Below are positions 1 through 46,020 of a stretch of DNA of 46,020 nt, one piece after another. Position numbers and translations under genes: made by a program. The notes under the pieces were generated by a model. That model was not told the DNA's origin and searched no databases. It saw nothing but the letters and a program-made list of their open reading frames with translations. Origin of the DNA: a virus; IMG/VR virus record IMGVR_UViG_3300021410_000052, positions 1-46,020 of that record, one strand, 5' to 3'. The stretch's first letter is position 1. Each line of letters opens with the position of its first letter.

Positions 1-283
1 CAAGGTGATTGCCCGGATCGCGCGGATTGATCCGATTGAGGCAGATGCAGCACGCGCACAGCTCAACTCTTTCCTGGACGACTGGTTCGATCGACAGGGC
101 CTGACGGACTATTGGCAAGACTACAGCGAAGCTCTCCTGACTTCGGCAGAAGCTGCCGCCGAGCGTGGGAACAGGGCACGCTTTGCCGGGCAGAAGCCGA
201 CCCCTAATTCGCTGCGTTCCGTCGAGGCATCTGCATCGTATGTTCTGCTTGAAGGCGGATCGGACAGGGGGACCAGACCATGA
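1..283 (+). CDS. Probable DrmA-type helicase, C-terminal end only (partial)
   Basis: The frame is open from the window edge to a TGA at 281-283, so only about the last 93 residues are present and the start lies upstream. No helicase motif is in this piece. The assignment rests on context: its stop overlaps the start of a clear DrmB gene (ATGA), the order drmA-drmB of DISARM systems, and the tail contains PTPNSLRSVEA, which resembles the end of DrmA-type helicases as I remember them. DrmA is an SNF2-like helicase that works with DrmB to recognise and restrict incoming phage DNA. A different helicase paired with DUF1998 is possible. Confidence 0.55.
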   Translation, partial: KVIARIARIDPIEADAARAQLNSFLDDWFDRQGLTDYWQDYSEALLTSAEAAAERGNRARFAGQKPTPNSLRSVEASASYVLLEGGSDRGTRP

Positions 284-2100
284 AACCGATCGGCAAGATT
301 CGCCGGAGTCAAGTTCTGACAGGCAATGGCCCCGGCGCGATCATCGACTTCAGAGGCGAGAACGGCGCGCCTGTCTCTGTTGTGGCGGCTGGCCTGGAGG
401 CGTGGGACCAGCTGGCCATCAAGAAGGGTCTTCTGAACGATCAACGCATTCATCACGAGCCACTTCAGGCGAGGCTGCAGGTGAATGGGTTCAGGCTTCC
501 TCCCGTCGGAGACGAGAAAGTCGGCAGGGAGAAGCGACCACGCCTCTTGCCGGCCTATCGGTTTCCAGACTGGCATGTCTGCCCAAAGTGCAACCTCCTG
601 CAACGAAGCCGGTTCTGGAGTTCCGAGATCGGCAAACCCGAACTGTGGTGCCCCTCCTGCAGTTCCGGGCGCGGCAAGCGTGTCAGGAAGGTCCATGCGA
701 TACCGGTCCGCTTCATCGTGACATGCCCTGCGGGGCATCTTCAGGACTTTCCCTGGATGTCGTGGCCGAAGCACGCCGAGTCCTGTTCCCGAAAGAAGCC
801 GCTCAAGCTCATCGGGGAAGGGGCGGGATTGAAGGGGCTCAAGGTCCACTGCACGGAATGCAAGGCGGAGCGTGACCTTGACGGCGCCCTGTCGCCTGGC
901 GCGCTGGGCAAGATCTCTTGCGATGGACGGTCACCTTGGCTGAAGATGCCGCCAGAAACCTGCAGCCATCAGCCTGTTGCCATTCAGCGTGGTGCATCGA
1001 ACGCTTATTTCCCTGTGATTGAATCGGCGCTCGACGTGCCGCCGTTTGGTGGTTCCTTCCGGGACATGCTGGAGGATTTCTGGCCCGACATCATTGCCCT
1101 CGACGACAGGTCGCAGCTTCCTGCCTTCGTCCGGAAGAGGATCCATCCCTTGTGGCCAGAACCGGACACCAGGCCGGAAGACCTGACCGCACGGATCCAG
1201 ACCCTGCTGACGATCCTTGACAACAAGACCGGCGACTTGCGTCCCAACGAGCACCTGATGCTCTACTCGGGTGGCCCGGATGGGGAGGAGTTCCCCGAGT
1301 TCCAGATCTCGCCTCAGCAGATCCCCCGTGACCTGCAAGGCGTACTGGACCGTGTTGTATCGGTCGAGAGGCTGCGCGAAGTCCGAGCTCTGAGGGCATT
1401 CACGCGGCTCAGCCCGGTGGAGGCAGCCGACAACAGCGCCTTCGTGGCGCCGCTGTCCGAGAGGAGGCTGAACTGGCTCCCGGCAATCGAGGTCCGGGGA
1501 GAAGGCATCTTCATCAACTTCGACGAAAGTGCCGTGTCGTCATGGGAGAACGAGCCCGATGTCGCCGACAGAGCGGCAAAGGCCCATCAGGCTGCCGAGC
1601 GTGCATGGCAGGACCATAACGGCAGTGATCGTCCGTTCCCGATGCTGATTTCGGCGAGGTTTCTACTGGTTCACACAACTGCCCACGCTCTTTCGGAGCG
1701 GCTGTCGCTCGACAGCGGGTATTCCACCGCTTCCATCCGTGAGAGGCTCTATGTTTCGCTTGGCCCTGGCGGAATGTGCGGATTCCTCCTGTACACCTCC
1801 GCGCCGGATTCCGATGGAACGCTCGGCGGATTGTCGCGAAAGGGGCGCACAAGCGAGATTGGTCCAATCCTGCTCGCCGCACTCCGGGATCTGGAGTGGT
1901 GCTCTTCCGATCCGCTCTGCAGCAGCGGCATCCTCTCACTCTCCGAGGGATCCGGATCGGCGGCCTGTCACAGCTGCACGTTCCTTCCGGAAACCTCTTG
2001 CGAGCATTTCAACCGGCATCTCGATCGCGGCATGCTTGTGGGCACACCCGAAAGGCCGGGGCTAGGGTTCTTCCGCAAGCTGCTTGATGGAGGGTCCTGA
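280..2100 (+). CDS. drmB: DrmB-like DUF1998 protein (DISARM component)
   Basis: A 606-residue protein, the usual DrmB length. Visible zinc-binding features are a Cys4 cluster (CPKC 101-104, CPSC 124-127), the CPAGHLQDFPW block at 149-159 typical of DrmB, and CTEC near 191-194. The C-terminal DUF1998 part covers about 455-585, with HTTAHALSERL at 465-475 and further cysteines at 541, 547, 563, 566 and 574. DrmB partners the DrmA helicase in DISARM; the complex binds DNA and blocks entering phage. The ATG overlaps the stop of the upstream gene, and the next gene starts two bases after its stop, so the three are one transcript. Family assignment is firm; activity is inferred. Confidence 0.85.
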   Translation: MKPIGKIRRSQVLTGNGPGAIIDFRGENGAPVSVVAAGLEAWDQLAIKKGLLNDQRIHHEPLQARLQVNGFRLPPVGDEKVGREKRPRLLPAYRFPDWHVCPKCNLLQRSRFWSSEIGKPELWCPSCSSGRGKRVRKVHAIPVRFIVTCPAGHLQDFPWMSWPKHAESCSRKKPLKLIGEGAGLKGLKVHCTECKAERDLDGALSPGALGKISCDGRSPWLKMPPETCSHQPVAIQRGASNAYFPVIESALDVPPFGGSFRDMLEDFWPDIIALDDRSQLPAFVRKRIHPLWPEPDTRPEDLTARIQTLLTILDNKTGDLRPNEHLMLYSGGPDGEEFPEFQISPQQIPRDLQGVLDRVVSVERLREVRALRAFTRLSPVEAADNSAFVAPLSERRLNWLPAIEVRGEGIFINFDESAVSSWENEPDVADRAAKAHQAAERAWQDHNGSDRPFPMLISARFLLVHTTAHALSERLSLDSGYSTASIRERLYVSLGPGGMCGFLLYTSAPDSDGTLGGLSRKGRTSEIGPILLAALRDLEWCSSDPLCSSGILSLSEGSGSAACHSCTFLPETSCEHFNRHLDRGMLVGTPERPGLGFFRKLLDGGS

Positions 2101-2102
2101 GC

Positions 2103-3779
2103 ATGGCGCGCATGTACCCGCGGGAATTGCCGCGACATGTTCTGGAAAACCCGAAACTGTCGTCGGAGGTCCGCGTCTACGAGCGGATGCGGGACAAGTT
2201 GCCCGGAGACTTCAACTGCTACTATTCACGCTCCTGGCATGAAGCGGATACCGATGGCGCCGAGTTCGACGGAGAAGCGGACTTCATTGTCGCGCACGCC
2301 GAACACGGCCTCCTGTTCCTCGAGGTCAAGGGCGGGAGGGTGAGCTGCCGCGAGAACGATGGCCAGTGGCTCAGCGAGGATCGTGACGGGTTCAGATTCA
2401 GGATCAAGAACCCGCTGTCTCAGGCGCGCAGCAGCAAGCACCATTTCCTGAAGCGCCTGAATGCCGGCAAGATGCTCCGAGGCCGTTTCATCCGGGCACG
2501 CCATGGTGCGATCCTTCCTGGGAGCGTCAGACCCGCACGCGCCCTCGCGCCGGATGCGCCGCTCGACATAATCGCATTCGGCGACGACATGGACGCCCTC
2601 GATCGCTGGATTATCCGGCGGATGACCGACGGTGGCGACTTGCGCGAAAGCCCCCTCGGTCTGGATGGTCTCAGGGCGCTTGAAGAGCTTCTTGCAAGCC
2701 ATTTCGAGCTGAAGGCACATATCGGCATCAGCCTTGCCGACGACGCCAGAACCATCGAGCGGCTGACGGCTGAACAGGCCTGGATCCTCGACTCGCTTGA
2801 AGACAACAGGGAAATGGCGATCTCGGGAGGAGCCGGCAGTGGAAAGACAGTACTGGCTGTCGAAAAGGCGATCAGATCGGCCGCCGAGGGCCGCCGGACG
2901 CTCCTGACCTGCTTCAACGCTCCGCTGGCATCTCATCTGCGCAGCGTCTGCCAGGGTCATGAAAACCTGGTGGTGGCCAGTTTCCATGCGTTGTGCCGGA
3001 CCTTGGCGCACAAGGCCGGAGTCGACGTCCCCACAGAGGGTGACCAGTCCCTTTTCGACCGCCTGCTGCCAGAAGCACTTGTCGAAGCAGTCGGCAACAA
3101 TCCCGATCTGGCCTTCGACACCGTCATCGTCGATGAGGGGCAGGACTTTCGAGACTCATGGTTGAACTCCCTGCGCCTTGCGATCAGCGACCCCGAAAGC
3201 GGGAGCTTCTATGTCTTCTATGACGACAACCAGCGCCTGTTCTCGCCCGAGAGGGGGTTCATAGATGCTCTTCCTGCATCGTCGATTGCACTGACGCGCA
3301 ATCTTCGGAACACGCGACGAATTCATGCCCTGATGACGAAGTGGTATGAGGGACGCCGTAGCACACCCGCAGGACCGGAGGGGGAGCCGGTAGGCAGCCT
3401 CGTTTGTCGCAATGGGGAAATGGCTCTTTCCCGCGTGAGCGATCGTGTCGCGCAACTTCTTGGCTCCGGTCAGGTCCTGCCGGGGCAGATAGCGATACTC
3501 GTGGGAGGTGGCCGTACATCGATGTCACTGCCGGACAAGATTGCCGGGAAGCCGACCTGCCGTTCCGATGATGTCCGGTCGGATCATATCGTCCTTGACA
3601 CAGTCCGGCGCTTCAAGGGGCTGTCACGCCCATGCGTGTTTCTTGTCGGCATCGATGGGCTGACTGATCCCGAACTGATCTACGTCGCGACAAGCCGGGC
3701 GAACGTCCTGCTGGAAATCGTTGGTACAGCCGAGGACATCGCACGCATCAAGCAGGAGGTTGAGGCCACTGGTCGGTGA
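2103..3779 (+). CDS. NERD-domain nuclease fused to UvrD/Rep-like helicase
   Basis: A 558-residue protein. The N-terminal NERD (nuclease-related) domain, about 20-130, has a PD-(D/E)XK-like core: D60 in GEADFIV, then E74 and K76 in LEVKGG. A superfamily 1 helicase follows, with Walker A GAGSGKT at 243-249, Walker B DEGQD at 344-348, an RNLRNT motif in the middle, and late motifs VRRFKGLSR and YVATSRA. It probably unwinds and cuts DNA in the cytoplasm. It begins two bases after drmB, which ties it to that operon. In described DISARM loci this position is usually held by the PLD nuclease DrmC, so this protein may supply the nuclease function here (inference). It ends convergently, 29 bases from the methyltransferase gene. 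Confidence 0.85.
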   Translation: MARMYPRELPRHVLENPKLSSEVRVYERMRDKLPGDFNCYYSRSWHEADTDGAEFDGEADFIVAHAEHGLLFLEVKGGRVSCRENDGQWLSEDRDGFRFRIKNPLSQARSSKHHFLKRLNAGKMLRGRFIRARHGAILPGSVRPARALAPDAPLDIIAFGDDMDALDRWIIRRMTDGGDLRESPLGLDGLRALEELLASHFELKAHIGISLADDARTIERLTAEQAWILDSLEDNREMAISGGAGSGKTVLAVEKAIRSAAEGRRTLLTCFNAPLASHLRSVCQGHENLVVASFHALCRTLAHKAGVDVPTEGDQSLFDRLLPEALVEAVGNNPDLAFDTVIVDEGQDFRDSWLNSLRLAISDPESGSFYVFYDDNQRLFSPERGFIDALPASSIALTRNLRNTRRIHALMTKWYEGRRSTPAGPEGEPVGSLVCRNGEMALSRVSDRVAQLLGSGQVLPGQIAILVGGGRTSMSLPDKIAGKPTCRSDDVRSDHIVLDTVRRFKGLSRPCVFLVGIDGLTDPELIYVATSRANVLLEIVGTAEDIARIKQEVEATGR

Positions 3780-3808
3780 GGCCCTGCGGTTTCAGGCCAT
3801 CTCACTTC

Positions 3809-5431
3809 TCAGTCGAGCAGATCCTTGCGAAGCCGCTTCGGGTCGGTGGACAACACGTGCAACTCTCGCGGGTCGATGCCCTGACGCTTTGGGTCGACGC
3901 AGGTGATGGCGTTCAACACGACTTGCGCGATCTGCCTTGCGAGGAACGGTGGCACGGCGTTGCCGACCTGGACGTACTGCTGCGTCCGGTTGCCGAGGAA
4001 CAGGTAGTCATCCGGGAAGGTCTGCAGGCGCGCCGCCTCGCGCACGGTGAGGCTGCGGCACTGCATGGGATCGGGGTGGATGAAGTAGTGGCCGTCCTTC
4101 GAGATGTGGCTCGTGACCGTGGTCGATGGCTCCCCGGCGACCTGGACCCGGAAGCGGTCGTCGAAGACGCCGCTGTGCCAGTTGCGATGGTCGGGGCTGA
4201 GCGACAGCGGGAAATCGGAAGCCTTCGGGCTGTAACCGCGCACCGCGCCGAAGACGGCAGCGAACAGATAGCGTCCGAGGTCCGAGGGCATGTGCCCGCG
4301 GGTCTCGTGCTGGGCGAAACCGCGCAACGCAGGGCGCTCCAGCCAGGCGAGGAGTTCGTCGTTCGACGTCCCGTAGCCCTCGGGGCGCCGTGCCGACAGG
4401 CGGGGTGCCAGCAGCCCGTTCTTCAGGCTCCTGGCAACGGCGGAGAAGACGTCGCGCAGCGGCCCGTCTTCCTTGCCCCGGTGGATGCCTGCAAGCAACC
4501 GGGCGGCCTCGACGACCTCTCGCCGCCAGTTCGCCGGGTCGTCGCGACCGCGGCTCAGGCCGCTGCGCAGGTCCGGCATCATGCCGATGGCGTCATCGAC
4601 AGTCCGTGTCACCCCGGGAACCGGTACACTCGTGCCGGTGGCCCTGTCCGCCAGATCTGAACGGATGCCAACGATGATCACGCGGTGACGCCGCTGCGGA
4701 ACTCCCCATGCCTCGGCGCGGACGATGAAATCCGAAGGCTGCGCGGCCTCCTGCAGGCTGGCGCTGCCGTCCGCCACCCGGATCGCCCGCATCTCGTAGT
4801 GATGTCCCCGCCCGGTGCCGAGCGAGGCGAGGTCTTCCATCAGCATCTCGAAGACGAGGCGGCTCTCGACCGTCGAGGACAGCATGCCCTTCACGTTCTC
4901 CATGACGAAGGCGGCGGGGCGCAGGCGGTCGAGCACGCGGATGTATTCGCGGAATAGGTAGTGCCTCTCGTCCTCCTCGGGGACGTATCCGACCTTCCCC
5001 TTCGCCCGCGCGCGCCCGACAAGCGAATAAGCCTGGCAGGGAGGGCCACCGATCAGGATGGTGTCGTCGAACTCCCGGCGCAGCGCACCGATAGCATGAT
5101 CAATGGCGGCGGCAGCCGGTTCCGTCCCGAGTTCGAGGCATTGCGCTTCCGCCGTCGCATGCTGCCACGCCGCCGCATCCACCTCGCTCCAGTCGGGCTC
5201 CGGGATCAGCCCCGCGTGGAAGTCGATGAAGGCCTGTGGTAACACTCCATGATGCGTCTGATGGGCCCGCAGGAAGGCGCGCAAGCTCAGCGTGCGATGC
5301 GCCGAGGCCTCCTTCTCGACCGAGATGCCGATCCGGAACGGCGCGTGGCCGCCGACATCGAGGGACGCAAATCCCTCGCCCAGCCCGCCCGGGCCAGCAA
5401 ACAGATCGACGATGCCGAAAGTGGCTGGCAA
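3809..5431 (-). CDS. Dcm-type DNA (cytosine-5) methyltransferase
   Basis: Transfers a methyl group from AdoMet to C5 of cytosine in a specific site. Motif I DLFAGPGG lies near the N-terminus, the catalytic loop GGPPCQAYS carries Cys132 (numbered from the chosen start), motif VI is FVMENVKG, and the C-terminal motifs are EAARLQTFPDDY and QVGNAVPPFLA. I chose a TTG start at 5431 (540 residues) because motif I follows at once and a GAGAGG sequence lies about 8 bases upstream. The frame stays open to 5680, but that extension overlaps vsr and is low-complexity. The gene is divergent from vsr and convergent with the NERD helicase. It may be the protective methylase of the DISARM-like cluster (the drmMII role) or a solitary Dcm-Vsr pair. 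Confidence 0.88.
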   Translation of the reverse strand: MPATFGIVDLFAGPGGLGEGFASLDVGGHAPFRIGISVEKEASAHRTLSLRAFLRAHQTHHGVLPQAFIDFHAGLIPEPDWSEVDAAAWQHATAEAQCLELGTEPAAAAIDHAIGALRREFDDTILIGGPPCQAYSLVGRARAKGKVGYVPEEDERHYLFREYIRVLDRLRPAAFVMENVKGMLSSTVESRLVFEMLMEDLASLGTGRGHHYEMRAIRVADGSASLQEAAQPSDFIVRAEAWGVPQRRHRVIIVGIRSDLADRATGTSVPVPGVTRTVDDAIGMMPDLRSGLSRGRDDPANWRREVVEAARLLAGIHRGKEDGPLRDVFSAVARSLKNGLLAPRLSARRPEGYGTSNDELLAWLERPALRGFAQHETRGHMPSDLGRYLFAAVFGAVRGYSPKASDFPLSLSPDHRNWHSGVFDDRFRVQVAGEPSTTVTSHISKDGHYFIHPDPMQCRSLTVREAARLQTFPDDYLFLGNRTQQYVQVGNAVPPFLARQIAQVVLNAITCVDPKRQGIDPRELHVLSTDPKRLRKDLLD

Positions 5432-5498
5432 ATCAGGGGCCTCTCGAATTCGGGTTTCAGGCTGTATACCAGGTCCGGACGCAGAGGCCAGGAGGCAA
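5432..5498. promoter_or_regulatory. Divergent intergenic region between dcm and vsr
   Basis: The 67 bases between the TTG start of the methyltransferase (minus) and the ATG of vsr (plus) must hold the vsr ribosome site (AGGAGG at 5490-5495) and the methyltransferase leader. No convincing -35/-10 pair is seen. The upstream promoters may lie inside the facing coding regions, which would link the two genes' expression. Confidence 0.4.
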
Positions 5499-5957
5499 AT
5501 GGCAGATATCGTCGACAGGCAGACCCGCTCGCGGATGATGTCCGGGATCCGGGGCAAGGACACGAAGCCGGAAATGGTGCTGAGGCGCGCCTTGCACGCG
5601 CGCGGCTTCCGGTATCGGCTGCATGGAAAGGGTGTCCCCGGTCGGCCGGATATCATCCTCGCGAAGCACCGGGCCGTCATCTTCGTGCATGGCTGCTTCT
5701 GGCACCGTCACGAAGGCTGCCGCTATGCGACCACGCCCGCGACCCGCCCCGAGTTCTGGGCAGAGAAGTTCGCCGCGAATGTCAGGCGTGATCGTGCGAC
5801 ATGCGATGCGCTGGTGGCAGATGGGTGGCGCGTGGCAACGATATGGGAATGCGCGTTGCGAAAGCCGCAGTCGGTCGAGCAGACTGCTGCGGCAATCGAG
5901 GAATGGCTTCTGTCCGAAAACCGGCAGCTGGAAATCGGCGAAACGGATCCCGGATGA
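5499..5957 (+). CDS. vsr: Very-short-patch mismatch endonuclease Vsr
   Basis: A 152-residue protein matching Vsr in length and motifs: SGIRGKDTKPE near the N-terminus, GRPDIILAKHRAVIFVHGC with the catalytic Asp, then FWHRHEGC with zinc ligand and active-site residues, and WRVATIWECAL near the end. Vsr nicks 5' of T in T:G mismatches formed when 5-methylcytosine deaminates, starting short-patch repair. It normally accompanies a Dcm methylase, as here, where the two genes are divergent. The start at 5499 is supported by AGGAGG at 5490-5495; the frame opens further upstream but that part reads antisense to the methylase. Confidence 0.93.
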   Translation: MADIVDRQTRSRMMSGIRGKDTKPEMVLRRALHARGFRYRLHGKGVPGRPDIILAKHRAVIFVHGCFWHRHEGCRYATTPATRPEFWAEKFAANVRRDRATCDALVADGWRVATIWECALRKPQSVEQTAAAIEEWLLSENRQLEIGETDPG

Positions 5958-6072
5958 TGACAGGCGATGGCTCCTGCCGGTTTGGCCTCGTCCGTTTCCC
6001 TGCCTATAAGGCATCGAGAACGCAACTGAAGATGGCAGGCCTCGGCCAGGCCGCAGGGATTCGACGACGATC

Positions 6073-6327
6073 ATGAAGAGCAACGACACGCAGGTCTTCG
6101 CGGGGCAGCTGGTGGCCCAGAACATGCTGATCCAGATCCTGATGGGTCAGATCGTGCTGGGCACGCCGGATCGCGGTGCGGCTGTGCGCGAGGCGCTGGT
6201 GCAGGGCACGGGGGCGATCCGGTCCAACCCGAACATGACCGAGACGGAAAAGTTCGGTGCCGTGAAGACGCTCGAGGACGCGCTGGACACGCTCGACCGG
6301 ATCGCCGCCGGTGCCCGCGGGGGCTGA
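6073..6327 (+). CDS. Small hypothetical protein, first gene of DUF4236 operon
   Basis: An 84-residue protein I do not recognise. It is mostly helical by composition, with a hydrophobic stretch at about 12-27 (QLVAQNMLIQILMGQIVLG) that is amphipathic rather than a clear membrane segment. The 115 bases between vsr and this gene show no strong ribosome site. Three bases separate its stop from the DUF4236-TPR gene, so the two are almost certainly co-transcribed. It could be a partner of that protein. Nothing ties it to the phage or to the defence cluster other than position. Confidence 0.6.
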   Translation: MKSNDTQVFAGQLVAQNMLIQILMGQIVLGTPDRGAAVREALVQGTGAIRSNPNMTETEKFGAVKTLEDALDTLDRIAAGARGG

Positions 6328-6330
6328 GCC

Positions 6331-7347
6331 ATGTCTTTCCGCTTCTGGCGCCGCATCCGGATTGCTCCTGGGGTCACGCTGAACCTGTCGAAATCGACGG
6401 CGTCGCTGGCCTTCGGCCCGCGCGGCGCGAAATATACCGTCAGCCCGCGCGGCAACCGGGTCACGGCCGGTCTGCCGGGGACGGGCCTCTTCTACACCGT
6501 CCACGAGCCACGCCGCCCGTCAGCCGCCAATGCGCCGAGTGTCGCGCAGCGCGACCGGCTGAACCTCGGATTCTTCCAGCGGCTGTTCACGCCTGCGGAT
6601 GAGCGCGCGCTGGTCGACGGGCTGAAGGCGCTGAATGCGGGCGATGAGGCGGCCGCGCTTGCCGAGCTCGAGAAGGCCGCCAGCCTGCCCGATGCCGCCT
6701 GGATGGCAGGCATGCTGCGGCTCCGGCGCGAGGAGTTCGCGCCCGCGCGGCGTCATCTGGAGGCCGCGCTGGGCGGTCTCGACCGGCTGGGGAGCCTGCT
6801 GGAGAAATACGGGATCGCCGCACAGGTGACCTTTCCGGTAACGCCCGAGGTCGATGCCCGTGCCCGCCCCCGCGAGCGCGGCACGCTGCTTGCGCTGGTG
6901 GAGATCGCGCAGCTCACCGGGGACCGCACCGAGGCGATGCGCCAGGTCGAGAGGCTGCTGGCGATCGAGCCGGGTGATCCGGTGGTGCTGCTGTCCTTCG
7001 CGGAACTGACCCTCGAGGGCGACGCGGACCGCGCGCAGCTGGAACGGGTCGTCGCCCTGACTGCCGGGATCGCGAACGAGACGCCGGTGGAAACGGCGCT
7101 CCTGCTCTACCGGGGCCGCGCGCTCGCCCGGCTCGGGCTGGCTGACGCCGCCATCGACGTGTTCACCCTCGCGCTTCGCCGCCGCAAGGACCGTGCGGAC
7201 ACCCTCCTGCGCCAGCTGCGCTACGAGCGCGCGGTGCTCTACGATCAGGTGGGCCGCAAGGCGCAGGGACGGCGCGAGCTGGAGCGCGTCTATGCCGAGG
7301 ATCCGGGGTTCGAGGATGTGCGCGAACGGCTGGGGCTGGGCGAATGA
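6331..7347 (+). CDS. DUF4236 domain protein with TPR repeats
   Basis: A 338-residue protein. Residues 1-50 match the DUF4236 type (starting MSFRFWRRIRIAPGVTLNLS, then FGPRGAKYTVSPRG and GTGLFYT), a small basic domain of unknown function. From about 80 to 335 the sequence is a run of helical pairs with A/L/G spacing typical of tetratricopeptide repeats, which form protein-binding scaffolds. No signal peptide or membrane segment is seen, so it is probably cytoplasmic. It is the middle gene of a three-gene operon: 3 bases after the previous gene, with an ATGA overlap into the next. Role unknown; a protein-interaction function is inferred from the repeats. Confidence 0.8.
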   Translation: MSFRFWRRIRIAPGVTLNLSKSTASLAFGPRGAKYTVSPRGNRVTAGLPGTGLFYTVHEPRRPSAANAPSVAQRDRLNLGFFQRLFTPADERALVDGLKALNAGDEAAALAELEKAASLPDAAWMAGMLRLRREEFAPARRHLEAALGGLDRLGSLLEKYGIAAQVTFPVTPEVDARARPRERGTLLALVEIAQLTGDRTEAMRQVERLLAIEPGDPVVLLSFAELTLEGDADRAQLERVVALTAGIANETPVETALLLYRGRALARLGLADAAIDVFTLALRRRKDRADTLLRQLRYERAVLYDQVGRKAQGRRELERVYAEDPGFEDVRERLGLGE

Positions 7348-7688
7348 CCGCGCTGGCGGGTGAAGCGCGGGCGCTGCTGTCGCGCCGCACCCCGGCTGAC
7401 CCCTTCACGACCTATCAGGACGTGGCCACGGCGCTCAGCCTTCAACCACCCGGCACGATCCAGCGCGTCGCCGCCGCGCTCGAGCAGACCATGCGCGAGG
7501 ATGTCGCCGCTGGCCGCCCGATGATCGCCGCGCTGGTGATCAGCCGCGCGGGTGACATGCCCCGGCGGGGCTTCTTCGATCTCGCGGTTGCGCTGGGCCG
7601 GTTTCCGGAGGATCCGGAGCAGCAGCGTGCGGCATGGCAGGCCGAGTGTGCGGCGGTCTTCGGGACGCAGTCTGACGCCTCTTCCTGA
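7344..7688 (+). CDS. Hypothetical protein, third gene of DUF4236 operon
   Basis: A 114-residue protein whose ATG overlaps the stop of the DUF4236-TPR gene. The first half (PADPFTTYQDVATALSLQ through ALEQTMREDVAAGRP) resembles an MGMT/ATL-like winged-helix pattern: a 'TYGxVA'-like helix, then a region that sets rules for small and large substrates. That likeness is weak and only suggestive. The second half contains PRRGFFDLAVALGRF and a WQAECAAVF tail. No membrane segment is present. It is probably co-expressed with the two preceding genes. Function not assigned. Confidence 0.6.
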   Translation: MTALAGEARALLSRRTPADPFTTYQDVATALSLQPPGTIQRVAAALEQTMREDVAAGRPMIAALVISRAGDMPRRGFFDLAVALGRFPEDPEQQRAAWQAECAAVFGTQSDASS

Positions 7689-7704
7689 AGCGGATCGGCT
7701 CGGA

Positions 7705-7905
7705 TCACCTGATCTCGAACCAGCGCATCGCGGTCTGCAGGAGATGGTCGTAATCGCCCGCCATGGCCTCGTCCATGAAGGCGGCGATCTCTTCGTCGGA
7801 GAGCCCGGCATCGCGAGCGGCGGCGCGACAGCGACCGAGGATGGCGAAGGCGTTGCCGTCCTCGCCGGTGAGCGTGACGGTGATGTCGGGGTGTTTCGGG
7901 ATCAT
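7705..7905 (-). CDS. Small conserved hypothetical protein
   Basis: A 66-residue acidic protein of a type I have often seen in alphaproteobacterial phages and plasmids: it opens with PDITVTLTGEDGNAFAILG, followed by a helical stretch and a GDYDHLLQTAMRWF ending. No catalytic motif or membrane segment is seen. It lies 68 bases downstream of the lysis cassette on the same strand and may be the last gene of the late operon. It is convergent with the DUF4236 operon, 16 bases away. Function unknown. Confidence 0.65.
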   Translation of the reverse strand: MIPKHPDITVTLTGEDGNAFAILGRCRAAARDAGLSDEEIAAFMDEAMAGDYDHLLQTAMRWFEIR

Positions 7906-7973
7906 TCCGTGCGGCTCCGTTGACGCGGCACCACGACATCAGGCGTGGCCCGCGCGCATAGTCCAGTCGAGAG

Positions 7974-8240
7974 TCAGCGGCTGGCGCGCGGGGCCTGGCA
8001 GGCGCGCGCCTGGTCGCGCAGGACGGCGTAATCGGCGAGCCAGCCCACGATCAGCGCCCCTTCCGGCAGCGCGGCGACTTCCTCGGCGACGTGCATCTGC
8101 TCGGCCTGACTGTACGCGACCACGGGTGGGCAGGCGCCGGGCGGGGCGTCAGAACCCGCCGTCGCGCAGGCGGTCAAGAAGATCGTCGCGGCTGCGAGGG
8201 CGGCGCGCGGCGGCGTCCAGCATCTGGCGGTGGATGGCAT
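7974..8240 (-). CDS. Rz1-like outer-membrane spanin lipoprotein, nested start in Rz
   Basis: An 88-residue protein with a basic start (MPSTARCW), a hydrophobic segment and a lipobox LTAC at 22-25, so Cys25 should be lipidated and the mature protein anchored in the outer membrane. The first 92 bases overlap the end of the Rz-like gene in another frame, the usual nested or overlapping Rz/Rz1 arrangement. Spanins join inner and outer membranes and disrupt the outer membrane in the last step of lysis. The mature part is less proline-rich than lambda Rz1. The frame is open further upstream to 8393; I chose 8240 because it gives a clean lipoprotein signal. Confidence 0.7.
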   Translation of the reverse strand: MPSTARCWTPPRAALAAATIFLTACATAGSDAPPGACPPVVAYSQAEQMHVAEEVAALPEGALIVGWLADYAVLRDQARACQAPRASR

Positions 8241-8406
8241 GGGTCTGCTCCAGCAGGTCGAGCCGCTCGGCGGCGCGGCCTGCGCGCTCGGCCGTGCGGC
8301 GAAGGTTGAGGATGAACAGGGCGATGGTGAGCACGACGAGGGCGAGAGCAGCCACTCGCCGCGCCCATGGCCGGGCGAGAAGCCCGACCGCAAGGCTGGC
8401 CCACAT
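8149..8406 (-). CDS. Rz-like inner-membrane spanin
   Basis: An 85-residue protein with one membrane segment at about 15-36 (VAALALVVLTIALFILN), then a charged helical region (RRTAERAGRAAERLDLLEQ) likely to form a coiled coil in the periplasm. This is the layout of an i-spanin, although it is shorter than lambda Rz. Its ATG shares a base with the stop of the endolysin gene (TGATG), and the lipoprotein-encoding Rz1-like gene begins inside it in another frame. Assignment is from architecture and position, not from sequence motifs. Confidence 0.68.
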   Translation of the reverse strand: MWASLAVGLLARPWARRVAALALVVLTIALFILNLRRTAERAGRAAERLDLLEQTHAIHRQMLDAAARRPRSRDDLLDRLRDGGF

Positions 8407-9086
8407 CAGCGCAGCCCTCGTTTCCAGTCATCAAGACGCGCCCAGACGGCCACCGCGATCCCGCCCAGCGCGAGTGCGATGAACAGCCAGCGCAGGGTGT
8501 CGAGGTAGGGGACCAGCGGCAGGATCGCGCCCTGTGCCTCCGTCAGCACCTCTTGGGCGACATCGACCCCGGCGGCCCCCACCGTCGCCACCCCGGCCGC
8601 GCCGGTGCCGCGCAGCGTGCGGCTTGCGGCCAGTGTTTCGCGCGCGGGCGGGGTCTCGGCGGCGAAGGGGACGGGACGCGGCGGGAAGGGATCGCCCCAG
8701 GAGCGGGCGGGGCCGAGGTCGATATGCATGAAGCCCGACCGGGGATAGGCGCCGAAGCCCAGAAACCCCACCTCCCGCGCCGCGGCCTCGAATGCCACCG
8801 GGTCGTGGTTCGACATGGCGATGTCGAAGGCCGTGCCGTCCATGTGCTTTGAGCGCGGGGCACCGCCCACCGCGCGGTTGTGCTCGGGCGACCGATAGGC
8901 GGAGCGCACGATCAGCGGCTTGCCGAGGCGGTCGCGCAGCGCCTGCAGCTTGTCGAGCGCTGCGGGATGCAGCTTCAGCTGGCCGGAGCCGCGGCAGGCG
9001 ATCTCGGCCGGGGAGAAGTTCGGCCAGCGCCAGAGGTGCAGGGGCACCTCGCGGAAGTGACGGAAGGTGCGGACGGGGTCGGGCAT
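8406..9086 (-). CDS. M15-family peptidase endolysin with C-terminal membrane segment
   Basis: A 226-residue protein. Residues 20-135 form a peptidase M15 (D-Ala-D-Ala carboxypeptidase-like) domain with the zinc ligand pattern SKHMDGTAFDIA (His81, Asp88) and GFMHIDLG (His121), and RSAYRSPEHN at 61-70. It should cut peptide crosslinks in the host wall. A linker follows, then a hydrophobic segment at about 199-217 and a basic tail (WKRGLR), so the protein may be held in the inner membrane. It sits between a small membrane protein and the spanins, which defines a lysis cassette. The C-terminal anchor is uncommon for an endolysin and suggests it is not simply released by a large holin. Confidence 0.85.
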   Translation of the reverse strand: MPDPVRTFRHFREVPLHLWRWPNFSPAEIACRGSGQLKLHPAALDKLQALRDRLGKPLIVRSAYRSPEHNRAVGGAPRSKHMDGTAFDIAMSNHDPVAFEAAAREVGFLGFGAYPRSGFMHIDLGPARSWGDPFPPRPVPFAAETPPARETLAASRTLRGTGAAGVATVGAAGVDVAQEVLTEAQGAILPLVPYLDTLRWLFIALALGGIAVAVWARLDDWKRGLR

Positions 9087-9126
9087 GGGGGCCTCCTTGG
9101 GGCGTTGGACATGCAGGAATGGGCAC

Positions 9127-9149
9127 CCCGCCGCTGCAGGAGCGGCGGG
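9127..9149. terminator. Strong hairpin upstream of the endolysin gene
   Basis: A perfect 9-base-pair stem (CCCGCCGCT with AGCGGCGGG) closed by a 5-base loop, extended by an outer GCACC/GGTGC pairing. It lies in the 139-base gap between the TM-protein gene and the endolysin. No T-run follows on the minus strand, so it may act as a partial terminator or mRNA processing/stability element rather than a full stop. Confidence 0.45.
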
Positions 9150-9225
9150 ACGGGTGCGGTGATCAGGGTCTTGGGGCCGGAGTGACGAGTGGGCGGGGCG
9201 CTGGGCGCTGGGCGCCGGGTTGGCG

Positions 9226-9534
9226 TCAGTCGTCGCGGCGGCGCTGGAAGGCTTCGAACATCAGGTTGCGCATGGCGCGAATGTCGCCCTCGATGCGCTC
9301 CAGCCGGTCGGCATCGGCCTTGCGGTCCTCGGCGCGCCGGCGCTCGACGCGCTCGCGCTCGGCCGCAAGTTCACGGTCGAGCCGGGCGAGCATGGCGTCA
9401 TTGGTGAAGGCCCGGCGGGTGATGGCGGCGAGGAGCGCCAGCGTGCCGCCGATCAGCGCGGTGATGGCTGCGGTGATCCCGTGGTCGCGAAAGGCCCGGG
9501 CGACCTCTTCGAGGAGGGATGTGCGGTCGGTCAT
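9226..9534 (-). CDS. Single-TM lysis-region protein, possible holin
   Basis: A 102-residue protein with an N-terminal helix, one membrane segment at about 18-38 (ITAAITALIGGTLALLAAI), then a long, highly charged helical tail (ELAAERERVERRRAEDRK) likely to be a coiled coil. It lies between the tail fibre gene and the endolysin, where holins are found in related phages. The single TM and long coiled-coil tail do not match a classical holin well, so a structural or regulatory lysis protein is also possible. I start it at ATG 9534; a longer frame to 9582 would overlap the fibre gene. Confidence 0.6.
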   Translation of the reverse strand: MTDRTSLLEEVARAFRDHGITAAITALIGGTLALLAAITRRAFTNDAMLARLDRELAAERERVERRRAEDRKADADRLERIEGDIRAMRNLMFEAFQRRRDD

Positions 9535-9544
9535 GGCGGGCCTC

Positions 9545-11452
9545 TCAATAGTCGGTCTCCACGTAGACGCCGCTGCAGTCATAGGCGACGGCAGCGGCGG
9601 TGCTGCCGGTGTTCATGTAGTTGCGGGGGCTCAGGAGCTGGGTGGCGGCGGGGAGGTTCGCGGTGATCTCGACCTCGGCGATGGCGCCGGACACTTCCTC
9701 GACGACGCGGACCCAGACCGAGGCGGCGTTGGGGGCGGCGTAGAGGAACAGCGTCAGGACGTTTGTGGGGGCATCGACGGGGAAGCTGGCGCCCGGATTG
9801 ATCAGCGTGGGTGCGCCGGACCCGGAGTTGTGGACGATCTGCCAGTTGGCATGGGTGCCGCGCTGGAAGCCGATGCCGATGGCGTTGACGACGGCGCTCA
9901 GCAGGAGCGTCGTGGCCAGCGCCGCCGTCGAGCCCATCAGCCCGAAGAAGCCCATGCCGGTGGGCTGCAGCGTGGTGAGCGAGAGCCTGTTCACATAGGT
10001 GAATCCGCCCAAGCCATCCGCATTGCCACGCCAGCAGACCCAGCCCGCCGAGCGTTCCTCGGCCGCCGCGTCCGCCGTGGCCGCGCTGGTCATCCGCCAG
10101 CGCCGCATCGATGTCGAGAGGTTGGTCGTGGCGAGGCCGGGCGTGGAGGCGGTGCCGACGCCCGTCCGCGGCATGCCGATCGCGTTGATCGTGGTGCCGG
10201 AGGACGGGGCCCAGTACGCGATCCGGTTCACCCCGAAGTGGGGCTGCAGCGGAAAGAGCCGCCCCGAGGGGCGCATGACCTCGAGCCAGGCCGACCCCGC
10301 CCGGTCGCGGGCGTAGAGATGGATGCGGCCTGCGGGTGGCGGATCGGGCGGCGTCGCGCGGCCGGGCAGGACCATGGGTTCGGGCAGTTCCACCCGGCCG
10401 CTGGCGCGGTCGATGCGCAGCGCGTCGTAGTAGGCCGATCCGTCCGGGCTGACCTTGAAGCTGAAGTCGTCATTGCCCAGAAGCCCGATCAGGGCGCGCG
10501 TCGAGAACCCGGTCTTGAAGGCGAAGGCGGCATCGTCGCCGGGGGCGTTCTTGTTGAAGGTCGCCTCGATGCCGTTGCCGGCGTGGTTGAACAGCATCGC
10601 GGGGGTGTTGATCGAGAAGCGGTTGAAGGCGTCGGCCGTGGCCCAGCCGAGGCCCAGCGTCTGCGCGGTCAGGTTCGCCTGGGGCATGCCGACCTGCGTG
10701 ACGCTGTTGGCGAAGGTGACGGTGGGCGTGTTGATCACCGTGGTGCCGCCCGCGCCTGCGGCGGCCGAGCCGATGTTGACGACCGTGTTCGACCCCGAGC
10801 CTCCGCCGGTGCCAAGGTTCACGGTCTTGGTGGTGCCGTTTGTGGTCGCCCCGGTGCCAATGCCGTAGGTGGCGGTGCCGGTCGATGTGCCGATGGTCGC
10901 CGTTCCACCGGAGGCGGTCAGCGTGCCGGAGAAGGTCTTGTTGCCCGAGAAGGTCTGGGTGCCCGCGAGGATGGCGAGTTCCGAGGAGGTGTTCGGCAGC
11001 GTGTAGGTCCGGGTCTGGCCAGTGGAGATCGAGGCGAGCGAGAACACGGCCTTCTTCGTCGGGTCCGCGTCGTTGACCAGGCTGAAGACGCTGTCGGGCA
11101 CATCGCGCGGCTCGCCGACGCTGGCCCAGCTCGAGCCCGACCAGACGAGGAAGGCACCCTCGTCCGCGACCCAGACCAGCCAGCCGGGGCGCGGGACGAG
11201 CCGGATCCAGACGCCGTCGACCCAGAAGGCCACGTTCAGATCCCAGCCAGCCCAGAGGCCGGTCGCGCCGGAGGCCACAAGGTGCCGGTCGCCATCGGCG
11301 GGGCTGGCCGGGGGCGTGGTGCGCGTGCGGTCGAGAACCGAGAGCTGCACCATGGCGTCGAGCAGGCGCAGCGCCTCGTTGTGGGTGACATGCTTCTGCG
11401 CCTGCGCGGCCATCAGATACGGCAGGCCGAGATGGGTGGTGGTGTCGGACAT
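9545..11452 (-). CDS. DUF2793 tail fibre/receptor-binding-type protein
   Basis: A 635-residue protein. The first ~110 residues match the DUF2793 type of alphaproteobacterial phages and GTAs ([20 protein letters not shown], then [14 protein letters not shown]). A Thr/Gly/Ser-rich repetitive part at about 150-260 ([18 protein letters not shown] and similar) suggests a beta-helical shaft. The C-terminal ~250 residues are distinct and may be the receptor-binding tip. It is downstream of the megatron gene with a 21-base gap, as in GTA-like tail clusters. It likely forms a fibre or spike on the baseplate and determines host binding; that role is inferred from position and family. Confidence 0.8.
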
Positions 11453-11473
11453 GAGGATTCCTGACGGTTCGGA

Positions 11474-14400
11474 TCAGAACTGCAGCGTGACGCTGCTGGG
11501 CGCGCCCCGCCCGAGGCGGGCGGAGAGCTGGAAGATGCGGAAGGCGAGCGTGTCGCCGGGCGCGAGCGGCGCGCCCCAGTCGGTCGTCTGCTGGGCGGCG
11601 CTGTAGAGAACGGACGTGGTGCTGCTGGTCAGCACCCGCTTCACTGCCGTGCCGTCACGGATCTCGACCTCGTAGCCCTCGACCTCTTCCCCGAGCGGCA
11701 CCTCGACCTGTTCCCAGGCATCGGCCTCGAGCGCGCGGGAGCGCCGGGTCCATCGGATGGTGAGGTCGCCGGGGCTGCGGGCCTGCCGCCAGGGCTGCGC
11801 GACATGGACCGGCGCGAAAGGGCGCAGGCCCATGCCCGCAGGTGTGAAGGCCTGCGCGACATAGGTCTCGTCCGAGGGCGGCCGGGTTGCCGGACCCACG
11901 CGCCAGTTCCATGGCAGGCCGATGTCACCGAGCGCGCTGGGCAGCGGCGCGAGCGTGCTGTCGAGCACCACCACCCGCGCTCCGGCCGGCGCCGGGTTCC
12001 CCATTGCCCCCTCCGTCCCGCGCTGGCCGCGCAGGAGGCGGGTCAGCCGGTAGCGTCCCGGCGCAATCAGCTCCGCAGTGCCCGCCTGGACGATCTCCCA
12101 GACCCCGGGGCTGGCCTCGACGGCCAGTGCATTGGCCCCGCCGAACAGGGCCAGATCAGTGACGCTTTCGAGCGAGCCGGTGAAGAGGTCGAGCGTCAGG
12201 GCATTGCCGAGATCGAAGCGCGAGATCGGTCCGGGCCAGAGATCGAAGGCCAGCACGCCCATCCGCGCCCGCGACGGCACGGTGGTCAGCAGTTCGAACC
12301 CGTCGCTGCCGGGGCTCCGGAAGACGGCAAGCTCGCCGGGCCAGGGCCGCGCATGGGCGGCGAGTAAGGGCCGGTGCGCTGGCTGGTCCTCGGTCAGCTG
12401 CGGAAGGTCGAGGAAGGCGACCTCGGGTGCTGCCAGCACCAGCGGGCGCGCGAGCGTCGCGGGGCGCGGATCGCCGGGCGGCAGCTCGTAGGCGGCGCGG
12501 TCCTGGCGGATCGCGTCGATCCCGCGCGCCTCGGCATCGGCGGTGGACAGGAGCCGGAAGTCGAGGCTGCGCCCGTCGTGCAGGAGCCGGATCACGTCGG
12601 CGGGGTCGAGCGCGAGGCGCGAGGGTGGCAGGCGGAAGCTCGCGGTCTCGCGGCCGATCCAGGCTTCCATCAGCGCGCGGCGGCAGCGGCGTTCGGCCTC
12701 CTCGGGCGCGACCGCCATCGGGAAGGCTTCCGAGGCGATGCGGCTCGCGGAGACGGTGATGCGCTGCGCCTCGACCTGTGCGGCGTCATAATCCTCGTCG
12801 GCCCGCGCCAGCTGCCACTTGAGCGCCTGCGGCAGTTCGGTCTCCTGCGCCCGGGTCAGTTCCAGCCCCTCGGCGCGAGGATCGGGGGCGGCGACGAGAT
12901 CGTCGGCACCGATCTCGGCCACGGCGGCGCGGCCGCGCATGACGAAGCGGATCACCCCGCCGGTTTCCACGGCATCGAACCCGAAATGCCGCGCGAGCGT
13001 GGTGATCGAGGCGCGGGGGCTTTCCAGCGCCCCGATGACATAGCCCTCGACCGCGCCCCAGAGCCCGGAGACGTCGATGCGATGGGCGGGCAGCCCGGCG
13101 CGCAGGCAGAGGTGCCGGACGAGCGCCGCCAGCGACACCGCCCCCAGCCGTCCGGTCAGCCAGTGGCCGAGCCGCCAGTTGGGGCCGTCCGTCCAGACGC
13201 CGGTCAGCGCCGGGAAGAACGGATAGGGCCGCGCGTCCCAGGTCCAGGCTGCGCATTCGTGGACGTGCACCATCCGGCCGCCGTAGATGGAGGACAGCGG
13301 GTTGTTCGCCGGATCGTTCCACCAGAGCCAGGTCGCCTCGAGATAGGCGCGCTGGATCGCGTCGTCGCGCCAGCCGCGGGAGAAGTACGGGGTGAAGCTC
13401 TCCGACGACTTCGGATCGAAGAAGACGTTGGGCTGGTTGGTGCCCCGGTCGATGGCCGGGCAGCCGAGTTCGGTGAACCAGACGGGCTTCGATTGCGGCA
13501 CCCATGCGGTGGGCGTTGCGCTCTCCACCCCGCCCGGGCGGTTGAAGTGGGGCTCCGACCACCAGGCGCGCAAATCCTTGTAGCGGAAGACCCATGGTTT
13601 GCCGACGGCGCCATCGGTGATGAGCGTGCGCAGCTGTGCCGAGCGGTCGGCCTCCGAGGCATAGAACCAGTCGAAGCCTTCGCCGCCTGCAATGTTGGCC
13701 TGCAGGTAGCCCCGGTCATGGATCGCGGGCCAGCCTTGCAGGGCATCGGCGTGCTCGAATCCGTCCCGCCAATCCGACAGCGGCATGTAGTTGTCGATGC
13801 CGATGAAGTCGGTGTTGGTGTCTGCCCAGAGCGGATCGAGGTGGAAGAAGACATCCCCGCTGCCGTCGCCCGGTTGGTGGCCGAAGTATTCCGACCAGTC
13901 GGCGGCGTAGCTGATCTTCGTTGCAGGGCCGAGGATGCTGCGCACGGCCGCAGCGAGATCGCGGAAGGCCTGCACGGCCGGATAGGTGGACGCGCCCGAG
14001 CGGATGGTGGTCAGCCCGCGCATCTCGGAGCCGATCAGGAAGGCATCGACGCCCCCGGCAGCGGCGCAGAGATGGGCGTAGTGCAGGATCATCCGGCGCA
14101 GGCCCCAGTCGCCTGCGGGGCCGGTCCAGCTGACGGTCTGGCCCGACACAGAGAAGTTCGCGGGGGTTGCGCTGCCGAAGAAGCTCGCGACCTGCGTGGC
14201 CGCCGTGGCGGTCTTGTCCACGCTGCCCGCGAACCCCGCAGCCGGAGAACAGGTGATCCGCCCGCGCCAGGGGAACACGGGCTGGCCGGTCTCGGCGGCA
14301 TTGTCGCTGTAGGGGTTCGGCAGCGTGTTGGCAGGCGGCACGTCCATCAGGATGAACGGGTAGAAGGTCACGCGCAGCCCGCGGGCCTTCATCTCCTGGA

Positions 14401-15472
14401 TCGCCTGGACGACAGCGAAGTCGGCGGGCGTACCGCCATAGACGGGCCGGTCCTCGCTGTCGCGACTGACCAGATGCGCGGCGGTGCGGCCGACGCCGTT
14501 CACCGACCAGACGCGGGGGCTCGTTGCCTTGGCCGCCACCTCGACGCCCGGCTTGACTTGGCAGTTGCCCGCGCGCAGGTCGGTGCCGAACCAGGCGACG
14601 ACGAGGCTGACGCTCTCGACCGCAGGCGCCATGGCCTGCAGCCGGTCGAGGGCGACGACGATGTCGGCGGTGTCCGGCAGCGCATTCAGGTTCTCGGCCG
14701 TGGTCGTCCCGCCGCTCGTGCCGCCGAAGGCCCCGCCCGTGGTCTTGCGGATCGCCTGCGTCGCATAGGTGAACTCGCCCGAGGCGGGGATCATGGTGAC
14801 AGCGCGCGTCAGCCCCTCGGCGGTGTCGGGATCGGCAAGCGGGCGGAACACCTCGAAGCTCAGCTGCGGGATACGGTTCCCGAAATCCCCCAGCGGCAGT
14901 TCCTCGAACACGACATAGGCGGTGCCGCGATACGCGGGCGTGTTCGCCGCGCCCATCTTCGCCGCGATGAACGGGTCGGGGGCCTGCGCCTCGTCGCCCG
15001 CATACCAGCGCATGGTGATGCCGGTCAGGTCGAGCGGCTTGCCGTCTGCCCAGATGCGGCCGATGCCGGTGATCGAGCCCTCGCAGAGCGCTACGGCGAA
15101 GGACGCATAGCAGAGATACTCGGTCGTCCGGACCTTGCCGCCGCCACCGCCCTTGCCCCCACCGCGCTGCGTCGTTGTCCGGGTCTCCTCGCGGAAATCG
15201 GTGGCCCAGACGATGTTGCCGCCGATGCGCATGCGACCAAAGAGGCGCGGGATGACGGCGCCCTCGGTGGACGAGGTGATGCGTAGCGTGTCGAGCCGCG
15301 CACCTTCGATGCGCTGCGCAGGAGCCAGAGACGAGACGATCCAGCTGTCGACGACCGCGCCAACGCTGGAGCCGATGAAGCCGCCGATGGTGGCGGCACT
15401 GACGCCAAGAATAGCACCGCCGATCGAACCGCCAATGGCGGCGCCGGCCGCGCCGAGAACGAGGGTGGCCAT
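11474..15472 (-). CDS. GTA-type tail tip 'megatron' (TIM-barrel-like, gpJ-like) protein
   Basis: A 1332-residue host-specificity protein. The N-terminus is a Gly/Ala-rich hydrophobic stretch (residues 1-50) usual in this family. It is followed by a tail-attachment region, then a glycoside-hydrolase TIM-barrel-like domain at about 390-760 (segments GGVDAFLIGSEMRGL, ISYAADWSEYFGH, WFTELGCPAIDRG), then gpJ/tip-type domains (ALKWQLARADEDYDAAQVEA) and a C-terminal fibronectin-like part. It forms the central tip of the tail and may cut surface glycans and contact the envelope. GGAG lies before the ATG at 15472. It is separated from the NlpC/P60 gene by an inserted plus-strand gene; in GTA clusters the two are normally adjacent. 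Confidence 0.9.
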   Translation of the reverse strand: MATLVLGAAGAAIGGSIGGAILGVSAATIGGFIGSSVGAVVDSWIVSSLAPAQRIEGARLDTLRITSSTEGAVIPRLFGRMRIGGNIVWATDFREETRTTTQRGGGKGGGGGKVRTTEYLCYASFAVALCEGSITGIGRIWADGKPLDLTGITMRWYAGDEAQAPDPFIAAKMGAANTPAYRGTAYVVFEELPLGDFGNRIPQLSFEVFRPLADPDTAEGLTRAVTMIPASGEFTYATQAIRKTTGGAFGGTSGGTTTAENLNALPDTADIVVALDRLQAMAPAVESVSLVVAWFGTDLRAGNCQVKPGVEVAAKATSPRVWSVNGVGRTAAHLVSRDSEDRPVYGGTPADFAVVQAIQEMKARGLRVTFYPFILMDVPPANTLPNPYSDNAAETGQPVFPWRGRITCSPAAGFAGSVDKTATAATQVASFFGSATPANFSVSGQTVSWTGPAGDWGLRRMILHYAHLCAAAGGVDAFLIGSEMRGLTTIRSGASTYPAVQAFRDLAAAVRSILGPATKISYAADWSEYFGHQPGDGSGDVFFHLDPLWADTNTDFIGIDNYMPLSDWRDGFEHADALQGWPAIHDRGYLQANIAGGEGFDWFYASEADRSAQLRTLITDGAVGKPWVFRYKDLRAWWSEPHFNRPGGVESATPTAWVPQSKPVWFTELGCPAIDRGTNQPNVFFDPKSSESFTPYFSRGWRDDAIQRAYLEATWLWWNDPANNPLSSIYGGRMVHVHECAAWTWDARPYPFFPALTGVWTDGPNWRLGHWLTGRLGAVSLAALVRHLCLRAGLPAHRIDVSGLWGAVEGYVIGALESPRASITTLARHFGFDAVETGGVIRFVMRGRAAVAEIGADDLVAAPDPRAEGLELTRAQETELPQALKWQLARADEDYDAAQVEAQRITVSASRIASEAFPMAVAPEEAERRCRRALMEAWIGRETASFRLPPSRLALDPADVIRLLHDGRSLDFRLLSTADAEARGIDAIRQDRAAYELPPGDPRPATLARPLVLAAPEVAFLDLPQLTEDQPAHRPLLAAHARPWPGELAVFRSPGSDGFELLTTVPSRARMGVLAFDLWPGPISRFDLGNALTLDLFTGSLESVTDLALFGGANALAVEASPGVWEIVQAGTAELIAPGRYRLTRLLRGQRGTEGAMGNPAPAGARVVVLDSTLAPLPSALGDIGLPWNWRVGPATRPPSDETYVAQAFTPAGMGLRPFAPVHVAQPWRQARSPGDLTIRWTRRSRALEADAWEQVEVPLGEEVEGYEVEIRDGTAVKRVLTSSTTSVLYSAAQQTTDWGAPLAPGDTLAFRIFQLSARLGRGAPSSVTLQF

Positions 15473-15732
15473 ATGGAAGCTCCAGATTTATGAGCAAAGC
15501 TCACGCCAAGAAGCATTCGCGCCAACTCGACCGTGATCTAAAGGTAGGGTGCGGTTAAGTGGAGCCGTCCAGGCTCGAACGGTGTCGAGTGTAGGTGATG
15601 CGCGGCCGTCTACCGGCCAAGCGACACCAACTACGATCTGCTCTAACGCTGTAGCCCCCATGCAAGTGCGCTGCTACTCTTTGGGAGCCCCCAGTAGCTG
15701 TGGGCCACTCCGATCCTGAAGAGGGCCGTCAA

Positions 15733-16332
15733 GTGTCAGAGGTAGCATACGTTCTCCTGGGAGCCTTTGTTGGCGGTATTCTCACGTATTTCACGACCCT
15801 CAGGAGCCTGTTTAACCAGTCTGTGGTAGATGAGCGGAAGGACTGGAGGGATGAGGTCCGGAAGATCACGCTCGACGTTATACAAGCCGTAGAAAAAGGT
15901 GCATCGCGGGATTTGACTGCGCTGCGACACCACTTGGCTATCCGCCTCAATCCCAGAGATCCAAACGACAACGCGATACTCAACTGCGCTATCCTGCAGG
16001 GTGGCGAGACATGCGACTGTGCGGTTGATGAGTTCGTTTCCCGAGTCTCGATCTTGCTGAAACATGACTGGGAAAGAGCGAAACTCGAGACAAGCTTCCT
16101 CAAAAGACATTTTGTTCAGCCCCACAGGCCGAGCTTTTGCGAAGTGAAGGACTCCCCAGAGACCGCCAAGTTTCGGAAGCTCACTCGCTTCAGCAGGTTC
16201 TTCGCGCCCGTCATCGTGATCCTCCTTCTCGGTGTGATCGTTCCGCTTATCGCCGAGCCTCACCTTTCGCCGCTTGTCGAGCGTTGGAAGAGTGGCGTGA
16301 ACTTCATCTGGTCACTGATCGGCGTGGAATAG
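15733..16332 (+). CDS. Two-TM membrane protein of unknown function (moron candidate)
   Basis: A 199-residue protein if started at GTG 15733, where GAAGAGGG lies about 7 bases upstream; an earlier GTG at 15700 gives 210 residues but has no ribosome site. It has an N-terminal membrane segment (about 4-22, YVLLGAFVGGILTYF), a charged ERKDWRDEVRKITLD stretch, a soluble ~120-residue middle with several cysteines (CAILQGGETCDCAVDEF), and a second membrane segment near 155-175 (VIVILLLGVIVPLIAEP). It is the only plus-strand gene inside the tail-tip operon, with its own 260-base upstream gap and visibly lower GC. These are marks of a moron expressed from the lysogen, perhaps for superinfection exclusion. 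Function unknown. Confidence 0.75.
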   Translation: MSEVAYVLLGAFVGGILTYFTTLRSLFNQSVVDERKDWRDEVRKITLDVIQAVEKGASRDLTALRHHLAIRLNPRDPNDNAILNCAILQGGETCDCAVDEFVSRVSILLKHDWERAKLETSFLKRHFVQPHRPSFCEVKDSPETAKFRKLTRFSRFFAPVIVILLLGVIVPLIAEPHLSPLVERWKSGVNFIWSLIGVE

Positions 16333-16370
16333 AGCCGCTTTCTCCAGCGCACATCTGCCGTCAACTCTTC

Positions 16371-16817
16371 TCAGTTTCCGGCCCTGACCATTGGGAAGAA
16401 GAATGCGAAGGCGATGCGCCGCCGCCAGACTTGGGTGAGCGGTTCCTCGATCACACCGAGCCCCTCATAGGCATGGAGAAATGTGGCGGAGTTGGTCAGA
16501 ATGCCGACATGCTTGGCACTGGCGCGGGGCATCATGCGAAACAGCACCAGCGCGCCGGGACCGGCCTCCGCGGGCGACAACTCGATCATCATGGCGCGCG
16601 CGCCTTCCGCCAGCGCCTCGCGCGGCCCGATCTCGCCCCAGTCCCGGCTGTAGGGCGGGATCGGAAAGGGCTCGGGGCCGACCACCTCGCGCCAGACGCC
16701 GCGCGCAAGCCCGAGGCAGTCGCAGCCGACGCCCTTCAGGCTGGCCTGATCGTGGTAGGGCGTGCCGAGCCAGGCACGGGCGGCAGTGATCACCCTGTCG
16801 GGGTTGGACGCCCTCAC
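16371..16817 (-). CDS. NlpC/P60 tail peptidase (GTA gp14-type)
   Basis: A 148-residue cysteine peptidase. The catalytic Cys34 lies in GCDCLGL and the His in SAKHVGILT; FLHAYEG follows near the end. Phage NlpC/P60 proteins cut peptidoglycan peptide stems locally during DNA entry and sit at the tail tip. Its ATG overlaps the stop of the DUF2163 gene (ATGA), matching the order DUF2460-DUF2163-NlpC-megatron of Rhodobacter GTA and related phages. Its 3' end faces the plus-strand moron, 38 bases away. Confidence 0.9.
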   Translation of the reverse strand: MRASNPDRVITAARAWLGTPYHDQASLKGVGCDCLGLARGVWREVVGPEPFPIPPYSRDWGEIGPREALAEGARAMMIELSPAEAGPGALVLFRMMPRASAKHVGILTNSATFLHAYEGLGVIEEPLTQVWRRRIAFAFFFPMVRAGN

Positions 16818-17698
16818 AGCACCGCCCCGTCGTGGCCGCCATCGCGCGAGGCGTAGCGCAGAATGGTGTCCTGCCCCGGGATATGCGGGAAGCCCCGGAA
16901 GTTCGCGACATTCCCGAACTTCGCGCTGCAGGTGGCCAGCCGCTTGTCGCAGCCCGCGCGGGCGATGAAGTTGTCGCCCTCGGCAATGGCACGCACAGGC
17001 GGCTCCAGCAACGTCAGGATCGCAAGCCCGTCGACCAGATCATGGGCCAGCACCTCGGCCCGCCGCCCGGCATTGACGCCGGAGATCCACTCGACCGTGC
17101 CATGGTTGAGCCAGCCCGCCGCGAAGCTGCCGAGCCCTGCGGCCGTGAACGCCCGGTCGCGCAGGATGTCGGTGACCGCGCCCGCGCCCCGGAACGCCGC
17201 CACCTCGAGGTTCACGCCGCAGCGGCTGTCGCCCAGCGCGGCGTCGCAGCCCGCCTGAAACGTCCGCCCGACCGTCTGGCCCAGCACATGGGCAAGGCTG
17301 CGCACCTCGGCCACGAAGGCCACCCGGCCGCGCCGCACCTGGCCGATGGCCCCCCGGCGCAGCAGCACGCGCTGGCCGGGATCGGCCCAGTTCACCCGCC
17401 AGAGCTCGACCTCGGCATTGTCCCAGCGGCCATCGAGGATGTCGGTCTCGGTGATCCGGTCCGAGGAGAGCACCCCCTCGGCATCCTGCGCATCGACCGA
17501 GAGGTCCGATCCTGCCCGCACCTCGGAGGCCGTGAAGCCGCTTTCCGGCTCGAACTCGGTGCCCTCGAAGCTGAGCGTCCGGTCGTGGTCGGTGAAGCCG
17601 AAGGCCACGCCATCGGCGCGTGTGATGCGCCAGCACCAGGCCAGCGTCGTGGTGCCCTCACTGAGATGCGCCTGCAGGGCGGGGGCGAGCTGCTTCAT
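16814..17698 (-). CDS. DUF2163 tail protein (GTA gp13-type)
   Basis: A 294-residue protein of the DUF2163/phage_BR0599 type. It begins MKQLAPALQAHLSEG and has FGFTDHDRTLSFEG early, then GRTFQAGCDAALGDSRCGVN and a C-terminal CDKRLATCSAKFGNVANF with FPHIPGQD. In RcGTA the homologue is part of the baseplate hub and may bind an iron-sulphur cluster through conserved cysteines; paired cysteines are visible here. The ATG at 17698 overlaps the DUF2460 stop. A longer frame to 18064 lies antisense-like over DUF2460 and is rejected. Confidence 0.88.
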   Translation of the reverse strand: MKQLAPALQAHLSEGTTTLAWCWRITRADGVAFGFTDHDRTLSFEGTEFEPESGFTASEVRAGSDLSVDAQDAEGVLSSDRITETDILDGRWDNAEVELWRVNWADPGQRVLLRRGAIGQVRRGRVAFVAEVRSLAHVLGQTVGRTFQAGCDAALGDSRCGVNLEVAAFRGAGAVTDILRDRAFTAAGLGSFAAGWLNHGTVEWISGVNAGRRAEVLAHDLVDGLAILTLLEPPVRAIAEGDNFIARAGCDKRLATCSAKFGNVANFRGFPHIPGQDTILRYASRDGGHDGAVL

Positions 17699-18321
17699 CT
17701 GCGGATCTCCAGAAGCGGAATGGAGGCGATCGAGCCGAGGCGCTCGAGGTCGAGCGTCACGTCGAGCGTGTCGGTGTCGAAGCGGACGGCGGTGTCGAAC
17801 TCGAAGCCCGCGGTGACGGGGACGCCTGCGCCGGGGGCCGAGCCGAAGGTGACGAGGCCGGTGGTCGTGTCGACGGACCAGCCCGAGAGCTGCTCGGTCC
17901 CGCCCAGCGCGACGCGCACCGTGCCCGCGACGGGCTTGGTGATCGCCCGTGTCCAGAACTGCGGGCCGGAGGCGTAGCGCTTTGCCAACTGGAACGCCGT
18001 CCTCACCCCGTCGCCGGTGCCGAGCGGCTGGTCCAGCGGCGAGGGCGTGCCCGAGGGTAGGCATGACTTGTGATCGCCCCAGTCCTTGAAGCGAAAGCCG
18101 TGGAGGCGCCCGTTGCGGGCCTCGAAGAAGGCTACGACGGCGGCGAGATCGTCGGCGCGGCGGATGCCGTAGGCGACGTCGTAGCGGCGGCGCGAGTTGG
18201 CCCAGCTCGCGTTGCGCTCCTCGTCGCCGCTCGCAAGTTCCACCACCTGCGTGCGCCGTTCCGGCCCGCCGCGCGCGCCACGGCTGATCGCGTCCGGAAA
18301 CCGGACCTCGTGAAAGGACAT
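17695..18321 (-). CDS. DUF2460 distal tail protein (GTA gp12-type)
   Basis: A 208-residue protein matching the DUF2460 family: it starts MSFHEVRFPDAISRGARGGP and contains RRADDLAAVVAFFEARNGR, HGFRFKDWGDHKS and GDGVRTAFQL. In RcGTA the homologue is the distal tail protein that joins the tube to the baseplate hub. It lies 11 bases after the tape measure gene and overlaps the DUF2163 gene by four bases. Confidence 0.9.
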   Translation of the reverse strand: MSFHEVRFPDAISRGARGGPERRTQVVELASGDEERNASWANSRRRYDVAYGIRRADDLAAVVAFFEARNGRLHGFRFKDWGDHKSCLPSGTPSPLDQPLGTGDGVRTAFQLAKRYASGPQFWTRAITKPVAGTVRVALGGTEQLSGWSVDTTTGLVTFGSAPGAGVPVTAGFEFDTAVRFDTDTLDVTLDLERLGSIASIPLLEIRR

Positions 18322-18332
18322 GCTCGGGATCC

Positions 18333-20507
18333 TCAGAGACCGCGGCGGCCCATCGACACCGCGCGGGCGATGTCGGCGGCGACTTGTGTCCGCGAATGGC
18401 GGAAGCTGTCCGCGTCGCGGGTCATGATGGTGACGTTGACGGAGGGCGCGCTGCCGCGCCCGCCGTATCCCGCAGCCTCGCGGCGCGAGAGCACGCGCTC
18501 GCCGCGCTGCAGGATGGCAGGCACCTCGTCCGGCTTCAGCCCGACCCAGCCGCCGGAATGCATCCGTGGTGCGCCGGCGAAGGCCAGAGCCGGGACCATC
18601 CGGCCGGGACCGGGAGCGCCCACCGTGCCCCCTGCGTGCAGGACCGAGGCGAACATGCCCCCGGCCCCGCCGAGGACGCCCGACAACAGCCCCGCCAGCG
18701 GACCCAGGATGAAGCGCCGCGCGGCGAGCCGGGCGAGATCGGCGATCATCGAGGTCACCAGATCGCGGAAGTCGAGCTTGCCCTTGCGCACGAAGTCGGC
18801 GACCGCGGTCTCGGCCGCGCCGAACGCCCCAACCAGCGCCTGGCCAATATCGGCCCCGATCTCACGCGCCCTTGCGGCATAGTCGGCGAGCGCGGCGGTG
18901 ACCGCCTGCCAGCCGGTTACGGCTTCCTCGGCACCGGTGGCGGTCTGGGTTCCGGCCTCGCGCCCGGCGGCGCCCGCGCGGCCGGCCGAGGTTTCCGCCT
19001 CATCCAGCGCTTCCGCGACGCGCCGGGCCCCGGCGGCGGCGGCATCGAGCGCACCCTCGGTTTCCGCGCCCGACCCGCGCACCGCCTCCACGAGCGCGGT
19101 GACCGCCTCGCGGACGCCATCGAAGGCGCCTGCGCGGGTGTCCGCCGCGCGCTGGCGGAAGCGTTCGGCCATGGTACCCGCGTTGCTCGCGGCATGATCC
19201 AGCATCGAGGCCCAGGACTGCGCGCCGAACCAGTCGATCTGGAAATCCGCGCCGATCCGGTCGGCCACGGCGTTGAAAGTCGGCCCGATCATCCCGAGGA
19301 AATCGGCCCATTTGCCTGCGAGGAAGGCCATGAGCCGCGTCCAGATGCTCTCGATATCCACGCGCAGGGCCCGGAAGTCGTCGACCAGCGAGCCCATCGT
19401 GGTCTTGATGCCGTCCCAGACCGCGCGGGCCACGTTGCCCATCAGCTCCAGTGCGTTCCCGAAGCCCCCGGCACCCGTGACGAGGCGAGAGAACTGGTAG
19501 ACCAGCTCGCCTGCGCCGACGATCAGCGCGCCGATGCCGGTGCGGATCAGCGCCCCGCGCAGGACCACCAGCGCCGTGGCCAGCCCCCGGACCGACAGCG
19601 CCGCCGCCGCCAGCCCGGCAACCCAGCGCCCGGCCATCAGGGCGGCGAAGGTGGCGGCATAGGAGGTGAGACGCCCGAGGTTGTCGAACACGGTCCGGAT
19701 CGCGATGCCGAGCGGACCGGTGGTGCGCGCCACCGCCGCCATGGCATCGGCCACGGCCTCCAGCGCGGGCGCAGCGGCGACGGCGAGCTGGTTCGAAAGC
19801 CCGCGCCAGATCAGACCCAGCCGCGAGATGGCATCATTGGTCCGCTCGATCTGGCGCGCGTCCTGATCGGAGACCACCACCCCGAAATCCCGCACATCCT
19901 GCGTGGCCTGCCGCAGCGTGGCCGTGTCGATCCGGGTGAAGACCAGCGCCGCCCGGTCGCCGAAGAGCTGCGAGGCGACCGATGCGCGCTCGGCCTCGGG
20001 CACGAGATCCGCGAGCCGATCCTGGATCAGCGCGATCCGCTGGTCGAGCGGCAGGGCCTGCAGCTCTCCCGCCGACAGCCGCAGGCGGCGCAGGGCTTCC
20101 GTCGCGGGTCCGGCCCCGGCGGCGGCCTGGCTCAGCCGCCGCGTCAGCTGCATCGCCGCCTGCTCGACCTGGCCCATCGACACGCCCGCCAGATCGCCCG
20201 CGCGCTCCAGCACCTGAATGCTCTCGACTGTGGTATCCAGCGAGGCCGCAAGCTTCGCCTGCGCATCCACGACGGACAGCCCCGAGCGGATCATCGCCGT
20301 GGCCGCCGCCGCCAGCGCCCCGGCTGCTGCCGCCGCCGCGATCCGCGCGCGCCGCGCGAAGGCGGCAAGCCGGGTGTTGGCAAGCTCCATCTCTCGCGAC
20401 AGCCGTCCGAAGCCGCGCGCCCCGGCCTCGCCGACACCCTCCAGTTCGGCACGCACCTGCCGACCGCCCACCGCCGCAAGGCGGACGGATACGCGTTTCT
20501 CCGTCAT
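18333..20507 (-). CDS. Tail tape measure protein
   Basis: A 724-residue, Ala-rich, mostly helical protein located directly after the frameshifted tail chaperone genes. The N-terminus (MTEKRVSVRLAAVGGRQVRA) leads into long coiled-coil-like stretches, with hydrophobic segments at about 55-75 and 265-320 (AAALSVRGLATALVVL) that may insert in the host membrane on ejection. The C-terminal part (KGKLDFRDLVTSMIADLARL, then a Gly-rich end) matches lambda_T-like tape measure ends. Tape measure proteins set tail length at about 0.15 nm per residue, which would give a tail of roughly 110 nm (estimate). It follows the siphovirus order exactly. Confidence 0.9.
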   Translation of the reverse strand: MTEKRVSVRLAAVGGRQVRAELEGVGEAGARGFGRLSREMELANTRLAAFARRARIAAAAAAGALAAAATAMIRSGLSVVDAQAKLAASLDTTVESIQVLERAGDLAGVSMGQVEQAAMQLTRRLSQAAAGAGPATEALRRLRLSAGELQALPLDQRIALIQDRLADLVPEAERASVASQLFGDRAALVFTRIDTATLRQATQDVRDFGVVVSDQDARQIERTNDAISRLGLIWRGLSNQLAVAAAPALEAVADAMAAVARTTGPLGIAIRTVFDNLGRLTSYAATFAALMAGRWVAGLAAAALSVRGLATALVVLRGALIRTGIGALIVGAGELVYQFSRLVTGAGGFGNALELMGNVARAVWDGIKTTMGSLVDDFRALRVDIESIWTRLMAFLAGKWADFLGMIGPTFNAVADRIGADFQIDWFGAQSWASMLDHAASNAGTMAERFRQRAADTRAGAFDGVREAVTALVEAVRGSGAETEGALDAAAAGARRVAEALDEAETSAGRAGAAGREAGTQTATGAEEAVTGWQAVTAALADYAARAREIGADIGQALVGAFGAAETAVADFVRKGKLDFRDLVTSMIADLARLAARRFILGPLAGLLSGVLGGAGGMFASVLHAGGTVGAPGPGRMVPALAFAGAPRMHSGGWVGLKPDEVPAILQRGERVLSRREAAGYGGRGSAPSVNVTIMTRDADSFRHSRTQVAADIARAVSMGRRGL

Positions 20508-20525
20508 TGGAACCTCTTGGAGGGG

Positions 20526-21190
20526 TCAGCCGCGCTCGGCGGCGAGGGTTTCATTCAGGCGGCGCACCATCACCGCCTCGATGGGCGGCAGGAACTCGGC
20601 CATGGCCAAAGGCGGGACGCCCAGCGCGCGGCCCAGCGCGAGTGCCGCACCCATGTCCCAGCCGATCACCGCGCCGGGGAGGATGCGCAGCTGGCCGCCG
20701 AGGCGTTGTGCGAGGTCCCAGACCTGGATGCCTTCCCAGCTCAGCGGCTGGTTCAGCCTTGCGGGGCAGTCCGGGCAGCCTTGCGGGCACGCCGCGCAGT
20801 AGCCTTCGCCCCCGCCGTAGGACCAGTCGGCGAGAGCGCGGAGGCGTTTTTTTCCTGTTCCAGCAGCAGGCCCTTCGCGACATAGGCCGCCTGGAACGCC
20901 TCGAAGGCGGGCCAGATTTCGAGGAGCGCGTCGATGCCCTCGGGGCTGACACCGACAGGGTTGCCCTCGGCATCGCCGACGCCTTCCCAGTCCAGCACCG
21001 CGCGTCGGGCCACGGCCTTGGCCATGGCGAGCGCCAGTTCCTCGGTCGTGGCCTCGGGCGGCAGGGTCTCGACCGCCGGATCGGCGCGCGCGGACACCAT
21101 CAGCGCGGTGGTCAGCGGGCGCAGCCTCAGCCGCACGCCGGGCAGCAGATCGAGCCAGCGCGGCGCGTTCGTCAGGTCGAGCGTGAGCAT
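20526..21190 (-). CDS. Tail assembly chaperone GT fusion made by -1 ribosomal frameshift
   Basis: Reading the upstream chaperone frame to Asn115 and then shifting -1 at the AAAAAAC heptamer (20846-20852) gives a continuous 221-residue protein ending at the TGA at 20526-20528. The added 106 residues are free of stops and look like real protein: a Cys-rich YCAACPQGCPDCPAR segment, then LSWEGIQVWDLAQRLGGQ and a helical PPIEAVMVRRLNETL end. This second frame has no ATG or GTG in a usable place and no ribosome site near its overlap with the first gene. This matches the G/GT arrangement of siphophages, in which the fusion recruits the tube protein to the tape measure. Direct proof is lacking. Confidence 0.72.
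20753..21190 (-). CDS. Tail assembly chaperone (G-like)
   Basis: A 145-residue protein in the normal frame, starting at ATG 21190 and sharing one base with the tail tube stop (TGATG). It contains PGVRLRLRPLTTALMVSARA, EALDWEG-like AVLDWEGVGDAEG and PAFEAFQAAYVAKG, consistent with the phage tail assembly chaperone type found before tape measure genes in GTA-like clusters. After residue 115 the tail becomes Ala/Arg-rich low-complexity (TARRARKAARTAPQG), as would be expected if that end is a by-product and the -1 frame is the selected one. Confidence 0.8.
   Translation of the reverse strand: MLTLDLTNAPRWLDLLPGVRLRLRPLTTALMVSARADPAVETLPPEATTEELALAMAKAVARRAVLDWEGVGDAEGNPVGVSPEGIDALLEIWPAFEAFQAAYVAKGLLLEQEKNASALSPTGPTAGAKATARRARKAARTAPQG
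20846..20852 (-). promoter_or_regulatory. Programmed -1 frameshift slippery heptamer (A AAA AAC)
   Basis: On the minus strand the bases read GAA AAA AAC in the chaperone frame, inside a run of seven A. This is the canonical X XXY YYZ slippery site: tRNAs on AAA and AAC can slip back one base and keep pairing. The -1 frame after it is open for 106 codons. The downstream sequence is very GC-rich and could form the stimulatory structure, which I have not folded. Confidence 0.75.
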
Positions 21191-22134
21191 CAGTACGTCT
21201 CCCTCTCGTTCACCAGCGTCACCGTGCACATCTGCCCCAGCACTGGATCGACCGCCGCCTGCCAGTCGAAACTGGCCTGGATGCCTTGCGGCCCCGGCAC
21301 CTCGACGCGCGGGCGCGGCAGGTAGACGGCGTGGATGGTGAAGGTCAGGCTCTCGCCCGAGGGCAGCGACCAGCCGAGCTCGATCTCGCACGGATCCCCG
21401 GCGATGGCCTGGTTCGCCAGCACCTGATCGGCGAAGCGCACCTCCATCCGGCCCGTGAGCGCCGCCATGCCGGGGTCGGCGCCGTCGATCCGTCCGTCGG
21501 CGCGGATGGTCTCGATGCGGTCGAGGTTGTTGGCATAGGTGACCTCGGCGGTGACGAGGTTCCCCAGCGCCGCGCCGTTGCGCGTGACCGTGCCGTTGAA
21601 ATGGCCGAAGCGCAGCAGGTCGAGCGCGGCCGGTGTGCCCGCGGCGGTGGTCGCAGCAAGCGCCTCACCCTGCGCGACCAGCCGCGCGGTGGCGGTCAAG
21701 AGCCCCGCGCGCTGCATCTGGAACGAGAGCTGATCGACCACACAGCCTGCGTACATGGCAAAGCGCGGCACCTCGGGCATGGCGACCTCGATGGCCATCG
21801 AGGGCAGCACCCAGCCGCCCGAACGGAACTCGTGCGTGAAGGGGCCGGGCGCGGTGCCGGTGGTCGTCGGCGCCCCGAACGCCCCCTTCAGCCAGAAGCC
21901 GAAGGCATTGGCGTCGATCGGGACGACCACGTCGCCATCCGCGGTCAGCGCATCCTTGATCGGCGCCAGCGGATCGCGGCCGTAGCCCAGAAGCTCGGAG
22001 TTCAGGAGCGGCTGCTCGGCCCCCAGCGTCGTGCTGGCAAACGGCATCCGCGTGTAGCCGCTGGCGGGCGGCGTGCCATAGGTCGTATCGAACGCCAGCG
22101 CCATCTGCGCCCGCGCCCCATGGGCTCGTGCCAT
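21190..22134 (-). CDS. Major tail tube protein
   Basis: A 314-residue protein placed between the tail terminator-like gene and the tail chaperones. It has segments typical of tube proteins of this phage group: FDTTYGTPPASGYTRMPF, GDVVVPIDANAFGFWLKGAF, GCVVDQLSFQMQRAG and VTAEVTYANNLDRIETIR. It should stack in rings to form the tail tube. It is the largest protein of the tube region and mostly beta by composition. The assignment is from gene order plus resemblance; I cannot verify the fold. Confidence 0.82.
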   Translation of the reverse strand: MARAHGARAQMALAFDTTYGTPPASGYTRMPFASTTLGAEQPLLNSELLGYGRDPLAPIKDALTADGDVVVPIDANAFGFWLKGAFGAPTTTGTAPGPFTHEFRSGGWVLPSMAIEVAMPEVPRFAMYAGCVVDQLSFQMQRAGLLTATARLVAQGEALAATTAAGTPAALDLLRFGHFNGTVTRNGAALGNLVTAEVTYANNLDRIETIRADGRIDGADPGMAALTGRMEVRFADQVLANQAIAGDPCEIELGWSLPSGESLTFTIHAVYLPRPRVEVPGPQGIQASFDWQAAVDPVLGQMCTVTLVNERETY

Positions 22135-22160
22135 CGTCTCGTCTCCTGTGGTGTTGGGGG

Positions 22161-22580
22161 TCAGGCCAGCGGGTCGGCCGTAGTGTAGTGCAGGATCACC
22201 GGGATCACGGCCGCCTTGAGGCTGGCCGCACCGTCAACAGGCAGGTCCACCGGGCGCGGGGCTTCCGCCTCGACCCAGTCGCACCGCCCACCCAGTGTCC
22301 GATCACCTGCAATCACGGCGCCAATGCTGGCGCAGAGCGCGGCGAAGGTCGTGTCGCGATCATTGCCCTGCACCACCGCCTCGATCTCGGCGCGGTGCTG
22401 ATAGTGGTAGCGCAGGGGTGACAGCGTCACGCCGGGCTCACCGGGATCGCCGTCGCGCAGGATCATCACGCCGACGGCAGGCACGCGCTCGGGCAGCACC
22501 TCGCCGCGCAGCACCGGTGCATGCGGCACCGTGCGCAACAGGTCCGCCAGGGCGGCGAGGATGGTTTCGCGGGGTGTCAT
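22161..22580 (-). CDS. Tail completion/terminator-like protein
   Basis: A 139-residue protein starting at ATG 22580, which overlaps the stop of the DUF6441 gene. It contains LLRTVPHAPVLRGEVLPERVP, then YHYQHRAEIEAVVQGND and a C-terminal HYTTADPLA. The size and the position just before the tail tube gene match gpU-like tail terminators, which cap the tail and stop tube growth. A longer frame to 22847 is open but covers the DUF6441 gene and lacks a good start. Confidence 0.7.
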   Translation of the reverse strand: MTPRETILAALADLLRTVPHAPVLRGEVLPERVPAVGVMILRDGDPGEPGVTLSPLRYHYQHRAEIEAVVQGNDRDTTFAALCASIGAVIAGDRTLGGRCDWVEAEAPRPVDLPVDGAASLKAAVIPVILHYTTADPLA

Positions 22581-23209
22581 CCGATCTTTCCTTCGACCCA
22601 GTTCGCGACAATCGCGCCTGGGATCGCCTCCTGCGCCTTTGCGGCATCGCGGGCGAGGTCGAGCCGCTTGCGGAGCTGCACCTGCGGCACGAGCAGGAAG
22701 ATCGGCACAGTGGTCACCCCGCGGCCCGTCCTCGATCTGCTCGCCACAGCCCGCCCGCGCGCATTCAGCCGCCCTTCGGCGACCAGCAGGCTCGGACCGT
22801 TTCGCCGATAGACGAAGCGCAGGCGCAAGCCCGAGCGGCGCTCCCATTCGCCCGGCGTGATGCGCCCACCGCGCGAGGATTTCCCCGCGGCGGGCGTGGG
22901 GATCGCCAACCTGAACCCGTTGCGCGACCGGATCAGGGGGCCGGTCTCATGGGCACCGATGATGACCGGGGCCTTCGACCAGACGAATGCGGCCGCGCTG
23001 AGGCTGGGGCGGCCTTTCGGAAACTGCTCCGATCGGATGGTGTTGGCCAGGCGCTGGCCGAGGCCTGCGCCGGTGATCTGCGCGCGCCAGGAGGATTTCA
23101 CGCTGTTGCCGGCCTCGCTGACAGCCTGGCTCACGGCCCGCTCGCCCGCCTTGATCTCGGCGGCCATCATGGCGACGAGGTCCGGCGTGATGTCGAGTTG
23201 CAATCTCAT
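22577..23209 (-). CDS. DUF6441-type phage connector/tail protein
   Basis: A 210-residue basic protein of the DUF6441 type, as I recall it from alphaproteobacterial prophages: MRLQLDITPDLVAMMAAEIK start, SWRAQITGAGLGQRLANTIR, and PIFLLVPQVQLRKRLDLARDA near the end. In lambda-like order it occupies the place of gpZ, a tail completion protein in the same position. It overlaps both neighbours by four bases, so it is translated as part of the connector block. Precise role is inferred. Confidence 0.72.
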   Translation of the reverse strand: MRLQLDITPDLVAMMAAEIKAGERAVSQAVSEAGNSVKSSWRAQITGAGLGQRLANTIRSEQFPKGRPSLSAAAFVWSKAPVIIGAHETGPLIRSRNGFRLAIPTPAAGKSSRGGRITPGEWERRSGLRLRFVYRRNGPSLLVAEGRLNARGRAVASRSRTGRGVTTVPIFLLVPQVQLRKRLDLARDAAKAQEAIPGAIVANWVEGKIG

Positions 23210-23517
23210 GCTGGCCTCAGATGAACGGTCCAGATGAGCCGTTCGCGGTCGCGCACTGGCTCGCCCTGAATGAGAAACGCCTCGCCGCCGATCTCAACCC
23301 GGTCGCCCGGGCGCGGGGCTGGCACCTCGGCCACGCGCAGATCGACGCGCGTGGTCTCGGACCAGAGCCGGGCGTCGCCGAAGCTGGTGACCTCATCCGC
23401 GCGGCGGGTAACCACGCGGACGAGTTTCGGTGCGCCACCGTCCGCGATCCAGGTGGCATCGCGGGCGATGTTGGGATCGGCGAAGAGGTTGTCGATGGCG
23501 GCAGCAAAGACCGACAT
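23206..23517 (-). CDS. Head-tail joining protein (gpFII-like)
   Basis: A 103-residue protein following the capsid gene: MSVFAAAIDNLFADPNIARD start, a beta-rich middle (RVDLRVAEVPAPRPGDRVEI), and GEAFLIQGEPVRDRERLIW at the end. This is the length and style of the phage head-tail joining family to which lambda FII belongs. It forms part of the neck. It lies 11 bases after the major capsid gene and overlaps DUF6441 by four bases. Confidence 0.78.
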   Translation of the reverse strand: MSVFAAAIDNLFADPNIARDATWIADGGAPKLVRVVTRRADEVTSFGDARLWSETTRVDLRVAEVPAPRPGDRVEIGGEAFLIQGEPVRDRERLIWTVHLRPA

Positions 23518-23528
23518 GCGCGCGTCCG

Positions 23529-24551
23529 TCAGTTCGAGCTGTGCAGGCGGATGGCCAGACGTGGCCGCTTGTTCACCGGCAGGATCGAGGCCTCGGTCAT
23601 CAGGTCGATCCAGCGGCCCTTCGCATCCATCATCTGGCGCGCATAAAGCGGCAGACCGACCGTGTTGGCGGTTTCCAGCAGGTTCGCGGGCCCGCCATAG
23701 GTGGTGAAGGTGTCGAACGTGCCCATCGGGAAGGCGATGCCCTCGCCGGTCGGGATCAGCCGCTCCGACGTGCCGTTCGAGAGCGTGACCGAGCCGTTGT
23801 ATTCCTCGAAGAGGATCCCGGCGAAGGGGAAGGCGCGGCGCATGTCCTCGCGCAGCGGCTGGCCGCCGGTGGCCGAGAAGAACTTGTAGGCGTCCTCGGT
23901 CTTCGGGTGGCTGATCAGCTTGTCGAAGAATTCCGAGCTGACCAGCGCATGGGCGGTGGTCATGGTCTCGCCAAGCAGGTTGTCCTCGATCGCGCGCAGC
24001 GTGGTGCGGACCTTGCCCTGGATGTTGGTGCCCGCGGTGCCGAAGACGAAGTCGACCGAGATCTGGTCGAGCCCGAATTCGGTGAAGTAGTTGTAGAGGG
24101 TCGTGCCCGCACCATCCTTCACGATGCCGCGCAGCGCGTTCATCTCCATGTATTCGCGGGTCTGCGCATGCTTGCGGCGCATGAGCGTGAGCTTGCGGTT
24201 CATCACCTCGACCAGCGGATCGGCCGCATCCGAGACGCCCAGCGCGGGCATGCCCTGAATGTCGGCGGGCAGGATCACGTCGTCATGCGGGATCCACGGC
24301 AGGGCGAAGCTGCGCATGGATCGCGCCTCGCGGTTGCCGACGGTGGCGGGGGCGCCCAGCGGGACCGAAGGCAGGAGGCTCAGCACCCCTTCGCGCTGTT
24401 CGATCACAATGGAGCGCTGGGTGACGCCTTCAAAGCGGAAGAGGCCGATCTGGCCGAGGCGGGTGTAGAGGTTGGGCAGGATGTTGATGGCCTGCGTCAT
24501 CTCGGCGAGCGAATAGCCGCCCGCGTCGAACGGGTTGCGGGTGATGGTCAT
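23529..24551 (-). CDS. Major capsid protein (lambda gpE family)
   Basis: A 340-residue protein, the length of lambda E (341). It has typical segments: TRNPFDAGGYSLAEMTQAIN, LPSVPLGAPATVGNREARS, LPADIQGMPAL, MRRKHAQTREYMEMNALRG, and GIAFPMGTFDTFTTYGGPAN near the end. It forms the HK97-fold capsid shell. It sits between gpD and the connector genes, as in lambda. No gap, frameshift or truncation is seen. Confidence 0.93.
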   Translation of the reverse strand: MTITRNPFDAGGYSLAEMTQAINILPNLYTRLGQIGLFRFEGVTQRSIVIEQREGVLSLLPSVPLGAPATVGNREARSMRSFALPWIPHDDVILPADIQGMPALGVSDAADPLVEVMNRKLTLMRRKHAQTREYMEMNALRGIVKDGAGTTLYNYFTEFGLDQISVDFVFGTAGTNIQGKVRTTLRAIEDNLLGETMTTAHALVSSEFFDKLISHPKTEDAYKFFSATGGQPLREDMRRAFPFAGILFEEYNGSVTLSNGTSERLIPTGEGIAFPMGTFDTFTTYGGPANLLETANTVGLPLYARQMMDAKGRWIDLMTEASILPVNKRPRLAIRLHSSN

Positions 24552-24616
24552 GGGGAACTCCGGGGAAAGAGGGGGGCGCGCGAGAGCGCGATGGGGAGAA
24601 CGGCCGATCCGCCCGA

Positions 24617-24997
24617 TCAGGCGGTGTCGCGGGGCACGATGCCGAGCGCGGCCAGCTGGCCGTGCTTGGTGGCGGTCTTGGGCGCGTCATCGACGGTGGC
24701 GTCGAAGACCAGCGCCGCCTTCGAGACGATGGCGGGGCCCCGCGCGACCACCACGCCGATGGCGTCGGTGGCGCTGGCATCGACCGCGTAGAGCAGCACG
24801 GCAGCTGCGGTCTGTGCGCCATCCGAGCCGCCCGAGGTGGCGAGCTTGTATTTGCCGCTGGCGGTGATCCGGCCCAGCACGGCGCCGACAGGATAGTTGG
24901 TCCCTTCGAGCAGGGTGACGGTCTCGCGGTTGAAGTTCGGGTTCACCTCGTACTTGAGGACATCACCCGTCGTGGCGGGCTGGTGAAGGACGGTCAT
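24617..24997 (-). CDS. Head decoration protein (lambda gpD family)
   Basis: A 126-residue protein of the gpD type: MTVLHQPATTGDVLKYEV start, a VTLLEGTNYPVGAVLGRIT segment that matches the strand region of decoration proteins, and a Thr/Ala-rich C-terminal half. It should form trimers that stabilise the expanded capsid. It is preceded by a strong RNA hairpin that separates it from the protease/scaffold gene. Confidence 0.88.
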   Translation of the reverse strand: MTVLHQPATTGDVLKYEVNPNFNRETVTLLEGTNYPVGAVLGRITASGKYKLATSGGSDGAQTAAAVLLYAVDASATDAIGVVVARGPAIVSKAALVFDATVDDAPKTATKHGQLAALGIVPRDTA

Positions 24998-25033
24998 GGC
25001 GGGGTGCCTTTCTCAGGGATTCAGGGATTGAGC

Positions 25034-25059
25034 CCCCCGCCGCGGGGATGCGGCGGGGG
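25034..25059. terminator. Perfect 10-bp hairpin between scaffold and gpD genes
   Basis: CCCCCGCCGC pairs with GCGGCGGGGG around a 6-base loop. It lies in the 109-base gap before the decoration and capsid genes on the minus strand. There is no T-run after it, so it more likely protects or partly separates the highly expressed gpD-gpE transcript than ends transcription. A short direct repeat (TCAGGGAT) lies beside it at about 25014-25028. Confidence 0.45.
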
Positions 25060-25106
25060 TGAGGGACGGGCGGTTTCAGGGGGGCGGTGGTGGGGGGTGT
25101 CGGTCG

Positions 25107-25571
25107 TCAGGCCCGGTGGCCGGATGCCGCGGCGCGCTTCGCGGCGGCGACGATGGGGCTTTCCTTCGCAAGCGGCAGGACCGGTGAGCGAGGGGCCGCG
25201 ACGATGTCGCGCGCATCCGCGGCGGCGCTGGCGCGCTCGAGCACCAGGCGGCGCAAGGACTCGGGGGTGGTGCCCTCGCGCAGCGCCTTCGCCGCGTCGA
25301 TGGCGATGCCGAGGCGGCCCGCCTGCGCCGCGATCTCTGCGATCTCCGCTGCCGCCTCGCGAAGCTGCGCCGAGAGCTCGGCCAGATTGCCAGCCTGCGG
25401 GGCGGTCGGGGCGGGGGCAGCGACCGCAGCAGCGGGCGGTTGAGTTTCAGCGGGGGTCTGCTCGGCAACGGCAGGCGGATCATCGGGAGCATCGGTTTCA
25501 CCGTCCTCGATGTCCGTCACTCCGATCCCCGTGTCCTGCGGGCTGTCGTCGGGGTCGTTCTGGGTGGCCAT
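25107..25571 (-). CDS. Nested scaffolding protein from an internal in-frame start
   Basis: An ATG at 25571, in frame with codon 324 of the protease, is preceded by AGGAGG with ideal spacing (the minus strand reads AGGAGGCAATCATG). Translation there gives 154 residues beginning MATQNDPDDSPQDTG, acidic at first, then Pro/Ala-rich, then helical (LAELSAQLREAAAEIAEIAA), typical of a scaffold. The arrangement is that of lambda C/Nu3, where the scaffold is encoded in the 3' part of the protease gene. The strong Shine-Dalgarno inside a coding frame is the main evidence. Confidence 0.85.
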   Translation of the reverse strand: MATQNDPDDSPQDTGIGVTDIEDGETDAPDDPPAVAEQTPAETQPPAAAVAAPAPTAPQAGNLAELSAQLREAAAEIAEIAAQAGRLGIAIDAAKALREGTTPESLRRLVLERASAAADARDIVAAPRSPVLPLAKESPIVAAAKRAAASGHRA

Positions 25572-26540
25572 GATTGCCTCCTGTCTGGGGTGGGGAAGGG
25601 ATGCGCGCGTGGTGCGCATGGGAGAGAGTGTTGGGGTGCGGGACAGCATCTGCCGGAACGCCGCGAAGCCGCGCGTCAGATCGGTGACCTCGTCCGCAAG
25701 GCCAGCGGCGAGAGCATCCGCCCCGCGATAGGTCGCGGCTTCGGTCGCCAGCGCGGCCTCATGACTGATCTTTCCAGAACGCCCGGCGGCCACGGTTTCC
25801 GCGAACAGGAACCGCAGCACGTCGATCTCGCGCTGGATGTCATCGCGCACGCCCTCGGGTAGGGGCTGATACGGATTGCCGTCGACCTTGTGCTGGCCCG
25901 AGTGGATCAGCGTGACGCGCACCCCGTCCTGATCGAGCTGGCCGCTGAGATCGGCATGGAGCACCACAACCCCGATGCTGCCCAGCGCGCCGGTGCGCGG
26001 CAGCAGGATGCGGTCGGCCTGACTTGCGAGCGCATAGCCCGCCGAGAAGGCGTGTTCGGCGACAAAGGCCCAGACCGGCTTGGCTCCCCGGATGGCACGA
26101 ATGCGATCCGCGAGGTCAAAAACCCCCGCGACTTCACCCCCGAAACTGTCGATTTCCAATGCCAGGCCGCGGACGGCCGGATCGCTGGCCGCCGCTTCGA
26201 TCTGGGCGGCGATCCCCTCATAGCTGGTCTGGCCCGAGGATTGCCCGATCCACCCGCCGCGATGGATCAGCACGCCCGCGATCTCGATCACGGCAATGCC
26301 GTCCACGACCGGATAGGGTGCATCGCCATGCTGGCGGTAGTCGTCTGCCAGACCGCCAGCCAGCAAGCTGGCGCGAGCGGGCAGGATTGCCGCTCTATCC
26401 GGCGCCTTGACGCCGTCCGCCAGTTCGACCCGCCGCCCCAGGATGCGAGGTCCAAGGCCGGACAGGAACGCCATGGCCTTGGAGGGTTCGACGAGCAGCG
26501 GCGTGTTGAAGGCGCGCGCGGCAATGCGGGCGTGGAGCAT
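25107..26540 (-). CDS. S49-family prohead protease (lambda gpC-like)
   Basis: A 477-residue protein. The S49/SppA-type domain spans about 80-290 with the nucleophile Ser166 in EHAFSAGYALASQAD and Lys218 in SGQHKVDGN, a Ser/Lys dyad as known for lambda C; LEIDSFGGEV at 128-137 is the usual oxyanion-side strand. It should cleave scaffold and portal during head maturation. From about 324 on, the sequence turns into an acidic, Ala/Glu/Pro-rich scaffold-like region that can also be made separately from an internal start. The ATG shares a base with the portal stop (TGATG). Confidence 0.9.
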   Translation of the reverse strand: MLHARIAARAFNTPLLVEPSKAMAFLSGLGPRILGRRVELADGVKAPDRAAILPARASLLAGGLADDYRQHGDAPYPVVDGIAVIEIAGVLIHRGGWIGQSSGQTSYEGIAAQIEAAASDPAVRGLALEIDSFGGEVAGVFDLADRIRAIRGAKPVWAFVAEHAFSAGYALASQADRILLPRTGALGSIGVVVLHADLSGQLDQDGVRVTLIHSGQHKVDGNPYQPLPEGVRDDIQREIDVLRFLFAETVAAGRSGKISHEAALATEAATYRGADALAAGLADEVTDLTRGFAAFRQMLSRTPTLSPMRTTRASLPHPRQEAIMATQNDPDDSPQDTGIGVTDIEDGETDAPDDPPAVAEQTPAETQPPAAAVAAPAPTAPQAGNLAELSAQLREAAAEIAEIAAQAGRLGIAIDAAKALREGTTPESLRRLVLERASAAADARDIVAAPRSPVLPLAKESPIVAAAKRAAASGHRA

Positions 26541-28039
26541 CAGGTCTGGTCCTCGTCTGGGCGCGGGCGATCCTCCGCGTCGTCGGTTTCGTCATCACGG
26601 TCCGCTTGTTCTGCCTCGACCGGTACGGCCTGCACGCCCTGTGCGGGCGAGCCGGGGCGACGGAAATCGAGACCCAGCGCCCGTTCGCGCGCCCGCTCGG
26701 CGGCGATCTCGCGATCGACCTGTTCGGCGTCATAACCGCGCTCGGCGATGGCCTGCGTGCGGGACTTCAGCCCCGCCTCGATCTGGGCGATCTCGGCATT
26801 GGCGTCCTTCAGCGGATCGACCCAGTCCCATTTGGTGGGCAGCCAGTCGGCAGTGAGCAGCCGCGCGCGGTTGGCCTCGTAGCCGGGGAGCGCCAGCGCG
26901 CCCGACAGCACGGCCGCGTCCATCCAGCGGGCATAGACCGGCCGGCAGAGCTGCCAGACCATCACCGAATGCTGCCAGGCCGAGACGCGGCGGCGGAATT
27001 CGATCAGGGCGAGGCGCGAGTTCGAGAAGTTCCCCTTCACCATGTCATTGGCGAGATAGGGATAGGGGATGCCCAGCGCGGCCGAAATCTGCAGCAGCGT
27101 CCGGTACTGGAACGGCTCGTAGGTGGCGCCGCTGTCGGCGGGCTGGCCTACGGTGACATCCTCGCCCGGGTTCAGGCGGACGATCTGGCCGGGGCTCAGC
27201 TCGACACTTGCAGGGACGTCCTCGTCCTCCGCCTGGGCGAGCGGGTTCTCGGGCGCAGGCGAGGTCACGAACATCGCGTACATGGCCGCGACCTTCTTCC
27301 GGTCGAGCTCGGCATCATCGTACTGATCGAGCAGGAACAGCTTCACGATCGCCGGGGCCAGTTTCGACACCCCGCGCAGCTGGCCGCCCTCGACCGGGTC
27401 GATCACATGGATGACCTCGGCGGCCGGCACGCGCACCACTTCGCCCGCCAGCCCCGGATCGGTGCTGTCGCCCGGATGGCGGCGCAGGAAGTGATAGGCC
27501 ACGCGCCGCCCGATCCGGTCGAATTCGATCCCCTGGCGGATCGCGTTGCCATTGGCCGCTGTCCCGGTCTGCTCCAGAGGCAGCATCTCGGCGGGCAGCA
27601 TCTGCAGCTGCAGCGGCACCGTCAGCCCGTCGCCTGCGCGGCGCATCCGGATCCGGAAGAACACCTCGCCCGCCATGAACACCTCACGCGCGGCGCGGCG
27701 CTGCAGCCCGTACAAGTCGGTCAGCCCTTCGGCATCGGCCTCGTCGGTCCAGGCGAGCCAGAGGCGTTGCAGTTCCTCCTTGCGCGCGGCATCCCCGATC
27801 TTGGAGATCGGCTTGATCCCGTCGCCCACAGTGTTGGCGGCCCAGCTCTCGACTGCATTCACGGCATAGCCGTTGTTGCGTACCAGCCAGCGGGCGCGGG
27901 CGGTGATGTCGGGCCCGGCGGCCGCGATCAGCGCGTTGACATGGGCGCGGGTCGCGCGGAAGCCGCGTAGGCGCCGGTGGTGCTGGCCGGCATCGAACCC
28001 GCCGATGAAGGCCCCGAGGCGCTGACGCCAGTTCATCAC
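26540..28039 (-). CDS. Portal protein (lambda gpB family)
   Basis: A 499-residue portal. Motifs of the lambda-type portal family are clear: RARWLVRNNGYAVNAVESW, GEVFFRIRMRRAGDGL, GIEFDRIGRRVAYHFLRRHP, VIHVIDPVEGGQLRGVS, and RTLLQISAALGIPYPYLAND followed by NSRLALIEFRRR. It forms the dodecameric ring through which DNA passes and to which terminase docks. The acidic C-terminus (DDETDDAEDRPRPDED) is also usual. It overlaps the gpW-like gene by four bases. Confidence 0.93.
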   Translation of the reverse strand: MMNWRQRLGAFIGGFDAGQHHRRLRGFRATRAHVNALIAAAGPDITARARWLVRNNGYAVNAVESWAANTVGDGIKPISKIGDAARKEELQRLWLAWTDEADAEGLTDLYGLQRRAAREVFMAGEVFFRIRMRRAGDGLTVPLQLQMLPAEMLPLEQTGTAANGNAIRQGIEFDRIGRRVAYHFLRRHPGDSTDPGLAGEVVRVPAAEVIHVIDPVEGGQLRGVSKLAPAIVKLFLLDQYDDAELDRKKVAAMYAMFVTSPAPENPLAQAEDEDVPASVELSPGQIVRLNPGEDVTVGQPADSGATYEPFQYRTLLQISAALGIPYPYLANDMVKGNFSNSRLALIEFRRRVSAWQHSVMVWQLCRPVYARWMDAAVLSGALALPGYEANRARLLTADWLPTKWDWVDPLKDANAEIAQIEAGLKSRTQAIAERGYDAEQVDREIAAERARERALGLDFRRPGSPAQGVQAVPVEAEQADRDDETDDAEDRPRPDEDQT

Positions 28040-28260
28040 AGATCCTTCACGGCGAAGGGGCGCAAGACGCGCCGGCTGGTCCGTTCCAGCGCCGCGATGC
28101 GCCGCTCGATATCGGCAATGGCGGCGGCCAGCTCGGCGTCCGAGCCATAGTTGATGCTCTTGCCGTCGTAGCTGACCGAGCGCGTACCGCTGTAGCGCGC
28201 GGCCAGCAGCGCGCTGTGGCGGGCCTTGAGATCATCTAGGGTCATCGGGGTTCCGGTCAT
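28036..28260 (-). CDS. gpW-like head-tail joining protein
   Basis: A 74-residue protein: MTLDDLKARHSALLAARYSG, SVSYDGKSINYGSDAELAAA, then a C-terminal helix with IADIERRIAALE. Length and pattern match lambda W (68 residues), which fills the portal opening and prepares the head for tail joining. ATG 28260 overlaps the terminase stop and its own stop overlaps the portal start, as in lambda (A-W-B order). Confidence 0.85.
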   Translation of the reverse strand: MTGTPMTLDDLKARHSALLAARYSGTRSVSYDGKSINYGSDAELAAAIADIERRIAALERTSRRVLRPFAVKDL

Positions 28261-30314
28261 TCCATGTATCGGGGCGTGCTGATCTTCCAGCCGCGCCGCC
28301 GCGGGGCGGTGATGCGCCCGGCTTCTGGCGCATCGGGTTTCGTTTGCTCTGCCGGGGCAGCCGCGACAGCCGCGCTGTCGATGCCGGCCTGCTTCTCGAG
28401 CTGCCGCCACATGCGCTCGTCGAAGCGGTCGGCGCCGAGGATCCACGCGGCGGCGCGCGCATAGACCCGGGCATCGAGCGCCTCGTTGCGCTCGCGCAGC
28501 TTCTGCCATTCCTGGCGGGCGTAGCCGCGTCGGTCGCGGATCGTGACCAGTTGCTCGGCCACCAGCTGCTTGAGCCATTCGCTGTCCACCCAGTCGGGCA
28601 AGTGGATGGTGCCAGCCGGTGTCGGCGCGCCCAGCGCCCGATCATCGTCACTGGGCCGCTCGATCCGCAGATAGCGATAGGTCTCGGCCTTGAAGGTGGC
28701 TGTGGCCACCGTCCAGAGCCGCGCGCCGCGCTTGAGTTTGCGGCCATTCACGGTCGCATCGACGAAGGTCGGCCCCGACACGGGCGTGGCACGGTTGAAC
28801 CCCTCGAGACCCTTCACAGGCGCAACCTGTGCAATCCCCTGCTTGCGGGACCAGGCGTAGACGGCGGCGGACTCGTAGCCGGTGTCGATGGCGAGCTTGG
28901 CCAGCGTCATGAACGCGCCGTTCTCGTGCGCCCATGTCTGGCCCAGCAGTGCAGTCAGCCTGTCCCAGCAGGCCGGATCATCCGGCCCGCCCGGAATGAC
29001 GATGTGATCCACCAGCCAACTCTCCAGTCCCCGGCCCCAGGCCCAGACATCGACCTCGACCCGGTCCTTCTGCACATCGGCCCCGGCGGTCAGGAACAGA
29101 CCGCCTGCCGGGATCTGCGCCGGGAAGGGGATGCGCCGATCCGCCAGCCGCTGCCATTCCGGGGCCTCGCCGCTCTCGATCCAGGTCTCGCCCAGCAGCG
29201 TGTTGCGCGCCGCGCGCAGCATCTCGTCCGAGCCTTGGGCAGCCAGCCATTCGCGGGCGATCTGCTCCCAGCTTTTCCAGCCAATCGGTGAAGAGAGCGC
29301 GGACAGATGGAACCCGATTGCATTCGGATCCGCACTGGTCGCCGTCGCCCGCCATTCGCCCCGCGCCAGCATCTCGGTCTTGTGGTGCTCAGCGATAGGA
29401 CGCTCGCAGCCCTCACAATGGTAGGTGGCCGTCTCGGGCCTACCCTTCGCCCAGCGCAGGCGCTCGAATTGCAGCCATTGCTTATGGCCGCAATGCGGGC
29501 AGGGCACGAAGAACCGACGCTGGTCGGAGGCTTCGAACTCCCGCTCGATCCGGCTCAGCCCCCGGATCGTGGGCGTCGAGACCATGAACACCTTGCGCCG
29601 ATGCGCGAAGGTGGTGGTGCGCGCCTCGGCCAGCGTGACCGGATCGCCTTCCTCGTCGGCCGAGGCCGGATAGGCATCGACCTCGTCGAGGAACACATAG
29701 CGCGCGGGCATCGAGCGCAGGCCCGTCGCGCTGTTCGCGCCGGTCAGCACGAGGATGCCGCCCGGGAATTCCTTGGACAGCATCGAGTTGCCGGCGTCGC
29801 GCGAGCGGGCGGGGCTGACCCGTTCCTTCAGCGCCGGGCTGTCCTCGATCAGCGGGTCGATCCGGCCGCGCGAGGTGCGCTTGGCCATCTCGACGGTCGG
29901 CAGCACCGCCAGCATCGGCCCCGGCGCGTGATGGATCACGAAGCCGATCCAGTTGTTGCCCGCTTCCGTGGCGCCGACCTGCGCCGCCTTCATGAAGCTG
30001 ATCCGCTGCGCCGGGTGGCTCGGCGAGAGCGCATCCATAATGCCGCGCAGATAGGGCGTACGCGCGGTACGGTACCGCCCGGGCTCGGCCGAGGCCCGCG
30101 AAGACAGCCAGCGATGCGCATCGGCCCATTCCGACACTGTCAGATCGGCATCGGGGCGCATGCCCCGCCGCCACGCCCGCAGGACGTCATCGGCGCCATC
30201 GAACCCGAGGTCGAGCCCCTCGGTCAGGTCGCTGTCGGTCAGGTCGTGATCATTGGCTCCTTCATGCAAGCGAGACCCGGAGGTCTGCGAGGGCGTCGAG
30301 CTGCTCTCGGACAT
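28257..30314 (-). CDS. Terminase large subunit (lambda gpA family)
   Basis: A 685-residue packaging motor and nuclease. The ATPase part has a divergent Walker A-like loop (KAAQVGATEAG, 109-119), as is usual for gpA, and Walker B YVFLDE at 206-211. A zinc-ribbon pair (CPHC at 272-275 and CEGC about 30 residues later) follows; the C-terminal half holds the nuclease, with LFLTAGADVQKDRVEVDVWA. It cuts concatemers at cos and drives DNA into the head. Its start at 30314 lies 53 bases inside the small subunit gene. Confidence 0.92.
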   Translation of the reverse strand: MSESSSTPSQTSGSRLHEGANDHDLTDSDLTEGLDLGFDGADDVLRAWRRGMRPDADLTVSEWADAHRWLSSRASAEPGRYRTARTPYLRGIMDALSPSHPAQRISFMKAAQVGATEAGNNWIGFVIHHAPGPMLAVLPTVEMAKRTSRGRIDPLIEDSPALKERVSPARSRDAGNSMLSKEFPGGILVLTGANSATGLRSMPARYVFLDEVDAYPASADEEGDPVTLAEARTTTFAHRRKVFMVSTPTIRGLSRIEREFEASDQRRFFVPCPHCGHKQWLQFERLRWAKGRPETATYHCEGCERPIAEHHKTEMLARGEWRATATSADPNAIGFHLSALSSPIGWKSWEQIAREWLAAQGSDEMLRAARNTLLGETWIESGEAPEWQRLADRRIPFPAQIPAGGLFLTAGADVQKDRVEVDVWAWGRGLESWLVDHIVIPGGPDDPACWDRLTALLGQTWAHENGAFMTLAKLAIDTGYESAAVYAWSRKQGIAQVAPVKGLEGFNRATPVSGPTFVDATVNGRKLKRGARLWTVATATFKAETYRYLRIERPSDDDRALGAPTPAGTIHLPDWVDSEWLKQLVAEQLVTIRDRRGYARQEWQKLRERNEALDARVYARAAAWILGADRFDERMWRQLEKQAGIDSAAVAAAPAEQTKPDAPEAGRITAPRRRGWKISTPRYME

Positions 30315-30801
30315 GGGTTTCCAGCACCCTCTGCAGGATCGCAGTCTCGATCGTCACGGGCGCCCCCGAGGCCTTCTCCATCTCTGCGGACAATTGTGCG
30401 GCCATCAGCGCGGCCACGCGGGTGGGCCAGGTGACCCATGTATCGCGCTCCTGGCGCGCAAGGCGGAACACCAGCGTCTCGGCGCGCGCACGGTCGACCA
30501 GCACGCCCTTCTTCTTCTGGATGGCGATCTGCTTGTCCTGCGCCATGTAAACAGTCAGCGCAGTGCGGGCCTTGATGTAGGACGATGTCTCTCCCGGCCC
30601 GCTGATCATCCCTTCGCCACCGCCGCGCGAGCGCATCTGCTGGTCCGGATCGGTCATCGCGCCGCGCCTTGCATCCGAGGCGGCCGCGTTGATCGACCCG
30701 TCGGCAAAGAGCACCAGCCGACCGTTCTTGCGCGCCTTCTGCACCGCGCCGCGGGAGAGGCCGGAATGAGCGGCATAGGCACGCTCGGACATACCTTCCA
30801 T
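30262..30801 (-). CDS. Terminase small subunit (Nu1-like)
   Basis: A 179-residue protein with an N-terminal helix-turn-helix-like segment (SERAYAAHSGLSRGAVQKAR, then NGRLVLFADGSIN) followed by helical dimerisation sequence, the layout of Nu1-type small terminases. It binds the packaging start site and recruits the large subunit. It directly precedes and overlaps the large subunit gene. The start may be ATG 30801 or 30792 (MEGM). The binding site would be expected nearby but I could not identify it. Confidence 0.75.
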   Translation of the reverse strand: MEGMSERAYAAHSGLSRGAVQKARKNGRLVLFADGSINAAASDARRGAMTDPDQQMRSRGGGEGMISGPGETSSYIKARTALTVYMAQDKQIAIQKKKGVLVDRARAETLVFRLARQERDTWVTWPTRVAALMAAQLSAEMEKASGAPVTIETAILQRVLETHVREQLDALADLRVSLA

Positions 30802-30938
30802 GGCGCTGCGATGATCTTCAAGATATTGGAATTAAATGGAAATAATCTGCTTATCCAGTTGATTGCACTCCCGGATAGAGCGACTCTGATCCTACGCAAG
30901 CGGGTGCATCGCACTCCCCCCGGACAAGGATCAAAGCC
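30802..30938. promoter_or_regulatory. AT-rich divergent region between terminase and plus-strand small genes
   Basis: The 137 bases between the divergent TerS and DUF6900-type genes include an AT-rich stretch at about 30815-30865, unusual for this window. It must carry the plus-strand promoter and probably the late promoter for terminase. A repeated TGGAA(A/T) element occurs at 30827-30843. The plus-strand gene has AAGGA just before its GTG. No clear sigma70 pair is assigned. Confidence 0.4.
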
Positions 30939-31148
30939 GTGCCCAAGCGCAAACCCGAAGACCCCAACGCCGCCCGCGACGCCCTGCTTCTCGAAATTGC
31001 CCAGCGCCAGTTCCACCTCGAGACGCTCGAAACCCGCAACTGGGACCGGCTGGATTTCCACGATGTTGCCGTCTGGGCCATCCGCGCCGCGCTCGAGGAA
31101 GCCTTCGAGGCCGGACGCCGCGCAGGACCCGCTGACACCCAACCCTGA
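30939..31148 (+). CDS. Small DUF6900-type protein
   Basis: A 69-residue protein starting with GTG at 30939, preceded by AAGGA. The centre (FHLETLETRNWDRLDFHDVA and VWAIRAALEEAFEAGR) matches a small helical family I know as DUF6900 in Rhodobacterales plasmids and phages. No function is known. It is the first of four short plus-strand genes that precede the DUF3489 gene, pointing away from the structural operon. Confidence 0.65.
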   Translation: MPKRKPEDPNAARDALLLEIAQRQFHLETLETRNWDRLDFHDVAVWAIRAALEEAFEAGRRAGPADTQP

Positions 31149-31160
31149 AAGGACAGGCCC

Positions 31161-31379
31161 ATGACCGCCATCACCACCATCCGCATCGATCACGCCGCGC
31201 TGCCGGACCCGCTGAACCTCAAGGGCCCCGACGCTGCCGCCCGCATGATCGAGGCCGCGCTGCGCGACGAGGGGATCGCGGCCGACGCTTCGGACGTCAT
31301 CTCGCACATCAAGATCGAGCTGCCGACCACCCAGCTCGCCGCCGCCAGCACCATGCTGGCCAGCCTGCAGCTGATCTGA
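31161..31379 (+). CDS. Small hypothetical protein
   Basis: A 72-residue protein that follows the previous gene by 12 bases; AAAGGACAGG lies before its ATG. Segments: ITTIRIDHAALPDPLNLKGP, AARMIEAALRDEGIAADASD, and a C-terminal helix. No motif or membrane segment is seen. The sequence suggests a small alpha/beta fold. Likely translated from the same transcript as its neighbours. Not recognised. Confidence 0.6.
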   Translation: MTAITTIRIDHAALPDPLNLKGPDAAARMIEAALRDEGIAADASDVISHIKIELPTTQLAAASTMLASLQLI

Positions 31380-31389
31380 GGGCGCGGAC

Positions 31390-31695
31390 ATGAGCACCCG
31401 CGCGCAGATCGCCATCCGGATCGGCCCCGAAGAATGGGCCCATGTGTACTGCCACTACGACGGATACCCCTCGCACATGCTGCCCGCGCTCGCCCCGTGG
31501 ACGCCTGAGGACATCCTTGCGGCCAAGGAAATCCGGCAGGTCCGGGCCGACGAACTCGACTGCTTCGACCCGCCTCGCGAGCCCCCGATCCTGTCGCGCC
31601 CTACCCGTGAACTCTGCCATCTCTATGTCTGGCAGGATAGGGCGTGGGTCGAACTGGATCCCGAGGCTGCGCAGCCTGAAGCGCTGCGGCCATGA
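31390..31695 (+). CDS. Small 'HYDGYP' family protein
   Basis: A 101-residue protein belonging to a widespread but unnamed phage/plasmid family marked by STRAQIAIRIG at the start and VYCHYDGYPSHMLP in the middle. The function of the family is not known to me. It is rich in aromatic and acidic residues and lacks membrane segments. It begins 10 bases after the preceding stop and is followed by a 130-base gap containing a 6-base-pair hairpin (CGTTTC/GAAACG at 31785-31799), so a new transcription unit may start there. Confidence 0.65.
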   Translation: MSTRAQIAIRIGPEEWAHVYCHYDGYPSHMLPALAPWTPEDILAAKEIRQVRADELDCFDPPREPPILSRPTRELCHLYVWQDRAWVELDPEAAQPEALRP

Positions 31696-31825
31696 TCCCG
31701 TCGCGCAGGCGCGCTGCGTGGCGATCAGATAGCAACTCTATTGCTCTGAATTCGCTACGATAATCGCCGCACCGGAGCGATGGTCGTTTCACGGAAACGA
31801 TGCAACTCACCACGGAGCCACCCCG

Positions 31826-32095
31826 ATGACCCGCCTCAGCCCGATCACCACCCCGCGCCATGAACTCCGCGCCGAGAAGGCGCGCCGCAATCGCGAAGCC
31901 GCATTGGCCGCCTTCATCGGCAAGAAGGCCGAGATCGACGAGATGCTCGCCCGCTTGCAGGCGCTCAGCGACGAGCACTTCGACTGTCACCCCGATGAAG
32001 TCGGCTGGGCCATGGTCGGCACGCTGGAGCACTACGCGAGCCTCCTGAAGCGCATCACCGACAGCGCCTTCGGCGAGGGCGAACACGCCCGCTGA
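31826..32095 (+). CDS. Small hypothetical protein, helical
   Basis: An 89-residue protein, basic at the N-terminus (RHELRAEKARRNREAALAAF) and then helical (EIDEMLARLQALSDEHFDCH, EHYASLLKRITDSAF). No recognised motif. It resembles small unnamed proteins of Rhodobacterales mobile elements. A CGTTTC-ACG-GAAACG inverted repeat 27 bases upstream could be an operator. Two hairpins follow its stop. Confidence 0.6.
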   Translation: MTRLSPITTPRHELRAEKARRNREAALAAFIGKKAEIDEMLARLQALSDEHFDCHPDEVGWAMVGTLEHYASLLKRITDSAFGEGEHAR

Positions 32096-32097
32096 TC

Positions 32098-32136
32098 TCC
32101 GGCGCCGCCGGAACTCCTGCCGCGCGCCTGCGCGGC
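32098..32136. other. Two tandem perfect hairpins upstream of the DUF3489 gene
   Basis: TCCGGC-GCC-GCCGGA at 32098-32112 and GCCGCGC-GCCT-GCGCGGC at 32119-32136, six bases apart, starting two bases after the stop codon of the 89-residue gene. No T-run follows, so a simple terminator is unlikely. They lie 53 bases before the DUF3489 start and could be a leader structure, a protein-binding site or an RNA processing element. Confidence 0.6.
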
Positions 32137-32189
32137 CTGGGGTCGTGGAAGGCCGGCGATGATCGCGGCCCTGACCATGGAGAAGACCC

Positions 32190-32756
32190 ATGCCCAAGCT
32201 CACCGACACCCAGAGTCTCATCCTCAGCCGCGCGGCGACCCGCCCCGGCAATCTGGCCATGCCGCTGCCCGAAGGCCTGCACGGCGCCGCCGCGCAGAAG
32301 GCCGTGACCGCGATGATCACGCGCGGTTGGCTGGAAGAGGTCGATGCCGACCTCCGGCGTGGCGAGCCGCTCTGGCGCGAGACCGGCGATGGCCACGGCA
32401 CCACGCTGATCGCCACAGAGGCCGGGCTGGAGGCCATCGGGATCGAGCCGGTCGCGGCCAGCGCCGTCGCCAGCGTGCGGAAAGCGAAGCCGCATGCGGA
32501 CGCGAACCTTGCGCCGACGACCGGGGAAACCGATACGAAAAGGCCCGTTACCATTCGCGCTGGCACCAAGCAGGCGCAGATCATCGCGCTGCTGCAGCGA
32601 CCCGAGGGCGCATCCATCGCCGAGATCGTCGAGGCGACGTCGTGGCAAGCGCACACCGCGAGGGGCATGATTTCGGGGGCGCTGAAGAAGAAGCTGGGTC
32701 TCCGGATCACATCTGCGACGGAGGAAGGTCGCGGAACGGTTCATCGGATCGGGTGA
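32190..32756 (+). CDS. DUF3489 protein (winged-helix-like)
   Basis: A 188-residue protein. The first ~85 residues (LTDTQSLILSRAATRPGN, AVTAMITRGWLEEVDADLRR) look like a winged helix; the last ~65 (GTKQAQIIALLQRPEGASIA and MISGALKKKLGLRITSATEE) are the DUF3489 domain, also helix-turn-helix-like. It probably binds DNA and may control genes of the element, but no target is known. GGAGAAG lies before ATG 32190. It is the last plus-strand gene and ends at a strong bidirectional terminator. Confidence 0.82.
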   Translation: MPKLTDTQSLILSRAATRPGNLAMPLPEGLHGAAAQKAVTAMITRGWLEEVDADLRRGEPLWRETGDGHGTTLIATEAGLEAIGIEPVAASAVASVRKAKPHADANLAPTTGETDTKRPVTIRAGTKQAQIIALLQRPEGASIAEIVEATSWQAHTARGMISGALKKKLGLRITSATEEGRGTVHRIG

Positions 32757-32802
32757 GTCGTCGAAAGGCTCCCGAGGCGGCCAGCAGTCCGCAAGCGGGA
32801 TT

Positions 32803-32835
32803 GCCCGGGCCGCACCGTCGATGTGCGGCCCGGGC
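32803..32835. terminator. Bidirectional terminator between DUF3489 and yjhQ
   Basis: A perfect 13-base-pair stem (GCCCGGGCCGCAC with GTGCGGCCCGGGC) around a 7-base loop, lying between two genes that converge (stops at 32756 and 32841). The TTGC after the plus-strand side is only weakly T-rich. Position and symmetry make it a convincing two-way terminator. Confidence 0.8.
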
Positions 32836-32840
32836 TTGCG

Positions 32841-33341
32841 TCAGCCCTTTTGCTCCAGGCCGAACGCGGGATGATGGATCAGCTCGCCGTCAGGTTCGCT
32901 CCCATGGAACGGAAGGGCCTGCACGAAACGGGGCGGGACGTCACCCAGCCGCAGGCTTGGAAAGGCCCTGAACCCGAACCGGCCATAGTAGCCGGGATCG
33001 CCGACAAGGGCCGCCCCCTTGCAGCCTGCGCGCAGCCGACGGATCGCCTCGGCCATGAGGGCGCTTCCGATCCCCTGCCCGTGCCGCGCAGGCAGGACGG
33101 CGACGGGACCGATCAGGCCCCAGCCGGACTCCGCCCCGATCAAGGCATCCGAGGCGGCCAGATAGCCAACCATCTCGCCCCCGTCCTCGGCCACGAGCGA
33201 CAGGCTGAGAGCATTGTCCGCCCTCAGCCTGTCGACAATGGCGGCCTCCGCTCCGGTGGATTGCGGAAGCACCTTCATGGCCTCGGTCACAACCCTGCTG
33301 ATCGCGGAGGCATCACTGTCGATTTCGTTGCGGATCAACAT
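32841..33341 (-). CDS. yjhQ: GNAT acetyltransferase, YjhQ-like antitoxin
   Basis: A 166-residue GNAT protein. The acetyl-CoA loop is RHGQGIGSALMAEAI, preceded by the beta4 strand GLIGPVAVLP, and the C-terminal YYGRFGFRAF is typical of the fold. It follows the yjhX-like gene with a single base between stop and ATG and has AGGGAG upstream. In E. coli the yjhX-yjhQ pair has been described as a toxin and GNAT antitoxin. Here it should neutralise YjhX, by binding or acetylation (not established). It ends at the bidirectional terminator. Confidence 0.82.
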   Translation of the reverse strand: MLIRNEIDSDASAISRVVTEAMKVLPQSTGAEAAIVDRLRADNALSLSLVAEDGGEMVGYLAASDALIGAESGWGLIGPVAVLPARHGQGIGSALMAEAIRRLRAGCKGAALVGDPGYYGRFGFRAFPSLRLGDVPPRFVQALPFHGSEPDGELIHHPAFGLEQKG

Positions 33342-33342
33342 G

Positions 33343-33606
33343 TCATGCTCCCTGATTGTCGAGTTGCGCCCGCACCGACAGGCGACCGCGTTTCGAGATG
33401 TGATAGGGGCCGCCGGACCGGGATTCGATCAGCCGCTTGCGCCTCAGCTTGTTGAAGATGGTCATGTCGAGGTCGGACAGGATCATCCCTTCGCGCGTGA
33501 CGCAGGTGACGGAGGTAATCTTGGGACCGTCCGCCCGCTCGTGCAGGATACGGCCACCAAGCGCCAGAACGTGCAGCGCACGTTGTTCGTTTCTCGAGAT
33601 GTTCAT
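33343..33606 (-). CDS. yjhX: YjhX-like toxin
   Basis: An 87-residue protein closely resembling E. coli YjhX (UPF0386) in length and pattern: MNISRNEQRALHVLALGGRI, TREGMILSDLDMTIFNKLRR, and RGRLSVRAQLDNQ at the end. I start it at ATG 33606; an upstream ATG at 33648 adds 14 residues not found in the family. The YjhX protein has been reported as a toxin paired with YjhQ. The pair lies within the phage-like region and could serve as an addiction module that keeps it in the host. Confidence 0.85.
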   Translation of the reverse strand: MNISRNEQRALHVLALGGRILHERADGPKITSVTCVTREGMILSDLDMTIFNKLRRKRLIESRSGGPYHISKRGRLSVRAQLDNQGA

Positions 33607-33675
33607 GGAAGTCTCGTGTGACAGACGTGAAAAAATGCCCGAGCGCAAATGCGCCAGGCAACTTCGGTTTCACGC

Positions 33676-33698
33676 GGCTCTCTGAAACTCAGAGAGCC
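33676..33698. promoter_or_regulatory. 10-bp inverted repeat upstream of yjhX, candidate operator
   Basis: GGCTCTCTGA pairs with TCAGAGAGCC around a 3-base loop, 70-92 bases upstream of the yjhX ATG in a 245-base gap without genes. Toxin-antitoxin operons often autoregulate through such dyads. It could also be the end of the DUF7220-type gene transcript, although no T-run follows. Confidence 0.5.
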
Positions 33699-33851
33699 CT
33701 ATCACGCAAGCTCTGACATCCAGTCTCCATTGTCCGGGAGACGCGCACTGTCGCCACCCGGCATCTCAGATAGGCAATGCAGAAACTGATCTCAACCTCG
33801 CACGGCGGTGCCCATACAAGCATCTGCCTTGTGGTGCAGAACTGTTGCAGT

Positions 33852-34067
33852 TTACCGCGCGCTGATTGCCTCAAACAGCCTGCGCAGGGCGTAGCCCCGG
33901 ATCAGGGAGATCGCGGTGAAGATCCCGCCCAGCGCCAGGTTCTCACCGAGGCTCGGGTTCAGGCCGAACCATGGGAACACCACGATCTGCGTGGCGATTG
34001 CCAGCGCGTAGCCCACGGCGACATTGGCGATGGCCTCAATCAGCGACATGCGGCGCGACTGCGTCAT
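33852..34067 (-). CDS. Small two-TM protein (DUF7220-type)
   Basis: A 71-residue protein starting at ATG 34067 and overlapping the end of the methyltransferase gene by four bases. It begins MTQSRRMSLIEAIANVAVGY, then has two hydrophobic segments (about 12-30 and 42-58, with LALGGIFTAISLIRGYALRR at the second). This matches a small membrane family found beside phage DNA methyltransferases, which I recall as DUF7220. Function unknown. The longer frame to 34175 is rejected because it covers the methylase gene. Confidence 0.75.
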   Translation of the reverse strand: MTQSRRMSLIEAIANVAVGYALAIATQIVVFPWFGLNPSLGENLALGGIFTAISLIRGYALRRLFEAISAR

Positions 34068-35440
34068 GACCGCTTCCTCGGCCGGTGCGCCGGTTTTCTG
34101 GCCTCCTCCTGTTCGCTGATTCGGTGGGCCGCTCGCCCCGTCGCCATCTCCCACCGTCGCACGGCGACGTCGCAATAGATCGGGTCCAGTTCCACGGCAC
34201 AGCAGCGCCTCCCGGTGCGTTCGGCGGCGATCAGCTGGGTGCCGGAGCCGCAGAAGGGCTCGAACACCAGGTCGCCGGGATCGGTGAAGGCCTCGAGCAC
34301 CACCTCGACCAGCGCCACCGGGAACACGGCCGGGTGCGATCCGGCGGCGCCCAAGCCTCCTTTGTGGCGCATGATGCGGAAGACGCTGTCCGGAATGCGG
34401 TGGCTCTGAATCGCGTTACCAAAGCCAGTCTTGCGATGGACCGTGCCGTCGGCCCCGCGCAGACCACCGCCGCCAAGGGTTTCGCCCGCGTGCTTGCTCG
34501 CGACCGTCTTGTTCGGCTTCCGGGGCTGCCGGTTGAAGTGGAAGATGAACTCGTGCGACGGCGCCAGCCGCCCGTTCCAGTCACCGGGAAGGCCGGGCCC
34601 CTGGTCCCAGACATACCAGCCGAACCGCCGCCAGCCCTGCGCGCGCATCCAAAGGGTCCAGTCGTCCCAATACGGGATCCATTCGCCATCGCGGTGGACG
34701 AGGCCGAGGTTGACTAGCAGCTGGGCATCGGCGGTGACGGGCGCCGAGGTGAAGACGCCCTGCATCAGCGCATCCCAGTCACCGACCTTCTCCTTCGCGG
34801 CGCCATAGTCGCGCTGCTGGGCATAGGGCGGGGAGGTGAACATCAGCGAGGCCTGCGCGCCATCCATCAGCCGTGCCACTACACCCGGATCGGTGGCATC
34901 GCCGCAGATCAGGCGATGTTCGCCCAGCGCCCAGATGTCGCCCGGCCGGGTGATAGGTTCGGCCGGGGCATCGGGGATCGTATCGGCGGTGTCATCGTCG
35001 ATCGGCGCGCGGTCGTCGTCGGCGTCGTGCAGCAACGCGTCCAACTCGTCCTCGGGGATCCCGATCAGCCCGAGGTCGAAATCCTCGGCCAGCAGACCCC
35101 GCAGCTCCTCGACGAGCAGGGCGTCATCCCATCCCCCCAGTTCGGTCAGCCGGTTGTCGGCGATCCGGTAAGCGCGACGCTGCGCCTCGGTCAGATGGTC
35201 CAGCACGATGACCGGTGCCTCGGCCAGCCCGAGCTGCGCGGCGGCCAGCACGCGGCCATGGCCTGCGATCAGCTCGCCGTCGGCGGCAACGAGGCAGGGG
35301 ACAGTCCAGCCGAACTCGGTCATGCTCGCAGCGATCTTCGCCACCTGGTCGTCGTCGTGGGTCTTGGCGTTCCGGGCGTAGGGTTTCAGCCGATCCAGCG
35401 GCCAGAAGGCGATCTGGCTCGGGCGCAGATGCATCGTCAT
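34064..35440 (-). CDS. ParB-like domain fused to DNA methyltransferase (TSPPY type)
   Basis: A 458-residue protein. Residues 15-125 form a ParB N-terminal-like domain (LIAGHGRVLAAAQLGLAEAP, AYRIADNRLTELGGW). The methyltransferase follows, with catalytic motif IV FTSPPYAQQRDYG near 210 and motif I FEPFCGSGTQ near 405, i.e. the order IV-then-I of beta-class amino-methylases. TSPPY is commonly an N4-cytosine motif, so it may make N4-methylcytosine, but N6-adenine cannot be excluded. It is paralogous to the next gene and overlaps it by four bases. Likely role: protect phage DNA from host restriction. Confidence 0.88.
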   Translation of the reverse strand: MTMHLRPSQIAFWPLDRLKPYARNAKTHDDDQVAKIAASMTEFGWTVPCLVAADGELIAGHGRVLAAAQLGLAEAPVIVLDHLTEAQRRAYRIADNRLTELGGWDDALLVEELRGLLAEDFDLGLIGIPEDELDALLHDADDDRAPIDDDTADTIPDAPAEPITRPGDIWALGEHRLICGDATDPGVVARLMDGAQASLMFTSPPYAQQRDYGAAKEKVGDWDALMQGVFTSAPVTADAQLLVNLGLVHRDGEWIPYWDDWTLWMRAQGWRRFGWYVWDQGPGLPGDWNGRLAPSHEFIFHFNRQPRKPNKTVASKHAGETLGGGGLRGADGTVHRKTGFGNAIQSHRIPDSVFRIMRHKGGLGAAGSHPAVFPVALVEVVLEAFTDPGDLVFEPFCGSGTQLIAAERTGRRCCAVELDPIYCDVAVRRWEMATGRAAHRISEQEEARKPAHRPRKRS

Positions 35441-36699
35441 GCTGCGTGCCGCTGGGCTTTCAGGGCCGTAAACGTCTCGCCGGTTTCTGCCAGCACGGCC
35501 TCCTGACCCGTGAAGACTTGCCAGCGCTCGATGGCCACGTCGACATAGGCCGGGTTCAACTCAATGCCGAGGCAGACACGGCCTGTTGTCTCGGCCGCGA
35601 TCAGGGTCGTGCCGGATCCCATGAACGGTTCATAGACCGCCTGACCAGGGCTGGAGTTGTTCAGGATCGGCCGCCGCATGCATTCCACCGGCTTCTGCGT
35701 GCCATGCACCGTGTCGGCATCCTGATCCCGGTTGGCGATCTGCCAGAGCGTCGTCTGTTTGCGGTCCCCGGCCCAGTGGCCCTTGCCCTTGGCGCGCACC
35801 GCATACCAGCAGGGTTCATGCTGCCAGTGGTAATCGCCTCGGCTGAGGACCAGCCGGTCCTTGGCCCAGATGATCTGCGACCGGATGGCGAAACCCGCTG
35901 CGGTCAGGCTGTCGGCCACGGTCGCAGCATGCAGCGCGCCGTGCCAGACATAGGCGACGTCGCCGGGGAACAGCGTCCATGCCTCGCGCCAGTCTGCCCG
36001 GTCGTCGTTCAGCACCTTGCCGGTGCGTTTCGTCTTGGCCGCGCCCGCCTGGTTGCGCCAGGAGGGATCGTATTCGACGCCATAGGGCGGATCGGTCACC
36101 ATCAGCAGGGGACGCACATCGCCGAGCAGCCGCCCAACCACATCGGCCGCGGTGCTGTCGCCACAGATCAGCCGATGCCCGCCCAGCTGCCAGAGGTCGC
36201 CAGGCACCGACACCGGCGTGACCGGCAACTCGGGCACATCGTCCTCGCCCTCGATCGGACCTTCCCCGCCCAGCGCCTCGGGATCCCGCAGCAGCGCATC
36301 GAGGTCATCGTCGCTGATGCCGAGCAGGGTCAGGTCGAAATCCTCAGCCAAAAGCTCCGCGATCTCGTCGCGCAGCAGGGCCTCGTCCCACTCGCCCAGT
36401 TCCGTCAGCTTGTTGTCGGCAATCCGGTAGGCCCGGCGTTCCGCCTCGTCGAGGTGGCTCAGCCGGATCACCGGCGCCTCCGTCAGCCCGAGCATCGTGG
36501 CCGCCAGCACCCGGCCATGGCCCGCGATCAGTTCGCCGTCGTCGGCCACCATGCAGGGGACGGTCCAGCCGAACTTGGCCATGCTCGCGGCGATCTTCGC
36601 CACCTGGTCGGCGCCATGCATCTTGGCATTGCGGGCATAGGGGCGCAGTCGGGCAATCGGCCAGGACTCTACCTGGCTCGGCGCGAAGACGAGGTCCAT
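35437..36699 (-). CDS. ParB-like domain fused to DNA methyltransferase (TDPPY type)
   Basis: A 420-residue paralogue of the previous gene. The ParB-like part has GELIAGHGRVLAATMLGLTE and AYRIADNKLTELGEW, clearly similar to its neighbour. Motif IV is VTDPPYGVEYD, motif I is YEPFMGSGTTLIAAE near the C-terminus, so this is also beta class; DPPY points to N6-adenine methylation. It is the first gene of a three-gene minus-strand operon. The two fusions probably arose by tandem duplication and then changed specificity, which would give the phage two different protective marks (inference). Confidence 0.88.
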   Translation of the reverse strand: MDLVFAPSQVESWPIARLRPYARNAKMHGADQVAKIAASMAKFGWTVPCMVADDGELIAGHGRVLAATMLGLTEAPVIRLSHLDEAERRAYRIADNKLTELGEWDEALLRDEIAELLAEDFDLTLLGISDDDLDALLRDPEALGGEGPIEGEDDVPELPVTPVSVPGDLWQLGGHRLICGDSTAADVVGRLLGDVRPLLMVTDPPYGVEYDPSWRNQAGAAKTKRTGKVLNDDRADWREAWTLFPGDVAYVWHGALHAATVADSLTAAGFAIRSQIIWAKDRLVLSRGDYHWQHEPCWYAVRAKGKGHWAGDRKQTTLWQIANRDQDADTVHGTQKPVECMRRPILNNSSPGQAVYEPFMGSGTTLIAAETTGRVCLGIELNPAYVDVAIERWQVFTGQEAVLAETGETFTALKAQRHAA

Positions 36700-37216
36700 G
36701 GGATGGGGCTCAGGATGTGGGGGAGGGGAAATGAAAGCGCCCGCGAGGGGGGTTCCTCCGGACGCAATTCTTCGATGATCAAGGGGTAGGTCAAGGGGGG
36801 CAGGTCTGTCAACCGGAAAAGCGCCGTGGATTCAACAGCTTCCGGTGGGTCGCATCCGGAGGGTGGCTTCCCGTCGCCTGGCTTCCCCGGAGGTGGTTTC
36901 CCTGGCTTCCGGTCTGGAATCCACCGCGGCAGCGGCTCCGGCGCGTAAGTCTTTGAACCTGAGTCAGAATTTCAGGCGCGTGGGCGAAGGTGGCTTCCGG
37001 GTGGATTCCCCGGCGAAATGGCCAGACGCTGGAAAACTGCCGCGCTCAGCCCCCCCGTATACGGATCGTGCCCAGGGGGAACCATGGGAGGGGGTGTGAC
37101 ACATCCGGCCCAAAAGAGAACTTGGGCTCCCTCATTCTTACTGCAGCGCAGCCTTCACAAAGCAGACGTTGAACACTAAACGGTCGCTCGGATTTCCCCC
37201 GTGTATTGCTGACCGG
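36700..37216. other. Non-coding boundary region between phage module and defence island
   Basis: 517 bases without a supported gene; short open frames here lack ribosome sites and family resemblance. It should hold the promoter of the ParB-methyltransferase operon and the end of the ABC-3C operon. It contains the decamer repeats listed separately, a 10-base inverted pair GGAATCCACC (36916-36925) and GGTGGATTCC (37000-37009), and a GCCCAA/TTGGGC hairpin near 37108-37127 that could end the ABC-3C transcript. No attachment site could be recognised. Confidence 0.6.
36862..36998. repeat. Iterated decamer (SSTGGYTTCC), partly 15-bp tandem
   Basis: Copies of a TGGYTTCC-centred decamer start at 36862 (GGTGGCTTCC), 36877 (CCTGGCTTCC), 36892 (GGTGGTTTCC), 36901 (CCTGGCTTCC) and 36989 (GGTGGCTTCC). 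The first three are spaced exactly 15 bases apart. They lie 163-299 bases upstream of the ParB-methyltransferase operon and could bind a regulator or replication protein, or be a degenerate tandem repeat. Confidence 0.65.
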
Positions 37217-39067
37217 TCAGACAGGAACTGGAAAGAAGCCGTACCGGCCCTGGTTCGGGTTTTTCGTGAAGACCGAAACATTGGCAGCTTCAGCCACCAA
37301 GGGCTGCGGATGCTCGTTTTCTACGATGATGATCTGGGCATTGTCTTTGAAACCGATCAGATACTCATAAAAGCGTTCTTTGATGTCTGTCCCGCGCAGA
37401 TCGTCGTCGTCACCTTCCGGCTTCCAGTATGCAAGAAGCGGAGAGTCGAGAATGACGAAACCGGGATGCGGGAGTCCGCGCTCAAGGCAAAACTCAAGCA
37501 GCCCAATAGTGACCGCAGCGTGCGAAATTGCTCTCAATCCTTTGCCGCTGCTACCGCGCGCTTTGCCAGCTATCTGGAAGTCTCGGGTAGTCTCATCAAA
37601 GAAGACACGCTGCGCGTTTGGGTAGTGCCATGCAGCCAAAATGCGCTCGACCGTCTGTGAAAACTCATCAAGGGTTGATTTTGATATGATCGTCTTGGTC
37701 TCGGTTGGCTTGCCGTCGCCACCGTCCCCGGACTCAAGATCATCGCGCTGATCGATCAGGCGCTTGAGGCGCTTGAACTTCTCAAGAACGGAATTCACCT
37801 CGGCACGCTTGGAAATGAGCTCATTATATGAGCTGCGTTTTGTGGATAGTTCGGGTCTCGCGATGTCTGAGAGCTCACCATCGAGTGTGGCGTAACGTTC
37901 GGAATACTTCGGTAGCTCGCCGTTTATCCGGTCACGCTCACCTTCCAGCGTTGCGACCGTATCCCGAAGCTCGAATTGCAGCTTCCTGATCTTGTGCATC
38001 TCGGCAATCGCGGCCAGCAGAACGGCCTCAACGTTGCCGTCGCAATCCGAATCCCGATGCTGATCTTCGGGATTTGAGCCGCAGAGCGGACAAATTTTCC
38101 GATCACTGTGAACGAAAAGTGATCCAGCCTCACGGATAGATTCCAGACGTTTGAGGTCAGTCGAATAATGGTCATCAAGAAGCGCGAAGCGCTTGGTTAG
38201 CTCCGCGATTTCAACTAAGCGCGCGCGACGTTTGTTGATCTCCGATGCCGCTGCTGCCCTGTCCTCAATCAGTGCATTCAAGGTTCCTTGCGCGGCGCTG
38301 AGTTCATCGTTGCACTCTTCGATACTGCCCTCTAGTTTTGATAGCTGGTCGAGAAGTTCTTCTTGATCATGCCCTTCTTCATCGATTTCGATTTGCAGCT
38401 CTTCAATCATTTGGGTCAGTAATTCGACCTTGCCGGAAACGGACTCGCGCACGCGCCCGGCTTCAACCGTTCCGACGAGAGCACTGTCATCGGTGCCGCT
38501 GAGAAGAAGTTTGAAGGCGGCATACTCCGATGTGGCCTGGGTGTATTGACCGGTCTGAAACGGCGAGCTCCGCCGCTGAATTTCTTCTTCAGTGACGACG
38601 CAAAGACGAGCGATGTCGCGAATACTTGCCGTTCTCGTTGCCCCGGCCTTGTTCCTTCGAAGGTATTTTTCGGTGAGGCCTATCCGCTCAAGCAGTTCGT
38701 GAGAGAGCGTGTCTTGACGTGCCGCACTATGTTTCTCGCGCAGTGTTCGTGGATTAGTGCTCGGCAGACCATCAAGCAGCTCTTCCTGATAAGATGCAAA
38801 ATTTCCACCTTCGATACTGCGCTCAAGGCCCAGCAAAGGCCAACCTTTTGACTCGATGAGTAGGCGCACACGATCATATCCGGCGCGCTCGGGCACCTCA
38901 CGCGGCGGCTGCGTACCGCCCAGCATGAAGTCAAGACTCTCGACGATGAGCGATTTGCCGGTGTCGGAAGCACCACAGACCACATTCAAGCCGCGTTCAA
39001 AGGTTATGCTCGCGGGCTTTTTCCGTGGCCCAAGATAGGCAAGATGTCGAAGGAAGAGCCCGCTCAT
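37217..39067 (-). CDS. Rad50/SMC-like ATPase of an ABC-3C (Lamassu-like) system
   Basis: A 616-residue ABC-type ATPase. Walker A GASDTGKS is at 32-39, long coiled-coil arms span about 200-480 with a CPLCG zinc-hook motif (Cys326, Cys329), and a GSSGKGLRAI signature-like segment precedes FVILDSPLLAYW. In the last, Asp541 is the Walker B aspartate and the next residue is Ser, not the usual catalytic Glu. It resembles the DUF3732-type ATPases of ABC-three-component systems. It should sense phage DNA or its ends and license the partner nuclease. Its start overlaps the middle-component stop (ATGA). Confidence 0.85.
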   Translation of the reverse strand: MSGLFLRHLAYLGPRKKPASITFERGLNVVCGASDTGKSLIVESLDFMLGGTQPPREVPERAGYDRVRLLIESKGWPLLGLERSIEGGNFASYQEELLDGLPSTNPRTLREKHSAARQDTLSHELLERIGLTEKYLRRNKAGATRTASIRDIARLCVVTEEEIQRRSSPFQTGQYTQATSEYAAFKLLLSGTDDSALVGTVEAGRVRESVSGKVELLTQMIEELQIEIDEEGHDQEELLDQLSKLEGSIEECNDELSAAQGTLNALIEDRAAAASEINKRRARLVEIAELTKRFALLDDHYSTDLKRLESIREAGSLFVHSDRKICPLCGSNPEDQHRDSDCDGNVEAVLLAAIAEMHKIRKLQFELRDTVATLEGERDRINGELPKYSERYATLDGELSDIARPELSTKRSSYNELISKRAEVNSVLEKFKRLKRLIDQRDDLESGDGGDGKPTETKTIISKSTLDEFSQTVERILAAWHYPNAQRVFFDETTRDFQIAGKARGSSGKGLRAISHAAVTIGLLEFCLERGLPHPGFVILDSPLLAYWKPEGDDDDLRGTDIKERFYEYLIGFKDNAQIIIVENEHPQPLVAEAANVSVFTKNPNQGRYGFFPVPV

Positions 39068-39561
39068 ATCTGTAGCTCTTCTTGAATAGCTGTTTCTACC
39101 GGCTGAAATTCGGTCGTCCAGGCCTCAAAGAGTCTATTTATGACGCGATCCAGCTCCGAGTCGGACAAGCTATCGAACGACTCAACAACCCAGCTGGCTC
39201 GTTTCTTTATACCTTCCAGATAATCAGAATGCAGGTTGGATACGAACGATCCGGCCTCGTCGTTTGCCGTGAAGACAATGCCCGTCTCCCGAGGAATGCG
39301 GCGAACCAGACCAGCGCTCGCCATCAGCAGCAAGCCTCGCTCGACGAGCCCCCGGCGCACAAGAAGTTCATTGGAGCGTAGCGGCAGCGGCGGATGGAGG
39401 CTAGGCGGACCGCCCGCATCTTCCGAGTGAACCGCCAGGTAGTCGTACTGAACGAGGCGGCTCAGGTCATGCTCGCGCGGGAACGACGAGACAAGCAGAA
39501 TCAACGCGCGGATGCCCGTTTCGAACGGGCTGTTGAAGGCATGCACGCGGAGATCAGTCAT
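39064..39561 (-). CDS. ABC-3C middle component (MC2-like)
   Basis: A 165-residue protein with the typical pattern of the ABC-three-component middle component type 2 as I remember it: FNSPFETGIRALILL near the start, LVQYDYLAVHSEDAGGP, LHPPLPLRSNELLVRRGLVE, and a winged-helix-like LMASAGLVRRI. It probably bridges the ATPase and the nuclease effector, like LmuC in Lamassu. It overlaps both neighbours (8 and 4 bases), so the three proteins are made together. Confidence 0.83.
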   Translation of the reverse strand: MTDLRVHAFNSPFETGIRALILLVSSFPREHDLSRLVQYDYLAVHSEDAGGPPSLHPPLPLRSNELLVRRGLVERGLLLMASAGLVRRIPRETGIVFTANDEAGSFVSNLHSDYLEGIKKRASWVVESFDSLSDSELDRVINRLFEAWTTEFQPVETAIQEELQI

Positions 39562-40675
39562 CGTCTTTCACCCAGGTGAGACGTTCATCGTTGGCGAGCT
39601 GATGGCAGACCCCTTGCTTATCCGCAACGCGGGTGACCGTCACGAGTGCGTTGCCGCTGATATCAACCGCGCCCGCCGTTGTGAGGGTGGTTCGAAGGCG
39701 ATCCAGTCCGCTCGGATGCGTGCTCTCACAGGCATCGATGACACCATTGAAGACATCCTCCTTCAAGGAATCAAATGTGCCAAGAGGCGTCCGGTCTCGG
39801 GCGAAGTTGCGCAGAGCCTCGGCATTGTAGAAAAGCACACGCTGGCGATCAAAGTGGTGCAGTAGATCGCTGTGACCTTCCAGATGGGCGCGCTCGTCTA
39901 CTGTCTTTCCGGTGTTTTCGCCGTACACGGCGAAAAGCTTCTTCAGGTATACGCTTTCCGCGGCATCCGGCATGGCGGGCGGTGCGGGAACAGGGCCGCG
40001 CGCAGGAAGGCCACCACCAAAACGGGCCGCGTGAAAGATCGTCTGCTCATGCTCTTCGATCAACTCGACGGCTGACTTGTCACCGAAGATCGAAAAATCA
40101 AAAGAGTCGAAATACTTGAGAAACGCACCGGCGAAATCCTGGTCTATCCCCTTGCCGATGTTCGGAAGGCCGTTCTTAAGCCAATGCTCGCGAACTTCCT
40201 TCTTGAAGCGCGCGGCGTCTTTGAACCATCGGGAAACGGTAATGCCGCATCCACGCGGAGAGACAAAGATGTGTCGCTGCGGCAAGGGGCACGCTTGATT
40301 GTATGGTGGGGATTTCTTGAAGGAGTGATAGACGAGCTTGGCGACTTCAATCCTGACATCTTCCGGACTCAGCGGCTGGCCGTAGTGCTTGCACTGATAA
40401 CTATCCCAAGGCGCCTTGAAGCCGTCGGCAGTTGTGAACGCAACGACATCCAAACCTCGGTCGCCCGGCCCCGAAAAGCGACGCACGGAATGATATGATC
40501 CAACGGCTTTCTGAAGGGAGAGCCACTCTTCCGTGAACTCTTCCCACTCATCGGGAGAGAATACCTGGATTAATCGGACCGCGGGAATTGGAATGCCGCT
40601 TTGCACCTGCGCCGCCGTCGGCGGCGATGCTGAAGGTCCGGGATCGATATCAGAGAGATCGAAATCGTCACTCAT
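39554..40675 (-). CDS. PD-(D/E)XK nuclease effector with ABC-3C C-terminal domain
   Basis: A 373-residue protein. The N-terminal nuclease (about 35-150) has GDRGLDVVAF with Asp76 and SYQCKHYG with Gln94 and Lys96, a Mrr/Cap4-like PD-(D/E)XK core. A linker rich in Pro follows (LPARGPVPAPPAMPDA), then a C-terminal domain at about 265-373 (LLHHFDRQRVLFYNAEALRN and GVCHQLANDERLTWV) of the type that joins effectors to ABC-3C machinery. It should cut DNA when the ATPase detects infection, leading to abortive infection (known for Lamassu; inferred here). First gene of the operon. Confidence 0.85.
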   Translation of the reverse strand: MSDDFDLSDIDPGPSASPPTAAQVQSGIPIPAVRLIQVFSPDEWEEFTEEWLSLQKAVGSYHSVRRFSGPGDRGLDVVAFTTADGFKAPWDSYQCKHYGQPLSPEDVRIEVAKLVYHSFKKSPPYNQACPLPQRHIFVSPRGCGITVSRWFKDAARFKKEVREHWLKNGLPNIGKGIDQDFAGAFLKYFDSFDFSIFGDKSAVELIEEHEQTIFHAARFGGGLPARGPVPAPPAMPDAAESVYLKKLFAVYGENTGKTVDERAHLEGHSDLLHHFDRQRVLFYNAEALRNFARDRTPLGTFDSLKEDVFNGVIDACESTHPSGLDRLRTTLTTAGAVDISGNALVTVTRVADKQGVCHQLANDERLTWVKDDD

Positions 40676-40864
40676 GCCATTTTAATTGCTCTGCTTGAGG
40701 GAAATCACGTAGTTCTATACGCACGCAACGCACCCCTGCACCATTACCAGCAACAAGCCAGATTATATACCTGCATAGTCAATTTCCTCTTTGCGTTATA
40801 CGAAGCTTAGTTGTAGGCAGCGCAGCGAATGTCAGCTGTTCGCCCATTGGGTTCGCGACTTCCA
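40676..40864 (-). promoter_or_regulatory. AT-rich promoter region of the ABC-3C operon
   Basis: 189 bases without a gene, clearly AT-richer than the flanks. A minus-strand TATAAT occurs at 40762-40767, 87 bases before the nuclease ATG. A TTGACT upstream is only 9 bases away, too close to be its -35, so the assignment is weak. hsdR ends just to the right, so this promoter would make the ABC-3C genes independent of the restriction operon. Confidence 0.45.
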
Positions 40865-43992
<3,128 letters not shown>

Positions 43993-43996
<4 letters not shown>

Positions 43997-44424
43997 GCGC
44001 GCACTGGCCTCGTGACCTGTGCCAACGTTGCCAGCACCCGGTCCAGATCCGCCATGCTGCGCAACGCGAAACAGACAAGGTCTGCCTTGCCGAGTTGCAT
44101 CATGTCCTCAAGCGCCGAGTGCCGCCCATACTTCTTCTCGCCCGTCTTGCCGACGGTCTGGTACAGCTTTGACGCGGGCGAGGGGGTGAACGGAATGCTG
44201 CCATCCAGAAGGTCCCTCACGAAGTCCTGTCTGACCCAGAGGTTGGCGGGGGACTTGTCGCCCTTCTCGAACATCAGCTCAACCAGCGCGCCGTCGGAGG
44301 ATCGCATCGAATAGCGGTTCGCGTAGCTCTTCTGGTGGCCTTTGGAATGCTCCTTCGCCTCGCGGTCGAGCCGCATGACGATGGCTCGTTTCAGGTTCGT
44401 CAGATCGATCTCGGGTATGCTCAT
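43993..44424 (-). CDS. Unknown protein inside the type I restriction operon
   Basis: A 143-residue basic protein that I do not recognise. Segments: [56 protein letters not shown], and [20 protein letters not shown] with [16 protein letters not shown] at the end. The NLWVR and YGRHSAL parts look like a conserved alpha/beta domain. Its stop overlaps the hsdR start, so it is translated with hsdR and probably contributes to restriction or its control. No nuclease or methylase motif is visible. Confidence 0.7.
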
Positions 44425-44469
44425 GCGGTTTGACCTCGAAAATGGGTGGGATGAATGATGCCGGCCCGA

Positions 44470-44859
44470 CTACTCGAAATTCTGTTGCAGCAATTCTGCT
44501 TCGGCGTTCGTCAGTCCGGCAATCTTGTTGTGGGCATGCTTGTAGAGCTTGCGGGCCAGGCCGACGATTGGTGTGTCCTGCGTGCTGTCCCGATGCGGCG
44601 CGATCTCGTTGAGGCCGAAGTTGCCGGAATTCACACGCTGATCGATGCGGACGGTGATCGCCGGTTTTGGGCCGCCAGGGTCAATCGCAGTGACGGTTCC
44701 CTTGCCCCACAACCCGACGCCGCCCTGCGTTTCGGATGACCAAAGGAAAACCTCCGACCCGACCCGAATGTCCCGCCCGCCATACATCGGGCGCTCCTCG
44801 ATGCGAATATGCTCGTCGGCTAGCGAGGTGATCGGAGCGGTCTTGGCGATGAACGGCAT
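44470..44859 (-). CDS. EVE/PUA-like small protein inside the type I restriction operon
   Basis: A 129-residue protein with a pattern resembling the EVE (PUA-like) fold: VGSEVFLWSSETQGGVGLWG then GKGTVTAID and ITVRIDQR, ending GLTNAEAELL. EVE-type domains can bind modified bases such as methylcytosine and often occur with restriction proteins. That likeness is from pattern only. The gene is 16 bases downstream of hsdS and 45 bases upstream of the next gene, so it is a member of the operon. It could direct the restriction complex to modified DNA, or control it. Confidence 0.55.
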   Translation of the reverse strand: MPFIAKTAPITSLADEHIRIEERPMYGGRDIRVGSEVFLWSSETQGGVGLWGKGTVTAIDPGGPKPAITVRIDQRVNSGNFGLNEIAPHRDSTQDTPIVGLARKLYKHAHNKIAGLTNAEAELLQQNFE

Positions 44860-44875
44860 GGCCGATCTCCTTGTG

Positions 44876-46020
44876 TCAGGCTGTGATTGCGACAGGTTGC
44901 TCGGTCTTGGCCACCCGCAACTCCCCCGACATCAGGCGCGGCAGCAGGAGGTCGCGGGTCTGGGCGAGGGTGCGGGATTCGAGTTCGTTCTTGGCGATGC
45001 GCTCGTAGAGCGGCTTCGTGATGGCATCGAAGGCGTGCAGCACGGGGTCCGTTGCGACCACCACGGGCAGCGGGCGGAAGTTGGCCTTGCTGATCTCCTG
45101 GAAGGTCGAGCCGTTCGCCTTGGCGAGGATCGCTTCCATGTTCTCCAGCGTCCAGAGCCAAGCAAAGACGTTGGACAACCGCTTGTCGCAGATCATGCCG
45201 ATGAAGCCCTGATTGATCGCCACAGGCACCTCAGCGATGGCGAGGTAGCCAATCGGCGCGCGGGACGACAGCAGCAGCGACCCCACGGGCAGCAGACCCG
45301 AGCTGATCTTCGCGAGGCCCGCCGCGGTGATCGACCGGGAGGTTTCGAGCAGGACGGGCGCGGCAAGCGTGGACAGGTCCTTCGGCGTGGCCCAGTTGAT
45401 GCCTCCGTCCCAGAAATCCGGTTCCTTGGTGCTGGGGGTCGATCCGCCGACAACGCGCACCTCGTCGCCGATGGTCGAAGCCTCCCACCCCTCCGGCTTG
45501 CCCTCGGCGTCGAGGCGGTCGGGGAAGAGGGACCAGAGGTCGGGGGAGAGGTAGGGGGGGCGGCCTTCCATCCTGGCGCGGGTGGGGCCGAAGTCGACGA
45601 ACCAGTCGCGGAACAGCGCCCGCGCCATGGCCTCAAGCTTGGCGTTCATCTTCCGGTTCAGCTCGATCTTGTCATCCAGCGCGCCGAGAGTGGCGGCAAT
45701 CGCGCGTTGTTCGGGGAGCGAAATATGGGGGACCGGCAGCCCTCTGATCGTGGGCATGTTCAGCCGTTCGGCCACGGTGCCGTCGCGAAAACCCATGATA
45801 TGCCGATGAAGCACCGGCGAGTTGAGCCAAAGTCTCAAGAACCGGGTATCGATCTTGTCGGATGGCCTTATCAGCACCATCCGTTGGCCGAGGCAGACAC
45901 GTACGCCTCTCGGGACCTCGGCTGCGAGCCCGAAATAGGTCCCCTCGCGACTGTAGAGAATGTCGCCGAAGCGCGGTTCGGCTCGTGCAATGCGCTCCTG
46001 ATAGGTTTCCTCGCTGACGT
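44876..46020 (-). CDS. hsdS: Type I restriction specificity subunit S (5' end beyond window)
   Basis: The frame is open from 44876 to the window edge (about 381 residues), so the true start lies to the right. Two target-recognition segments are seen: the end of the first (PTIRGLPVPHISLPEQRAIA, followed by the central coiled-coil helix LDDKIELNRKMNAKLEAMA) and the second (WEASTIGDEVRVVGGSTPST through PLPVVVATDPVLHAFDAITK), then the last conserved helix region with TRDLLLPRLMSGEL. HsdS sets the DNA sequence recognised by the methylase and restriction complex. Confidence 0.92.
   Translation of the reverse strand, partial: VSEETYQERIARAEPRFGDILYSREGTYFGLAAEVPRGVRVCLGQRMVLIRPSDKIDTRFLRLWLNSPVLHRHIMGFRDGTVAERLNMPTIRGLPVPHISLPEQRAIAATLGALDDKIELNRKMNAKLEAMARALFRDWFVDFGPTRARMEGRPPYLSPDLWSLFPDRLDAEGKPEGWEASTIGDEVRVVGGSTPSTKEPDFWDGGINWATPKDLSTLAAPVLLETSRSITAAGLAKISSGLLPVGSLLLSSRAPIGYLAIAEVPVAINQGFIGMICDKRLSNVFAWLWTLENMEAILAKANGSTFQEISKANFRPLPVVVATDPVLHAFDAITKPLYERIAKNELESRTLAQTRDLLLPRLMSGELRVAKTEQPVAITA

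Follow-up and report, generated by a model that had tools for sequence, protein, structure and literature searches.

Gene arrangement at the locus

The window, i.e., the whole stretch of viral DNA analysed, comprises 46,020 bases with a GC content of 66.7%. Two overlapping reading frames are situated in it between the genes for the tail tube and the tape measure, on the minus strand, which the initial annotation left unstated. The features of the locus, from upstream to downstream, are:

21190–22134, minus strand: upstream tail tube gene (PF18906), its TGA and the ATG of G sharing bases in TGATG
20753–21190, minus strand: zero-frame G gene, tail assembly chaperone of 145 aa, from ATG to TGA (phrog_313, 7e-25)
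20846–20852, minus strand: slippery heptamer A AAA AAC, with the zero frame reading GAA AAA AAC
20753–20845, minus strand: zero-frame tail past the heptamer, rich in Ala, Arg, and Thr, where codon-like variation follows the −1 frame
20526–20846, minus strand: −1-frame T domain, 106 codons plus TGA, with codon-position variability and an AlphaFold2 model (mean pLDDT 92.6) in support
20807–20838, minus strand: RNA hairpin of 11 bp (20838–20828 paired with 20817–20807), with a 10-nt loop and a 7-nt spacer
20802–20845, minus strand: possible outer extension of the hairpin by 4 bp (20845–20842 with 20805–20802), from a single-sequence fold
20526–20681, minus strand: part of T covered by public families (PF24752 DUF7697, T residues 56–106; phrog_11212, T residues 53–105)
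18333–20507, minus strand: downstream tape measure gene (phrog_8462, 1.6e-165; PF09718)

The G gene starts with the ATG at 21190 and stops at 20755–20753 after 145 codons, and its product is assigned to a tail assembly chaperone family. The heptamer, which has the form X XXY YYZ, lies within the overlap at 20852–20846 in the register of the zero frame, as the initial annotation had read it. That annotation had also described a −1 frame free of stops for 106 codons up to the tape measure gene, and indeed the frame closes with the TGA at 20528–20526, shortly ahead of the tape measure gene, whose ATG is at 20507. The predicted GT fusion is 221 aa long (115 + 106). Two further statements proved accurate: the −1 frame lacks a normal start, the first ATG, GTG, or TTG from the upstream stop at 21212 being the GTG at 20669, 59 codons past the heptamer; and the zero-frame tail is Ala/Arg-rich after the site, with Thr also abundant.

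Because the DNA is 67% GC, the long open −1 frame, which in the window is already open from 21212, is itself little evidence. A single such heptamer in 46 kb is also ordinary, with a chance mean of 0.53 and at least one occurrence in 42 of 100 shuffles. The signal beyond chance is the conservation of the heptamer, not its bare presence.

Conservation of the heptamer among relatives

Conservation of the heptamer in relatives, a check proposed in the initial annotation, was scored at 80 loci from viral contigs and 80 from genome contigs, together with 12 further loci obtained via divergent queries and additional ones from sets of 385 and 398 whole genomes. The T domain was matched in 236 of these 240 loci (duplicates are retained in these counts), and 229 of the 236 carry an in-register heptamer: A AAA AAC at 213, G GGA AAC at 11, and A AAA AAA at five. 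The 229 include three weak T matches (L222–L224) that were counted only after a 3-nt shift. These three are very distant, T-like matches, in which G GGA AAC is directly followed by TGA; their arrangement suggests that a G/GT-type layout extends outside this phage family.

The seven rows without an in-register heptamer represent five distinct loci. At L164 (the same locus as L180), the site reads A AAG AAC, which is poorly slippery, and both frames are open. This locus is the one intact exception to the conservation of heptamer and frame offset in homologues, and the adverse case named in the initial annotation, loss of the heptamer with both frames kept, was encountered at this locus only. L150 (the same as L182) has an N at the slip site and a broken upstream frame, and L201 shows several shifts. 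In L231 and L193, the T end is fused to a tail tube-like sequence and to another upstream sequence, respectively, and both are remnants without G or the heptamer. The L150 sequence, CP059262.1, is titled Exiguobacterium profundum and holds two alphaproteobacterial-type prophage tail loci, both with an N near the slip site; the title looks mistaken.

We assembled a close set from 158 loci aligning to the window without gaps, which gave 118 sequences at <95% identity and 119 with the window. Excluded before this step were loci with gaps or a different length (32), loci on the minus strand (27), loci lacking matches (18), and truncated loci (4). The sequence GAAAAAAAC is present at the site in 117 of these 119 non-redundant close relatives (nr95). 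Elsewhere in G in the 119 sequences, Lys is usually encoded by AAG, with AAA at 40 of 276 codons, and GAA accounts for 277 of 985 Glu codons.

Selection on the two frames

In the 119 ungapped sequences, the variability at zero-frame codon positions 1, 2, and 3 before the site is 0.085, 0.055, and 0.244, respectively. The corresponding values for the −1 frame are 0.070, 0.039, and 0.137 in the overlap and 0.069, 0.055, and 0.230 beyond it; that is, the fastest codon position belongs to the zero frame ahead of the heptamer and to the −1 frame past it. Upstream of the site, within G, stops occur in the −1 frame in 95 of the 119 sequences, and the zero-frame stop 32 codons past the heptamer is retained in 116. 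The −1 frame is under protein selection and has no conserved start of its own.

RNA hairpin downstream of the heptamer

The silent sites past the heptamer are unusually conserved in the 119 sequences. All 10 scored pairs of the hairpin are possible in 113 of them and nine pairs in the other six; the pairs of the outer extension differ among relatives. Compared with synonymous codon shuffles, the hairpin in the close set has a mean z of −2.96, and the hairpin segment is the strongest along the gene pair, with a mean z of −2.25 in 40 of the 119 sequences.

In an alignment of 39 sequences, the covariation score and the percentage paired were above those of all 500 shuffles. There were five double-change pairs versus 3.4 in shuffles, with five reached by 69 of the 500; the observed value for pair types was reached by 76 of the 500; and a slide by +1 gave seven double-change pairs, more than the proposed hairpin. 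RNAalifold applied to all 39 sequences did not recover the full stem and returned 4 pairs only, one base out of register, and some insert-bearing relatives pair one base out of register. Since RNAalifold missed the full stem and the registers differ, we adopted a per-sequence synonymous-shuffle test. Among 40 sequences at <85% identity (nr85), an uninterrupted stem of 8 bp or longer is present in 30, and the stem test and the folding-energy test each gave p ≤ 0.05 in 26. Several distant relatives, such as L170, L171, L218, L176, L222, and L224, showed no significant hairpin. The search of Rfam across 701 bases returned nothing relevant, and a terminator-like match lies on the plus strand only. 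We regard the hairpin as real in the close set and in many of the distant relatives; nearly all members of the close set retain it, beyond what codon choice would give. It may stimulate frameshifting. Column variability, the measure applied to a Shine-Dalgarno-like stimulator upstream of the site, speaks neither for nor against one.

Structure and families of the T domain

The T domain is conserved from the first residue past the heptamer, including W8. Across 28 relatives, ten residues never vary. Four of them are cysteines, at T positions 17, 20, 24, and 27, each of which precedes the first possible internal start in the window. The cysteines form the motif C-x2-C-x3-C-x2-C, with a different middle spacing in some relatives. 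The AlphaFold2 mean pLDDT of 92.6 covers all 106 residues, so that the fold of T is confidently predicted, with a helix from residue 2. The −1 frame encodes a complete domain of 106 residues.

For T, the best viral fold match comes from Enterobacter phage F20, a tape measure chaperone, at an E-value of only 7.8e-3, and several other viral fold matches among the best 12 also bear the name tape measure chaperone. Among solved structures, no convincing match for T was found by Foldseek (best E 0.48) or by VIA-align (best Z 4.0, an AhpD-like chain with an rmsd of 7.3 over 96 aligned residues), and NCBIfam gave no match for the T of the window.

The −1 frame matches PF24752 DUF7697 with 91.4 bits, above the curated cut-off of 27 bits. 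DUF7697 and phrog_11212, both listed as of unknown function, share only the C-terminal half of T; they are without its first 52–55 residues and hence without the cysteine motif, seemingly because gene prediction programs choose an internal GTG or ATG as the start. The annotation is corrected accordingly, in that half of a conserved tail protein has been missed or shortened in public families. PF08809 DUF1799 has only weak similarity to T, matching 11 of the 28 T domains (best 7.5e-5), and none is listed for the T of the window. In phage VarioGold, DUF1799 comes after a tail assembly chaperone (PMC9658991).

Alternative explanations of the overlap

T could be a separate small gene that starts from an internal codon, the GTG at 20669 in the window, with no fusion being made. 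In 102 of the 119 sequences, T codon 60 is a GTG, DUF7697 and phrog_11212 begin near it, and the records of the Synechococcus and Nostoc phages show a second, separate CDS that begins at T codon 41. However, the conservation of T from residue 1 covers W8 and the four cysteines, all of them ahead of the first possible start in the window; six of the 119 sequences lack any ATG, GTG, or TTG through codon 59 of the −1 frame, and the position of the first one is not constant. In addition, GTG is equally frequent at V92 (116 of 119), and a separate gene would leave the conservation of the heptamer without a reason. We consider this explanation very improbable.

Slippage of RNA polymerase on the run of seven A, yielding mixed mRNAs, has in its favor the sequence G A7 C, the only run of seven A or T in the window, but 11 of the 229 sites read G GGA AAC, which has no long run and an identical register, and the hairpin is placed where a ribosomal stimulator is expected. 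Seven A are also short for polymerase slippage. This explanation, too, we consider very improbable. The two frames might instead be one gene split by an indel through sequencing error or decay. Homopolymer runs are error-prone, and L150 is faulty at the site; against this, the identical offset recurs in independent assemblies from many species, the zero-frame stop is kept as described above, and deposited Rhodobacter phages share the arrangement, so that we give an artifact or broken gene practically no weight.

Proposed mechanism and comparison with known systems

A programmed −1 ribosomal frameshift of the G/GT type found in long-tailed phages very probably explains the locus. Most ribosomes would stay in the zero frame and produce the short chaperone G, whereas a minority would pause at the GC-rich hairpin 7 nt past the heptamer. 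The tRNAs on AAA and AAC would then slip one base back, onto AAA and AAA, and reading would go on in the −1 frame to give GT, of about 221 aa. On the model of phage lambda, G would coat the tape measure protein, with the T portion recruiting the tail tube subunit.

Xu, Hendrix and Duda reportedly described the G/GT tail assembly chaperone frameshift of phage lambda and its conserved counterparts in 2004. The window shares with lambda the place between the tail tube and tape measure genes and, as predicted here, the −1 shift at a heptanucleotide late in G and the extended product. In contrast, its heptamer A AAA AAC differs from the G GGA AAG of lambda, and the conserved hairpin after the site and the four invariant cysteines of T are further differences. 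The lambda shift, its extended product, and the conserved counterparts are described in the review PMC5009743. A GeneTack paper includes A_AAA_AAC among consensus heptamers and gives 6–7% shifting as measured in a phage tail chaperone cluster (PMC3711429).

T homologues are present in 11 Rhodobacter phage records. RcKemmy, RcKai, and their relatives have a homologous T (51% identity) with an equal frame offset, and the joined −1 product is deposited as a CDS in RcKemmy and RcKai, the two records examined. The heptamer of RcKemmy is G GGA AAC, unlike that of the window. The paper on R. capsulatus phages mentions that a frameshift is usual in tail chaperone genes (PMC8601537). The G/GT interpretation given in the initial annotation is thus supported by the phrog_313 match and the gene position, and because the register is conserved, selection switches at the site, and Rhodobacter phages are deposited with the joined product, the locus is an ordinary, well-supported member of the G/GT frameshift family, whose mechanism is already known. 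The hairpin and the complete T domain are additions to that annotation.

A tentative extension, which we think somewhat unlikely, is that Alphaproteobacteria phages carry a distinct recoding cassette, with the heptamer and a stable hairpin at ~7 nt, a GT:G ratio above that of lambda, a T that may bind metal via its invariant four-cysteine motif, and DUF7697 as the truncated tail of the domain. The three heptamers and many hairpin arms constitute a natural series suited to measuring the effect of the hairpin on the chaperone ratio for tail length.

The Synechococcus- and Nostoc-named phages (L083 and L084) have tail regions that match and are related to Alphaproteobacteria phages, with the same site; these phages could in fact infect a bacterium accompanying the named host. 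The PF09550 pair in Rhodovulum L238 is presumably the g10/g10.1-like pair of a gene transfer agent (GTA). As in the window, a small gene lies there between chaperone-like and tape measure-like genes, but the g10.1-like gene has its own ATG, which overlaps the end of the upstream gene, and no shift is needed. GTA g10.1 was rejected as a frameshifted counterpart for L238 on account of this ATG.

Other genes in the window

GTA-type tail tip genes occupy 11474–18321 on the minus strand, namely a GTA_TIM/Rcc01698-like protein, NlpC/P60, a baseplate hub protein, and DUF2460. On the plus strand at 280–3779, two genes encode an MZB (MrfA Zn-binding) domain and a NERD nuclease with a UvrD-like helicase; next to the phage genes, they resemble a pair for defence or DNA repair. 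Two N6/N4 DNA methylases are encoded at 34064–36699, and an ABC-three-component system consisting of an AAA_23 ATPase, Middle Component 2, and a CTD6 protein lies at 37217–40675 on the minus strand. The R subunit of a Type I restriction enzyme and a specificity subunit follow at 40865–45880, also on the minus strand. Some of the DNA in the record may come from a host defence island surrounding a prophage.
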